This document shows, piece by piece, positions 1-64,000 of a DNA stretch of 64,000 nt. The translations under genes and the position numbers were made by a program. This stretch comes from Tribonema minus. Taxonomy: Eukaryota; Sar; Xanthophyceae; Tribonematales; Tribonemataceae. The stretch lies in NCBI GenBank assembly GCA_017506865.1, contig JAFCMP010000046.1, positions 620,001-684,000 of the forward strand. The letters are read 5' to 3'. The notes under the pieces were generated by a model. That model made no database searches. It was given only the letters and a program-made list of their open reading frames with translations, and was not told where the DNA came from. Positions within the stretch are counted from its first letter, which is position 1; the number at the start of each line of letters is the position of its first letter.

Positions 1-535
1 GTAACGGCCGAACAATGGCTCAGCAGTGCAACAGCGGCAGCGCCGCGGCACAATCGCCTATCACCACCGCCGAGACCAGCTCCGACAGCGCCAGCACCGC
101 CAGCGGCAACGGGTAGAGCTGTTCTTGTGCAGGCGTAGTCATTGTGGCGGTGTTACTGTCGAATCACCTTCCAAAATCCAATGGTTATTGCGGAATTGAC
201 TTCCTGCTCTGCCTCAACCTGTAACTGAGTTTTTATGGGGATACTTCTAAGCTCCTAGACTATTTACCTGACAAAAGGTTTCTGCAAAGAGAAATGACCC
301 CTTGCTCAGAGCATGGCATCCAACAGCTTTAAACTATTCAACAATGGTTGCCCAAACCACAACTTAACGTACTTCTATTCAAATAAGCCAAGCGGCTGAT
401 AGATGACTGATGTGCTCTCGGCTGGCACCTGCACCAGCTCAAGCGCTGCAGTGTCTGACACATCATTCAAGAACTTCCAGCAGTAGGCCAATTGATAGGC
501 ATGCACGGCCCTGCCAGCTCCAATTATGCACTCAC
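1..535. other. Left edge, probable formin intron, no exon identified
   Basis: This stretch continues the formin locus past its third recognised exon and probably holds an intron plus the start of the next exon beyond the window. A short Ala/Ser/Pro-rich open stretch lies at 1-120 on either strand, but no splice pattern links it to the formin frame. I see no other gene. Confidence 0.4.
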
Positions 536-1851
536 CAGCAAACTATAGAAGCGCACGCGCTCCCCTTTAACAAGCTTGAAGTAGTCCATGGATGCCAGCA
601 CCGCTCTGTACCCCTCCGGACCATCCACCATGAGCACTGCCAGCAGCTCCAGCGTTTGTGTGCAGATGAACGTGTCCTCGCTGCCAAAATTGAGCGCCAG
701 TATGCCCACCACCTCCGGCCGCGCTGCCAGAAAGTCAATGCCCAGCTGTAGACAGCAACATAGATCAGGTAATTTAAGCAGGGTTTGGCAGCAGTATATC
801 AGCGATAGTCCTCTGAGAGGGGCTCAAATCAACTGCCGCAGTTGGGGTTGCAGTGCAACAGTGCATCGGGAGCAAGGTGGCTCTGATGACTATAGCTTCA
901 CTGCAGCATGGTCGTTTTCGCTGAGTGCGTGATTTCAGATCCTGACTTTGCAGTACTTAGACGAACATTTGCATGTGATACAATGTCACAGCCCCCCTCT
1001 CCCCCCCCCCTCAAGACATGGATAACAAACGTACAGCGACAGAGTGTTTGGTAGGCTGGGTTGCATTCCACACTTGTACACACAACAACTCCCTCATCAG
1101 CATGTAAGCCAGCGCAGAGCTCAATTGAATTAGATACATGCGTGCTATGTGTCCTGCAGCGCAACCTGACAGCAATATTGTCAGCTCTTGACATGCACTG
1201 AATGCGGCAATGTCACCGACCTGGTTGTTGAGAGACGCCTTGAGGCACTTAAGCAGCTCCACCTGTATGCGCACGTCCTCATCTGTCTTCGATTCAATCA
1301 CCTGCGACATCAATATCAGCAGCAAAAGCAGCAGCAGCAGCAGCAGCAGCAGACTGAACAACCATAACGTTCTGATGCTGGGATAGCAGCTACACCAGGT
1401 ATGTCAGCAGTGAGCCCTATCGCTGGTATTCACATGCTGTCGCGGGCTGGTTGTCCAGCACCACTACATCGCTATCTCTACTTGAGCTTCAAGCTGTTGG
1501 CAGCACGCAAACTAAACAGGGCCATGGCCATGTTTGGACACCCACCTCAACATCGCTGAGTTTCATGACCAACGCTGTCAGCCCTCCTGCGTCGTAGAAG
1601 TGCTCCAGCCATGTTTTCGTGGCGGCTCGCAGAGTGACCTTCAGCTCACTCAACGCATCCAGCGCAGGCATATTGCTCCTCAGCAGCATTTCTGCATACA
1701 CCACTGCTGCGGCGTACTCCGGCGAATCCTGGGACGATCTGTCCTTCTGTGGGCTGGTTGCATCTTCGCCCCATCCAACGTCCACCCTTGCAGGGCTGCC
1801 CTCGTAGCCATTGTCTCGTCCCCCCTCCTTCTTCTTGAACATGCCCTTCAT
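536..1851 (-). CDS. Formin (Diaphanous-related), N-terminal GBD/FH3 region, partial
   Basis: Formins nucleate and elongate unbranched actin filaments. Only the N-terminal regulatory part is here; the FH1 and FH2 domains would lie beyond the left edge. Three exons on the minus strand are supported: 1546-1851, 1221-1301 and 536-745, all of whole-codon length and joined in phase. The start is the ATG at 1851. Exon 1 carries the GBD/FH3 pattern: a 'DSPEY' entry, then a helix with ALDALSELKVTLR, then TWLEHFYDAGGLTAL. Exons 2 and 3 join as KCLKASLNNQ-LGIDFL, matching the armadillo-like FH3 motif 'CLKAxMNNxxGI', followed by QTLELLAVLMVDGPEGY. The exon 2 donor is CAG|GTCGGT. A CAG microsatellite lies in intron 1 (about 1319-1353). 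The family call is from motif recognition. Membership of the Rho-regulated class is inferred from the FH3-like region. Confidence 0.8.
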
Positions 1852-3094
1852 GGTCGCTGGCTAAGGTGTGCAACAGGAGCGAGCGCTTTGGAGCCAAAAC
1901 TGAAGTTGAGTTCAGCGAAAGATGGTCGCAATTGGTGCGCCTCTGCACAAAAAGCGTCAGCCTACTGATGTCTTTGCGAGGGCCACCATTTGAACACGAG
2001 AGTCCTTCCCTCACCCTCTCCTGGCACCACTCTCTTCTCTTTTCCTCACACTGAACCCGTTATCACGTGGATACCTACAGTACAAGGCCCCGGTGGGGGG
2101 GGGCTCGGCTCGTCACGTGGATACCTACAGTATAATCATGAATTTTTTTTTGAATCGTCGATTAATCCTAACCCTAACCCTAACTCTAACCCTAAGGGCG
2201 CGAGCCTAGGTCATGGCGCACGCAAGGGATGCAATGCCACATCCCACACGGCGGGAACTTGTGCTGGCAGGCCTCCCTGCGGAATATCTTGCCGATTGCA
2301 AATGGCTGCTAGGATGCCTGCAAGCTGGGTCCTCTGTCCTTGCTGCCCTCAGCTGTGTCGTTTTGACATGTAGTGTATTGACATCATGTTGCTGACATCA
2401 TGGCCATGCTTTGACATCAATGGCGCAGATTTAACATAAGTATCAGCAGGTGCAAAATCTACAAACTACTTCGAAGTACTGTGCCACCACCGTATCTATC
2501 CCTACCTCTAGGGATTGCAGGAAGTAAATCAGTATTCTTGAATGAAAACGAATCAAAAGATCGTAGAGCTCTAGGTGACAAGGGATGGTTAGCCGCAAGT
2601 GCCTTCCACCAATAACCGTGGTCGCCGCTGCTGCAGCAATTGGCCACGAGTCAAACAGTACCACCGTATCCACCAGTCAAAAGACTTCTGTGTGCAAGCT
2701 TTAAGCGTTCGAGGCATGGGTGTTCAGTTCAGTATTGGAACTTGAATGCATATGCATGTGGCAAACAGGCGCCGCGACACGCCATGCCATAGAGAATGTA
2801 AACTTGTTGCGTTGTGATGGATGACGCCAGGCAAATGATCTAAGCTGAGTGTCGCCAGGACAATGATGCCAGCTGAAGAAGTGGACGAATACAGAATCGC
2901 AGCGCGTCGGCAGCAATGCCTCAACCCATCAACTCTTTTGGCCGTTGGAGAACTAGCCTACGTGCATGACAAAAGTCAATTCATGCTGCTTCAACAGCTT
3001 TGACAGTAGCCTGCCATAGTTGCAGGGCATGGCAGACAATGACAGTTGCAGTCCGAGGCAGCGTAGGCAAAGTGTGATGACATTTTCTGAATGT
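1852..3094. other. Intergenic region between formin 5' end and RlmN 3' end
   Basis: This holds the formin promoter and the RlmN 3' flank. It contains the direct repeat and telomere-type repeats annotated separately. I found no convincing ORF or RNA gene. Confidence 0.6.
2064..2196. repeat. 19-bp direct repeat and interstitial CCCTAA repeats
   Basis: The 19-mer CACGTGGATACCTACAGTA occurs at 2064-2082 and again at 2114-2132. Between them is a G-run, and after the second copy a T-run. From about 2164 to 2196 follow five degenerate CCCTAA units, one reading CTCTAA. This is the complement of the TTAGGG telomere repeat. The track is short and internal, so it is an interstitial telomeric-type sequence and not a chromosome end. 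Confidence 0.85.
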
Positions 3095-6000
3095 CTATGA
3101 TACTGATGCCGTGGCCGCCCTGGCGGCCTTCCCCACAGGCACTGGTTTTCTGCCAGCGACGGCAACTATTGCCATGTTTCCCAGCTGTCCACATGCACTC
3201 GCTCCGTCGTCACCTTTGCTCTCGCGCAGTGTGCAAAGTGTCCCCGATGCACTGACGGCAGCACTGAATGCGGCTGCAGTGTGTTCTTCTGCTCGCCGAA
3301 AGGGCGTGCCTGGATGATCTGTGAAGACAGCACATGTCAACAATGGCATGCCAACGTGCAAGTCATTAGCAAACAGCAAAGGTATCAACGTGCAAGTCAT
3401 TAGCAAACAGCAAAGGTATCTCATGTAAAGTCCGCTTGTGGCAGCATCTATAGCACTGCATGTATGGGTCGAGCAAACTGCATGAACATGGCAGCCATTC
3501 GCCTGCCAACGAAGTTGGCAAGGTGTGAACGCGGGGGGAATTCTCTCCATGTAACCATTCATTCATGTCCAGGTCTCAGCAAAGGTATACAACAGCACAA
3601 TGAGTCCCTGTCATGTTGTCATGCACCGACTTCTTGTTGTCACGAGTCGATAGAGGTGCCTTGCTGGATGCCGACGCAGATGGACCTTCTCAAACCCTTT
3701 TGTAATTATTTGATTGTGTTCTCCTTCGACCATTTTGCCGAAGCATTGTGATGTGCTGACTGTCCATGCAGAAAATATGGCATGGCAGCTGATGTCTCCG
3801 TTGCTGACAAACATAACGACACTCAAACGCTAGAGCGTCAAGGCCCTAGTGCAGGCAGCATGCAATGGTTGCTTGCTTGGCCCACAATCCGCATGAAGTG
3901 GGCGGTCGCACCATCAATTCACCATGCACAATGCATGGCCACACAACATCAAGATCGCCAAAGGCAGCACTCACCATTGAAAGTAATAAGATTGACTACG
4001 CAGTGCAGGCGTCGGGCGAGTGCCCCAAGCCGAACACCATCCTCCAAGGAATTGTTGACCCCCCGTAGCAATGTATACTGTATGACGAGCAGGCGGCGCT
4101 GGCCGTTGGCAGGGGTGCCTGGCGGTGGCTCGCGTGGGAAAAACTCCTCCAGTGTCTGAGCAGATATGGAACAAGAATACGAGCAGAATCAACAAGAGCA
4201 CCTGGGTCATGGCCATCACCTCAAAATCAGCGCCTTGTGTGACGATTGCTCTCAGCACGAAGTTATTGGCATACATCCAAACAAGCATTGAATATATCAC
4301 ACATCTGGCGGCATTTCATGATTGCGTACATATGAGACTGCAAATACAGCAAGTGTTGAAAGCCGTGTACTGTGTCACAATACCTCACCAGCTTCTGTGA
4401 AAGAAAGATTGCATGGAGGGAATGCTGATGTTCGTAAGTCCTGCAGCCCTACGGCAGTAGTTCAAAGTTCTAGTCAGCAAAAGCACGTGACCAGGATTCT
4501 AACCTGCATTAATGTTTCCAGATCATGCCGCTGGTTCACAGGCACCAGCCAGTCCCTTGTAGTGTCTTCCGTGGCGTGCAAGCTGACAGCTAGGTTGGCG
4601 CGCATGTTAGGGTCTTCACAGAACTGTCGAATGCGTGGCACAATGCCCACGGTGGAGACAGTGACCCTGCACAACGACAGCATGAGAGAGGCATGCAAAC
4701 AATCAGCACCAGCTGGTGATTGCGCTCCAATGTGCAAATGTCAAATCTGTTGTGTCTCATACCACTCGAATTACACATGGCAAACATTTTTTGTGGGTTC
4801 AATAGCAGCACCAATTGACCAGGCAAAGATACAAGTGAGTGTGTATTAGCGCTGACTTTGGGGGCCAGTTCTGGAAGATCTCACCTTCATCCTTCATCTG
4901 CATGGTGTAATGGACACTTGGTTGGGACCTCTGAATGTTGCTTCACATCTGTAGAAGTCTTCAAGCTACGTGGTTACATTGGCGACGTAATGAAATGTCC
5001 CACACGCAGTTGAGGGGGTTGGCAAGAGATATGAGGCATGACAACTGCGCTGGCTGGAGAGATAAAAATTAAAATTTGAAGTGCGCACGCTTTGGAGAAG
5101 CCTCTGGCAGGCGCCGTGCCACAGTTTGATCTTGTCTCTTCACGAGACAGCAGCTACATACAAGGTCACAGGATGTGCATTTACTGACCAGAGTACTGCA
5201 GCATACCATTGGTGGAAGCACAAAATTTCCATAGATTGTCGCAGAACCACATTATCTACAACACCAGCGGATGCCTCCTGCTTTGCATAGCCCGTGGCTT
5301 GAGACGCACAGATCGCACGGCAAACACAAGTGCAATTCTTGGTGGCAGCAACAAAGTGCTCAGGCGGCATTACGTCTGAGATCATCGCAGTTTTTGTGAG
5401 TGAACGTTTCTCAAGTAATGGAATCGGCGTACCTGCCAGCAGAAAGCCGCAGGCCAGTGCCGCTTTTTTCTGTCATCACTTGCACGGCCTTGCTGACATT
5501 TTCATAATTGTCAAATGGCTCTCCCCTGTCAACGGACAAACACACGTGGTAAAAGCACATGTTGTGAGATGCCTAAGATGTAGAATGCAGCAATTGCCAA
5601 AAGCATAACAGCGGCAGCAGGTTCTTAGTTGCTTGCAAGCACACATATAGGACAGGAACGCGCAATGGACACCTTACAGACCTTAAGCTACCCAGAGCGT
5701 TGCAGCAGCAGCAGTTGCAGCAGTGATAGCAGCAGCAGCAACAACTTAAAGAGCAGCTATGTTTATGTATACATGAGAAAGGGTACAGTACACAGCACCT
5801 GCAGCAACTGTGACATGACGCTGCTGCAACTGAACACAATACAACAAGGTGCGATAGAAGTGTTCAGGCAGTTGGCTGGGAGTTTCCAGAGATTCATTGG
5901 TGACATAAACTGCTGACTTGCACTGTTTGATGAACATGCATGAAAATACGCATTGCTGCGTCGTTCGCGAAGCATGTGGCCATACGCGCATGTACCAACA

Positions 6001-8777
6001 CGTGCAGGCGCGCCCGTTTCCGTGCACTCTAAACCTACACGCACGCATTGACCATTCAATCTCACATGCCCATGAAGACAACGCCCGTGATGGGTGTCGT
6101 GTCACCAATTTCGTTGAGATGCCGCTTGGCTATGACCACCTGCAATATGATACAATGACATCATGCGAAGTACACATATCAGTAAAGTGCTGGCAGGGAG
6201 GTGCATGCACAAATGCGCAGACCAAAGTCGACACCTGCTATTCACATTGCCATCAAGTCAGTACTGTGAAATATGCTGCACCGCAAACGTTATCATAACT
6301 GGTCATGCACGAAGAGGTATTGGCTGACAAAAGTAGTGCACTCATCCAGACACGTCAAGACGCCACGCACACCCTCTTGAGTACAGCCCTAGGATCACCA
6401 GACTGCGCAGGCAATGCATCAGGCCTCCAGGGAACCGTCGGTCCGTCAACATGCACGCAAGTAGGCACAGTGACCTTGAGTCTGCACAAGATGTACCTTG
6501 CACCACCTTTCAACGAGTGGCAACAAATAATGAACTGGATTGCCGCAACGCCATGATGACCACCAGCTGCAAAGTGCGCTCAGCAGTAGCTGAATCAGGG
6601 GGAAAACGTACCTGTTCGACGATTTGTGCTGCCTGCAGGTTGGCCAGCAGCCCCATGCGCCCTGTATGGCAGAACTGGCAGTTCATCGCGCATCCCACCT
6701 ATGCACACATACACACGAACGCAAAAACATGAAATATCTCAGGAGCTGAAGCAGCTTTTTGCAGAGTAAGAACTGTTACATTGCAGACCATGTAGCAACC
6801 ACAGCCAGCAAATGTGGTGAAATGGTGCCCAGTGTGCACCCGCGGATGAATGCCATGGTACTGTAACAACTCCAATCAAATGCAATATCAGATTGCATTT
6901 TTCTGTACATGCACGTCAAGCAAACAAGCGCATTTGACGAGTGCCTCAAAGTTCCTGCAACGCTCCACACAGGCAAGAAACTACTCCAAGAGTACCACGG
7001 GTCAAGGCCAAAAGCAATTTTCACCTAAGCTATAACCAGACAGGCTGTCTGATCTCGCTATTGCTTGCTGAATGCAACAATCCACAAGCTGTACATGTTC
7101 TCAAATTTGTGCTTTAATGGAATGCAACACCGAAGCAACCCACCTGACTTGATACGCACACTGTGTACCGCTTCTTCTGCTGTGGACCCTGCAGCATGGG
7201 TATCACAACCGTTTCCACAGCACCTCCCAGTGCGGTGCCATGTGATGCTTTACACACCAGCTTGATTGTGCCATCCTGCGCAGGAGCATGATCACAACTC
7301 AAAGGTTGACATGATGCATCACACTCGCACACGTGATAATGCGATCGTTGCACATCATGTAGTCTACAGGCGTCAAAATGCCCTGTGTAAACGATGCACA
7401 ACAGTGTAAACTACATGAGGAGCTCACCAGAGGAGCTCACCAGCAATGCTTTTGTTTCACAAAGAGAGACGGTAGCACAGTGGCACATGGGCAGAAAGGC
7501 GTAGACCCTGTACACGTATGCAAATCGGCTGTTGTTGGGTGACAGTGATTTTGGATTACCTGTGCGGTGCATGTTGACTCGAGCTCCAGACCTCCGCTTG
7601 CCGTGGCAATAGACGACAGCTGCGTGAGAAACGCCTGCAATCAGCAGAGAGGCACACGTACCACTGTCATCAAGCCTTGCTTGGCGTCTGTTTTGCCTAT
7701 GGCCATGGACCGTAACATAGCATACCTCGCTCGCTTGTGAAATGACGAACATAGGTTTTCCCTTACTAACAGCAACAAGTAAATGGCTCAGAAGAAGCAC
7801 CCCTTTGCTTTGCAATGGTCTGCAACCCATGGTCCCGAATGGCAGACAGCAGCCTTGAGCTTGACGTTTAATACGGTCTGTCATGTGATGCAGTGCTGCG
7901 ACACTTAATGAACTTCATGGGGTATCAGGTCTCTCAGACTCGTGTTGCACATCAAGCCATATGTGCATCTCATCAGAACACAACAGTTGACGCGGGTGCG
8001 CATGACATCACCTGCATTTGCAAGATGACACCCTTGCGCCCTCAATATGGTGGACCACATGAATCTGAATGGCCTAGGTGCACAAGAATTGGCGCTATTT
8101 GCTAGAAGGAAAATGGTCAGCCAGTGGGCACGCCAAGGCGATTGTGAGCAAGACGAAGCGTGCTGATGCAACTTGACTCGGCAGGGTGCCAGTTGCTGCG
8201 TGAATTTTCACCTTGCCAAAATTGTGGCGTGTCTCACGTGTGCCAGAAGCAGCGGCCAGCTCCTTCACCAGCATCCCGTCATTGTAAAGCCACCGACACA
8301 GATCCAGAGCTCTCTGAGGGCAGAGTGAAGCAAGCACCCAAATGGTTTCTATATCACAGGTACCATGCTGCTGGTAGTCTTTGACCAACTGCATGACGCA
8401 TTCAGCGACGGTTGCGAGAGCTTTCTGGCAGTGTTTGGTTCACGAGAACAGAAAAACAGTCTAAATTAATGCACATAAGTGCATTACAGCCGCGCCAATT
8501 TTCACAAGACCTGTAGCCTCAGTGATAAACCGACCTGTGGTTGATGGCCCAAGGCTTGAAAAACATCTCCGAGTTCACGTTGTGTCAAGCTCTTCAAAGT
8601 GATTTTGCCTTCGTCATTGCGCTCGTATGGCGCCGTCAACAGGTCCACCGCTGTGGACACGGCTGCTGCTGCCTTGTGAGCTTGAGCTTGGCGACCGAGG
8701 CTGCTGACAGTTACCCGGAAGCCACACGCAGGGCATACGAGCCAAAGCACAAGGATGCCGATACGGCTAGATCGCAT
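3095..8777 (-). CDS. rlmN: RlmN/Cfr-family radical SAM rRNA (adenine-C2) methyltransferase, probably plastid
   Basis: The family methylates C2 of adenosine in 23S rRNA (RlmN also in tRNA) using S-adenosylmethionine and a 4Fe-4S cluster. Ten exons are resolved: 8535-8777, 8212-8313, 7560-7634, 7144-7275, 6612-6698, 6066-6139, 5433-5525, 4504-4666, 3975-4155 and 3095-3318. They sum to 1374 nt (457 aa), with matching phases. Visible motifs are the N-terminal helical region (LKSLTQRELGDVFQALG), DGTIKLV, VSSQVGCAMNCQFCHTG with the CxxxCxxC cluster cysteines, VVFMGMGEPFDNYENV, VTVSTVGIVPRIRQF, NLAVSLHA, GVNNSLEDG and the C-terminal ACGQLGN holding the second catalytic cysteine. The start is the ATG at 8777. 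The N-terminus is a hydrophobic signal followed by GFRVTVSS, suggesting plastid import through ER-derived membranes. A 34-bp tandem duplication lies in the last intron (about 3354-3421). The 16-kb element begins 34 bp upstream of this ATG. Confidence 0.93.
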
Positions 8778-8811
8778 GCCAAAGAGTCTGTTCAAAGCTC
8801 CAAGAGAGATG
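8778..8811. promoter_or_regulatory. Remnant of divergent RlmN/SNAPC3 promoter, left half
   Basis: Only 34 bp separate the RlmN ATG from the inverted-repeat end. On the other side, 50 bp (25094-25143) separate the element from the SNAPC3 ATG. Removing the element leaves two divergent start codons about 84 bp apart, so this was probably a compact bidirectional promoter or joint 5'-leader region. Transcription now either starts in the element's repeats or is altered; the sequence alone cannot say which. Confidence 0.6.
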
Positions 8812-9128
8812 AAAGTGGGTGACGTTTTTCGCCCTCGCTAAGGGCTGGCTTTACAGAGGCCAAAATCGCCACCAGGTTTCGCCTAGGACAGACATCCAAA
8901 CCCTAACCCTAACCGCCGAAACGGCCACTTCACGTGCCTTGATGCAGCTTTCTGGAACGTGATGGCATGGCTGGGTGTTCTGCAACAAGGTGAGAGCTGC
9001 ATACATACATCTGAGATATTGGACATGCGTGTAGGTCTGGCCATTTATTTTCTCAACCCTGAGGCATCAGAGGGCACAAACAGAGTGGCGAGATGACCAT
9101 CGCGCCCAGAGGCAGCAGCAGCAGCAGC
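8812..9128 (+). repeat. Left terminal inverted repeat
   Basis: The outer 34 bp are identical to the complement of 25060-25093. Inside lie a GCCCT/AGGGC stem (8831-8845), a CCTAGGACA block, two CCCTAA units (8899-8912), a GCCG-AAA-CGGC hairpin (about 8915-8925) and conserved blocks around TTCTGGAAC and GGCATGGCTGGGTGTTCTG. The repeat ends in the CAG-rich start of the F-box-like gene, so it carries that gene's 5' leader, ATG and first codons (MTIAPR). Confidence 0.92.
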
Positions 9129-9791
9129 AAGAGCAAGAGGCAGCACAGGGAAACATCACTCCCCTTGCTGCCGGAAGAAGTGGTCGGCGAGATCTTGGCT
9201 TTTTACGACTCTCATCAGCACTGGCTGAGGTTCAGGTTGGTGATGTGCGAACTGGATCTGAATGCATTCGAGCTGCGTGCTGGCCAGTTCAGCGACCACG
9301 ATGGCATGTTGTATCCATCACTAATAATGCAAATTGTCAGATTCGACGATCGCCGTGCTTGCCCCATTCAGCTGGCAACAGCAGTCGCCGCAAGAGCGGA
9401 CCGCGTGCGTGCTGGGTGCAAACATGGCGTCGCGTACACAATGCTGGGTCATCAAGGCGTCGTGGTCGAACTGCAGAGACTAGCACCGACGCCTTGTGAT
9501 GCCATCCCCTTTCCAGTCAACGATTATCTGCCACGACCGCTGCGGGGCCGGTCTTTGATGCAATTGGCGCAAGTCTGGAGAGGCACCTACAAGGCTGACT
9601 TGTACTGGGAAATGTACGACGAACACGACTATGGCGAGTTCACATGGCCTTCGCTGCGCACTCGGAGCGCCTTGCACAATGGGCCACTCCTCAGCCCGGA
9701 AACTGTCAACGAAGAGCTGATGCGGTTCATGGGAGCCGCCACAACTGGCATCATATGCAAGTGGGTTTTCTCGCCCAAACAGGCTACATGA
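9093..9791 (+). CDS. F-box-like protein encoded at the left end of the element
   Basis: The predicted 232-aa protein starts at the ATG at 9093, inside the inverted repeat. After MTIAPR and a Ser/Lys-rich stretch, residues about 24-50 (LPLLPEEVVGEILAFYD…FRLV) resemble an F-box helix pair, which in known proteins binds SKP1 in ubiquitin ligases. The rest (about 50-232) has no domain I recognise. Another open frame begins where this one ends (about 9780-9916, ALNAARVGYRGDIAQLWLAQ) and looks coding, so the true 3' end may use a splice or have been lost to a frameshift. The CAG-rich 5' end is shared with the gene at the opposite terminus. The F-box label is tentative: the motif is short and degenerate, and no substrate-binding repeats are evident. 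Confidence 0.5.
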   Translation: MTIAPRGSSSSSKSKRQHRETSLPLLPEEVVGEILAFYDSHQHWLRFRLVMCELDLNAFELRAGQFSDHDGMLYPSLIMQIVRFDDRRACPIQLATAVAARADRVRAGCKHGVAYTMLGHQGVVVELQRLAPTPCDAIPFPVNDYLPRPLRGRSLMQLAQVWRGTYKADLYWEMYDEHDYGEFTWPSLRTRSALHNGPLLSPETVNEELMRFMGAATTGIICKWVFSPKQAT

Positions 9792-10336
9792 CGGCACTGA
9801 ATGCGGCCAGAGTTGGCTACAGGGGCGACATTGCACAACTATGGCTGGCACAAAGGCCGCAGATATGGGTCGCAGCATGCTGTGAACCAGCTTTCATGAT
9901 GCCTGCCGTTTACTGATCGCAACCCCGTGAATTAAAATGTCGCCGCAACCACAAGTTGGCGCAGAACAACACAGGCATAAGCACAGGAAACAGAAATGAG
10001 AAGCGTGAAACACGAGCATGAAACACACACTTGTCATTGCCTCCCTGTAAAGCACCCTGTCATGAACGTCCTTGCTCTCTGTAGTCAGCAATGCCAGGAA
10101 ATTGTCAGCGCATCAAATGCCAGCATAGTCTAATGCGCATTGTAGATGCTGCAGAGCTCATGTGCAAAGCTGCCTTCTGTCTTTTCAGAAGTAGGCAGCA
10201 AGACTACCTCCAGCAGTAAACATCGTGTACACATTGGACTCCGTCGGCCCCCGTGAACAGTCTTGAAAGCTCCCCAAATTTGCACCGTGTGTACCAGCAA
10301 TGATGACACGTGCGCTGGACCACAGCTGCCCTCAAC
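9792..10336. other. Spacer inside the element
   Basis: This is the convergent spacer between the F-box-like gene and the 3' end of the minus-strand multi-exon gene. Its start may contain extra coding sequence of the F-box-like gene (9780-9916). I see nothing else in the remainder. Confidence 0.5.
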
Positions 10337-13300
10337 TCAAGCGGAGGACGGAGGCGGCCTCTGAACAGCTTTGAGTGTCACAGGCCTGTAGCCGGCAGGG
10401 TGAATGCTGGGCAGCACTGTCTGGTAGATCTGCTGACCCGTATTGTATCTATCCATGACCACCGCCAGCGCCTTGCCCTTGGTCAGGCCAGCCGTACCTG
10501 TCACCGAAGTGCCCTTCTCATCTATGGCCAAGTCCTGCGCCAGCAGCGACAGCAGACATACACGTACAATGAGCATGCAGCAGCTGCATTTGATAAGGCA
10601 TCAGGCAGTGGAGCAGGTCTCTCCTGAAGTCCAACAATTGCCGCATGTCGCAGGCGCAGGTGCTGCGGCAGACACCGATCCAGAAACGACAATTGCAGTA
10701 CCCCGGCATGCTCAAGTTGCACCGCATGTCAGGATCGAATTGCAGGACCCTCGCATCGCATGGCTGCCTCTACACTGCTGATGTGCGTACGCGTCAGATC
10801 ACTACAAAGACACAGAAAACAATGAATATGATGATCAATATACTGCAATTACCCTGCGTGATGCGGCTGGGCCACATATTGCACTCATGGAAGCGTTCTC
10901 TAGTTGGTGCCACATGCACAAAGCTTGTTCGAGGTGTTGTAGAACAAGTATGGGTCCCTCACTGACAAGCCAGATATCAGGCGTGTACAACACGGCTGCA
11001 CGCATGCTTGATCAAGTAATGACACAAGTTGTCACTGAAGTGTTTCCTTGGTGTCATTGTGGCAACAAGAGGTGTGAGAGGTTAAGTGTTCCGCACTCAC
11101 TTTCACAGCTTCAGGCTTCATCTTCCAGAGGGCCACCCCATCCAACTGCATCTGCCGCGCGAAGTCCTTCACGTTGTCATCAGCCTTGCATACTCTGCTC
11201 TCGCGACCTGCAGCAGTATGGCACAACAGCAACACAAAGCCATGAGCGGTTGAACATGGAGCAGCAGTTGCTGCAGTGTACTTTGCTACACCTTTGCCGT
11301 GCCACCGCCAGTCCTGCCCACGCTCTCATACAAGTGTATGCATCGGCGTCAATGGCAAACGCTTGCACCAAGTGCACCAAAGCTCGGGCACTATCTTGCA
11401 ATTACTGACAGCAAACTCATATGCAGCAGAAGGCATGTCAACTTCAAGTACCAAGAGGCATGTCAACTTCAGGTGCTTGTGCCAAATGTTTGCCAGTGTA
11501 GCCTCGCTTACATGCGCAGTCAGATCTGTAAACTGTTGCACCAGTTCAAGCCCGCTGCCATAGATCAGTTGCAAATTCCAGTGCTGATTGCGCAGCTGGC
11601 GTAGCGCGCAGTGAGGCAAGTGATTACGTGTGCATGGAGGCCTGTAGGTTTTTACTTGTGCACCGCATGTGATACCACTGTAATGCGAGCACGCAACTAA
11701 GTCAGCAAGCAGCATGCATTCGTGTGCCGCCGCTGCCGCCCCGCCGCCGTGCCGCCGCCAGCCGCCGCGGCCCCCAAACACAAATCATTTGTACGATGAG
11801 CGCCAGCGCGCCAATTGCAAGTAGACCACCAGTTTGCATGCAAGGCTCACCTCAGCTGAAAACGAATACACCCGCTCCTCATGCACTTTGCCATGTGTAG
11901 GTAATAAGCCAACAAGCTCAACCATGGCTATCATAAGCACTCACCTCGTTTCCGCCGCTGCCACTTCGCTGCCGCCATGGTTAACAACATCGATAGCGCC
12001 GAAAAGCCGACAGCATACATACCAGGAGCCCTGCAATGGTGTGATGCATTTATTGTTGCAAAATAATAATAATGAGCTGTGTCATTTTTATATCATGCGG
12101 CAGTTACATTTTGTGCAACGAAAAAACACTCAATGTGGTGTGAACTTCAACTGAGAGGCTGCATACTGTACATTGTACTGCGCTCAGTGGCATCATGCTG
12201 AAATTGTCATTGCCATGGATGCTCTGCGCCAACCCCACAGCATGAAACCGAACATGTGATGCCACATCCAGAGCGCTATCCTGAATCAATACCAGCAGGT
12301 TATGTGACTGATGCCAGTGAGCACCACTCACCGCGCTTGCTGCCCAGGTGCGTCTTGAAAGCGTCAGCGCCCAGCCCCGTCACAGCGGTCACAGCGCGAA
12401 GCACGTCATTGTAGGCCGCGGCGTTGGCGGGCTTGTTGGGCGCCGTGTACAGGGTGTAAGCGCCGTCCTCGTCGCCGTCTTCGCTGAGCGTGAGCCCCGT
12501 CAAAGCCTTGCTGCTGGCGGCGACGTCGCGGACGATGGCGCGCACGCGCTGCAGGCATGTGTCGGGCACGTTGACGCCTTGCACCCAATTCGCTTCCTTC
12601 CCTGCGCAGTAGCAGCAGCAGAAGCAGCAGCGAATGGCATGTCAACTTTAAGTACCTGTGGTAGTGTGAGCCAGAGCAGCATTGCTTGCATGTGCAAACC
12701 GTTGAACCAGTTCAAGCCCGCTGCCGTAGATCAGTTGAGGATGCAAGTGCTGATTGGGCAGCCGGCGTAGCGCGCAGTGAGGCAAGTAATTACGTGTGCA
12801 TGGAGGCCTGTAGGTTGTTACTTGTTCACCGCATGTGATACCACTGTAATGCCAGCACCCAACCAAGTCAGCAAGCAGCATGCATTCGAGTGCCGCCGCT
12901 GCCGCCCCGCCGCCGTGCCGCCGCCCGCCGCCGCGGCGCCCAAACACAAAACATTTGTATGATGAGCGCCAGCGCGCCAATTGCAAGTAGACCACCCACT
13001 GCAGCAGGCAAGGCTCACCTCAGTTGGAAAACGAATACACACGCTCATGCACTTTGCCATGTGTAGGTAATAAGCCAACAAGCTCAACCATGGCTATCAA
13101 AGCACTCACATCATCTCTGCCGCCAACACTTGCTGCCGCCATGGTTAACATTATCGATAGTGCCCAAAAGCCATCAGCCAACAATTGCAACTATACCACC
13201 AATTGCATGCAATGCTCACCTGAGATGCGAAACGAATACAAGCCTTGATCGCATGTCACTTTGCCATGTATGGTTAACTCAGCCAACAAGCTGAGCCATG

Positions 13301-16300
13301 GCTACGACTCACACATGCAGCAACAGGTATGTCAACTTCAAGCACTAATAGCCAGGGTGCGCCAATCACAACTTTTGGTGGCCTTTACACCGTTGACAAC
13401 AGATGCTTCAAGATTTGATAAGGTGGGTGCACACCTGCAGCGCTTGGGTCTTCCTTCACGATGTTGGTGTACTCGCCCGCCTCCCACGCTTCATGTGACT
13501 TCTTGCCTGCAGCACATCACAGCGAGTGCAGAGCGTTATTGGTGTCTTAAACGGCAGAAGGGTCAGGTCATGCAACTAAAGAGGAGCCAGGTTAGGGGTT
13601 GGCACGTTATATCTTCTAGTCTGGGCTGTTTCCCTTTGTCTTGCTGCCAAAATATGGCCTATTTCTTATTTGATATATCCTTTTCCCCTCTTGCTGAAAA
13701 CGCGCAAAGTGGCACTGCTGCTGCGTGGTCAGCAAAAGGCACGTCAACTTCAAGTGCTTGTGATGATGTTTGCAAGAGCAGCATTGCTTGCATGTGCACA
13801 CTGAACTGCAAACTGTTGCGCCAGTCAAGCCCGCTGCCGTCAATGAGTTGCGGATGCAAGTGCTGATTGCAAATCCGACATGGTGTGCAGCAAGGCAAGT
13901 GATCACATGTGCATGGAAGCCTGTAGGTGTGTAGCTTGGAGTGCGCCTAGTGCAGCGCTGAAATGCGAGCACGCAAGTCAGTCAGCAGCATGCATTCCTG
14001 TGCCGCCGCTGCCGCCCCGCCGCCGTGCCGCCGCCCGCCGCCGCGGCGCCCAAACACAAAACATTTGTATGATGAGCGCCAGCGCGCCAATTGCAAGTAG
14101 ACCACCCACTGCAGCAGGCAAGGCTCACCTTAGTTGGGAAACGAATACACACGCTCATGCACTTTGCCATGTGTAGGTAATAAGCCAACAAGCTCAACCA
14201 TGGCTATCAAAGCACTCACATCATCTCTGCCGCCAACACTTGCTGCCGCCATGGTTAACATTATCGATAGTGCCCAAAAGCCATCAGCCAACAATTGCAA
14301 CTATACCACCAATTGCATGCAATGCTCACCTGAGATGCGAAACGAATACAAGCCTTGATCGCATGTCACTTTGCCATGTATGGTTAACTCAGCCAGCAAG
14401 CTGAGCCATGGCTACGACTCACACATGCAGCAACAGGTATGTCAACTTCAAGCACTAATAGCCAGGGTGCGCCAATCACAACTTTTGGTGGCCTTTACAC
14501 CGTTGACAACAGATGCTTCAAGATTTGATAAGGTGGGTGCACACCTGCAGCGCTTGGGTCTTCCTTCACGATGTTGGTGTACTCGCCCGCCTCCCACGCT
14601 TCATGTGACTTCTTGCCTGCAGCACATCACAGCGAGTGCAGAGCGTTATTGGTGTCTTAAATGGCAGAAGGGTCAGGTCATGCAACTAAAGAGGAGAAGG
14701 GTCAGGTCATGCAACTAAAGAGGAGCCAGGTTAGGGGTTGGCACGTTATATCTTCTAGTCTGGGCTGTTTCCCTTTGTCTTGCTGCCAAAATATGGCCTA
14801 TTTCTTATTTGATATATCCTTTTCCCCTCTTGCTGAAAACGCGCAAAGTGGCACTGCTACTGCGTGGTCAGCAAAAGGCACGTCAACTTCAAGTGCTTGT
14901 GATGATGTTTGCAAGAGCAGCATTGCTTGCATGTGCACACTGAACTGCAAACTGTTGCGCCAGTCAAGCCCGCTGCCGTCAATGAGTTGCGGATGCAAGT
15001 GCTGATTGCAAATCCGACATGGTGTGCAGCAAGGCAAGTGATCACATGTGCATGGAAGCCTGTAGGTGTGTAGCTTGGAGTGCGCCTAGTGCAGCGCTGA
15101 AATGCGAGCACGCAAGTCAGTCAGCAGCATGCATTCCTGTGCCGCCGCTGCCGCCCCGCCGCCGTGCCGCCGCCCGCCGCCGCGGCGCCCAAACACAAAA
15201 CATTTGTATGATGAGCGCCAGCGCGCCAATTGCAAGTAGACCACCGATTGCATGCAAGGCTCACCTCGGTTGGAAAACGAATACACGCGCTCATGCACTT
15301 TGCCATGTCTAGGTAAATAAGCCAACAAGCTCAACCATGGCTATCATAAGCACTCACCTCGTTTCCGCCGCTGCCACTTCGCTGCCGCCATGGTTAACAA
15401 CATCGATAGCGCCGAAAAGCCGACAGCAAACATACCAGGAGCTCTGCGATCTGTTGATACGTTTTGATATTAGTAACAATACTAAGCGGTGTCATTTTTA
15501 TATCATGCGGCATTTATATTTTGTGCAACAACAAGAACCGTCACTGCAGCCGCCACCGCTGCAGACTGTGGCAGCTAGTGTTTTGTGCGTCATGCACCTT
15601 TGACAGCTGTAAAGCTCATTTGCTGGCACCTGGACAAGATTCAAACCTGAACTCAACATTTGCGCAACCATCGCTCTAGAAACCACAAGTGTCAGGGTAC
15701 GACAATCACCGCAGCAGCGCCAACACCAGCAACGCACCTGCCCGCCGCTTGCAGTCCGTGTACCACGCCTGCCACTTAGCAAGACCCTCCTCCTCACCGA
15801 AGGCGCGAATGAACTGAAGCCGGCGTGCACCTCGCATTACGCTCTCCGCGTACGCTCCGCTGCTGTACCATCCAGAGCGCTTCCCCTCCGCTTTCTCCGG
15901 CCCCACGAGCTCCAGTAACCCCTTCGCGTCCGGCCGAGCTTTCCCCCGCAGCGCTTGGAGCGCACTGACGCAGTGAACCAGGCCCGCCAGCAGCCACAGT
16001 CTGCTGGACCGGCTCAGCGCCTGCCACATCACGTGCGACATGTGTTCATGCGGCACCAGCAGCAGGAACTGCCTCCCGTCTGAGCCGTTCTCGCCTACGC
16101 CCAGCACCAGCAGCAGCCGGCTATTGTTGTGCTCAGCAAGGCAGACGGCGGTGTGGCCACGAGGGCAAAGCGCGTCCAGGACCGCCGCCTCGTTGCGGGT
16201 GCCGATGCAAACGAAGGCGCGCACGCCATGGGCGTACTGCTCTCGCAGAAAGTCCGCGTAAGGCTGTGCGAAGAGGGCGAAGTCAGCGTCCTTGGGGCAC

Positions 16301-17319
16301 ATGATGTAATCGCCAGGGACTGTGGTGGGCGTCATGTTGCTTAGGAGCGCGGCCTCGTGCAGCGGCACGCCTCCGCCCAGCAGCTGCTGCAGCACGATCA
16401 CCGCCGCATTGGTGGGATGCCGCAGAGTCCAGGCGTGGTTCGCTGCTGCAGGGTTCAATGTTGTAGTAGTCGGGAAGGTGCCGCTGACGCTGAGGCCGCT
16501 GCTGTAGCTGCCATTGTGAGCCTGTAGGCCCTCGTGCAAGCGGGCTCGGTTAGCTGCGTCACGCACGGTGGATAGCTGCATTGGTCGCGTTGACGCGAGT
16601 CGTGGCCGCTTCAATGCCTGCGGCGCGCACAGGGGTGGCGCCGTTGATGATGGCGTCGAGGGCGTCTCGGGCGTGCTGGTCGCATGAGATCTGGCTGATG
16701 ATCTGCGCTCGGCGCTGTTCTGCGGAGACGGCGCCACTGGCTTCGATGTGTCGCAGTGAAGCCTCTGCATCAGGCTCCCAGTTCTGTATCTGCCGCACTT
16801 CCGGTGGCAGGTGCTGGTCTGCCTGTTGGCACTGCAAAATGTACACGCAGCAGAGCAATGTGCAGTCAGTGTCATATGGCCGGGATGAGACATTATCGGA
16901 TGTATTAGTACATGACTAACATACATGCACATGCCCGAATGAAATCCACAGAGATGCTGCTGTCGCGAATGTACATGTCATCAGCTTTTTTGTTCACACA
17001 TCGATTATTCAAGTATATAGAGGCTTTGTAGCAGTGGACGGCGCCGCATCGTCCAGCAAGAAGAGGGCAGAGTTGGCAAAAGTGGCTTGCAGCAGCTAGC
17101 ATCAGCAATCAAGCCGTTCATGCATCAACTCACCAGCTCTCCCAGCTCCCCAGCATCTGCAGCCGCAGAACTCGACGCCGCCACTCTGGCCTTCTTCGCC
17201 CGCGGCGGACGGGGCGCTGGCGTGGTCGGGTCGGCGATAAGGGATTGCTGCAGCCTGGTCGAAAGCTTAAGGTGCCGCTTGCTGCTGCTGCTGTCGCGGG
17301 CTGCGGCGAAGGCAAGCAT
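10337..17319 (-). CDS. Multi-exon protein of unknown function inside the element
   Basis: I do not recognise the family. Seven exons are supported by consensus splice sites and phase agreement: 17134-17319, 15738-16831, 14545-14616, 13435-13506, 12332-12601, 11101-11207 and 10337-10534. The start is the ATG at 17319. Exon 1 is basic and Ser/Ala-rich (APRPPRAKKARVAASSS, a possible nuclear signal). Exon 2 is mostly globular, with CPKDADFALFAQPYADFLRE and HEHMSHVMWQAL. Exons 3 and 4 are nearly identical 72-nt copies encoding KKSHEAWEAGEYTNIVKEDP. The next exon starts with the related GKEANWVQGVNVPDT. In exon 2 the frame changes at about 16558 (…NAAIHRA / RDAANRARLHEGL…). The total is one nucleotide over a multiple of three; either a +1 frameshift mutation or a 61-nt intron (GC|GTGACG…CTACAG|C) would resolve it. 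It shares a divergent promoter region with the gene at 17541. Confidence 0.65.
11450..15460. repeat. About 1.1-kb tandem repeats within introns of the unknown element gene
   Basis: A GCC-rich block (gccgccgctgccgccccgcc) recurs at about 11729, 12895, 14005 and 15144, with spacings of about 1166, 1110 and 1139 bp. The middle units (about 12890-14000 and 14001-15140) are almost identical over their whole length, indicating recent duplication. The second has an extra 29-bp duplication near 14690. The outer copies are partial. The segments at about 11880-12030 and 15305-15440 also match closely. Each full unit contains one copy of the 72-nt minus-strand exon. Confidence 0.9.
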
Positions 17320-17540
17320 GGTTGCTTGCGGATGTGCTGCCGGTACTCTCTGCAAGAGTCTCCCACGCCGCTGGCGTGCTTACAGCAGCACCAGCGCAAT
17401 ATGACACGATGCTCATATTCTTCAACCATGATTGCCTCAGCGCAGCAGCGCAGCTCTGCGCCACAACACCTGTGAACTGCGCCGCAGACTTCAACTCAGA
17501 CTTCAACTCAAGTGTTGGCAAAACAAGGACAAGGACCCAC
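17320..17540. promoter_or_regulatory. Divergent promoter region inside the element
   Basis: The interval separates the ATG at 17319 (minus) from the ATG at 17541 (plus), leaving about 220 bp for both promoters and 5' leaders. I recognised no TATA box or binding motif. A short direct repeat (cttcaactcagacttcaact, about 17489-17508) precedes the plus-strand start. Confidence 0.45.
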
Positions 17541-18248
17541 ATGAGCTGGTGTGGGAAGCACTGCGCCCACTGCCGCCAAGGCGTCAGGGCAGGGGTTAAA
17601 AAAGTTCGGAGCCGAGAGGGCCAAGGCCGCGTTTACCACGAGGCCTGTGCTACCACATATGGACAGCAGAAGCAGTTCAAGGATGCGAGAAACCGGATCT
17701 GCGATTACGAGGAAGAGTGTCTAGTGCGCGCCACTTATGGCCTCGTGGCGGCAGACGGCAAGAAAGGGACGCGGACCAGGTGCTCACGCCATGTTGAGGA
17801 AGGCATGGAGGATCTGGACCAACACATCGCCAAGAGGTGCCGGTCCAGCTACGATGGCGCTAGTGACGGTAGCAGCACCAGCAGCAGCGGCACCGGTGGC
17901 GGCAGCACCAGCAACGGTGGCAGCAGCAGCGGCGGCAGTGCCAGCAGGAGGGACTGTAGCAGCCGCAGCCGGGAGACAGGCGTGGCTCTGGAGGATACTG
18001 TGGAAGCGGATGCCGCAGTCTTGGAGTGGCTGACAAGCATGTCGGGTGATGACGGCATGCTCAAACGCATGGCGGGTCTCTGCGACAGCTCGCTCCGCAA
18101 GACGGTGGTGGAAGCCTACACGATGATGCTGGTGAACAGAGAGAGGACCCGGGCTGCGGAGCAGGCGGCGGCGCAGGCGGCGGCGGAGTGGGAGGTCTTC
18201 CAGAACACATCTGAAGAGCTGGCCGAGGGGCCACATGCTCAGGTGTAG
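17541..18248 (+). CDS. Small Cys/His-rich protein, unknown function
   Basis: From the ATG at 17541 the frame encodes 235 aa. The N-terminal 60 residues hold regularly spaced metal-ligand candidates: CGKHCAHC, then a Gly/Arg-rich loop, then YHEAC, with further Cys in CDYEEEC and CSRH. This suggests a treble-clef or zinc-ribbon-like fold. A Ser/Gly low-complexity linker (about residues 110-150) follows, then a helical C-terminus rich in Ala/Glu (AAEQAAAQAAAEWE). The frame stays open upstream to 17322, but that part overlaps the divergent gene and looks non-coding. It is convergent with the recombinase gene, with 124 bp between the stops. It could be a DNA- or protein-binding accessory factor; no family is recognised. 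Confidence 0.55.
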   Translation: MSWCGKHCAHCRQGVRAGVKKVRSREGQGRVYHEACATTYGQQKQFKDARNRICDYEEECLVRATYGLVAADGKKGTRTRCSRHVEEGMEDLDQHIAKRCRSSYDGASDGSSTSSSGTGGGSTSNGGSSSGGSASRRDCSSRSRETGVALEDTVEADAAVLEWLTSMSGDDGMLKRMAGLCDSSLRKTVVEAYTMMLVNRERTRAAEQAAAQAAAEWEVFQNTSEELAEGPHAQV

Positions 18249-18372
18249 AGCACAAGGATGACGGCAGCGGCTCTTGTCAGGTACGAGATACAGGATGCTT
18301 GATGCAACTGCATGGGATGGTCTGCTTGGTTTTGAGCTATTGTCACACGCTTTTGCCGCTTCTGATCACAGA

Positions 18373-19823
18373 TCATGCGCAACAAATTCCTTGCTGGTGG
18401 CAAGAACTTGGGGGCGCTGCTGCTCGCTGATGCTGGGGTTGCTGGCGACGTCGCAAAGCAAGGTACGCGTCACTGCACTTGCTGAGAAACCCCTCTGTCC
18501 TCGACAGCCGCGAAGCGGGCATGCACTTCTCCACCCACACGCTCAGTTCTAATTTCATGGCGTGGCCATAAAGCGCGTAAGTCAGAGCTACATACACAGC
18601 TCTGATGTCGCCAAAGTTGTAGACGCTGCCTCCTAAAAGGGCCTTTGCAGCTCTATTGGCAGTCTTGCAGTGACTGTTGTTGACGATCTTGTTCGATAAA
18701 CCTCCTGTATATCCTGCCGCTCCTTGACCCTGGTGGTGCGCTCTCAAGCGTCGCAGCGCTGCCAGAAACGCTTGTGGTTGACATAGAAGAGGCACTCGGC
18801 AAGTGCCGGAATCCTTCAAGCTCCTGAATTCGATGCTCTGATGAGCAGAGGCGACACTGTCATTAGTAACTGCAGCGGCAGCTGCCCCCGTCACAGGCTG
18901 ACTGAACTGCGCTGTACCCACAAGCTCTGCCATGCTGCGGCCAGACATGAGCGCCAGTGCACAGGCTAGTTCGAATGGCTTTGCACGAGGATAGTTAAGA
19001 ACCGCATTCATGGTTGTCCACCATGCAGTGGGGTGGAAGTGGCAGCTGCTGCTGCTGTGACCAATGCTTGGCAACGGCGCTTGCTGCTGCTGCTGCTGCG
19101 CACCGCACCTGCTAGCTCTGCAGTTGTGCTCTTCGCCCACTCTGGGAATTGCTGCTATGCCAGATCGTGCACTACGTGTTGCAGCAGCTGCTGCAAACTC
19201 CTTCGATGCTTTGGCACTACCATCTCTTGCTGCGGCAGGAGGGCCACCACCGCTGACGGACGAGGTCGTCGGTGGCGGTGACATATGCGAGTGTGCAGGC
19301 GCTAAGAAAGATGCGTTGGCACTCGTAGGCTGCTCTATGAGTCTCATTGCCTCCACATATGGTGGCATCACAATTAGCTTGTGCAGGAATGCATCCGCAG
19401 CCCTACTCCCCGTGTATGATGGCGCAGGAGGCTGCAACATCCCCTTTGCCATGAGGTTGTACTGCTCTGCATATGTAAGCTGGTCAAACTCCGCAACCGT
19501 TGTGCGACTGACTGACGGTCTTGTGCTTCTGTGGTAGTGCATGCTGGACTTCTGGCATTGTTCACTCGCTCCAGCACGTCCGTGATACCAGCCTTGTATT
19601 CACTACTGCCCTTCATGACGATATCACCATATTGCTGCCACCACAGGTATCTGATCTCGGCGAGACGCTGCTTAGTGGAGCGGGGGTGGTGTTGGCGCAG
19701 CCATTTCATGATCATGTCGGGTTGCTGCCTGTGCTGCAGGTACGCAGTCAGTCGTTGCACGTCATGACTGATGCTTCTGTCACTCATGTCGACGGTGCGG
19801 ATCGTTGTTACGATAGGCATCAT
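18373..19823 (-). CDS. Tyrosine recombinase, telomere-resolvase (protelomerase)-like
   Basis: Tyrosine recombinases cut and rejoin DNA through a phosphotyrosine. Telomere resolvases use this chemistry to turn inverted-repeat junctions into hairpin ends. In the 389-codon ORF 18373-19542 the C-terminal half shows ALALMSGRSMAEL (Arg about 202), a beta-hairpin with IEFRSLKDSG (Lys about 243), VPLLCQPQAFLAALRRLR, then YNFGDIRAVYVALTYALYG (Arg about 314) and SDAYLALRRR (candidate nucleophile Tyr about 360). This order and the DxRxxY block recall the protelomerase catalytic core. The usual His before the Tyr is not clear. An upstream ORF (ATG at 19823, ending 19374) with WLRQHHPRSTKQRLAEIRYLWW probably supplies the N-terminal domain. 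It is in another frame and overlaps the main ORF by about 170 nt, so a short intron or a -1 frame change is needed. The Ala/Ser/Gln-rich linker (about 80-165) is low complexity. Confidence 0.6.
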
Positions 19824-20080
19824 GTAATAAACACGCAACTGGCTGTTTCGCCATCTGTTGTCTCACATGACAGAGCAGCACAGTAATGGGGATTTTGCAA
19901 AATTATGCAATTGCACATGCAGTGACGCGCCGCATTTGTGACAGACGCATTCATTACCAGAAGGCGGAGCAGAAGGTTCAAAGGGTAGGCCACATTATGG
20001 AAACGTACAATTGTGGCATGCAAACACAGGTCATTGGGCAACTTTACATGAAGCACCACACATATGCCCTACACTTCACT
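19824..20080. other. Spacer between recombinase and replication-protein genes
   Basis: These 257 bp between two minus-strand genes hold no recognised ORF. They must contain the 3' end of the replication gene and the recombinase promoter. Confidence 0.4.
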
Positions 20081-23000
20081 TCAATGGACAGCAGCAGCGC
20101 TGGCCTCCTTGCCTTTCACCCCTGTCTGCTGCTGCTCCTGTGGCCGCTGTGACGTCACAGCCGTCCGTGGCGCCCAGCTACCCCTCTCCCTGTTGCAGCG
20201 CAGGCAAATGACCTCTACGTTTGTGATCTCGTGCCCCAGAGCATTGCACATGCGGTTCAGTGTGGGCTGATGCTCACTTGATACCGAACACACAAACTGC
20301 TGATGGCAACAGGCACAACATGCCCCATCACGTGTCGCTCCTTGAAGCAACACAGCAGCTAGCTCCTCCGCGGTGCTGTAGCCCTCGTTCCCTACCGTCT
20401 TGTCCCACCATACATGAGCTTGAGCTTTGCGTAGCGCCCACATTCCAAGTGCACCATTGCTCATCTCAAATCGAGAAGGATAGTGCCGGTCGCTGAGCGC
20501 ATGCACATTGCTTGGCCCGCACCCCCTGCTGACTGCGGTGTACAACCACTGCTTGTTGACCCGTGGGTGCCCCACCTCATGCACATACAGGGCTCCCTCC
20601 ACTGTGCGCCCTTGTACTGAGTGCACCGTACTGCTGCCGGGGGGGTCAAACAGCAGCTCCGCCAAGTACAGCGGCACCTCCACGCCTGGCAAACTCTCGC
20701 CCCCATCGAAGTGACTGCTGACCGTGACAGTTTCTGTGCCTGCCTGAGTCACCACATACAGATGATTTTTATGCACAATCCCTCCCCCTTCGCCGCTGAA
20801 CTTGTGGTATTTGCCTGCAACAACCAGTGCGCCCACAACCAGCATCTCATCTGCGCTGCTGTGCACGTGCAACAACTCCCTGTTGCTGACCTCACTACAG
20901 GGGGCTGGGCGCTGCCGCAGCTCTTGAAAGGCCCAATGCCTGGCGCATTCCCGAGTGTACGTGACATGGAAGCGGTGGTGGGAGCGCTGGGGCGCGTCAT
21001 CCTCCTGAGCTGCCGCCGCTGACTGGCGCGTACCGAACCGCTCGAGCACGCGCTTGCGGGCTTCTGCGCCGCTGGCTGCTGCGAGCACGTACAACAGGTG
21101 ATCATCCATTTCTACCTGTTCATGGGCAGTGCCATCGCGTTTGCGTGCGAAGATGTGAAGGCTGACAGGGAATAAGCGCTGCATAAGGGCCACCCTGCTC
21201 TCTATGTTTTCCACGGTCACAGAGTAGCCAGTGCTGGTGCTCTCCTGCACTGGCTCCAGCTGGTGTACGTCATAGGTGGCAATGACATGTGCACCAACAT
21301 GGGCGGCAGCGGCGCGCACCATGCTGAGCGTACGTACGGACACGTACGCAGCTTCCTCCAGTGTGACTGCATCGATCCTCGGCATTGTGAGCGCTCCATT
21401 GGCCTTCTGCAGCTGCATTCCCTCGCCCACGAAGAATCCCATCTGCCTGTCGTATGTGCGCACTACCCATCCCTTGGGCAGCTCTTGCGTCGTGTAGGCG
21501 GTGCGCAGGCTGTTGGTCGGGGTCAGTATGAGCACGCTTTTGAATAGCTGCTTTGCTGCATGCAGCACGCAGTAGCTTTTTCCGCACCCAGCATGCATGG
21601 CAGTCACAGCCATGCTCAGTGGCGCAGTGCTGTTGCTGAGCATATCTTTCAAGGCGCCGGCAAGGGCGTCGGGGCTCTCTGCGGCACAAATTTCAGCCCA
21701 TCGCTCCTGCTTCGCTGTCATGCTCATCTCTCTCCATGCCGCTTCTGCTGCGTCCAGGGACGTGAAGGTTGAGCGGAGACCTCTCCACAGCGGGCGCACC
21801 TGAACTGCACTCTGCTCTGGCACTGGAATCGAGCGCAACTCTACAGGCAGAGCTTGCAGTGAGCACTTCAGCCTCATGGGACCAAAGGTGCGCTCTCCGC
21901 TCTCTCGATGTGCCGCCTCAAACTTGCACGTGCCCGGCACCCGTACTTGAGCGTCTGCGTCGCAGCCAAACACGTGTGGAAAGCGGGACCGCGCTTCCTG
22001 CTCCTGGAAGTACTGCGGCCGCTTGGCGAAGACTGCATCACACTTGTATGCAAAGCTGTGGCAGCCGCATTCGCTCAATGCATTGCGCATCTCCAACACG
22101 TGCAGGCGCACATGCTCTAAGATGAACAGCGCTAGCGCGTAGAAGCCGTCCTTGTACCAGAAGCGGCGCCAGTCCATGCAGATGTGTGCGTCGCTCTTGC
22201 AGAGTTGTCCCCGCACTGCCCCCCCTTCTCTAAACTCCCACATCAGAGCCTCCATCTCAGCGGGGACTGGCACAACTCGTGTTTCAGAAATGCTCTGCGC
22301 CTCGGCACGACCACTGACAATTACGGCGCTGATGCTGTCCGCGTATCGCTGCTGCACTTGGCCGCTTGCGGTGACAATGACGCTCTTCTTGAACTTGCGC
22401 TGCAGGTCTTCAGTCCACAAGTCGTCTTCGGCATCTGATCCATTGCAGGACGAGCTGGGGTCGCTGTCCAGGAAGGCCTGCAGCACTGCTGGCACGTGGC
22501 AGCGCTTGACTACGCGCGAGGGCCGGATGAAGTGGGTGATTCTGTGGCGCACCGCCTGAGCACCTACAACTTGCAGATATTTTAGGTAGTTGCATCCGAG
22601 CACGGGCGTGATGTCGGCGTTGAGAAATGCATCCATACAGTGACCTGGCTCCTCGCCTTTGTCTTTTTTGCTTGCCATTTCAACAATGTACATGTTCTCT
22701 GGTTTAATGCTGTGCCCATTGTACACTTGCACATCGTCAAAGTACCCAAAGACGGGGATCTCGTGCATTGCCAACATGGCTGCCAAATGCGCAGAGTTGA
22801 TGTCGACTTGTATGTCGTGTGCCGTATACTGCACCCCCTGTGAGTCTTCCGCGCCGACTATGGGCCCACGCCAGTGAGACTCGAGCACTCGTAGCAGGGA
22901 CGGCGAATACTGGCTGATCACCTTGAAGTGCTGCATCTGCTTGCGCAGCTTTGACAGCGCATTCTCGAATGCACACGACAATTGATACGCTTGTGCGCCG

Positions 23001-23368
23001 GTGATGGATTCAGGGTGCAGGCCGCATAACGAGCCAGTCCACCAGCTTTTGATCACAATGCGCAGCTGAGGGAATTTTAACAGCGTCCATGTTGAAAATG
23101 TGCTCAGCCTCGCCTCCCCTGAGAATCCGCGGTGGTGTAGTTCGATGGCCAGGTACCTCAAACCATCTTCCCCTGCCCAAAACCAGACTGTGTCCTCAAC
23201 AGGCAGCCGTTGCTCTTCGCACTCTTGCACGAACTGCTGTCGACTGCGGAGCTGATGCAATGCACTGCCTATGGTGTCCAGCACGTGGCTCCCGGGGTCG
23301 GTTGCTGTCAACTGATCTGTACATTGAGGTGAAGGAGTGGAGGACTGTGTATCCTCCGACGCTGCCAT
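20081..23368 (-). CDS. Replication protein: PolB-like palm, SF1 helicase and HNH-like zinc region
   Basis: This is an uninterrupted 1095-aa frame. Residues about 185-210 (DIQVDINSAHLAAML) fit family-B polymerase motif A (DxxSxYP-like). Residues about 410-447 (LALFILEHVRLHVLEMRN…YKCDAVF) fit the helix before motif C plus a divergent motif C, in which only the second Asp is kept. Residues about 590-950 are a clear SF1 helicase: AMHAGCGKSY (motif I), LILTPTNS (Ia), DAVTLEEAAY (II), ATYDVHQLEPV (III), STVHSVQGRTVEGA (V) and LYTAVSRG (VI). The C-terminus (about 1017-1062) has CCACC, SSEHQPTLNRM, GHEITN and CLRCNRERG, resembling HNH/endonuclease-VII-type domains. The likely role is replication of the element. 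The helicase call is firm; the polymerase part is divergent and could be inactive. The ORF is preceded in the same frame, across one TGA, by 23390-24568. Confidence 0.82.
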   Translation of the reverse strand: MAASEDTQSSTPSPQCTDQLTATDPGSHVLDTIGSALHQLRSRQQFVQECEEQRLPVEDTVWFWAGEDGLRYLAIELHHRGFSGEARLSTFSTWTLLKFPQLRIVIKSWWTGSLCGLHPESITGAQAYQLSCAFENALSKLRKQMQHFKVISQYSPSLLRVLESHWRGPIVGAEDSQGVQYTAHDIQVDINSAHLAAMLAMHEIPVFGYFDDVQVYNGHSIKPENMYIVEMASKKDKGEEPGHCMDAFLNADITPVLGCNYLKYLQVVGAQAVRHRITHFIRPSRVVKRCHVPAVLQAFLDSDPSSSCNGSDAEDDLWTEDLQRKFKKSVIVTASGQVQQRYADSISAVIVSGRAEAQSISETRVVPVPAEMEALMWEFREGGAVRGQLCKSDAHICMDWRRFWYKDGFYALALFILEHVRLHVLEMRNALSECGCHSFAYKCDAVFAKRPQYFQEQEARSRFPHVFGCDADAQVRVPGTCKFEAAHRESGERTFGPMRLKCSLQALPVELRSIPVPEQSAVQVRPLWRGLRSTFTSLDAAEAAWREMSMTAKQERWAEICAAESPDALAGALKDMLSNSTAPLSMAVTAMHAGCGKSYCVLHAAKQLFKSVLILTPTNSLRTAYTTQELPKGWVVRTYDRQMGFFVGEGMQLQKANGALTMPRIDAVTLEEAAYVSVRTLSMVRAAAAHVGAHVIATYDVHQLEPVQESTSTGYSVTVENIESRVALMQRLFPVSLHIFARKRDGTAHEQVEMDDHLLYVLAAASGAEARKRVLERFGTRQSAAAAQEDDAPQRSHHRFHVTYTRECARHWAFQELRQRPAPCSEVSNRELLHVHSSADEMLVVGALVVAGKYHKFSGEGGGIVHKNHLYVVTQAGTETVTVSSHFDGGESLPGVEVPLYLAELLFDPPGSSTVHSVQGRTVEGALYVHEVGHPRVNKQWLYTAVSRGCGPSNVHALSDRHYPSRFEMSNGALGMWALRKAQAHVWWDKTVGNEGYSTAEELAAVLLQGATRDGACCACCHQQFVCSVSSEHQPTLNRMCNALGHEITNVEVICLRCNRERGSWAPRTAVTSQRPQEQQQTGVKGKEASAAAVH

Positions 23369-23389
23369 GTTTCTGAAGCACTTCTGGCT

Positions 23390-24756
23390 TCATACTCCAT
23401 GATCTAAGGCAAAGTCAGTGGCGGCACTCAACGACTCTTCTTCGCTATGACCAAACCGATCTGTCCACGGGCCGTCTATCAGTAGCCGGTATGCGTGTCC
23501 TTCGCGCACCCCAATGTGCAGTGCTCTGGGGCGCAGGAATGACTTGTTAGCGATGTCGGCGGCTGCTCCAAACACGCACGCGCCGTTCCCGCGATGCTCC
23601 CACAAGACTACCTGTGCTTGGGTCAACGACAGCCAGTTCGTCATCTGCTGCACAGAGAGTGCTGGAGGCGCCTCTGCTCTGCGGAGCCATCGCTGAAATG
23701 TCTGGCGAGATACATCAGTTCCCAGAAGCAGTGAGTACAGGTTCCGAAAGTAGTTTTCACCGTCGAGTGCGTTGCGCGCTGATACAGCCCTCGCAGAGCC
23801 CGCCGGCCGCCCAGGTGGCGCCGATGGGATAAACTCGTGTGTTTCAGGGTCTACATCACGGAAGCCGAACCTGTGGCAGTGTGAGCGCCTCAAGAACAAC
23901 TGTAGCTGCCTCGTTCTCCAAGCATCTGCAATGAGGATAGCCAGGCACGATTCTGGCAACAAGGCTTTCCATTTCTTGGCAAACGCAGTGACAGGCTCGT
24001 ACTGCGGGCGCAGCTGACCGAATGAGGCTACGCTGAGCTGTCTGTACACTCCATCATCAGCAGAATTCGCAGCGGCCGCATCTGCAGGCTCGAACCAGGG
24101 CCTCAGGTCTCCACTACCCCCTGCACGAAGTGGCAGCTGCCATAAGCGCACCACTTTGGTGCCATCGGCTTGCTGCAGGGAAGGTGGAACTGCCAGGTGT
24201 GCTGGTACCCATGACACCATGGTGCGCCAAGTGGAGTCGGCTGCTGATATCACATACTTCCCCCTGCCACCTCCTTCCACGTCCACGAATGCAAAGCGCC
24301 ACGCTGCTTCATCGTCAGGATGCACACGGCCCGACTCCAGCAGGCTACGTGCCCACGACAGGAAGTCCGGAAGATAAGGGTCGCCTCCAGGGGGAGCCGA
24401 GTTGAACCAGCACGTGCCTGCTTTCTTGACGGCCCAGCTGCCAAGACCCTCGACCCAGCGCACTCTGAAGCCCGTCTCAAAATGGGACTGGGCACGGTAG
24501 CACCGGCCATTATGGGCGGTATACCTCCACCCATTCCTGCGCTGTGTGTCTGGAACAGCCTCGTCCATCTGGATGACCCTGACGAGGCTGTAGCTGTCCC
24601 CTTCGTTGCTGTTGCTGCTGCTTACTCTGCTTGTGCTGCTTCCGCTCCAACCAGCGGCAGCACTGCTGGCCCGGAGGCTATGGACGTTGTGATGCTGCCT
24701 GCCCAGTCCGCGTGCACTCTGCCAGTGGTGCTGCTCCGCCAGGCCTGATAACCCTC

Positions 24757-24805
<49 letters not shown>

Positions 24806-24822
24806 CTGGGTGCGATGGTCAT
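23390..24822 (-). CDS. Upstream ORF of the replication protein, in frame with it across one TGA
   Basis: The core ORF (ATG at 24568, TGA at 23392-23390) encodes 392 aa. It ends 21 nt before the ATG of the helicase ORF and in the same frame, so translation across the TGA would give one protein of about 1490 aa. The C-terminal part (QVVLWEHRGNGACVFGAA, LHIGVREGHAYRLLIDG) resembles the region preceding the polymerase domain in some large viral or plasmid PolB proteins. The frame is also open upstream of 24568 into the CTG repeat. Alternatively, the ATG at 24822 in the inverted repeat (MTIAPR plus about 15 Ser) could be joined to it by a 38-nt intron (AGA|GTAAGC…CTACAG|CC), which keeps the frame through LVRVIQMDE. 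An intron that small would be unusual here. No enzymatic domain is recognised. Confidence 0.6.
24758..24804. repeat. CTG/CAG trinucleotide repeat
   Basis: About 15 uninterrupted CTG units on the plus strand encode poly-Ser in the frame of the ATG at 24822, or poly-Gln in the frame of the replication ORF. The left inverted repeat has a short counterpart (about 9112-9129), so the tract lies at the inner end of both repeats and has expanded on the right. Confidence 0.95.
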
Positions 24823-25093
24823 CTCGCCACTCTCTCTGTGTTGTGTGCTACTGCAGGGCTGAGAAAATAATTGGCCAGACTCACACGCACGTCCGATCTC
24901 CCAGAGTGATTACAGCAGCCTTCAAATTGTTCCAGAACACCCAGCCATGCCACCATGTTCCAGAAAAGCTGAATCAAACGTGAAGTGGCCGTTTCGGCGG
25001 TTAGGGTTAGGGTTTGTCCTAGGCAAAATTGGTGGCAGATTTGGCCTCTGCAAAGCTAGGCCCTTAGCGAGGGCGAAAAACGTCACCCACTTT
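24786..25093 (-). repeat. Right terminal inverted repeat
   Basis: This is the inverted copy of 8812-9128. It includes the perfect outer 34 bp, the CCTAGGACA block, two TTAGGG units (about 25001-25014), the GCCGTTTCGGC palindrome and the MTIAPR start codons at 24822. The copies have diverged by substitutions and small indels in the inner 200 bp, so the two ends are not freshly duplicated. Confidence 0.92.
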
Positions 25094-25143
25094 GTGCAAA
25101 AGCCCTAAACTTCCTTCAAACTTCAACTTCACACCCTAGTGAC

Positions 25144-28100
25144 ATGTTGGGGGACGAGGCTGATCGCTTGCTGCAAGTGCGGGATGGCTTGCTGCGATCA
25201 TTGGAGTCCGACCATTCGCAGAGGAGGGACTTTGACTTCAGGCGAGTTGCATCCTTTGCGAGCTCCACTTTTTTTCCTACTTCATCTAATCCGGGTTTGC
25301 GCCTCGCTTCTTCCTTGCAGTGTGGACGACATAAGGATCATCGAAGCTGACTCGTACATCGGAGCATGCATCGAGAGCGGGCTGGAGCTGTGGAACGCGG
25401 CAAGTGCAGATCCATTGTCATGTGTAATGCTGAGAGAAGTAAACTATAATATATCATCCATCCTCTGGATTTGCTGTACCGAGTGCTATAAGCAAAAATG
25501 AAGTACAAACCAATGATGTGGTAGCTGTCAACTTGTTTTACTGCCCCAAGGTGGCTGCGCTCTTCAGAAGTCTGCAGCTGTACCGTACAACAACTAGCCA
25601 GCACGATAAAGACATCTGGGCAACTATTACCGTCAGCTGTAGCTCGATAATCATTTTTGACTGAGCAAATGGTCTGGTATGATCCGTAGGAAGTTGCAGG
25701 TTGCACAGGCGCCACTGACGCGGAAGTGCCTTTGTTCAATGTTCACAGGTCCAGCCTCCAATGGAGCTTGAGGACTTTCAGAGGAAATCTAAGCAACGGT
25801 TTGCCGGAGCAGGAGCAACGGGCACTCTGCCACAAGGATTTGATGTATGGGGTGCTGGTCAGATTGCCAACAGGCTTGCTGTGGCTTCAGCAGGCGAAAT
25901 GCAGGTATGAGGTGAAGTGATGTGATCATGAAAGTGTCAGGAAGAGTGCCAATGTGGCACTGCTCGAATCAACCCCAAATGAGCTGTGCACCTGGCGCCT
26001 GAATCAATGATACAAGCATGCCATATCATCCTATGCTATGTTGATCAGATATCTGCAACTCTGTTGCGCACATTTTGGTACCAGAACACGCACGACCGGT
26101 CATGAATGCTTCTTTTTATCAGACCACTCTCAAATTGAGTATCAATACAATGAGTGCATCTGTCCAAATGAAGCGGAGGCAATGTTTGTGTCACATCTAT
26201 CCTTCCAATCGAGCGCCTTTGAAGACTAGCTGCGTTGGATCCACAGCATCGTGTGCGCCAAAGATGGCTTTTGGCCTCCAACAGTTGCTGACATCACCAT
26301 GGACATCGCGTTTCTACGTGCTGTAATTTGCTGCGACCTGTTTGCCATCCAGTACAAGCTTCTGCCCTATTTGCATGTGTTATGCGAGGTTGATGTGGCC
26401 AATTTTGTGAGTCCTTGTCTGTTTCATACTTCGAAGTATGCAACAGCTCACTCAAAGATCTGTTTCTGCTGGACACTGTGGCCAATGCATGTTGCACAGC
26501 TGGAACGAATATTTGCGTCTATTCCACATCAGCTGGACGTCCGGGCAGCATTGGTGGCTGCGGATCTGGAATGCAGCAAGTAAGACAACCATCGCTTGCG
26601 ACATTGTGCACGCCCCATTACACTGCATGCTTCGCTTTGCTGGACTTTGCGCTGCAGTCTATCAAGCAGACCAGTGTGCAGGTGGCAGAACAGCTTAATT
26701 GGGTTTCGCCCTGGCTCATGTTTCATTTCTTTGTTGAGTGCAACGGCACTACCAATGTGTACCTGAGCCTCACACGTTGGACGGCTTTTGGTTGCAGCCG
26801 AGTTGAGTGGCCAATAATGCTTTCTTAGACGCCAACGTTGACAAACTTGTGCATATGATGGATGCTGATGGAAGCTGATGGTGCATTTGAGGGTTGTACA
26901 GGTGACGTTGAGCTTTGCAATCGCGGTGTCATGGCGTTGGTCAGACAACACTGAAAAACGCACACAATGGGCCAACACATTGTGATGGGTATTTGTGATG
27001 AGATAGTACGATTTTGTCATTTATGACCTGTCAGGCATGTATGGCGTGGCAGAACCATATGTGGTGTCATGGGTGTGAAGAGGAGGCAGAAGTAGACCTG
27101 CCTCCACAGCAGGCTGTTGCTGAACGCAAGTCAGGCAAACGGACTGCAGCTTAATGTGCAGTTGCCTGATGTTGACAAAGTGGCGCAGAGCACAGCAACC
27201 TGTTTAATATGTGTATGTTGATGGTATCACAATGTCCTGCATTGAGAGTGCTGAGGCGGGCATTGCTAGGGTGTTGTGCAGTCTGCCATTTGCTCTTGTG
27301 TGATTTGCGCCTCTGTTCTGGATTTGACATTTGCATGAAACTGCATCTGCTCAGTCGAGTCGGCTCAGTGCAATGTGATTGGTGACCAATTGAAATGTCG
27401 ACTACAAGATTGGCCTGCATGTTGATGCTGGGTCAGAAACTCAGTGTCTGTCCAGAGGTTGAGCGCAAGCTGGTGTCCTTGCTGCGCAGGCTGAAGAGGA
27501 TGAATTCAAAGGTCATAGCGCGTGGCGATCAGCACTTGGCAAAGCGTTCCAACATTTGCAAGTTACAAGAGGGCGGCACAAAGGTGAACGCATATACAAT
27601 GCTGTTTCTATCATGGCGTGCGTATCTGACATCATTATGGCAGTCTGCAATGCGCAGCATGCCTCTCAAGCGTCCAATGGTTTGTGAGACTGCTGCTGAA
27701 GACAAGCTTTTGCTGAATTGATGTGAAGTGTGACAAATCACACCGCCACCAAGCCTGTCATTTTCGCGATTTACCGGTGTTCTGTCGACTGTGATTACCA
27801 CTGTACCACCCGCTGAATATCATTATGCACTGGCATGCATGCGTCAATGATGTCTTGGCATTTACAATGAATGATTCATGACTTGCATACTGACCCGAAC
27901 GCAGGCTCGTATGCACGTGGCGTAATGTATGGTGCCTGTACTGAAAGCATGACCGTACACAGCCCTCTGAACTCGCAGATACAGCAGAAAATTGTGCAGC
28001 AAAACCTTGAATGCGCACACTGTGAGCTGCTATCAACAGCCATGCGACTTTCACGCAATGCATTTTTCTCTGATTAAGTGCATGCTTAATGCCTTTCTAT

Positions 28101-29033
28101 TCTGTCATTCTTGCCTCTGACTGATGTCAATCGCATTGTACATCATGAAATGCGCTGAACGATGCAGACCTATTCAACTGCACATCGCACAGTCGTCATT
28201 GCAGCAATACCATGTAGGACAGCTTCGTGTTTATAAATAAAACCAGCGTTTCGTTCCTTCCGAGCGTGCTGCAGGTGGAGAGCAATCTCAAAGACAAGAA
28301 CACGCCGCTGCTGACATTTGTCTTCAACAGCGCGGGCGTCTCCGGCTTCAAGCTGCACAAGAGCTTCGAAAGCGCTGCGGTGAGCGGCAAGCGAAAACAG
28401 AGCAGAGACAACGAGACGCATGAGTTCGAGGCCCTTGCTGATCACACGCTGGCATCACTAGCGAGAGTTCTTACCCAAGCATGCCCAACCCCACACCTGG
28501 CCCCAACCGATGGCAGCGCCACCACTGGCGCCGTATTTATGTTCGATGATCAGCTCTACATGGAAGACCCAGACACGGACAGCACACATTTTGTCACGCA
28601 CCTGGAGCAGTTCCTTGCTACCAAACGCATGCTCAAGACACCTGCAGTAGCGGCGGGCGGCAGGCACTGGGCACGCCACAGCCTGGTTGATACAACACTA
28701 GCCAGTGTACAGCTGTCCCTGGGGGGCGCAATTTTGTTCAAACACAGCGATGGATGCGCCCACACCCTGTCGCTTGTAGATATGAGGCTAATCAGCGAGG
28801 AGGATGCTAGAGCCCGCGGCAAGGAGCCATGCCCATCATACATTGCCGTCAAGGGTGTTGATAGGCCGCTGTGCAATGTTTGCGCTCTCAACACGGCAGA
28901 GTTCAAGTGCTTTGGCGATGATTTGGCAGATGCAAGTCCCATGCTGTATTGTGGGGACTGCTACCACAAGCAGCATTACACCGCTGAAAATCAGCTGCGT
29001 GCTGGTGCCAACTTCAAGGTGTACCGCTGCTGA
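25144..29033 (+). CDS. SNAPC3: SNAPC3/SNAP50-like subunit of the snRNA-activating protein complex
   Basis: SNAPC3 belongs to the complex that binds the proximal sequence element of snRNA genes and recruits RNA polymerase II or III. Supported exons are 25144-25241, 25321-25423, 25749-25904, 26230-26406, 26500-26579 and the long last exon 28275-29033. At least one more exon between 26580 and 28274 is needed to restore phase and was not resolved. The first intron appears to have a GC donor (TTCAG|GCGAGT). The last exon shows the family signature: FMFDDQLYMEDPDTDSTHFV, then a C-terminal zinc region with KHSDGCAHTLSLVDMRLI, PLCNVCALNTAEFKCFG, LYCGDCYHKQHY and FKVYRC. These match the conserved H/C ligands and the terminal FKVYP-like end of SNAPC3. 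The start is the first ATG after the element, 50 bp from its end. Confidence 0.85.
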
Positions 29034-30609
29034 CATCGTGGGCACATAATTGTTGGATACGAGTGAGAGAGCACATCAGGTCACGCAAATGGAGGCCAAT
29101 GGCTAACATCTGTACTTGCCAGCAACATTCATTTCAGCCATTGATTAACGTTGTCCATGTATGCAATGCCTTGCACCTACATAAGCAGAAGTGCGGCCAG
29201 CACAACGGGCGGGGTTCACCGCATCTATGTGCAGCCATCAAATGATGCACATTTTTGTTGTTGCAGACCGCAAAGGCTGCATAAACAAAGATTGCATGTA
29301 CAAAATGCCTCACACCAAAGTGTTTCAGTGCAACCAACGCTCGCGTCTCCGATCCTTGCTGGACAGTTGCCATGCTTTCCATTCCAGTTCTGCAGCTCAC
29401 ACTGTCATCATGATATCTACCTCTCAATCTCAAGAGTGATCTTGTTTCTGTAGACCGACTCAGAGATGGGCACACCACGACGTATCAAAGTGACAACGAG
29501 TATCGATTGTGCTGCTTGATGTTTTTCAGATGGCATCATGCCTGACATGCGCAAGCTGCTGGTATGCGCACGTCATCATAGTCAACAGCACGATTCCACA
29601 CATGGAGTGGCGCCACCTCTGCTCCACTCCGCTCTGGCCAGAGTGGAATCGGAGTCGTTTGGGCCGTCTCTCATTGCTCCTCAGAGTTAAAGTTGAAGTC
29701 GCACAATAATTGGCTAGCTCTGCAAAGCCGAGTCAGAGTAGTTCAGATGTTGGGGAGTCAGGATAATCCCTGTCATATGTACGCCAGCACATAAGGCTAT
29801 ATGAGCTACACAGTGTCACGCGTGTACACTTTTAAGTGTTTGGTGTAGTGTTGTGCATGCATACTGTCTGCAAATCATGCACTTCGTGACTGCAAGTACA
29901 CCTTTGAAGCTGCGCATCAGCACTATTGACAACGAGCACTGTTGTAGCTATAACGATACACAAGCGTACCTAGGTGTCACGCGTGGCCTTGGTGAGCTCA
30001 CTGTGGACCCGGCGCCAACTTGCCAAGTGGTGCTTCACGCACTAAACCACATTTTAGGCATGTGAACGGGCTCTGACTGGGCCCCTCTGCTGACCTGCGC
30101 ACATTGCATCATTGGAGCTTTGGAAGGAGATGTGTGCCTGGCGGTCTCTCTGCATTGGGACTGTGCTGGAAAAGCAAACCTTGGTAAAGTGCAAGGTCTG
30201 GGGCGCCAGACGTGTGAAACCAGCAAGCGTGTTCTGGGCAGGTTGTTTCAACTACAGCTCATTGAGGTAGTTGCTTACGCGTAATTTTACCTGTAACTCT
30301 GTAAGCCTTGCTGACGGCATTCATGGCCATGACCAAAATTCAGAAAAGCACCTTGGATTACTTGAACTTGAACAACCTTGTCAACTTTACATTTTTTACA
30401 AGTGGCCTGCACAAAACTGTTTACAGTTGGGACCATTATGGCAGAGACATGAAAGACCTTCAAGTTGGTTGGTCTGGTCGTGGAGCCGCAGTAGATTAGG
30501 CACTTTGGTGCAGCATCATAGTGGGGGCCAGTTTGGGTTTGTGGGCGGGGTTTGTTGAGGTTGGGTCGGACTCTTCATAGCAACATGTAGCAGCATTTAG
30601 CACTAGTGC

Positions 30610-30870
30610 CTGGTGCCCAGTGATCACTTTGCCTAGAGGCGTGATTCCGACGTGTCAGCATGTTCCTCAGTTCTGGGCGCTGTCAAAGGCGACTCAGGCC
30701 TGCATAATCCTTTTCCAAGAGGGGACAAGCGTGCCTCACGGCTGGGCAACTTTAAGGAGAGTTCGGTTGTGGGGTGTTGGTGGTCGTATGAAGAGGGGGA
30801 AGCTTGTTTGCGTTTGAATCTCTCTGCGGAGAAGGAGCATTATCATCCTTAAAGTGTGGTGTGGTACTCG
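30610..30870 (+). mobile_element. Retroelement tail, family X, plus orientation
   Basis: This segment matches the complement of about 47930-48160 in order: a block with gggacaagcgtgcctcac, then a G-rich stretch, then cttgtttgcgtttgaatctc and cggagaaggag. The copies are diverged, with indels. At the other locus the same sequence runs into a LINE-type 3' terminus, so I read this as a truncated tail of that family. Confidence 0.6.
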
Positions 30871-30892
30871 TCAGACAAAAAGTCCTACCTGC

Positions 30893-31140
30893 CCGATTGT
30901 GTACTTTGGGTAAATTCTCGCTCAGGGCGCAAAAAAGCCCAGATGGTGGATGTCTGTGGACTTGCAACCAGAATCTACACGTCTCTTTTGTGAACACTTG
31001 AAAGTCACAATGCGCATTGCCGATCACTTCTCAACGACATTGCCATATGGCATCTCCCCCCCTCGAAGTCCTCGTCCATCTGCCCCCCCTTGCACTCCGC
31101 CATGTGCGTCATAAAACGTAGCGAGTACGCCATGTGCCAC
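30893..31140 (-). mobile_element. 5'-truncated LINE fragment (same family as the 43941-47868 copy)
   Basis: From about 30905 the sequence reads attctcgctcagggcgcaaa and then follows the 3' UTR of the LINE at 42738-43940. It continues into the complement of the last 35 or so codons, including the segment for the family's C-terminus. It stops abruptly at about 31140, as expected for a 5'-truncated insertion. The element's coding strand is minus. Confidence 0.75.
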
Positions 31141-33164
31141 TATTGCACGGCGGCGTTGGTTTGACGTACTCCCTGCTGACACAGCCTAGGTTCTGCTGCT
31201 TTACAACTGAATTGTAATTGATGTAAGCATGTTTGTACTTTGCTGCACACCCTCAGTAAACAACGCAACAGGCGTTTCAGTCATTTTCAGCGTGCCGGTG
31301 CGCAGCTTGCTGAGCTAGTCAACTTACTGCTGAGTGAGGCTCCTCTCTCATATTATAACTGCATGATTGGTGGCCCTGCATTAATGAAGCTATGAAGAGA
31401 ACATACAATTCGTTGAAACATTGCTTATCGCGCTTGCTGTGTTGTGCCTCATCGCATGTGTGCAGTACTGGCTGTAGCAATCACAGAGGAAGAAAGCAAA
31501 TGATCTCGCCAAGCCATCGCTCAAGAATGCGCGCCAAAGGACCTTCAAGCTGAAGTTGGCATCAATTTCGTGTAAGACGCATCACAGTGATCATTGCAGG
31601 TAGCTGGTGGTATGCGGAAGGCAGGTATTTGGAAGCTGCTGCAGCACATGAGGTGTACATTGTGCAGTAATGAGTTGCACGCGCCTGAGCTGCCGAGTTC
31701 TGAGAGCATTTCACTCGTGCCCCGACATATGGATGAGGTGTGGAGGGCCTGACCACATGTCTCTGCGGAAAAAGATTAGATCACCCAAGGGGGGGCCGAG
31801 CCTTTATTCCGCACGGACGTGTGGTTAGGTCCTCCACATCTCGTCCATCTCAATCGCAGTTGCAACCGCAATATCAGTGGCCCCAACCACGCAGTACAGC
31901 TTGCAGATCCGCAACAGGTGCACAACTTTCCAGGTCCGCAAGCCGTATTGCGTGGGTGAGGCCATACATATTGCTTTGGTATTTGCAGTCTTGCGGCACG
32001 AGTGCTCTTAGTGAAGCGCCCCCAGGAGTGCGACACTACATGTGCATGCATCGGTTCCACAGTTATCGACACATCTACCAGCGTCAGGGTCTCACTTGGT
32101 ACGGAACTGAGCTATGGGCCCAACGCCAATCCTCTGCACCACGGCAAGGTGGAGACCATCACAGAGGGAAAAAGTATGGAGGATAGATGAGTGATAGCAG
32201 TCTTGCCATTGTTGAGATCGGCCAAAGCGTTGAAGGCTCTTCCAGGCTACACCGAATGAGGTTCCTCCTTAGCATGAAGAACGCCTCACCAGCGATGCGG
32301 CTCATCTGAACAGGGCAACACGATATTATGCCATGCAAGCGCTTTTGCTTCTGGACATGCGGGACAGTCCGGGAAGGCAGGGCTGCGCCTGCCCCCAGAT
32401 AGAGGCAACAACGTGTGATGCCCCCTGCGACGAGGTCTGCACTCAGTCGCCAACCGCCGATAGTGCTGATAATTCCGCGTTAAAGCAGCTCGACCGTCAG
32501 CACAGCACAGGCCCCCACTGCAACAGCCTGAGAAAGGGTGCTAATCGTAATAAGCCCCATGTGTCCTGCTGCAAGGCCCAAGCCCGGCGCCTCGAAAGCC
32601 GCCAGGCTCCACATGTCCAGCACCAAGCGTCTGCGCCATGCTCACCTAACAACTGCCCGGGCCAAAACCCGCCACCCCGGGACGACGAGCATGGCTCCCC
32701 AGGCAATCTCCACGACAAGACACAGTACGCCGGGCCTAGGATAGCAGTGGCGGATCAAAAGGAATAGCTTGCCGCGCGCTTCCCCCGATTCGCTGCCAAT
32801 GCTTGGTGGTGCCGGACAGGTTGCTGCAGACACACAGCACAGACCTCGTTTGCCGCAGCAGACAGACGAGTTCGAACGACGAGCGAGCTCAGGGAAGGGG
32901 AGCCCTAAGCTGGCACGACGTCGCAGCTTCCTAGGCACGGAGTGTCAAAGTTGAAGTTTCCCCAAAAGTGTAACGCCAAGTGCAAAAAAACTATGAAATC
33001 ATTGAAATCATTGAAATGATGATTGCATGTTGTGATGCTGATGCGCACCGGCGCATCAGTAAACAGTAGGGCGCAGGTGTATACATCAGCCTAGGGGAGG
33101 GCCGCTCGCGCTGCTGCATCGTCAGAGAAGGTCGGCCGCGCCGGCCGCGCCGACTCAATAAAAC

Positions 33165-36100
33165 ATGAGCCGAAGCGGGTCTCAACCTGCGACTTCCACA
33201 ACCAGGTCATTGACTAGCACGCAGTTGGCCATGGAGTATGAGGATCCTGGCTTCTGGTCGTCACTTAAAGCAGTTCTGCCTTTCACCCAGGAAGGCAAAA
33301 CTGCCAGCTACGCCGAGGACAGGCTCAATGCTCTCAACGAGATACAGGGCGAGCTGGATAGGGCGGTGGCTATCAATGGCATGATCAAGAACCACATGCA
33401 CGACACCGCCCTGGAGGCTTTGATCACCGACACGGAAGATCAAACATACCAGGATTTCCACAAGCACAGGTTCAAGGCTGAGCAGGCTGGACAATGGTCG
33501 TATCTGACACCCAGCGAAAGGAGAAAATGGAGGAAAGCAGGATTAGGTCGAGAGTCTACTGCGTTAGAGGCGTACAGGATTTATTCCCATCACCGCCGGG
33601 ACAGAATGCTGCGCATTCGAGATTTGTGTTTGCAGGTGAGTTGAAGAAATCTTAAATAAATGCCTCTACAACCTACCACACAAGTTCAGTTTCTTGTTTA
33701 TTTCAACCTCACTGTCCGCTCTTGGTTGAGATGCGCAGGTGCGTGCCTTCCATGAGAAGCTTCAACCTGGCGAAGACAAAAACATGTCAGACATGCCTGC
33801 ATCGAGTGTATTAGATGGGCAACAATCTGCCGCCACAGCTGGCCAAATACCCACAGTCCCGGTGCTCGTGTATCCCCGAAGTCTCATCGATACTGGCCTG
33901 CTGGACATCACTAACGGCGGCAGGAGTCAGGCAGTGGCGCGGCTACGAGCCAGCCTACAGGTAAGGAACATGTCATTCATTTGCGCCACTGCTGCAGGTG
34001 CTTGTTCCTCATGACTAGAATCCATGCTGCTGATTGAATCCCAATGCAGACCCAGAAAATGTGCGCATGGCGAGGCACGGATCAACAGGGGAAGGCATGC
34101 AAATGCATGCAACCAAGGGCAGTCCATCCACACCGGACCAGTCAGGATACTTATGGCGTGGTGAGTCAAAACCGTCACGGTTCTATCTGTAAAGCCATGC
34201 TGAAATCAATATCTGGCATGGCTGGCACGGTGTGCAGCAACACCAAGAATTAGCTTAAGCGCGCATGAAAAGAAAAACTGTGCTGTCCACCCACATACAG
34301 TTTGTGGCTGCAGGATGGGGAAAGAACTCAAGGAGGCGCACAGCAGCAGCGCGCCAATGCCCAGTAGCTTGTTACTACAAATTGAGGTATGCCTTGATGT
34401 ATGCTTGTCATGAAATGGCGAAGAAAAGTTCGTCCACGCTGCAAGCTCATCCGCATTAGTGAGCCACCTGGTGGCCATTCTCTGTCACAAGGCAGTATAT
34501 AACATTACGAAGAAGCCCGAACAATCAAGCTAGTGCACTTAAAACTATTCACACCACGAGCTTCTCTGTATGTCCATTACTTCGAATTGTACCCTCAGGT
34601 GGTCCCGGAGACATTGGCTACTTGTGCATGGCACGCCACCAATTGCGTTGCAGCCTGTCACATGGAGGACGAATACGCACCACCTATCACAGCACCAAAT
34701 GAGCATGCTCTGTGTGCACAGTGCCTCGTCAACGACGTTCTGGGAGGTGAGCCACTTGTGCACCCAGCAGACAGGCACATCTTGCAGTGTGCACCCATCC
34801 TCAACCACGACTGAAAAGCTGTGTTGTCCTGCTCCGCAGGTTCCCTGGTCCCTCTGGTATCTGGATGCGATGTGCCCGGTGTGCGGCGAGTGACGCGTGT
34901 CAGGGGGCATGCTAATGTGGGACTGGCCACCACCCGTTTGCGCACCCCCAAAGAAACGAATGATGATGAGGATTCAATCGTGAAAGTGTCATCCAGGTGG
35001 TTTCTGAGGGAGCCCAAGCGTCGATGGAACCCGAGCCACCTTCCCCCTCACCCCCACGCGCCCAGGCGACAGGCACCTGTGGCGGTGCTGCCACACAAAC
35101 AGTACTGTCTGCTGCCAAAACCTGCTTCGCTGGCGGAAGCGCTGAGGCGGCAGTGGCATAACATACAGGTGCAGCCATAATGCTTCCATGAGATGATGAG
35201 GCTGACTGGATGTGCACATATAGCTCTCGTTTGAGTGTCGCGTGATGCTGCATTACGTCTAGCTGCTGCACATAACGATGATGTTGCTGATGGCAGCTCC
35301 TGCCTGATTTGCGCCTTCTGCTGCTCAGCATCGCGCACACAGACAGCAGAACGGACACGCTGCCAGTGTTGTGATCCAAAAGACGTGGCGGCGCTACCGA
35401 GCTCAGTGGAACAGGCATTGCAAGGTAAGGCGACCTGTAGATTGCAACAGCACATATGGTTCATTGGTTATGTGGGAGCAAGATCACATGTGGCAATGTA
35501 CTGTGTTAATCCGCACCACACACATCATGGTGCTCAATTTTTTGCTTCACTTGTATATATGGCGGCGAGCAGGTGCTGGAGGATCCACAGACAGCACACC
35601 ACAGGGTAGAGGCAACAACAATTATGCAGGCGCTGGTGCGGCGTTTTCTGGGCAGGTGCATGCGATTACACATGGAAGATCACCGGCATTGGGCAGCCAA
35701 TGAGATTCAAAGGGTGAGCTTCTCCTGTGGCAATGCCTTGAGGCAAGGCTCTAGGGCCCAAGATCTGACGTCACCGCCTGTGGCGCAGGATGCTGATCTG
35801 CTGACAATATATCATTACCTATACTTTCAAGTATGTACGAAATGCTGCACCGTGCTTCGGGGAGTGTTGCCCTTGATTACTTCAAATGGGTGGAGTTGTC
35901 AACATCATGGCATGCCCATCTCATGATGTCACCAGACGAAGCCATACCCTGGCCGTATTACAAGCAGGACTTGCACTGTCCAGCTGTTGCAGTTGTGGCT
36001 AATTGCTATCGTGTCCTTATCTTTCTTCTCAATTGTTGTTCATATGGGCACTTCAGATATGCGAATGCTGCCCTCCGTGTGTGTGTCTTGCTAGACCTGG

Positions 36101-39100
36101 CGAGGGCGACAAGGACGACAAGCTGCTGAGTTGCTGCGTAAAGCAAAGGGAGCTAGTGCACTAGGGAAGGCTGGAATAGCATTTGTGGTTTGGTTGAAGG
36201 TCAGCAATTGTGTGGAGAATCAACCTCGCTTGCATCTTTTGCGAATGCGTCTGTGGCAGCGGTCATCAGTTGCGGATGTATGCTGACATACTGCTTTCCT
36301 CAACAGCATTTTGTTGAAATCATGACAGACAGGTGCACCTTCAAGTTGCATCTGTTGCAGTGCTATTGCACCCTCTCTAATGATGTGCTAGTACAAAGTG
36401 TTGCCATCTGCATGCTGTGTAGCCGCAAGTGTATTGACAGGGCCGGGAGATGAGACTGGCATGGATGACGCAGATGCTGTAGGAGTGAACTCATGCTACA
36501 AATGCATGCATGCAGCAGCAAATAGCATTGGGGTGTGCCCGTGCTACAGTATTCGACCGCACGAACAGGCTGAGAAACCTTGCTTTTTTTATGATATCAA
36601 GGTAAGGTGTACTGCTATGTTTCCTAGGCTGCACAGTTCTGGGTGGTAGTGTAGCCTGATGTATGCACATGTCAAAGCATATGGAGTGATGCCTAGGGCC
36701 TTGCGTAATACCATTCAGAGGACATGACAGCAACACCCCATACCAGCATTTATCTCCGCCTGCTTGGCATTGACGAGAAACTGTAGGAATCAGCGATTTC
36801 TTGTCATCTGCTGCACGGTGGGTTGATGCAAGCTTCATGGCTGTACATGGTCAGCTGAGCAAGAGCAATGACAACCGATTTTTGATCACACATGTGTAGC
36901 AATTCAATGCCAGCAGCAAAGCGCAGTAGAAGCTTGCTTCGTTTTTGGTCAGCTCGACAGATTCATCCTCTCATGATCGACAATACGCGCCTGTGCAGGT
37001 CACCCTCAGGAAGGTGCTGCGGCGTGCCAGAGTCCGCCTGTCTAAGCAGCACAGGGCAGCCCTGGTCCTGCAAAGCCTTCAGAGGGGACGTGTGGGAAGG
37101 GTTCAGGCTAAACAGGTTTGTTGACGCATCATTATCAAAAGCATATTACAGACGCGCTGTACTCATCATACCCACGAGTGGCAGGCAGCATCCATTGCAA
37201 CACTCAAATCAGTGACTGTAGCAACAGCAATACGTACTGCCAGATCACAATGATGATGCATGTCTGCAAAGCTGCATGCAAGCTAGGCGTGATTTGGCAC
37301 TGCACATACGAGCAAGAATGAGGACTCGTTGAACCGTTAATGAGCCATCAAAAACTGATGAGCTTATTGCTATTGAACCTCCAAGTATCATTGCTGTTGT
37401 GGCTGCACACAGCAGCTATGATGGCACGATTGGGAAGCATGCTGGCAACCCGGAGGCCTCATTCACATCCATTGTCAATGCTACCCGCTGTTGCAGGCAC
37501 GTAAGGAGCAACGGGCTCACCTGGCCTTCTACTGGCGAGCAGCAATCGTACAGCGCCATTGGCGGGCCGTGGTGAAGCGCCGCATTGCGGCCAGAGGGGC
37601 AGCTGCAGCAGCGCAAGCCTTTCACGCTGCTGTCACCATCCAGAAGGTAATTTTTTGCTTCCGCAGCCACATAGTGTACATTGTCTCATCGCACTGCAAT
37701 GTTCACTGCCTCAACTGATCGGCGACATGTGAACTGAGCAAAGAGGGACAGGCGATTGGGGTGCCTGATGCATGGCAGAGCTTTGACATCACTGTGGCTC
37801 GGCAGTGCTGCCCTTTTTTTTGTTGCTGCTGCCACATCCTTTTACTGACACTGGCTGTAAAAGGCTTGTAGGCTCTGGCTGGTGCCGTGTTTCTTGATTG
37901 GTGGCAGTCAATACCGCATGTCTTCATGATATCAGAGCTGATGAGCATTGCCATTCAGTTGTGACTGTCTCATGTGCCACATATTTTAACAGCCACAAGA
38001 TGTACTGAAGCCAGTGTTGCATGTTGCATGTGACATCATGCAGGTTGTGAGGGGGCACATTGACAGGAGACGGGCAGTCGACTGGCGCAATCGTGCGAAT
38101 GCTGCTGCTGGTGTACTAGGCAGAGCTGCACGTTGTGCACTGGCAAACAGGACAGCTCGGCATGAGAGAGAAGCAATAGCTCTGGCGTGGCGCTGGGTTG
38201 GGGCTGACACACACGCTGGGAGCAAAAAGTATGCGCACATGCTACCACGCACGAGCTACTCACTACCTCAGCATGCCTCACCAGAGCATTCAGTTGTAGA
38301 GAACAGCAGTTGGCGATCCACGTTATCTCAGGATGGGACAGCTGCGTCACTGGAACTGCCCGGGCACGAGGTGTTCCTTCCATATGACAAACATCACCTG
38401 GGAACCTGCAGCAAGGCAAGCTGTCCAGTGCCATGCTGTTGATGGCTCATTGCTGTGCTGAAAAGCTGTTGCACATCTTACCATGCTTCAACTGGTGCTG
38501 CCTCAATGATATTGTCATGATCTCGGATTGTTGTACTCTCATATCACCTGTAACCGCTTTTAGCACCTATTGTGCTACCATGGCCAGGAACTGGTTGTGC
38601 GTTTAGTAGGATGATGCATTGCTGACATGCCCATGCTTTCGCTGCGACTTTGACAGGCTGCATTCGCCGTCGGACTGGAGGCGTTTTGTGCACAGCAGGG
38701 TCATGCGTTGCAGGTGGCAGAAGCAGCAGCGCTCCTTGACCGTTACCAAGATGGCGATGGCATGCAGTCATGGTGCAAATTTCTAGCGGACTTCCACTTG
38801 CAACATGCTGCACACGGGGGTTGCCGTCGACACGGCTACCTGCTCTGCGCAAAGTGCACGCGCTATGGGCACTGCCTGCGCTCAAGCTGCCGCTGTGCAC
38901 AGGCCCGGTGCAAGCAACGCCAGGGAGGCAGTTCCAACACCAGCGCCAAGATGTGTGGCTGTGGGCATACGTTTGGTGCGCACTCTCTAGTGCTGGAAAA
39001 TGGGCAGGAACACCTCAACACCATAGCCGTGCTGGGGCGCAAACAGCTGTCAAGACTTCTCAACAGAGGCAAGTATCAACTGCCAGTGCTTAAACAAGAG

Positions 39101-41498
39101 GAGTTTGAAGCTCGTGGAATGCTACATACTGCGAAGTACGTGAGTTACATGAAACTTGGTTGCAGGCAGCTGAAGTTGCAGACTTTTGCTAGCCTACATC
39201 TTGTGCCAAGGGTTGGCACATCCGCATTCCATAGATACACGGTATACCCGCATACGCGCATATATATATCCGTATCTCGGAACTTGGCCCGCAAACTATA
39301 TAATCCGTGTTTGGGGTTTGTCAGGCTTATGGTCACTTGGTACACGTTGCGATGGGCTGTGCTGGCCATCCTGTCCCTGCTTGAGCCAACGAGGCCAGGT
39401 ACTGCGGCCGACACCTCCTTGGAGGCGTCTGAGACCTCTGAACTTATGGTTTCTTGTCTCTTTGGAGTTGCGCTGGGGCACGTTGCGCAATGTTACACCT
39501 AGGCGCCAAGTCTCGCAACTGGACATCGCTGAAACACTGAGCTCCGCAGCAAAGCGGCTAGTGCTACCCGTGCAGTAGCAGCCACAGCGCTAGGGCTGCT
39601 CCTGGCAGCTAACAGCCAACAGATGCAGCTACCAGAAGGTGGAGGGGGCGGGACAAAACAAACGAGCGCATGAGTGGGTCCATGCCTGGACTTGGCTTGT
39701 GAGACTCATGTTGGGTTTAAGCATGTGTGTGTGGGTGGTGGGGTGTAGGGGGGGAGGAGGATGGGATGGACGGGGGCATTGGGCATATGCCCATTTAACG
39801 CACCAACAGCATCATCACTTTACAATCATTGTAGATTGTATCCAATCACCCTCAAATGTTCAACTTACGCCAGGACGTGCCTGTTCTGGCGATTGGATTC
39901 GTCAGATACGAAATTTCATATACGTATATCTTGTGCCACAGCTAATCATGTAAATCGTCCTGAAATGCAGGTGTGGAGGGCAGCGGTTCAGTGAAGTCTG
40001 CATCGGATGGCCACATGCCTTTGGCAGTGCACGGAATCAACATGGACCTTGCAACACTGCTGCGGCCTCATGCCTTCATTGCTCATGAAACGTGCAACAG
40101 CCTTTCATCCTCAAGCTCGGGCCTGACATCATTGGTTTCCACGCCCCATCAACCTCATCAAGGGCCAGCACTACGTAATATGGGAAGGATATCGCTGCCA
40201 CGCCGCCTGCTGTCGCAAGAGTCTACAGAAATTGTGGAGCTAGAGACAAGCATTGCTGCAGAGCAGGGCAAGTTGGCACCCATTCAAAGTCCTCGAGAGC
40301 TGAAAGCGGGATTTGCGCTGTCCAGTCCGTTGTTAGTGGGAGGGCATGAAGGCGAGCTACAAGTGGTCACAAACGCGGCGAGTTTGTACCTGACTGCGAT
40401 GAGAGATATTGGCAGCGGTTGTGTCCCGGACTTGCTCGCCAGAGCAGGCGCTTTTGCAGAGTATGTGCTACATCGCGCTGCATTCTTTGAGCGGCACTGG
40501 ACTAAGATCGTGAAGGATGTACAGGTACGTTCACTCATGAAGATGGACTGGTATGTGCATGTTTTACATCCAATGGCAACAGCATTTGCGCGATGTGCTC
40601 CGACCAGCAATTATGGGCACTGCGGCATTGCAACAGTAGGTATAGTGACTGCACATACACATGTGCTCTGTACTCATCATGCTCACATGTCGGCACTCTC
40701 TCGCTTCTGCAACAATGGCTGCAGACAGGTACTCTGGATGCAGCATTGCCCATATCCACAAAGCTACGCAGTGAAGTCGAGGCTGCCATGGTACCAGACA
40801 TAAAGCGCGCCGCAAAACTTGATGCAGCATTTAGGCAACTGGGCTTTCACGATCGACGTGGCGGGCTGTGGTCTCAGGGCCGCCGCAAGCATGCCAACAC
40901 CAGCAGCCCTTCAGAGCCAACAACATCTGCAATCGTTGGACTGCCGCATGATCTGACACCAATACGTTCACGAGGCACGAAGCGGCGTGGCACAGAGCTA
41001 CCCGGCATCGCAAACAGGGGCCCTGAGACAAAACGGTGCGGCAGCGTCATTCAGGCAGCTTTGAGCATTCAACAGATACAGGAACTGGGGCATACCATGC
41101 GCTGCGAAGCCGTACCAGGCCCAGCAAAGTACATGCGCATCGAGGGCCGGAAGATGGGCAAGTACATTTGCCAGCACCCTGTCTGTGTACATCTGTCCAC
41201 AACAGCAGCAGCTGCTCAGGTGAGATTTCCTGCGCGTTAGCTGCGGTGTGCCGCTCACCTGGTGCCCTTGCTATGAAACTTGGCATCGTGTACAGCATAC
41301 TTCCATTCTGTTCATGCATGACGGAGACTAACTTGCGTGCATGCGCTGTTGCAGGCTCACGCTCATACCCACAAGCATGTGACGAAGCTTGCTACTGGGT
41401 TGCCTCTTGTGGACCAGTACTTGAAGCTTGCATGGCCATTGGATGCTCCATGGCTCAAGACTGTGGGGAAAACAACACATACGGGCAACCAGAGGTGA
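33165..41498 (+). CDS. Large multi-exon IQ-motif protein, family not recognised
   Basis: At least 14 exons are suggested, each opening after AG and closing before GT. The clearest are 33165-33635, 33739-33960, 34050-34160, 34840-35168, 35329-35424, 35573-35713, 36999-37115, 37497-37646, one from 38044, one from about 38657 to 39072, about 39980-40524, 40729-41219 and the last, 41355-41498 (stop TGA at 41496). Phases between some middle exons (34300-34760) are unsettled. At least four exons encode IQ motifs, the calmodulin- or myosin-light-chain-binding helix: VVIQKTWRRYRAQWNR, TTIMQALVRRFLGRCMR, ALVLQSLQRGRVGRVQAK and AVTIQK. An exon at about 38830-38980 is rich in Cys/His (CAKCTRYGHCLRSSCRC … CGCGHTFGAH), a possible zinc-binding region. 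A calmodulin-regulated cytoskeletal or flagellar scaffold is a reasonable guess only. The stop lies about 70 bp before retroelement sequence. Confidence 0.6.
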
Positions 41499-41569
41499 AG
41501 GGTGGCGCGCAATACATTACGGTGCACTGAATTTCTATGCTCCTGGTTGTAAGTGTACGGTCTTCTGCA

Positions 41570-41884
41570 CTATCTGGCCCTTTTGTACGCGTCAAGCAAT
41601 TGCCGCGCCTGCCAGACTTGTGTTCAAAGATGAGCCTCACTATGCAGGCATGCCAACACCTCGCCCACTCTGGATGCAAAGGGCAGCAGGAGCCCTTGCC
41701 AGCAGACGCCTCAACTCCCAACCTTTTGCCGGGAAATTAACCGACGCCCATTGGTACTCAATTGGTACTTTTGAAACCTCTTGGTGACCAAGACCACCCC
41801 ACGACAACCTTTTGCAGCTTCAGTGATGGCCTGCGTGACCTGAGATCTGGCGGCACACAATGCTGACTGCTGAGGTAGAGCGTT
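41570..41884 (+). mobile_element. Fragment of repeat family Y, interrupted by LINE insertion
   Basis: This stretch is an inverted match to about 63495-63780. Shared blocks include gcctcaactcc, ttggtactcaattggtactt, cagtgatggcctgcgt, gagatctggcggcaca and ggtagagcgttgt. Conceptual translation of both copies gives a shared RRLNS…WYSIGTF pattern. The match stops after gagcgttgt, exactly where LINE sequence begins, so a LINE copy landed in Y here. Confidence 0.7.
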
Positions 41885-42632
41885 GTACTTTTATTGATTC
41901 TCGCTCAGGGCGCGAAAAAGCCCAGATGATTGGCATCTAGCTGTAAAGAATCTACATGTCGTATGACAGTCTGAAAGTGTCGCAACGACAACCACTCAAA
42001 CGCCGCCGCCGCCAAATGGCATCTCGGGGTCCTCCCCTACGTCCTCCTCCATGTGCCCCCCCGCCCTGGATTCTGCCATGTGTGTCATGACACGGCCAGA
42101 GTACGCCATGTGGAGCGCTGCCGACAGTGCCGAGCGTAAGCGCGCCAGGGCGATGCCCTTGAGAGCTTTAGGGCGCGCTCCTCCGGGCACTGACATCCTG
42201 CTGGCATACTCCGTCGCCACAGCCTCCAGCAGCTTCCGCCCCTGCTCCCCGATGCTGCCAAAGGACCCGAGTGCCAAAGTGGCAAGTTTGTAGCAATTCT
42301 GATCATAATGACCAGAATAGTGGGTAGTCTTGGCGGCCTCTTGGTCGCGGCAGCATCGCTCGGGGTCTGCTGCAGTCTTCGCCGCCCGCGACGCCACCTG
42401 TGCCTCGAAGCAGGTAACGTCCACCATGAGCGGTAGGTGGCGTGTCGGGTCGTCGTAGCTGGTCACCGGGAAGGCGTCGGCAGGCAGCACGATGTCCATC
42501 CTGCGACTCCCCGGCGGCCCGGCGGATCCCAGAAATGGCGTGTAGTCCTCGTCCACCAGTCCCGTTTTGAGGTATTGCCGCAGGATGCGCTGCGTGGCCC
42601 TCTTGACGCTATTGTGGACGATGGTGTCGTGC
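41885..42632 (-). mobile_element. 5'-truncated LINE copy 1
   Basis: This copy is nearly identical to the 3' end of the long copy at 43941-47868. It covers the 3' UTR and the C-terminal endonuclease region (open frame 41996-42556, with RRMDIVLPADAFPV and PLMVDVTCFEAQ). It ends abruptly near the codons for the HNSVKRATQ region. The high identity suggests a recent insertion. Confidence 0.9.
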
Positions 42633-42737
42633 GTTGTATTTTAATCAATTCTCGCTAAAGGCGCGAAAAAGCCAAGATGAAACCATTGCACTTCTTGCTA
42701 ACTTTTGCTCAACCAAGGCGCGAAGAAGCCCAAACTA
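42633..42737 (-). mobile_element. Two short LINE 3'-terminal stubs
   Basis: Two successive copies of the family's extreme 3' end lie here (ttctcgctaaaggcgcgaaa and tcaaccaaggcgcgaagaag), each under 70 bp. They look like very short 5'-truncated insertions stacked at the same type of junction. Confidence 0.65.
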
Positions 42738-43940
42738 TTGTACTTTTTATTAATTCTGTCTCAGGGGGTGAAAAGTCCAGATGGTGGATGTCCATGGAAA
42801 TGCAACTAGAATCTGCATGTGTCTCTGTGAACACCTTGAAAATCTCAATGCGCATTGCCGGTCACTTCAAAACGACATCGCCATACGGCATCTCCCCCCC
42901 CTCGAAGTCCTCGTCCATCTGCCCCCCTTCCACTCCACCATGTGCGTCATAACACGCAAAGAGTATGCCATGTGGAGCGCTGCCGACAGAGCTGAACGGA
43001 TGCGCGCCAGTGCTATACCTTTTAGTGCTAGACGACTGGCTGCTACAGGCACCGACATCCTGATCGCATACTCCGTGGCGACAGCCTCCAGCAGCTTCCT
43101 CCCCTGCACCCGAAGCTGCCAATGACCCGACTGCCAAAGTGGCAAGTTTGTGGCAATTCTGGTCATAGTGACCAACCAGAGTACTGGGTCTGTTTGGCCG
43201 CCTCTTGGTCGCGGCAGCATCTCTCAGGATCTTCTGCAGTCTTCGCCTCCCGCGACTGCGCCTGTGCCTCGAAGCAAGTGACGTCCACCATGAGCGGCAG
43301 CTGGCACGTCACGTCGTTGTAGCCGGTGGCCAGAAAGGCATCGGCAGGCAGCATGATGTCCATCCTGCGTTCTCCCGGAGACGCCAAGAATGACGTATAG
43401 TCCTCATTGACTAGTCCTGTCTTAAGATACTGCCGCAGGATGCGCTGCGCGGCCCGCTTGACGCTGTTGTGCACAAAGGTGTCATGTGCCTTCAAGTTGA
43501 CGCTTGGTGCTTGACAGAGCCGCGCGTGCAAACTGCCGCCCGGTGACTTCTTGCACAGCTTGCAGCGCGCCGCCTGCTGCTCTACTCCGATGGAGCGCTT
43601 CAATTGACGCCAGCTGCCAAGGCATTCCGTCAAACGCAGCCGTTGTAGGCTTCATTGGCTCAGTGAGAAAGGCCATGCCGATCGAGTGCATGTGGCGCTG
43701 TGACCGGAACTGAGCGAGTGCTTATGTGCGTTGCGTGCCCTGCGGCAGCCGTTGCAGGTCCGCCTCCACTTTATCTGCAAGCTCGGTAGCGATGGCATCT
43801 GCAAGCGAAGTCTGATGGAGGCGCCTTAGGCTACACTGCAACTGCAGAGCACTGACATCAAGTACACCATCAGCATCCGCAGCTCCGGTGCCGCCACCTG
43901 CTGGTGGCGGCGGCCGCCGCATAGGTGGCTGCTGCTGCTG
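42738..43940 (-). mobile_element. 5'-truncated, degenerate LINE copy
   Basis: An older copy that carries the 3' UTR, the endonuclease region and part of the Cys/His motif (CKLCKKSPGGSLHARLC), plus sequence up to the proline-rich segment at 43900. The reading frame is broken at several points: the coding pieces at 42862-43137, 43163-43633 and 43482-43943 lie in different frames. It is a pseudogene copy, more diverged from the long copy than copy 1 is. Confidence 0.88.
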
Positions 43941-46900
43941 CACTTTGTACTTTTTATTAATTCTCGCTCAGGGCGCGAAAAAGCCCAGATGATTGGCATC
44001 TAGCTGTAAGGAATCTACATGTCGTATGACAGTCTGAAAGTGTCGCAACGACAACCACTCAAACGCCGCCGCCGCCAAATGGCATCTCGGGGTCCTCCCC
44101 TACGTCCTCCTCCATGTGCCCCCCCCCCCTGGATTCTGCCATGTGTGTCATGACACGGCCAGAGTACGCCATGTGGAGCGCTGCCGACAGTGCCGAGCGT
44201 AAGCGCGCCAGGGCGATGCCCTTGAGAGCTTTAGGGCGCGCTCCTCCGGGCACTGACATCCTGCTGGCATACTCCGTCGCCACAGCCTCCAGCAGCTTCC
44301 GCCCCTGCTCCCCGATGCTGCCAAATGACCCTATTGCCAATGTGGCAAGTTTGTAGCAATTCTGATCATAATGACCAGAATAGTGGGTAGTCTTGGCGGC
44401 CTCTTGGTCGCGGCAGCATCGCTCGGGGTCTGCTGCAGTCTTCGCCGCCCGCGACGCCACCTGTGCCTCGAAGCAGGTAACGTCCACCATGAGCGGTAGG
44501 TGGCGTGTCGGGTCGTCGTAGCCGGTCACCGGGAAGGCGTCGGCAGGCAGCACGATGTCCATCCTGCGACTCCCCGGCGGCCCGGCGGACCCCAGAAACG
44601 GCGTGTAGTCCTCGTCCACCAGTCCCGTTTTGAGGTATTGCCGCAGGAGGCGCTGCGTGGCCCTCTTGACGCTATTGTGGACAATGGTGTCGTGCGCCTT
44701 GACGCGTGGCGCTTGACACAGCCGTGCATGCAGGGTGCCGCCCGGCGACTTCCCGCACAGCTTGCAGCCTGCCGTCTGCTCCTCTACTCCGATGGCGCGT
44801 TTGACGGCCAGCTGCCAGGATAGGCCATCGAACGAAGCCGTTGTGGAGTACATGGGCTCGTTGAGGAATGCCATGCCGATCGAGTGCATGTGGCGCTGCG
44901 ACCGGAATCGAGCAAGTGCTTGCGTGCGTTGCGTGCCCTGCGGCAGCTGTTGCAGGTCCGCCTCCACCTTATCTGCAAGCTCGGTAGCGACGGCATCTGC
45001 AAGCGCACTCTGATTGGGGCGCTTCAGGCTACACTGCAACTGCAGAGCACTGGCGTCAAGTACGCAAGCAGCATCCGCACCAGTGCCACCACCTGCTGTC
45101 GGCCGCAGCGGCGGCTGCTGCGTAGGTGGTTGCTGCTGCAGTGGCGTTAGCGCTGGTGGCAGTATATGTTCCAGCTTGTCACCTGTTGCTGCACGTAGAG
45201 ATGTGGCAGCTGTGGCGATCGTCCGCATGAGGGGCAGGCGCGCCACCTCTGCCGCTGCTGCGCCTTGTAGCATTGCTGGTGTGGAACGCGCAGCGCCTGC
45301 ATTGACGGCTGCCGCTGCTGCGTGCGCTGGTGCTGCAGCTGTGCCGCCTGCCGTTGCTGCTGCTGCCAGTGGTGTTGCTGCTGCCGCAGGTGTTGGTGCA
45401 GCACCTGCCGCATTGGCCGCTGCCACCGCCATTGCCGCTGTCGCAGCCGGCACGGTTGCGGCGCCGCCTGCCGACGCTGCTCCTGTTGCAGGTGCTGCAG
45501 CAGCCCTTAGGCTAGTAGGGCCTGTAGCAGCTGTATTGCCTATGCCCGCAGCCGCTGCTGTTGATGCTGCAGTTAGTGATGCCGCCGAGGCCACTTGAGG
45601 TGCAACATGTGCTGCCGCTGCTGCAGCAGCCTCTGATGCTGGAGCAGCTGCTGCTGCCGCCGCTGCTGCTGCCGCCGGAGTAGTTGCGCCGTGCGCCGCC
45701 GCTGCTGCTGCTGCCGCTGGTGCCGCCTGTGCTGCCGCCGCGGCCCCTGATCCAGCGGCAGCTGCGTCGTGTGTTGCCGGAATGGCTGCGCCATAAGCGC
45801 GGCCAGCCGCTGATGCAGTTGCCGCTGCCGGAGCGGTCGCGCCTCCACTGGCAACCGCCGCTGCCGCTGTAACAGTTGCCGCTGCTGATGCTGCTGGTGC
45901 TGGTGCTGCTGCCGCTGCTGCCGGTGCCGCTTGTGTTGCCGCATCCTCAGCAGCGTTGTCTGCAGCCGCTTGAGGAGCCGCCTGCTGCAGCACCCCCGCC
46001 CATCCAGAGAGTGCTGGTTGCAGCGCTTGCAACGTGCCCGCCACATACGCAGCATCAGCGATGTCGCAGGCGCTGGTAATGCCAAGGCCGCCATGCCGTG
46101 TTGGGAGTCGCGCTTGCTGTAAGGCTGGGCCGTGCGCTGCCAGATGGAAGTGGGCCCCACTTTGCTCAAACTGGCGCCAGGTCTGGCCTGGTGGCTGCAG
46201 GCCCATTGAGTGCTCAAGCACCCACTGCGTGACCCGATCCCACTCCTTGGCGGCTGGCGCTGTCTGCGTAGTGGGAATGGTGCGCAGGCAGTACGTCATG
46301 CGAGGCACCACGCAGTAGCGCAGTAACCTGAACATAGCCCTCGGAGATGTCAGGCGCGCGCATCGCTCTGCAAATCGAGCCCCTGCCCCGCCTGCACCCG
46401 CTTCCCTGCGCAGCCATGCGTCCACAAAGCTGCTGTGGCCCACCGGCACTCCCAGCAACACAGCTCCACGGTTCTGATTTTCATCTGTATCCCCCACTAG
46501 CTGAACGCCCAGCTGCTGCAGCAGTTGCCGCTCGTGGTCTGTCACCACATGCCCCCTGCCAGGCAGCGCGCGTGACTTGGTGAGGTTTAGCTCCAGCCCC
46601 ACCTCCGCAAAGTGTTGTTTGAGCTGCGCCACCGCCTGTATGTCATCCTGAGTCAGCGTGCAAGCGCCTGTTCGGACGTTGGCATCGTCCATGTAGGCGC
46701 CCATCCGCCTCCGCGCGCGCTGCGCAGCCGCCGCCTCATTGAACCGTTTCAAGCACTGAGCAATGGCGCCGCAGAAGAGCATCGGTGCCGCGGGGTCCCC
46801 CTGCTTAAACCCGCGCTGAGACATGATGATGCGCGTGGAGCCGTCAACGTGCTGGAACAGCAGGCGTGGCCGAGTGCGAACGTATGTGCCGATGAAGTAG

Positions 46901-47868
46901 TCGAGGAAGTCCGGCAGCTGTGCTGCTACCCATTCCGCTGCCGCCAGGACGAACACCATGTTGAAGGCATTCTTGAGGTCCAGCATGAACTGCCAGTGAC
47001 CGAGCTCATACGCGAGTTTGCCGGCCATGGCCGCTTTCTCCGCTCCTGCTGAGACGGCTACCCCATACTGCCCGTCTGGCTCAAGGAGCTCCGCCAGGAA
47101 GTCTTTGCGGTCTGCCACGTACACCGAAGTGCATAGTCGCCGCAGCACCTCGCCGCAAACGATGGGCCGCTGCTTAGCTGTACCATCTTCCTGTTGTTCT
47201 GCAAGTGGCGTCAGGCGCCCCGCGCCATGCAACTGCCAGAAGGCATCTGGCAGCCGCGCAGCCTCCCGCATAACGGTCTGAAGCCACCGTGTGAGGACAG
47301 CAGCAAACTCATGCCGTCCCCAGCTTGTGCATAGCGCATCCTGCAGGTGGCTGTAGCGCAGCCCCGATGGGCCTGCTCCACTGTAAGGGCTTGCTCGCTG
47401 GATGAGCTTGGCAACCGTCTCTGGCTCAATTCCCTCCCCCTGTAACAGGCTGAGTTCTGCTGGCATGTCGGCTGCTTTCGCCACAAGCTGATCAACCATG
47501 CCGGATAGCTCATGGAGTTGTTCCCCTGGCGCAGCGGGGGGGTGTTTGGACTGCATGGCGGCAAAGCAGTCATCATCAGGTATCGCCACCGTTTTGGGCT
47601 GAAGGAAACGCGCTGCCTGCTGTAGCCCCCCCCGTGTGCCCATGCACTGTAGGACGTAGGCGTTGATCGCTGCCTCCGTTTGCTGGCGCGCGCGCCAGCG
47701 CCGGTGCGCACGCGCGTGTGCGAGGAGCGCTGGCACCAACCGGTCAAGCTCACCGCGTGCCAACATTCTGATTCTGTCGGAGCGAGTGATGCCAGGTGCG
47801 CCATCGGTGGAGGTGATGAGTGATGGCATGAGGTGGTGTAGAATCGTGGATCTTTGCAGTCGCTGCAC
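43941..47868 (-). mobile_element. Longest LINE copy, non-LTR retrotransposon of the restriction-like-endonuclease type
   Basis: The 3' end on the minus strand reads …GAGCGAGAATTAATAAAAAG and then TACAAAG before the next copy begins. There is no poly(A) tail. The 5' end abuts the 3' terminus of another element at 47869, giving a head-to-tail arrangement. The ORF starts at a GTG with no upstream ATG, and no N-terminal zinc-finger or Myb DNA-binding region is seen, so this copy is probably truncated at its 5' end. Confidence 0.9.
44059..47868 (-). CDS. Reverse transcriptase with C-terminal restriction-like endonuclease (LINE ORF)
   Basis: The frame of 1269 codons is open to the 5' edge; the first ATG is at codon 14. 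The RT domain (about 160-440) has GPSGLRYSHLQ, LTPL…KQRPI, motif A FMLDLKNAFN (about 294-303), motif B RGFKQGDPAAPMLF (about 352-365) and catalytic YMDD (about 392-395). The thumb region ends with ARLPTRHGGLGI. A 240-residue Ala/Pro/Thr low-complexity stretch follows (about 640-880). After it come a zinc knuckle (CKLCGKSPGGTLHARLC) and an endonuclease region with RRMDIVLPADAF and PLMVDVTCFEAQ, the D…D/E layout of R2-type restriction-like nucleases, then EAAKTTHYSGHY. In this class the nuclease nicks a preferred target and the RT primes on it. The Ala-rich insert is unusual for the class. Confidence 0.92.
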   Translation of the reverse strand: MQRLQRSTILHHLMPSLITSTDGAPGITRSDRIRMLARGELDRLVPALLAHARAHRRWRARQQTEAAINAYVLQCMGTRGGLQQAARFLQPKTVAIPDDDCFAAMQSKHPPAAPGEQLHELSGMVDQLVAKAADMPAELSLLQGEGIEPETVAKLIQRASPYSGAGPSGLRYSHLQDALCTSWGRHEFAAVLTRWLQTVMREAARLPDAFWQLHGAGRLTPLAEQQEDGTAKQRPIVCGEVLRRLCTSVYVADRKDFLAELLEPDGQYGVAVSAGAEKAAMAGKLAYELGHWQFMLDLKNAFNMVFVLAAAEWVAAQLPDFLDYFIGTYVRTRPRLLFQHVDGSTRIIMSQRGFKQGDPAAPMLFCGAIAQCLKRFNEAAAAQRARRRMGAYMDDANVRTGACTLTQDDIQAVAQLKQHFAEVGLELNLTKSRALPGRGHVVTDHERQLLQQLGVQLVGDTDENQNRGAVLLGVPVGHSSFVDAWLRREAGAGGAGARFAERCARLTSPRAMFRLLRYCVVPRMTYCLRTIPTTQTAPAAKEWDRVTQWVLEHSMGLQPPGQTWRQFEQSGAHFHLAAHGPALQQARLPTRHGGLGITSACDIADAAYVAGTLQALQPALSGWAGVLQQAAPQAAADNAAEDAATQAAPAAAAAAPAPAASAAATVTAAAAVASGGATAPAAATASAAGRAYGAAIPATHDAAAAGSGAAAAAQAAPAAAAAAAAHGATTPAAAAAAAAAAAPASEAAAAAAAHVAPQVASAASLTAASTAAAAGIGNTAATGPTSLRAAAAPATGAASAGGAATVPAATAAMAVAAANAAGAAPTPAAAATPLAAAATAGGTAAAPAHAAAAAVNAGAARSTPAMLQGAAAAEVARLPLMRTIATAATSLRAATGDKLEHILPPALTPLQQQPPTQQPPLRPTAGGGTGADAACVLDASALQLQCSLKRPNQSALADAVATELADKVEADLQQLPQGTQRTQALARFRSQRHMHSIGMAFLNEPMYSTTASFDGLSWQLAVKRAIGVEEQTAGCKLCGKSPGGTLHARLCQAPRVKAHDTIVHNSVKRATQRLLRQYLKTGLVDEDYTPFLGSAGPPGSRRMDIVLPADAFPVTGYDDPTRHLPLMVDVTCFEAQVASRAAKTAADPERCCRDQEAAKTTHYSGHYDQNCYKLATLAIGSFGSIGEQGRKLLEAVATEYASRMSVPGGARPKALKGIALARLRSALSAALHMAYSGRVMTHMAESRGGGHMEEDVGEDPEMPFGGGGV

Positions 47869-48180
47869 TTTGTACTTTTATTTATTTCGCTTCGCCAGGG
47901 GCGCGCAAAGCCCTCTCTTTGGATTTGCACTTAATGCAACATTCCTTTCTCCGAACAGAGACTCAAACGCAAGCAGGCACCCCCCCCTTCACACTGCCAC
48001 CACATCCCCTCGACCAACCCGTACTAAGGGTTGCTCAGCTGTGAGGCACATGCGCACTTGTCCCGTCTTACGAAAGAATTATTTACTGCCCGCCCGTATG
48101 CACACATTTGGTGATGCATGCCTAGCCATGGCCTCTGCTGCTTCTACAACAGATGCTTCCCGCGCATGACCCCCCTCGTG
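47869..48180 (-). mobile_element. 3' terminus of a second LINE-like family (X)
   Basis: The terminus on the minus strand (GGCGAAGCGAAATAAATAAA then AGTACAAAG) resembles that of the main LINE family, but the inner sequence differs. It is shared, inverted, with 30610-30870. Some blocks (ctgcccgcccg near 48090) also resemble family Y near 63480, so the right edge of this copy is uncertain. Confidence 0.6.
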
Positions 48181-48807
48181 CTTTCATGCCTGCATGCACC
48201 AGCAGCGCTGTGAAGTGCCAACTCCCCCCCTTTCCTCCCCCTAGGACTGCTACAAACCTTTCGAGTTACTACCCCTCACGCGCCACCATGTGGCAGTTGC
48301 CTCCATACTGTCATGTGCATCAATTCGTAGCAGCTTTTCTCCACCTTGCTTGTATTTTTATATGCAGAATAGAGTAGACCACAGCCTCTTTGTGCAATGA
48401 CAACATACATGCGGCATGTTGTGCTGCTGCAGAGGTCAATACAGAGGTTTCGAGGTCATGCAGGATATAAACCAGACATGGTGGCCCACGGGTAGACAGA
48501 CGCCAATGATGCACAGCGTTCTTATACAAAGCGCAAACCTGCACAAGAGTCCAGTTCATGCACAGCACGTGACATGCGATTGACCAAAAAGACAAGCAGG
48601 AGTGCTAACATTGCCGCAGCTGGCCAAGATGGTGGTGATGCATGATGCTCCATGACGAACACCAGTTGACAATGCATCACTCCGGCGCACACTGTTCATG
48701 CATGCATGTGGGACTTGCAGGCCTGCTTACGCAAAAACGCACAACACAGCAGTCAGTTTGCATCAACATATAGTTGCTGTTTGGTGATGTCATGATTGCT
48801 CAAAAGC
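48181..48807. other. Spacer downstream of HflX
   Basis: This is the 3' flank of the HflX gene and the edge of the retroelement pile. I see no convincing ORF, RNA gene or further repeat. Confidence 0.5.
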
Positions 48808-51800
48808 TCATGGCTGCTGGTGTACAGCATTATGCCTCCCCTTTGCGATTGCAGCCCACTGTGCCTCGTCCAACTCAGTAGCTAATGCAGCCGCAGCAGC
48901 ATCTCCTTTCCGCAATCTTAAAGCTGCGGCCCGCGTCTGTGCTTTCTTGAAGTCATCTGTAAAGTACGGTTCTAATCTATTGACAAGTTCATCTGGCACG
49001 CGTGCTTTGATGAAGCACCCTCCTTCACAATACTCCTCAAAGTCACACGCGCCAAGCTCATGCACCCTGCTAAGCAGGTCGCCCTTGCTGTAGGGTACAA
49101 CTGCCTCAACAGGCTCAAGAAGCGTACCGAGCGCCACTTCCAGCATTGCAATGAAGTCGTCCATACCGATGCCGCTACGTGCGCTGGCCGCAACTGTCAT
49201 GTCATGCTCTGTAGCGGCCATCAGCTGCACGTCTTCCCGCTCTGATTGTGGCAGAATATCAAGTTTGTTCCACAATGTGACTACCGGAACTCTACCACCA
49301 TCGAGGGCATCCAGGTCACGAAGCACCTGCATAACAGCTTTGCTCTGCTTTTGCCAGGCTGGATTGGAAAAGTCACAAACATGGACAATGACATCCGCTT
49401 CCGAAACCTCCTCGAGTGTTGCGCGGAATGCTGCAACGAGGTTGGTCGGCAGTTTTTGGATGAAGCCGACCGTGTCGGTCAGCATGATCTCAGGATGCAC
49501 CTTGAGGCCTGGGAGTTTGACCCGCCGCGTGGTAGGGTCCAATGTGGCAAAGAGCATGTCCTCTGCCAGGACACCTGCTGACGTCAGGTAGTTGAGCACG
49601 GTGCTCTTCCCTGCATTGGTGTAGCCTGCAGCAATCAGAAATGTCTTTGTTCAGAATTCATCCGTGTTTGTTGTGCAACCAACTTCTGTCTGCTGCACAA
49701 TGAGTTGGCAGTGTCCACAATGGTGTTGTTGCAGTTTTAAAGATGTGTTTGCAAAGAGTAGCACACTCCTGTCATGACAAGTGCACAACCAACAACGCAA
49801 TTGTTGGTCCTGACAGGTTTTGCCGTAAGTTGCACCGTCATGTCAAGTTTTGCCATCTCCTCTTGGTGTCGTGTGTCACCGCATCACCTTATACAATTTA
49901 AGGCAGCTAGTCATAACTGCCAGCTCCAGTGAAGGCTCCGAACCATACATACGCATAAATATGGCAGCATGACACATGTTGGGCACACGAGCAGACCTGC
50001 AAGATCTGATGAGATGACGACGTAGGTACCACATCCTGCCCTAACACTGACCACACACTTTTCATAAGTAACATGAAGGATTTTGAGCAAGGGTGTAGCT
50101 GCTTTGCCGAATGATGGAGGGGATGAAAAACACACGCCACAGCAGCATAATGAAGTAGGTACAGTGGCGGCTACGATATAAGAGCGCTCAATATAAGAGC
50201 GGTCACAGTATAAGAGCGGTCTGGCGGCTGAACATGGATCTGGTCGATATAAGAGCGATTTGGGCAGCTCGGGGCTGACCGCGCTTATATCGTGTCCACC
50301 TACCACTAGCCGCCTCAAGAACGATGCCTGAACAGCGGCTTTTGGGTGATATATTCAACAACGCTCAAGCGCGCATCGATCAGTCACAGCGTAAGCGCAT
50401 ATTGCGGTTGCTTTCCGGCTTGATTCAAAGGCAACTTCAACTGTTGGCACAATAACCCTACTTAAATACTTCAAAGGTATTGGGCTAGGGTTAGCCTAGG
50501 GTTAGGGCCAACCCTACTTAAGCACAAGGACGATATAAAGAGCTGTCAGCCTGTCACGGTATAAGAGCGGTGAAGTTGGCAGGACGGACCCGCTCTTACA
50601 TCGTGACCCCCCTGTACCATCAACAACCACCACAACCAGCTTCGCGACTTCATGGTTCACAAATGCACCATTGAGTTGCCTGCAATGGAGTGTGCTGCTT
50701 ACTTCACAGTAAAACAGTGTACAACACTGCTGTACAATTATTCAGATGATGCCGTAGGCAGCTGCTGTCAATCGCCGCAGTTGGCTCTGCAGGAAATCAA
50801 GCATTGCATGCGTAGTTGATATGTCTACAGCGGTGCTTTAATTTTTCACATAGAAAAACCATAAAGACCAGGTTCAACCCAGAGCAGGTATCAACGCCAA
50901 TAACACGCAGTCTTTGACAGGAATCATGTCACATGCACATGTGAAAGATATAATGCATCTGAAATAATCAAGCCCCTAAGGCCAACGCAGCCGCTGTGGC
51001 AAGACAGGTGGCGTCACATAAGTGTGCACCACAGATGTTCACACAATGTCATGTGCATGACTGCCTTTACAGGCCTTAACATAGTACTAAACATTCAAGC
51101 TCACCTACAAGCGCCACAATGGGCAGCCCAAGGCTCTCGCGCCGTCGGCGGTGGATTGTGCGGTGCCGCCGCACATCTTTGAGCAGTCGCTGCAAATCCG
51201 TAATTTTTGCCTTTAGCAGCCGCCTGTCCACCTCCAGCTGTCGCTCTCCTGGCCCTCGCAGCCCGACACCCCCTGATTTGCCTCCTCCCGAACCCGCTGC
51301 ACCACTCTGCCTCTCCAAATGCGTCCACAGCTTTGTGAGACGCGGCAGACGGTATAGATGTAGCGCGAGTTCCACCTGCACCTGCCCCTCTCGTGTACGA
51401 GCATGCTGTGCGAAGATGTCGAGGATCAATGCCGTTCTGTCCAGCACTTTAATCCCCTCCTCCTCGCCTCCGAACTCTGCTTCAAGAGAGCGTTGCTGGC
51501 CTGGTGACAGCTCATGGTCGATGATGACGGTTTTGCAGTCGAGGGCGCGCATAGCGCGGCGCACCTCCTTCACCTTCCCTGTGCCTATGTACGTGCGCGG
51601 GTTTGGCTCCACAACACGCTGGTACGTGCTGCCAACAACCTCCAATCCCGCAGTGCCTGCCAGCTCGCTCAACTCGGAAAGCGATTCCTCCAACGTGAAT
51701 CGATCCTCCCAGTCCTGTCTGCGCTGGCGCGCAGCAGCTGCCCCTGCCTCCTCGCGCTCCTCATCGGTCAGACCTGCGTAGGTCTCGGGACGCTGCTTGT

Positions 51801-52398
51801 CCCGCTGGCTCATGCCGTATCCCCTGGCTTCTAAGCCCACCAAATACGCCTTCTCCCGCTCTCCTGTGAGTTTCGGATCATAGAAACGCAGGCTGCGCTC
51901 CATCAACACGTCCTCAAGTTCTCGGTCTCCTAAGGCCATAGTGCCAAGCTCCGAGTCATTGTAATCCATAGAGCTGCTCCTCTCCCCTTCTAGTTCGCTC
52001 TCAAGCTCATCAAAGTCGAGATCGTCGAGGCCGTACTCTTCTGCGGCTAGGTCGACTGGGTCGTCCCAATGGTTTTCGTCCCAACTGGAGTCATCGTCTA
52101 GGAGCCGCTCCCCGTATACTGACCCAACATCAGCATCCGGCGCTACAGAGCCCCCGCTGCCGTTATCTTGCGGGCTCCTTCTTTCATCGTCTTCATCGTC
52201 CCAGAAGGAGGCGGCATCCTCCTGCAGAGGGCCTCTGCGCTTCTTCGCGCAGGTGATGGTGGTAGCCCGGTTGCTGATGCAGCGGCATTTGGGGCACCGC
52301 TGATGGTGGATGAGAGCGGAGCCTTTGAAAGCAGCGCAGGGTGCGCGCCGCCCGAGGCAGACTAGCAGCGACAAGCCGATTAGTGGCTTGCCCACCAT
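48808..52398 (-). CDS. hflX: HflX-type ribosome-associated GTPase, probably plastid
   Basis: HflX is a GTPase that binds the large ribosomal subunit and rescues or splits stalled ribosomes. Two exons, 51105-52398 and 48808-49625, sum to 2112 nt (703 aa). The intron falls inside the G1 motif: VALVG | YTNAGKS. Exon 1 ends the N-terminal HflX domain: [30 protein letters not shown], then [36 protein letters not shown] and the glycine-rich linker with [12 protein letters not shown]. Exon 2 carries G2/G3 ([21 protein letters not shown]), G4 (TLWNKLD) and a SARSGIG G5 motif. The start at 52398 opens a hydrophobic segment ending PCAAFKGS, an ASAF-like plastid signal. An acidic insert (about 65-165) separates the presequence from the core. 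The gene is divergent from the acyltransferase gene, with 106 bp between start codons. Confidence 0.95.
50162..50614. mobile_element. 453-bp MITE with pogo/Tc1-mariner-like ends, in the HflX intron
   Basis: The element is flanked by TA on both sides (50160-50161 and 50615-50616). It starts CAGTGGCGGCTACGATATAA and ends with the complement of CAGGGGGGTCACGATGTAAG. CAG…CTG ends with a GATATAA block and TA duplication fit pogo/Fot-type Tc1-mariner elements. The motif TATAAGAGCG or its complement recurs about eight times inside, and a possible shorter inverted pair lies at about 50162-50300. Degenerate TTAGGG-like units occur at about 50485-50510. No coding capacity is seen. Confidence 0.75.
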
Positions 52399-52504
52399 AT
52401 CCTGTGTACTGAACTATTTTGGTTCGATCGTCAGATCAAACCTTGAAGTTTGTTGTTGACAATTGAACTTGTACAAGTCCGAAACAGGACAGGACAGGAG
52501 CACC
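52399..52504. promoter_or_regulatory. Divergent promoter region of hflX and the acyltransferase gene
   Basis: Only 106 bp separate the two start codons, so both genes must share a very compact promoter. Both proteins have plastid-type presequences, which suggests co-expression. No specific element was recognised. Confidence 0.55.
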
Positions 52505-55500
52505 ATGCGATTGCGAGCGTGCCTGCTATCTGCGTGGCTGTTTGCTGTGGATGGTTTTGTCGTACCGGCAAGCCGCTCTCATCACGCTGTTGTTGTCAAG
52601 GCCGAACAACCAGCAAACGCTCTCAACTCGGAGTCGACCCTAATATACAAGCGATGGGACGGCGGTGGAAGCGGCAGCAGCGCAAATACCAGTAAACAAC
52701 TCCTCCTATACCTCCCTGGCATAGAAGGTGAAATATATGGCCGGCAATGCACGCTTGTGATAACCTCGTTTGCCTCATGATGTCATGTGTCAGCGCTGTT
52801 CTACATGGGTATGCTGCAGCAGGTTGCACGCATGTGAGAACCTCATCTGCCTCACTGCGTCATGCGTCACCGCTGTTTTGACATGGGTCGACGCTGCAGC
52901 AGTTGTTTTGCACGCATGTGAGCACCATGTTTGCCTCATGATGTGATGAGTGTGTGTCATCGGTCTTCTAACATGCGGTTGGTGCTGCTGCAGGCCTTGC
53001 CATAAGCGCGGCAGCGAGCCAGTTCCCTGCGCTCAGCGATTCCTTTGACGTGTACAGCCTCATGATCAGCAGCCGCGACAGGAGCACTTTTGAAGACCTG
53101 ATTGGGGAGTGCAGCTCATTCCTTGAGGGTGCGCTGGCGATGAGATCCATGGACAAAGCAGTGTTAGTGGGCGAGAGCTTCGGGGGGGTGCTGGCACTTG
53201 CCCTGGCAGGCAGGCGACCAGAGTTGATACAGCAGGCATTCACGATCAATCCGGCAACATCTTTCCCGGACACTGCCTGGCCTCGGCTGGGGCGGCTGCT
53301 GGTGCGTACACCGCCGCCAGTGTACACGCTAGCAAGCTTAGCCGTCTTTATGGCATCAATTCCTGATGCGGACCAAATTATGGACGTGGCTGGCGAATTG
53401 TTGGACCCTCGCAGAACCACGCCTTTAAGCCAGCGCCCTCTGAGGTTAGCAAGGCGGGTCTACGGGCTCTTCAGGCAAATATCGGAGGTGGCTGCAAACC
53501 TACCACAAGGAACTCTGGACTGGAGATTGCAGGAATGGATGGTACGCGGAACCGCTCTGACAATCCCTCTGCTCAGCACAATACCGGTCTCAGTGACTGT
53601 AATCGCCGGCACAGCTGACCGCTTGCTGCCGTCAGCCGCTGAGGCCCAGAGACTGTCTGGCATCATCCCTGACTGCAGTGTGGTGGAGTTGCGGGGGCAC
53701 GGGCACGCTGCACTATTTGACACCAGGGCAAGCTTGTACAGCATTGTCAACTCCAAGCTCACACCATCGCAACTACGCAGTACCGAAGCTGACGTTACGA
53801 GCGGGAATATGAAGGTGTGTCAACTTCCTTTTGCCATGCCGTGCCTGACTGCGTTGTGACACGCAATTTACGAGAAGAGTGCTGCTGCAATTTACCCCTG
53901 ACACTCTGTGTGTTTTCTCTCTTTGTTATTTGTGCAGAACAAAGATCCTTGGCGGGATGAGGACCCGACACAGGGTGTTTTTGATGCTGGAGCTGCACCA
54001 ACTGCAATGGCAAGAGAGCTGCTACAAAGTGTCCGTCCCGCCTTGTTTAAAATGTGAGCGAGTAACTATTTGTTGCTCACTGCTTCTGCATGTCATGGGG
54101 CCCGTTCATTTTGACTCTTCAAGATTTCAATCCTTGCAGTACAGCATGATGTGATGCAGTGATCCTGACCATTTCGTCCTACCTGCTGCATGCGATGCTA
54201 TCACCACCCATGACTGTTTGCTTCTTGCCAGGCAAGTTGCTGGCGACACACGTGCAGATGGCGATTCACCACTGGGTGCAAGAACGACCAGCAAATCCAC
54301 CAAAATATCTCAGGTGATACTTGCAGCAGCACACTTTGCATAGCTGCGCCATGCCTTGCAACTGCTGTTTTTTTTCTCACTTCCAGCTCATTTGTGCATT
54401 CGCAGTGCTGTCGCCAGCTCCATTGATAATCACCAATTGCAGTGCGCTGCTCTGCTTATCGATTTTGCCTGGTTTTCAGGGGACAAAATCTCCACGCACA
54501 GACTTGCAGCAGCCTGGTGTGTCAGAATTCAAGCTCCCGGACGCCAACACAGTTGCACTAGCGAGGCGCGCAGTTGGTGTGCTGCGCCGAGGCGTCAGTC
54601 CAGTGTTCTTCAGCACGTAAGTGGCAGACCATGTGGTGTTGATGTTGCAGCAGCATATGTCGCATCAGGTGGTATTAGACAGCTGCTCTCAAGTGCAGTG
54701 CATCGCTGGCGTGTGGGCTTGCGCATGGCTTTCAGCATGTATCATGTCGGCCATTGCGCACAAAAGCAGAGCACATCATGCTGGTATTCATGCAAAATTG
54801 TGCGTGTTTGATGGAGAATGACAAATAATGACGCCAGACGTCAGCATGGCAGTTTCCTCAGCTGGCACCTGCTGTGGACCTTCTTGTATGCTTCTTTGTC
54901 AAGCAGGCGTGCGGACGGTACGATCGTCGAAGGCCTGGGTGCGCTTCCGGACGTGGATCCAAACAGGCCCATTCTCTTTGTGGCAAACCACCAGTACCTG
55001 GCAATGGATCTCAGCCTGATTTACGATCAGCTCTTGGAAGAGAAGAATATTCTGCCCAGGGGTCTGGGGCACCCTGCCATATTTGATGGCCGTGCCCAGC
55101 CTGGGCCACTGGGCACATTTGTTCGTGATGTGTTCAGCGCGTTCGGTGCAGGTCAGCAACTGCAAGTTGACTTGTACCTGCATGCACCTTGATGCAACCT
55201 GACATGAATTTGCACACATGTTGCTGCTGGCACGCTGCATCAGAGTTGTACACGTGTTGCTTCAACTGACTCTGTTCTGCTGCACTCCGGATTTTGTGCT
55301 TTTGCAGTTCCTGTTTCTGGCAAGAACCTGTTCAAGCTCTTGCGGCAGAAGGTGAGCTGCTCTCAGTTGCCTGAAAGGTGCAGTGCAGCTCTGCGATGTA
55401 TTGTCCTCAAATGTGTTCTTACTGAAATGCTTCACCTGCTTGACTCTGATAGACACCCCCTGTTGCTGCTTGTGTCCTGTCAAACATGGTTTTCAGGAAG

Positions 55501-58162
55501 CTGTGCTGCTGTTCCCAGGTGGCGCTCGAGAAGGTTTGTGCCAAGAAACAATAAGTGCGCTGCTGCTTTGTAGAACGTGCGCCCTACTTGACCGTCAAAA
55601 ACGACTTTTGTCTTCAGTTCTCAGCAGCACTTGAAACGTGATACAGACCGACGCCATGATCATTAGTTGAGGATATACTTCAGATGGGCCGACCGCGGCA
55701 ATGGTTCACAGGTGAGTTTGAGAAACGCTTCCTGTGAATTCATTAAAACATCAGTTATCTCCATCGTCAAAAATGCTTTTTAGAGCGCAAAACGGATCAG
55801 CCATCACCAGCAAGCTGCAATGCTCTGGCGATGGTATTTGCCAGCAGCATCAAACGAGCGTTGTTTGAGCCAAGAGCTCTAGTTTTATAAATAATAGGGA
55901 GATTGCGCAAATCGACATTTGGCTTGAAACTTCGGCTTTCTCAAATCGAACGGTTCGCATTAGTCAAACTCGCGTTAATCACTTGGCTTATTCTGGCGTT
56001 TTGAGCGATTTTTATTCGGAAACCATATTTTGCTTAGTTACATGGCACGGTCAGGCAGATGGCGCGTGATAGGCACACGTGCGGCAGCGGCGAGGGAGCA
56101 GATCACTTGAGTGATACTCTTGGCTGTCCAGCGCACGCACAGCGACTGCCCAAGGTGTCGTGGAGAGCTGGCACTTGGTCGGCAAGTGGGTCCTCGTCGA
56201 AATCAGCAGGCATGACCACACCCAAGCCTGCATCTGGCACAGCCTAGGCACACGTGACGCAGACACAGACAGGTGGAACAGTTATCATGACTGCTGGCGC
56301 CTGTGTGTACAAGGCTAGCCAGTTGCTGCTGTGCGCGTTGGGCAGCTGTGGCGGTCAACGTGCTGCAGCAGAAGGGCGTCCGATCATTTTTTGAAGGTGG
56401 CACGCATACGATGCGGCCGCGCTGCAAGAGCAGCCAAAGATAGGCTACACCAGCAACTACCAGGGGCTTCAGCCTCCCGGCGCTGTCAAGCACACGCTGT
56501 AACCCTCTCTGTGTTCATCAGCCACCAGGCCTCGGAGCCATTTTCAGGCGCTGGTCGCAGGCGGAGCTCTCGTGTGCACTGCGCGCCTGGCCTATTGCGT
56601 AAGAACACATGGCGATGTGTCTCCTGCACCTTCTAGTCACACCAGGGCTGCTAGAGCCTGCTACCATGCCAGCTTCCGGTGTTTACGCTAAAATAAAATT
56701 TGCGCAGGGCACCATGTAAAACACGATTTGTTCACCAGAACTGCGTTACGCTTTAGCGAAAAAGTTGATCAAAATTTGATTTGCGCAATCACTCAAAATA
56801 TGAAGAGGACCAATAGAGAAGAAACTTAAGCTACGCGACCACAATCCTATATCATTGCTGACTGCACAATTAATTGACTTGGTCACCCACAAGGCACTAT
56901 AGCCACTGCTTGTACTTCTCTAGCACAGGCAAGTTGTTGTCAACAAAGTCACGGTTGGTTGTATGCATCAAATTCAAGCTCTTCAGTGATGAACGTCTGC
57001 TGCGTTTTTGGAGCAGTGCAGGGACCAAGATGCGCTTGTTGGCCGAAGCAGGACCTTCTGTCATGTCCTTGCAGCTGCGCGGGTTGCTTGAGGAGTGGTC
57101 CATGATCAATTGACGGAATCGATAGTGAAGAAGTGCTTACTGCAGTAGTGGCACTTGGACGAGGCTTTGTCTATTCACAGGCTCGCCCCACTTCTATCGT
57201 AGCTTTAATGCGCTTAGCGTCAACAAGCACCCGCTCGGCCTTGCGCAAGCCCTCTCAGCTGCCTAAGCCTGCCAAGCACCTTGGAGTCCATCTCTACCTT
57301 TGCCTAAGCGTCATCACATCAGATACTTGCAAAGGTGCTCACACACAGCTATCAAGCAATGGAACTTCATTTCAACCCCACTTGCGGCTAAGCAAACGCT
57401 GTCATAGGCATTTGAGCATAAGTTACGGCATTCAATCAAAAATTTCCAGCACTTTAAAGAAAGGGTATACCACTTTCCGAATCCCGGCAACCCTTCGTGT
57501 ATGTGTTCACATCAGTCAATGGCAACCTCATCATTTACACTGCTCATTGACATGTGTGTGCCTCCAAAGCCTTCTTTGATGGGCCACTCAAGTTTACAAT
57601 GCTGCTTATTTGGTGCTGCTATTTGTCTTGCGATGCAGCATACCATCTGCGAGGTGAAGAAAACCAACTCTTTTGGCCAGACAAGAGTGAAGCAATCAGA
57701 ATGGCAGTGTCAACCAACGCGATCATCGTACCATTCTCCGCAATTGGTGCTGCTGAAAGCTTCAATGTGATTTTGGATACGCGCGAATCACTAGATTCTC
57801 CCCTTATTGGTCCAACAGTACAGCAAGTCGCTAGTGACATGCCATCAGTCAGGGGCGGAGATGACCTTTTTGTAGCCCCATTGGCGATTCCAAGACTGCC
57901 ACGGAGGCAGTATTTCCTATTTGCTCCTGCAATATATACAGATGACATCAACAAAAATGATAGAGAAAGATGCGACACACTGTATATAGACGTGAAGCAG
58001 GCTATTTTTCAAGGAATTGAGTTGCTGCTACGAGCGAGGGAGAGCGACTTCTATGATGATCCTGTCCGCCGACTTGCCTATGAGGCACTGTCAGGAGGCA
58101 AACCAGCACCGACGTTCCCGCTCTATGTTGCCAACAAGCTGCAGCGCGATATCAAGCAGTAG
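52505..58162 (+). CDS. Phytyl-ester-synthase-like esterase/acyltransferase, probably plastid
   Basis: Plant PES proteins join an alpha/beta-hydrolase to an LPLAT-type acyltransferase and make fatty-acid phytyl esters and triacylglycerol in plastids. Nine exons are resolved: 52505-52727, 52994-53814, 53938-54053, 54232-54313, 54480-54616, 54907-55151, 55308-55351, 55497-55533 and 57639-58162. They sum to 2229 nt (742 aa), with every phase consistent. The hydrolase half has YLPGIEG, the nucleophile elbow VGESFGG, FTINPATSFPD, the acid region VIAGTADRLLPS and the late His in LRGHGHAAL. The acyltransferase half has RPILFVANHQYLAMDL (the HxxxxD box as NHQYLAMD), ILPRGLGHPAIFD, AVLLFPGGARE and GEENQLFWPDKSEAIRMA, and ends with a YEALSGGKPAPTFPLY segment typical of PES. 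The N-terminus is a signal segment then GFVVPASR. Intron 8 (55534-57638) is unusually long and contains AT-rich sequence. Confidence 0.92.
55534..57638. other. Long intron 8 of the acyltransferase gene
   Basis: This intron is about 2.1 kb; the gene's other introns are about 110-290 bp. It splits the conserved GGARE|AYHLRGEE segment. Stretches near 55730-56060 and 56690-56880 are clearly AT-richer than the surroundings. An insertion is likely, but no terminal repeats or coding domain were recognised. Confidence 0.6.
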
Positions 58163-59825
58163 AATAGCAGAACCTGCTGTCAGCCAGCTTGTATGCAATT
58201 TCATCTATGTCAAGTGATCATTGGGCATCACACCAAGAGAGGACCGTCGACAGTGTGTTGACGCAATGAAGTCGATGCACATGCTGTTCAGTAGCTGTCA
58301 TGCCTTTCTGTTCATCTTGCAATCTGACTGAAGGCTAGGTAAGTGCGCTGCTTGCGTATTTGTGGCCGTGTAAGTGACTGAGAGCTTGCGCAGCCAAACA
58401 TGTGGAGGATTGCACTGGGGCATTTGTCCTCAAGATATTGGACAGTACAGTATGTCAGTACTGTACTATCGAATGATTTGTATAGTATCCTTGCGAGCTG
58501 GTGCATACATCGAATGTTGAGATTTGGTGCAGCATCAGCCAGATGGTTAGACACAGTGTTGACCAGATTCGACCAGAGGCCACATTCCCTCGTGAGTTCT
58601 GGCAGTCGTCTTAACCGGCACTGCCTTTGCCCGAGCTCCTCATTACTTCGTGCCTCTCGCGGGCGTCGCGCGCACCTCGATTTCCAAAGCAGCCTCTGTT
58701 CATGACCTTTGGTATCTATCAGGTCCCCAGAACCTGTTTAGAATCCAGCTTGCCTTTCGTTGCCCTCATTTGTTTTCAAGATCTGAGCGCAAGTGATGAT
58801 CGGCCACTTTGACACGAAAAAGGCGACTTGCTCGTGTTCGCTCCCCCGTGTTTGCGGAGGCGGTCCCGGTGAAGACTGGGTCTTACTTTGAGATGCTGGT
58901 GTGCTTGCATTGGCTCAGGAACAGATTCCTCATTGTGACTCGCAGTATGCGAGTTATATGCTGTCAACCTTGACCCCGTTATTTGTAGCACACGAAAGTT
59001 TGGAACAATGCATACGGTGAAGCATGACCCCTGCGTAACGTAACAGGCTGTGTTGGCGAGACGGTGTAATTGTACTTCTGTTTGAACAATGAGAGGGGTG
59101 AACACTGGGGCAGATACTCTGGAATGCTTCAGTGCAGCATCATGGCGCTTTGATGACAAAAATGTCAATGGAAAGGTGCAAGTCACATGTGTGCTTGCCA
59201 ATGCCAAACTGCACACGGGACATGTATGGCGCAGTCCCCTAGCGCCATGACATGCATGGCGTAGTTCCTCCCAATCCTAGCCTGTCGGACGCTACTTCTT
59301 CTCTGTGTTGACGCGCAGCAAATCGCCAAGAAAAGTGAGACGCAGATGGTGTGCTCGCATCCAGGGGACAGCATAGTTCATCATTTTGGATGTGGATCAA
59401 ATCGACAAGATGGTTCTTGGATCAGTTCAGGTACGGCTCAACTCAAGTTTTTTGTTTCATACCAATAATGCAACTTTCCAACAGAGCTTGCATCTTTGTA
59501 ACAGGTCTTCGAGAAGTATCATACTTCTATATAGAGCGCGCTGTATACGGTCTTGCAGTTTAAGTATGAATGACAGGCTGGTTGCGTTACACGTTGAACA
59601 TTAGATTTGAAGTTGGGACAAACAAATCGGATCAATTGCTGAAAGAACCGCCAGGCTGGCGATCTTCTGCGACTTGCCTTTGCTCGCAAGCACTGCTTTT
59701 TAAAATTCACTGCATGCTTTAAAAATTCTAGCGTGCCAGCCAGCACTTTGCATGTCTAACCCGCCGCTATTGATCATAAAAGCCGACTCATCGTTGGAGA
59801 CACTTAAAGGAGCTTTCTCTGGCTC
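58163..59825. other. Gene-free spacer downstream of the acyltransferase gene
   Basis: No convincing ORF, splice pattern or RNA gene is seen. A short run of ggacagtacagtatgtcagt at about 58441 is weakly palindromic. The right part leads into the Harbinger-type sequence. Confidence 0.5.
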
Positions 59826-60396
59826 AGAGCATCTCCAGCCGTGGGCCAAAAACTCATGGCCAAATGCCAAAATTTGGCCCCAAAGGGGGGGTTTTGGCCC
59901 TCAGCAGAGGGGGTCCTCGGGCCAAAAAAGGCGGTCATTCCAGCGGGGGGCTAAAAAAGTGGTGGCTATGCTATCCATAGTTTTAAATCTGCAGTATTAC
60001 ACCAGCGCTGTGCGCTAGTATGGCACAGCAGCTGCTGTTGGCGGGCGGTGGAGATTTGCAGCCTCACGAGTCAGCGCGAATGACGCTTATTCGTCACGAA
60101 TGAAACTGCTGGTGTTCCTGGCCATTCACGACGACACGGACGATGATGATGCGCACAGGCACAGGCGTGAGCGACGCATGCGTGCGCAGGCTCTGCAAGC
60201 TGACGAGCCAAAGCGCCGCGGTGGCTCCAAACCTGGCCGGCTGCGCAGCACGGGCCGCGATAGGGAGGCAGCCTGGCAGATCCTGCATCGGCAGTACTTT
60301 GCACCTCGTCCCACCTATCCCGACAGCGACTTCAGGCGCAGATTCAGGATGAGCCGCACACTCTTTGGCCACATCATGAGACAGCGATCCCAATAA
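59826..60396 (+). mobile_element. PIF/Harbinger-type transposon, 5' end only
   Basis: The 5' part contains gagcatctccagccgtgggc, a sequence typical of PIF/Harbinger-like elements. A short inverted structure follows (gggccaaaa … ttttggccc). Then comes an ORF resembling the N-terminus of these transposases. No DDE catalytic region follows, so the copy is truncated. Confidence 0.65.
60100..60396 (+). pseudogene. Truncated PIF/Harbinger transposase, N-terminal region
   Basis: The 98-aa frame from the ATG at 60100 shows the conserved N-terminal block of PIF/Harbinger transposases: KRRGGSKPGR, RDREAAWQILHRQYF, PTYPDSDFRRRFRMSR and LFGHIMR. It stops at a TAA before the helix-turn-helix and DDE nuclease domain. 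Family members usually run to several hundred residues, so this is a fragment. No continuation is found in the following 1.5 kb on either strand. Confidence 0.7.
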
Positions 60397-60417
60397 TTTA
60401 AAACTCATATTCAGACT

Positions 60418-61332
60418 CTACCATGTGCGCGATCCCAGTAAAATCATACTTCTGACCTTGTCACAGGTCCCAGTGAAGATGGTGTCCGGCAGCGACGCTG
60501 CGTGCTGGCTGCGCTTGGCCTCCAGGCGCTTCAACTGGCCACTGAGCTGGGTATCGTTGTCCTTGAGGCGCTGTGCTTGATCGATGACGGATTGCGCCAT
60601 TCTCTGCAGCAGCTTGTACACGGTGGCATGTTTGGCGTCCAGCCTCTCGTGGTCTTTGTGGGCATCACGCAGGAGAGACAGCATGTTGGCGGGGCGTCCG
60701 ACCAAGCTGCTGCCATAGTGGCCCCGCACTCCGAGTCCATATGCGCTATGGTGGAAAGAAGGAGGGCGGATGTCACTGCCGCTGCATAGGAGGCTGGCTG
60801 CAACACGGACGTCGGCACTGGCATCCAACAAGATGGCAGGACCGTTGTACGCGCGCTGCAGCCAGACCAGCAGGTCGTTGAGTAGGGCCGCGGAGTCTGG
60901 GGCCGGGAATGAACCCATGGCATTCTTGGGGTGCGACCGCAGTTTGGCAAGGTAGACGATGGAGTCGGTACAGGATCCACTCTTGTGCTTCTCAACTCTG
61001 CCATCAAGAGGAAAATCTTTGCCGGCCGCCCTCTTCAGCTGCTGCAGGAGGTCGGTGTAGTCATCTATGTCCTCAGGCAGCAGCGGAGATTGTTGCACAC
61101 TGGGCAACGAGCAAATGTCACCAGCTGCAGCGTCAAGCAGGATGTGGCAGTGATTTACTGCATGGCGCTGCAAAGGGAGCGGTGGCGGTGGCCGTGGGTG
61201 TGTAGCCTCCTGGACCAGCTGCCTGATAACAGTGTCCAGTACCTGGCGCCGTCGTTGCTTTCCCTCGGGCGAGTGCGCATACGCGAGGAGCCGCTGCAGC
61301 TGCTGCTGCACGTACGCCAGCAGGGAGGGCAT
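60418..61332 (-). CDS. Hypothetical 304-aa protein next to the Harbinger fragment
   Basis: The frame is open from the ATG at 61332 and is largely helical, with a Leu/Gln-rich N-terminus (LLAYVQQQLQRLLAYAH) and a C-terminal coiled-coil-like stretch (QAQRLKDNDTQLSGQLKRLEAK). There is no recognised domain. It is convergent with the transposase fragment, with stops about 20 bp apart, so it may be the second ORF that Harbinger elements often carry; no Myb/SANT pattern is visible, so this is conjecture. Codon use looks coding (no low-complexity artefact), but it could also belong to a host gene. Confidence 0.4.
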   Translation of the reverse strand: MPSLLAYVQQQLQRLLAYAHSPEGKQRRRQVLDTVIRQLVQEATHPRPPPPLPLQRHAVNHCHILLDAAAGDICSLPSVQQSPLLPEDIDDYTDLLQQLKRAAGKDFPLDGRVEKHKSGSCTDSIVYLAKLRSHPKNAMGSFPAPDSAALLNDLLVWLQRAYNGPAILLDASADVRVAASLLCSGSDIRPPSFHHSAYGLGVRGHYGSSLVGRPANMLSLLRDAHKDHERLDAKHATVYKLLQRMAQSVIDQAQRLKDNDTQLSGQLKRLEAKRSQHAASLPDTIFTGTCDKVRSMILLGSRTW

Positions 61333-61628
61333 CGCGTTTCAGGCTGCGGATGCACGCTGTCAACTCCTCTGCGACGGCCTCCAACACCCACACAGCACAG
61401 CCCCCCAAAGCGCGGCGAGACACTACAGGCGGTCTGGTCCGGGAGCTCCGTCCCCAAAGTTGTTCTCCCACATCACCAGGGTCAGGTCGCTGTTTGACAG
61501 CGCGTGCTGGACAATGTCGGGCTGCTGCTGCTGGCTGTGCGGATCGGGCTGCTGCAGTGCAGCAAGCAGCACCTGACAGTGTGCAAAGATGCTGTGGCCA
61601 TCCGCTGACGTCCTGGAGCCGCCACAGC

Positions 61629-61901
61629 TCAGGCCCAGGGCCTATTCGCGCTCAGCAGGCGCCAGTCTGCGTTTCCTCGGCTGTGGTACAGGGTTTCAGG
61701 GCCTTTGGCGTGCAGCGTGTAGTTCAACTTGGTCCACAGCCTCTGCGTGAACAAAGGCAGTGTAGCCCACTGACGACACTCCTCGTCCAGGAGGCGGGTG
61801 GCCTCTGTCAGCTCCAACCCTGACTGCAGCCTTAATTCGTCAATCACGCCTAGGCACAAGCCTGGGATGCTGTCCGCGCGCACTGGTGGTGCAAGGGCCA
61901 T
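61629..61901 (-). CDS. Hypothetical 90-aa ORF
   Basis: The frame starts with an ATG at 61901 and contains IDELRLQSGLELTEATRLLDEECRQWATLP. It lies upstream of, and on the same strand as, the 304-aa ORF. It may be a 5' exon of the same gene, but I could not fix a splice junction. No domain is recognised. Confidence 0.25.
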   Translation of the reverse strand: MALAPPVRADSIPGLCLGVIDELRLQSGLELTEATRLLDEECRQWATLPLFTQRLWTKLNYTLHAKGPETLYHSRGNADWRLLSANRPWA

Positions 61902-62619
61902 GTTTTTTTTGGCAGGACCCCCGGCCGAGCGCTGACTGCTGCAAAAGAAGACTTCTCCACTGCTACACTGCTACCAGTATACCACTACACTACAGCTACT
62001 GCTCTGGGCCCGTGTCCCGACATCGCAGGAGACTTGGGCCACAAACCTCGATCTTGCCATTCTTGAAGTTGAGAACTTCAATTGTTGTGCTGGACTTCTG
62101 GTTGCTGAGTTCTTTGTGACGAATTAGGCCATGCGCTGGGAGGGCACCGCGGTTCCGCTAGTCAAGCGACTCAAGGTCGCTGACTCGGCGGTCACTGGTG
62201 TTGGGCGCGGCGGCCTTGATCAGGTCAGTCTTGGCACGACGACACTAAAGAGTGTTCCTCAGATAAGTAGAGGCAAGATCAATACCCACTTTTCAGGGAA
62301 TCAGGGAGTCCCCATTGCTGGTCTGGTCAGCAACGTCTTCACCAACATCCATGCCAAACAGTCGGTGGGGCATCCCTCACCTTGTGATACGTCAGCACAT
62401 GCGCATGAGCACCCTGTTTGCTATATGAGGTGGCGGCGACTAAGAACCAGAGCAACATGCGTTGCCAGGATCATTGGCCGGCTCGTCCACCTCTGGTTTC
62501 AGTGCGCAGGTAGCCGGCTGTTTGCAAAACGTCTGCTTGGTTGGTGCCGCATCACCTTCATGCCTACAAATACAGCAGTGATGGCAAAGAGGCAACAGCA
62601 GAAACACTGAGCCTGCAGG

Positions 62620-63430
62620 GGTCAGCAATTCGCCGGCGCCGCCAAGCAGCCGCAGGTCATGCAGCAGCAGGCGCCACGCCAAGCGGGAGAGGCGGGCAGA
62701 GAGGTATCACGGCAGCCGCACGCGCCCGTCAAAGGCGTCTTGGTCGTCCGCGCCATCAGCGGGCGGGGCGTCACCGGCACGCTCCAACGGCTGCACCAGG
62801 CGCCAGCTGTTCCCCCTCACGTACTAGGTTTTTATCGGGCAAGGGAGGGCCAGCAACAGTAGCCACCATCAAAGCTACAGCGTAACGTTGGCGACACAGT
62901 GACACCCGCGGCCCACGCCAAGAGGGGCGAAGACAAGCCTGCCGGCAGAGCGCCGGGGCCGGCGCCGGCCCCTGCGCATTGGCGGCTGGCGGCACCACCG
63001 CGCCATCGGGGCTCAAAGGGACCTCAAAAAAAACCCAGAGGTGGCGGACGCTGGCACGAAGGGCCACAAACAGTGGCGGCAGAGGGCCGTCCGCTGCTTC
63101 TGCTGCAGTTGGGGGCATGGGTGGCAGGTCCTTGGGTACAGCCGGGTCGGGCATGCCAGAGAGCACCCGCAGCTCCTGCCTGTGCAGCGTGGTCGTCATC
63201 TGCCTCACGTACGTTGCTACCGCCGTAGTGCGCAGGTGAGGCAGCCCGAGCCCACCAGCGCGCGTTGGCAGCTGGGCCACACACAAGGGCAGCGCCAGGC
63301 GCGCCGCCGCCAGCTCTGCGAGCGGGCCAGGGAGGGGCTTCGTCCACAGTGCCGGCGTCAGCCACTGTTGCAGAAGCTATAAACACTGCGGTTACTGTAG
63401 TCATCATGCCCCTTACCAAGTAGAAGTACT
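62620..63430 (-). pseudogene. Degraded LINE reverse-transcriptase C-terminal region
   Basis: The minus frame 62771-63286 contains QLPTRAGGLGLPHL followed by an Ala-rich helix. This is the same post-RT motif as ARLPTRHGGLGI in the LINE at 44059-47868. Flanking coding pieces are in other frames, and no YMDD or endonuclease motif is found. It is a diverged relative from a different family. Confidence 0.55.
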
Positions 63431-63455
63431 TATAGTATACTTGAAGTACTTCTAC
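63420..63455. repeat. Perfect 12-bp inverted repeat
   Basis: GTAGAAGTACTT at 63420-63431 is complemented by AAGTACTTCTAC at 63444-63455 with a 12-bp loop. It sits between the LINE remnant and family-Y sequence and may be a transposon end junction or a small hairpin. Confidence 0.8.
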
Positions 63456-63479
63456 ATCACTACATTTGTGTATGCAGGC

Positions 63480-63780
63480 GGGCGGGCAGCAGCACAACGC
63501 TCTACCGCCGCAATCGGCACTCTGTGCCGCCAGATCTCAGGGTTACGCAGGCCATCACTGGGGCAGCAAATGTTGTCTCGGGGTGTGCCAAGAAGAACGA
63601 AAGTACCAATTGAGTACCAAAAGGGCGTCGCCCTTCCTGGCAAACGGTTGGAGTTGAGGCGTCTGCGCTGTCGACGGCTCTCTGCTGTTCAGCATGCCCT
63701 CATAATGATAGAGAGGCAACGCCAGCCAAAACAGCTTCTGTTGCAATCATGTGTCTGGACACCAGATGCCGAGCAGTGAG
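63480..63780 (-). mobile_element. Family Y repeat, second copy
   Basis: This is the inverted counterpart of 41570-41884, uninterrupted here past the point where the other copy is broken. The minus strand encodes a short WYSIGTF-containing stretch. Family membership beyond 'LINE-like' is not established. Confidence 0.6.
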
Positions 63781-64000
63781 GGTACGGGACAACAAGGCAT
63801 ATTCACACTACAGCAACGCATGTGACGTATGGGCACGCAACAGTCACCATGCATGTCAGGCACTTATTTGTAGACACCATTAGTGGCCAAATGGGGCTTT
63901 TTGTGATGACAAAACCGGCAGGGGCAAAGCGAGGAAAAGCGATGTGCGCTGTTTGCAGTGTGTATTCGTATCATTCAGGGAAACTGTGCCCTGGAGAAGA
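63781..64000. other. Right edge of the window
   Basis: No gene or repeat is recognised in the last 220 bp. Confidence 0.4.

Follow-up and report, generated by a model that had tools for sequence, protein, structure and literature searches.

The portion of PMC11071308 devoted to the Tlr1-like helicases (pPolB-S1H) of polinton-like viruses and transpovirons describes proteins that associate a polymerase palm, without exonuclease, with an SF1 helicase; the first Asp of their motif C is changed, and their C-terminus harbors a GIY-YIG or an HNH domain. Transpovirons are outlined in PMC7031253 as possessing terminal inverted repeats (TIRs) of 380-520 nt, a central tandem repeat located 3' of the helicase, and a zinc-finger protein. 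Phaeoviruses, according to the excerpt of PMC13236599 dealing with them, encode a conserved telomere resolvase and carry a telRL-like site. The element described here, integrated in the nuclear genome of Tribonema minus, encodes a replication protein that is not new in kind and follows the known pPolB-S1H plan. A first-pass annotation, made from the sequence itself, had placed its gene set outside the known classes of elements; this view does not stand, since the association of palm, SF1 helicase, and HNH is the plan published for Tlr1-like helicases, as PMC11071308 presents it.

The window, i.e. the whole stretch of 64,000 nucleotides that was analyzed (C46:620001-684000), contains an element spanning 16,282 bp (8812-25093), exactly as delimited initially. 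The tip arms (8812-8845 and 25060-25093) are 34 nt long and 100% complementary, as is an inner block of 39 nt (8897-8935 and 24978-25016), while a third block of 187 nt (8949-9135 and 24780-24966) reaches 81%; over their whole length of ~320 bp each, the arms exhibit 82% identity across 326 aligned columns. A search of the 158.18-Mb assembly (554 contigs) with the left arm yields 24 match places distributed over 13 contigs, a count that includes the window's own two and in which several places are fragments of a single end; the best matches outside the window reach 89% (C549) and 84% (C124). As the termini match at these 24 places, the element belongs to a mobile family with copies at several sites. 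Both the inverted repeats with perfect 34-bp tips and the 16.3-kb mobile element of the first-pass annotation are therefore confirmed, by the arm alignments, by genome-wide matches beyond chance, and by a second element of the same plan at C124:361096-376976. The latter possesses both arms and both end genes within other flanks; its p485 end gene is interrupted by an insert, and p242 is also present. Another locus, C124:332685-342208, retains p485 and the helicase at 85%, and short TIR-bounded copies of 0.57-2.2 kb are found at C549:560431-560998 for the window family and at C535 and C490 for the family of the C224 relative described below. The features of the element are collected in the table.

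Features of the element and of its left flank (positions in the window)
Feature	Position	Strand	Basis or remark
(AG)n-ATG tract outside left tip	8802..8811	+	family ends compared
Left TIR	8812..9135	+	perfect tip 8812-8845 with 5-bp stem GCCCT/AGGGC; AAACCCTAACCCTAACC telomere-like from 8898
p242, protein of no assigned family	9090..9791	+	start codon within left TIR (MTIAPRG...)
Central tandem array, four ~1.1-kb units	11418..15534	.	spacing 1166, 1110, 1139
p423, protein of no assigned family	15706..16977	-	
Cys-rich open frame, EsV-1-7-like motif	17271..18248	+	PF19114 E 3e-4, 21 bits, below cut-off 25
Resolvase-fold protein, class B: ResT/TelK catalytic domain	18373..19599	-	profiles, alignments
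N-terminal part of resolvase-like gene, different frame	19374..19862	-	BLASTP vs C224 relative, E 2e-11
Palm-like region, SF1 helicase, and C-terminal HNH	20081..23389	-	PHROG profiles, 4-locus alignment
p485, N-terminal part of replication protein	23390..24847	-	abuts helicase frame, one in-frame stop between
Right TIR	24780..25093	-	start-like MTIAPRSSS positioned as in left arm; without outer (AG)n tract

An (AG)n tract is located outside the AAAGTGGG tip at 11 of the 18 family ends examined, the left end of the window included; among these 11, the flanks of C316 and C124:361096 are identical and may represent one locus. The family terminus reaches slightly beyond the perfect tip, into (AG)n. 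A target preference for (AG)n was considered and ruled out, because the orientation of the tract is inverted between the two ends. CCCTAA is present in 15 of the 18 ends. These telomere-like repeats were examined as a possible special signal and are given little weight, since the genome abounds in CCCTAA arrays: five units are matched, overlaps counted, 3123 times in forward and 2303 times in reverse orientation. To note, contig C2 starts with such an array (8 to 450 among the matches listed), which suggests a TTAGGG-type telomere in the host genome.

No exact target-site duplication of 2-10 nt accompanies any of the five elements having both ends; at C124:361096, the flanks share a 6-nt word located 10 and 16 nt from the boundaries, above 95% of shuffles. 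When the flanks of four elements were joined pairwise and searched in the genome, no empty site was found: the search returned the original flanks, a second, identical occurrence of one of them on contig C316, and six weak hits of partial length (71-81%), and nothing spanned a junction. In DNA folding predictions, the left tip does not outperform shuffled sequences (z -0.51).

Beyond the TIRs, p242 is matched at 13 places in the genome, a TIR match adjoining 10 of these, and its dN/dS is 0.31-0.49 in four comparisons; it has no match in Pfam. The central array is without a clear gene, except for a frame of 113 amino-acids (12300-12641, minus strand) with a 51% match in the C124:361096 element. 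The matches of p423 are weak (phrog_13511, E 0.0058; DUF5901, E 0.22), its N-terminal 106 codons exhibit a dN/dS of 0.49 against C446, and single-sequence structure models of p423 (pLDDT 38) and p485 are of poor quality. Whether the Cys-rich frame is a gene under selection is uncertain: compared with C446, it displays a dN/dS of 2.3 over 90 codons with few changes, and no purifying selection is visible. In Pfam, the eight frames of the element yield neither a capsid or packaging match nor a transposase domain, and NCBIfam provides nothing of note.

The replication protein reads inward from the right TIR. Its two abutting frames share one reading frame in the window, and within open frames of 1258 (C124), 1281 (C224), and 1467 (C445) amino-acids, the helicase side is continuous with the C-terminal ~130, ~330, and ~360 residues of p485, respectively. 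Judging from these frames, the N-terminal extension belongs to the same protein as the helicase. At C124 the remainder of p485 is in a different frame, at C445 two stops lie at its upstream edge, and at C224 the helicase tail is in another frame, so that none of these three copies is shown whole. The helicase has six match places in the genome: the window, C124, C224 (as two halves), C445, and a fragment at C19. Its SF1 motifs, which the first-pass annotation had read directly, hold well: GCGKSY/GAGKSY, LEEAAY, and TYDVHQL are conserved in the four rows of a 4-locus alignment and VHSVQGRT in the three rows reaching that region, while PHROG analysis relates the protein to the Dda-like phrog_325 (E 8e-8) and its C-terminus to the HNH family phrog_338 (E 0.0039). 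With a dN/dS of 0.21 between the window and C124 and of 0.14 between C224 and C445, the helicase gene is under purifying selection.

The PolB-like part of that annotation fares less well. A palm-like motif A, DIN[SA]AH (DINSAH in the window), and a motif C-like AY[KI]CDAVF (AYKCDAVF in the window) follow one another in order and are conserved, whereas no polymerase match emerges from Pfam or NCBIfam and an hhalign comparison with the polymerases of phi29, PRD1, and Cp-1, although it places DINSAH on DVNSLYP, reaches a probability of 4% (E 0.01). Motif B is not recognizable in the palm-like region, no exonuclease profile matches the replication protein, and sequence searches of solved structures return nothing for the helicase, nor for the resolvase-like protein. 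The PolB palm in 20081-23389 is thus a motif-level assignment, weak by profile. The protein is nevertheless filed as pPolB-S1H, the type of polinton-like viruses, Tlr elements, and transpovirons, because its order and details match what PMC11071308 describes in the relevant portion: an N-terminal extension, palm-like motifs, a motif C whose first Asp is replaced, an SF1 helicase, and an HNH; it differs by lacking a profile-level polymerase match and a recognizable motif B. The PHROG match of the N-terminal end of p485 to a 'portal protein' covers 19 residues (E 0.05) and is taken as chance. A vOTU domain yields no profile match; judged by motif, the region containing DGENYFRNLY and GHAYRLL may be a vOTU site in which neither Cys nor His occupies the motif positions.

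The second conserved gene encodes the protein initially described as a telomere-resolvase-like recombinase. Its family is firmly indicated by sequence comparison: it matches PF16684 (E 7.1e-8, 32.7 bits for a cut-off of 27) and phrog_5272 (E 2.4e-12), to which TelN itself is assigned at 3e-293, and hhalign relates it to the resolvase family with a probability of 98 (E 2e-13). Profile searches hence place the recombinase inside the telomere-resolvase family, that of TelN/ResT. Its catalytic equipment tells another story. Seven bacterial or phage references (TelN, TelK, PY54, VP882, VP585, phiHAP-1, and ResT) were aligned with seven proteins of what is termed here class B (the window, C224, C51, C33, C201, C26, and C353). 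The latter were drawn from 81 match places, several of which are pieces of one gene, leaving out the near-identical L008, the partial L007, and C445, of which the N-terminal part alone was found; as L006/L009 and L004/L005 are close pairs, the seven rows are not all independent. Both catalytic Arg (GRR/GRS/GRT and the D-x-R box) are kept in all seven class B rows. The catalytic Tyr is a Phe in 7/7, and the His of the LGH motif is replaced in 7/7 (A, Q, Y, Y, N, N, T), Tyr occupying its position in C51 and C33; a Pro is found at the Gly of this motif. The Lys of AKKR is also replaced in 7/7, in a variable hairpin that makes this column less sure; the Lys of the TelN YKDSR box provides no test, as ResT, VP585, and the class A proteins presented below are devoid of it too. 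Among five aligned class B rows, no other C-terminal Tyr is invariant. The resemblance noted at first thus stands as to family membership and fails as to the catalytic Tyr and His, and the protein of the window seems to have lost the residues for DNA cutting.

Class B frames are open over 420-644 amino-acids at many places, others being short or stop-bearing, and three comparisons yield a dN/dS of 0.42-0.43; given these open frames and ratios, the genes look kept rather than merely decaying. In the window, the frame shift inside the gene is either an intron or a frame break. Among the four loci whose helicase is nearly complete, three (the window, C224, and C445, the last with the N-terminal part) show the resolvase-like gene after the helicase. 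No resolvase-like match occurs on the contig of the fourth, C124, and such a helicase adjoins only a minority of the resolvase-like matches. The link between the two genes may therefore be loose. At C239, a class B gene is flanked by the two inverted arms of a different repeat, and an rve integrase frame lies immediately beyond these arms.

Searched with PF16684, the genome returns 34 places; 12 are strong (E 1.3e-17 to 2.3e-27), and the window belongs to the 22 weak ones. The class A proteins read come from six of the 12 strong places (C524, C346, C179, C90, C21, and C223), and the complete catalytic set (both Arg, Lys, His, and Tyr) is present in all six, as it is in the 7/7 bacterial or phage rows; the PHROG match extends past the Tyr position in class A and ends before the His in class B. 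The major capsid family of NCLDVs, PF04451, has 10 match places in the genome. A capsid match is distant by 56.7 kb at C179, 57.0 kb at C90, 43.4 kb at C21, and 57.6 kb at C223. For the remaining eight strong places, the distance is 130 kb in one case and 436 kb in another, and the contigs of the last six are capsid-free. Four of 12 strong places within 60 kb of a capsid match corresponds to a binomial chance of ~1.6e-6, assuming 10 capsid places and independence, a figure that is in truth weaker because C179 and C90 look like one copied locus. For the 22 weak places, no capsid match occurs on the same contig. From these alignments and positions, the resolvase family of this genome falls into an intact, giant-virus-associated group and a larger-looking group without catalytic residues. 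The association of class A with capsid matches fits what PMC13236599 describes in phaeoviruses.

A compact relative is found at C224:642488-651695 (9.2 kb). Bounded by TIRs of 66 nt (98.5%), it harbors the fused replication gene in two frames, followed by an intact class B gene of 481 amino-acids, and a tandem duplication of ~0.7 kb near its far end. Its TIR starts with an (AC)n tract and has in common with that of the window TTTTTC-R-CCC...CTAAGGGCC, where R is A or G (22 nt at 86%); the helicases of the two TIR families are 52-54% identical. Among the 18 match places of the C224 TIR, three (C528, C112, and C156) lie just outside inward-reading p485-like genes.

Compared to transpovirons as PMC7031253 outlines them, the element shares TIRs (of ~320 nt), a helicase, a central tandem array, a Cys-rich frame, and no capsid seen; it differs by being integrated in the nucleus, by its size (16 kb instead of ~7 kb), and by its resolvase-fold protein. 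Moreover, transpovirons are episomes carried in giant-virus particles, whereas the element is known here from integrated sequence. The Cys-rich frame is a weak point of this parallel, as it falls below the Pfam cut-off and exhibits a high dN/dS. With polinton-like viruses, the element has in common the type of replication protein, TIRs, and insertion in a protist genome, but no MCP, mCP, ATPase, or active integrase was found in the element frames scanned. With TelN, TelK, and ResT it shares a protein of the same family with both catalytic Arg, differing by the replaced Tyr, His, and probably Lys and by the absence of any hairpin site found. Cryptons and other tyrosine-recombinase transposons possess a gene of tyrosine-recombinase fold and are not known to generate a target-site duplication; in contrast to Cryptons, the element has TIRs, a replication helicase, and an apparently inactive recombinase. 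Patterns taken from a few short stretches, an insensitive approach, retrieved no relatives from IMG/VR and phage records, and no paper joining a telomere resolvase or protelomerase with a polinton was found in the literature searched.

Our preferred reading, which we hold to be reasonably probable, is that the window contains a nuclear copy, now degenerating, of a linear element without capsid from the polinton-like virus/transpoviron lineage. Such an element would replicate as extrachromosomal linear DNA and would probably be protein-primed: the palm/N-terminal part of the fused protein would prime at the termini, and its SF1 helicase would unwind the DNA. Short reiterations are frequent at the ends of protein-primed genomes, and a slide-back mode of priming would be compatible with the dinucleotide tips, which is suggestive only. 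The resolvase-fold protein may bind the termini, or other DNA, without cutting. As integration leaves no target-site duplication, it might proceed through capture of ends, through an enzyme provided in trans, possibly an intact resolvase encoded by endogenous giant viruses, or along some other, unobserved route. A dependence on giant viruses, traces of which are present in this genome, is a hypothesis suggested by the transpoviron parallel.

The life cycle proposed initially, an integrating linear replicon with covalently closed hairpins that its own resolvase would generate on the joined TIR tips, is not borne out. Membership of the gene in the TelN/ResT family speaks for it, as do the identical inverted tips, reminiscent of half-sites, and the phaeoviruses, also algal, which combine resolvase and telRL-like site (PMC13236599, same excerpt); yet the replacement of the catalytic Tyr and His throughout class B, with no alternative invariant Tyr in the C-terminal part of five rows, makes hairpin-telomere replication by the element itself unlikely, and most tips begin with a dinucleotide tract while the left tip folds no better than shuffles, leaving nothing hairpin-specific. 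We therefore regard this proposal as very improbable. Somewhat better, though still improbable, is a version that makes the element a satellite, with endogenous giant viruses supplying the class A resolvases that process its tips in trans: intact enzymes are available, with four of the 12 strong places 43-58 kb from a capsid match, but the same folding value argues against a hairpin signal, and no class A recognition site is known in the genome with which the tips could be compared.

An endogenous polinton-like virus proper, whose capsid genes have been lost from this copy or are not recognized, is unlikely in our view. The replication protein is of the type found in these viruses (PMC11071308, in its relevant portion), the size falls within the 15-30 kb range that PMC10120064 gives, in the part concerned, for protist insertions, p423 and p242 have no assigned identity, and capsid genes could be too divergent to detect. 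The 9.2-kb C224 relative, however, leaves little room beyond the two shared genes, the frames are without capsid or packaging match in Pfam and the PHROG 'portal' match is attributed to chance, and the DJR capsid profile PF21738 finds nothing genome-wide, although its control was silent too. Least credible of all is a plain DNA transposon with captured genes playing no part in its movement: the short TIR-bounded copies speak for it, but the eight frames contain no Pfam transposase domain, none of five elements has an exact target-site duplication, and two separate TIR families both conserve the helicase gene. Going further than the preferred capsid-less linear element, one may speculate, as an unlikely extension, that pPolB-S1H and the dead resolvase paralogue form the two-gene module of a nuclear transpoviron-like satellite living beside endogenous giant viruses with an intact resolvase. 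The paralogue would then bind giant-virus or element ends, either giving the satellite access to the viral telomere machinery or blocking that machinery as a genome-encoded decoy against the virus.

Such a reading would put capsid-less, transpoviron-like pPolB-S1H elements into a nuclear genome as a multi-copy mobile family. Class B genes have lost their catalytic residues, yet persist as open frames at many places, and the function of a resolvase fold without its nucleophile becomes directly testable. These genes and elements constitute a candidate new layer in the contest between giant virus, satellite, and host.

The replication gene of the element is broken in the window by a single in-frame stop, located between its N-terminal frame and its helicase frame, whereas this junction is open at three other loci.

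In-frame stop in the element, repeats outside the element and inverted arms on contig C239
Feature	Location	Detail
In-frame stop	window 23390-23392	
Dispersed repeat	window 41884-42131	
Dispersed repeat	window 43941-44194	
Second inverted pair	window 41811-41889 / 63491-63570	86-87% complementary, spacing about 21.6 kb
Tandem repeat	window 52748-52948	77-bp unit, 2.5 copies
Inverted arms	C239:13348-27068	arms about 267 nt, span ~13.7 kb

Both copies of the dispersed repeat match, at 98-99% identity, sequence flanking a locus on contig C518 that belongs to class B (resolvase-like; catalytic His and Tyr replaced in the 7 members aligned). Another class B gene is enclosed by the C239 arms; immediately beyond these arms, not between them, there is a frame matching an rve integrase (E 2.8e-9). 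CCCTAA arrays are plentiful genome-wide, a five-unit query yielding 5426 overlapping matches on both strands, many of them distant from contig ends.

Contigs C179, C90, C21, and C223, which lie outside the window, carry telomere resolvase genes whose catalytic residues are intact. As NCLDV major capsid matches are located 43-58 kb from these genes, the presence of endogenous giant viruses is suggested.
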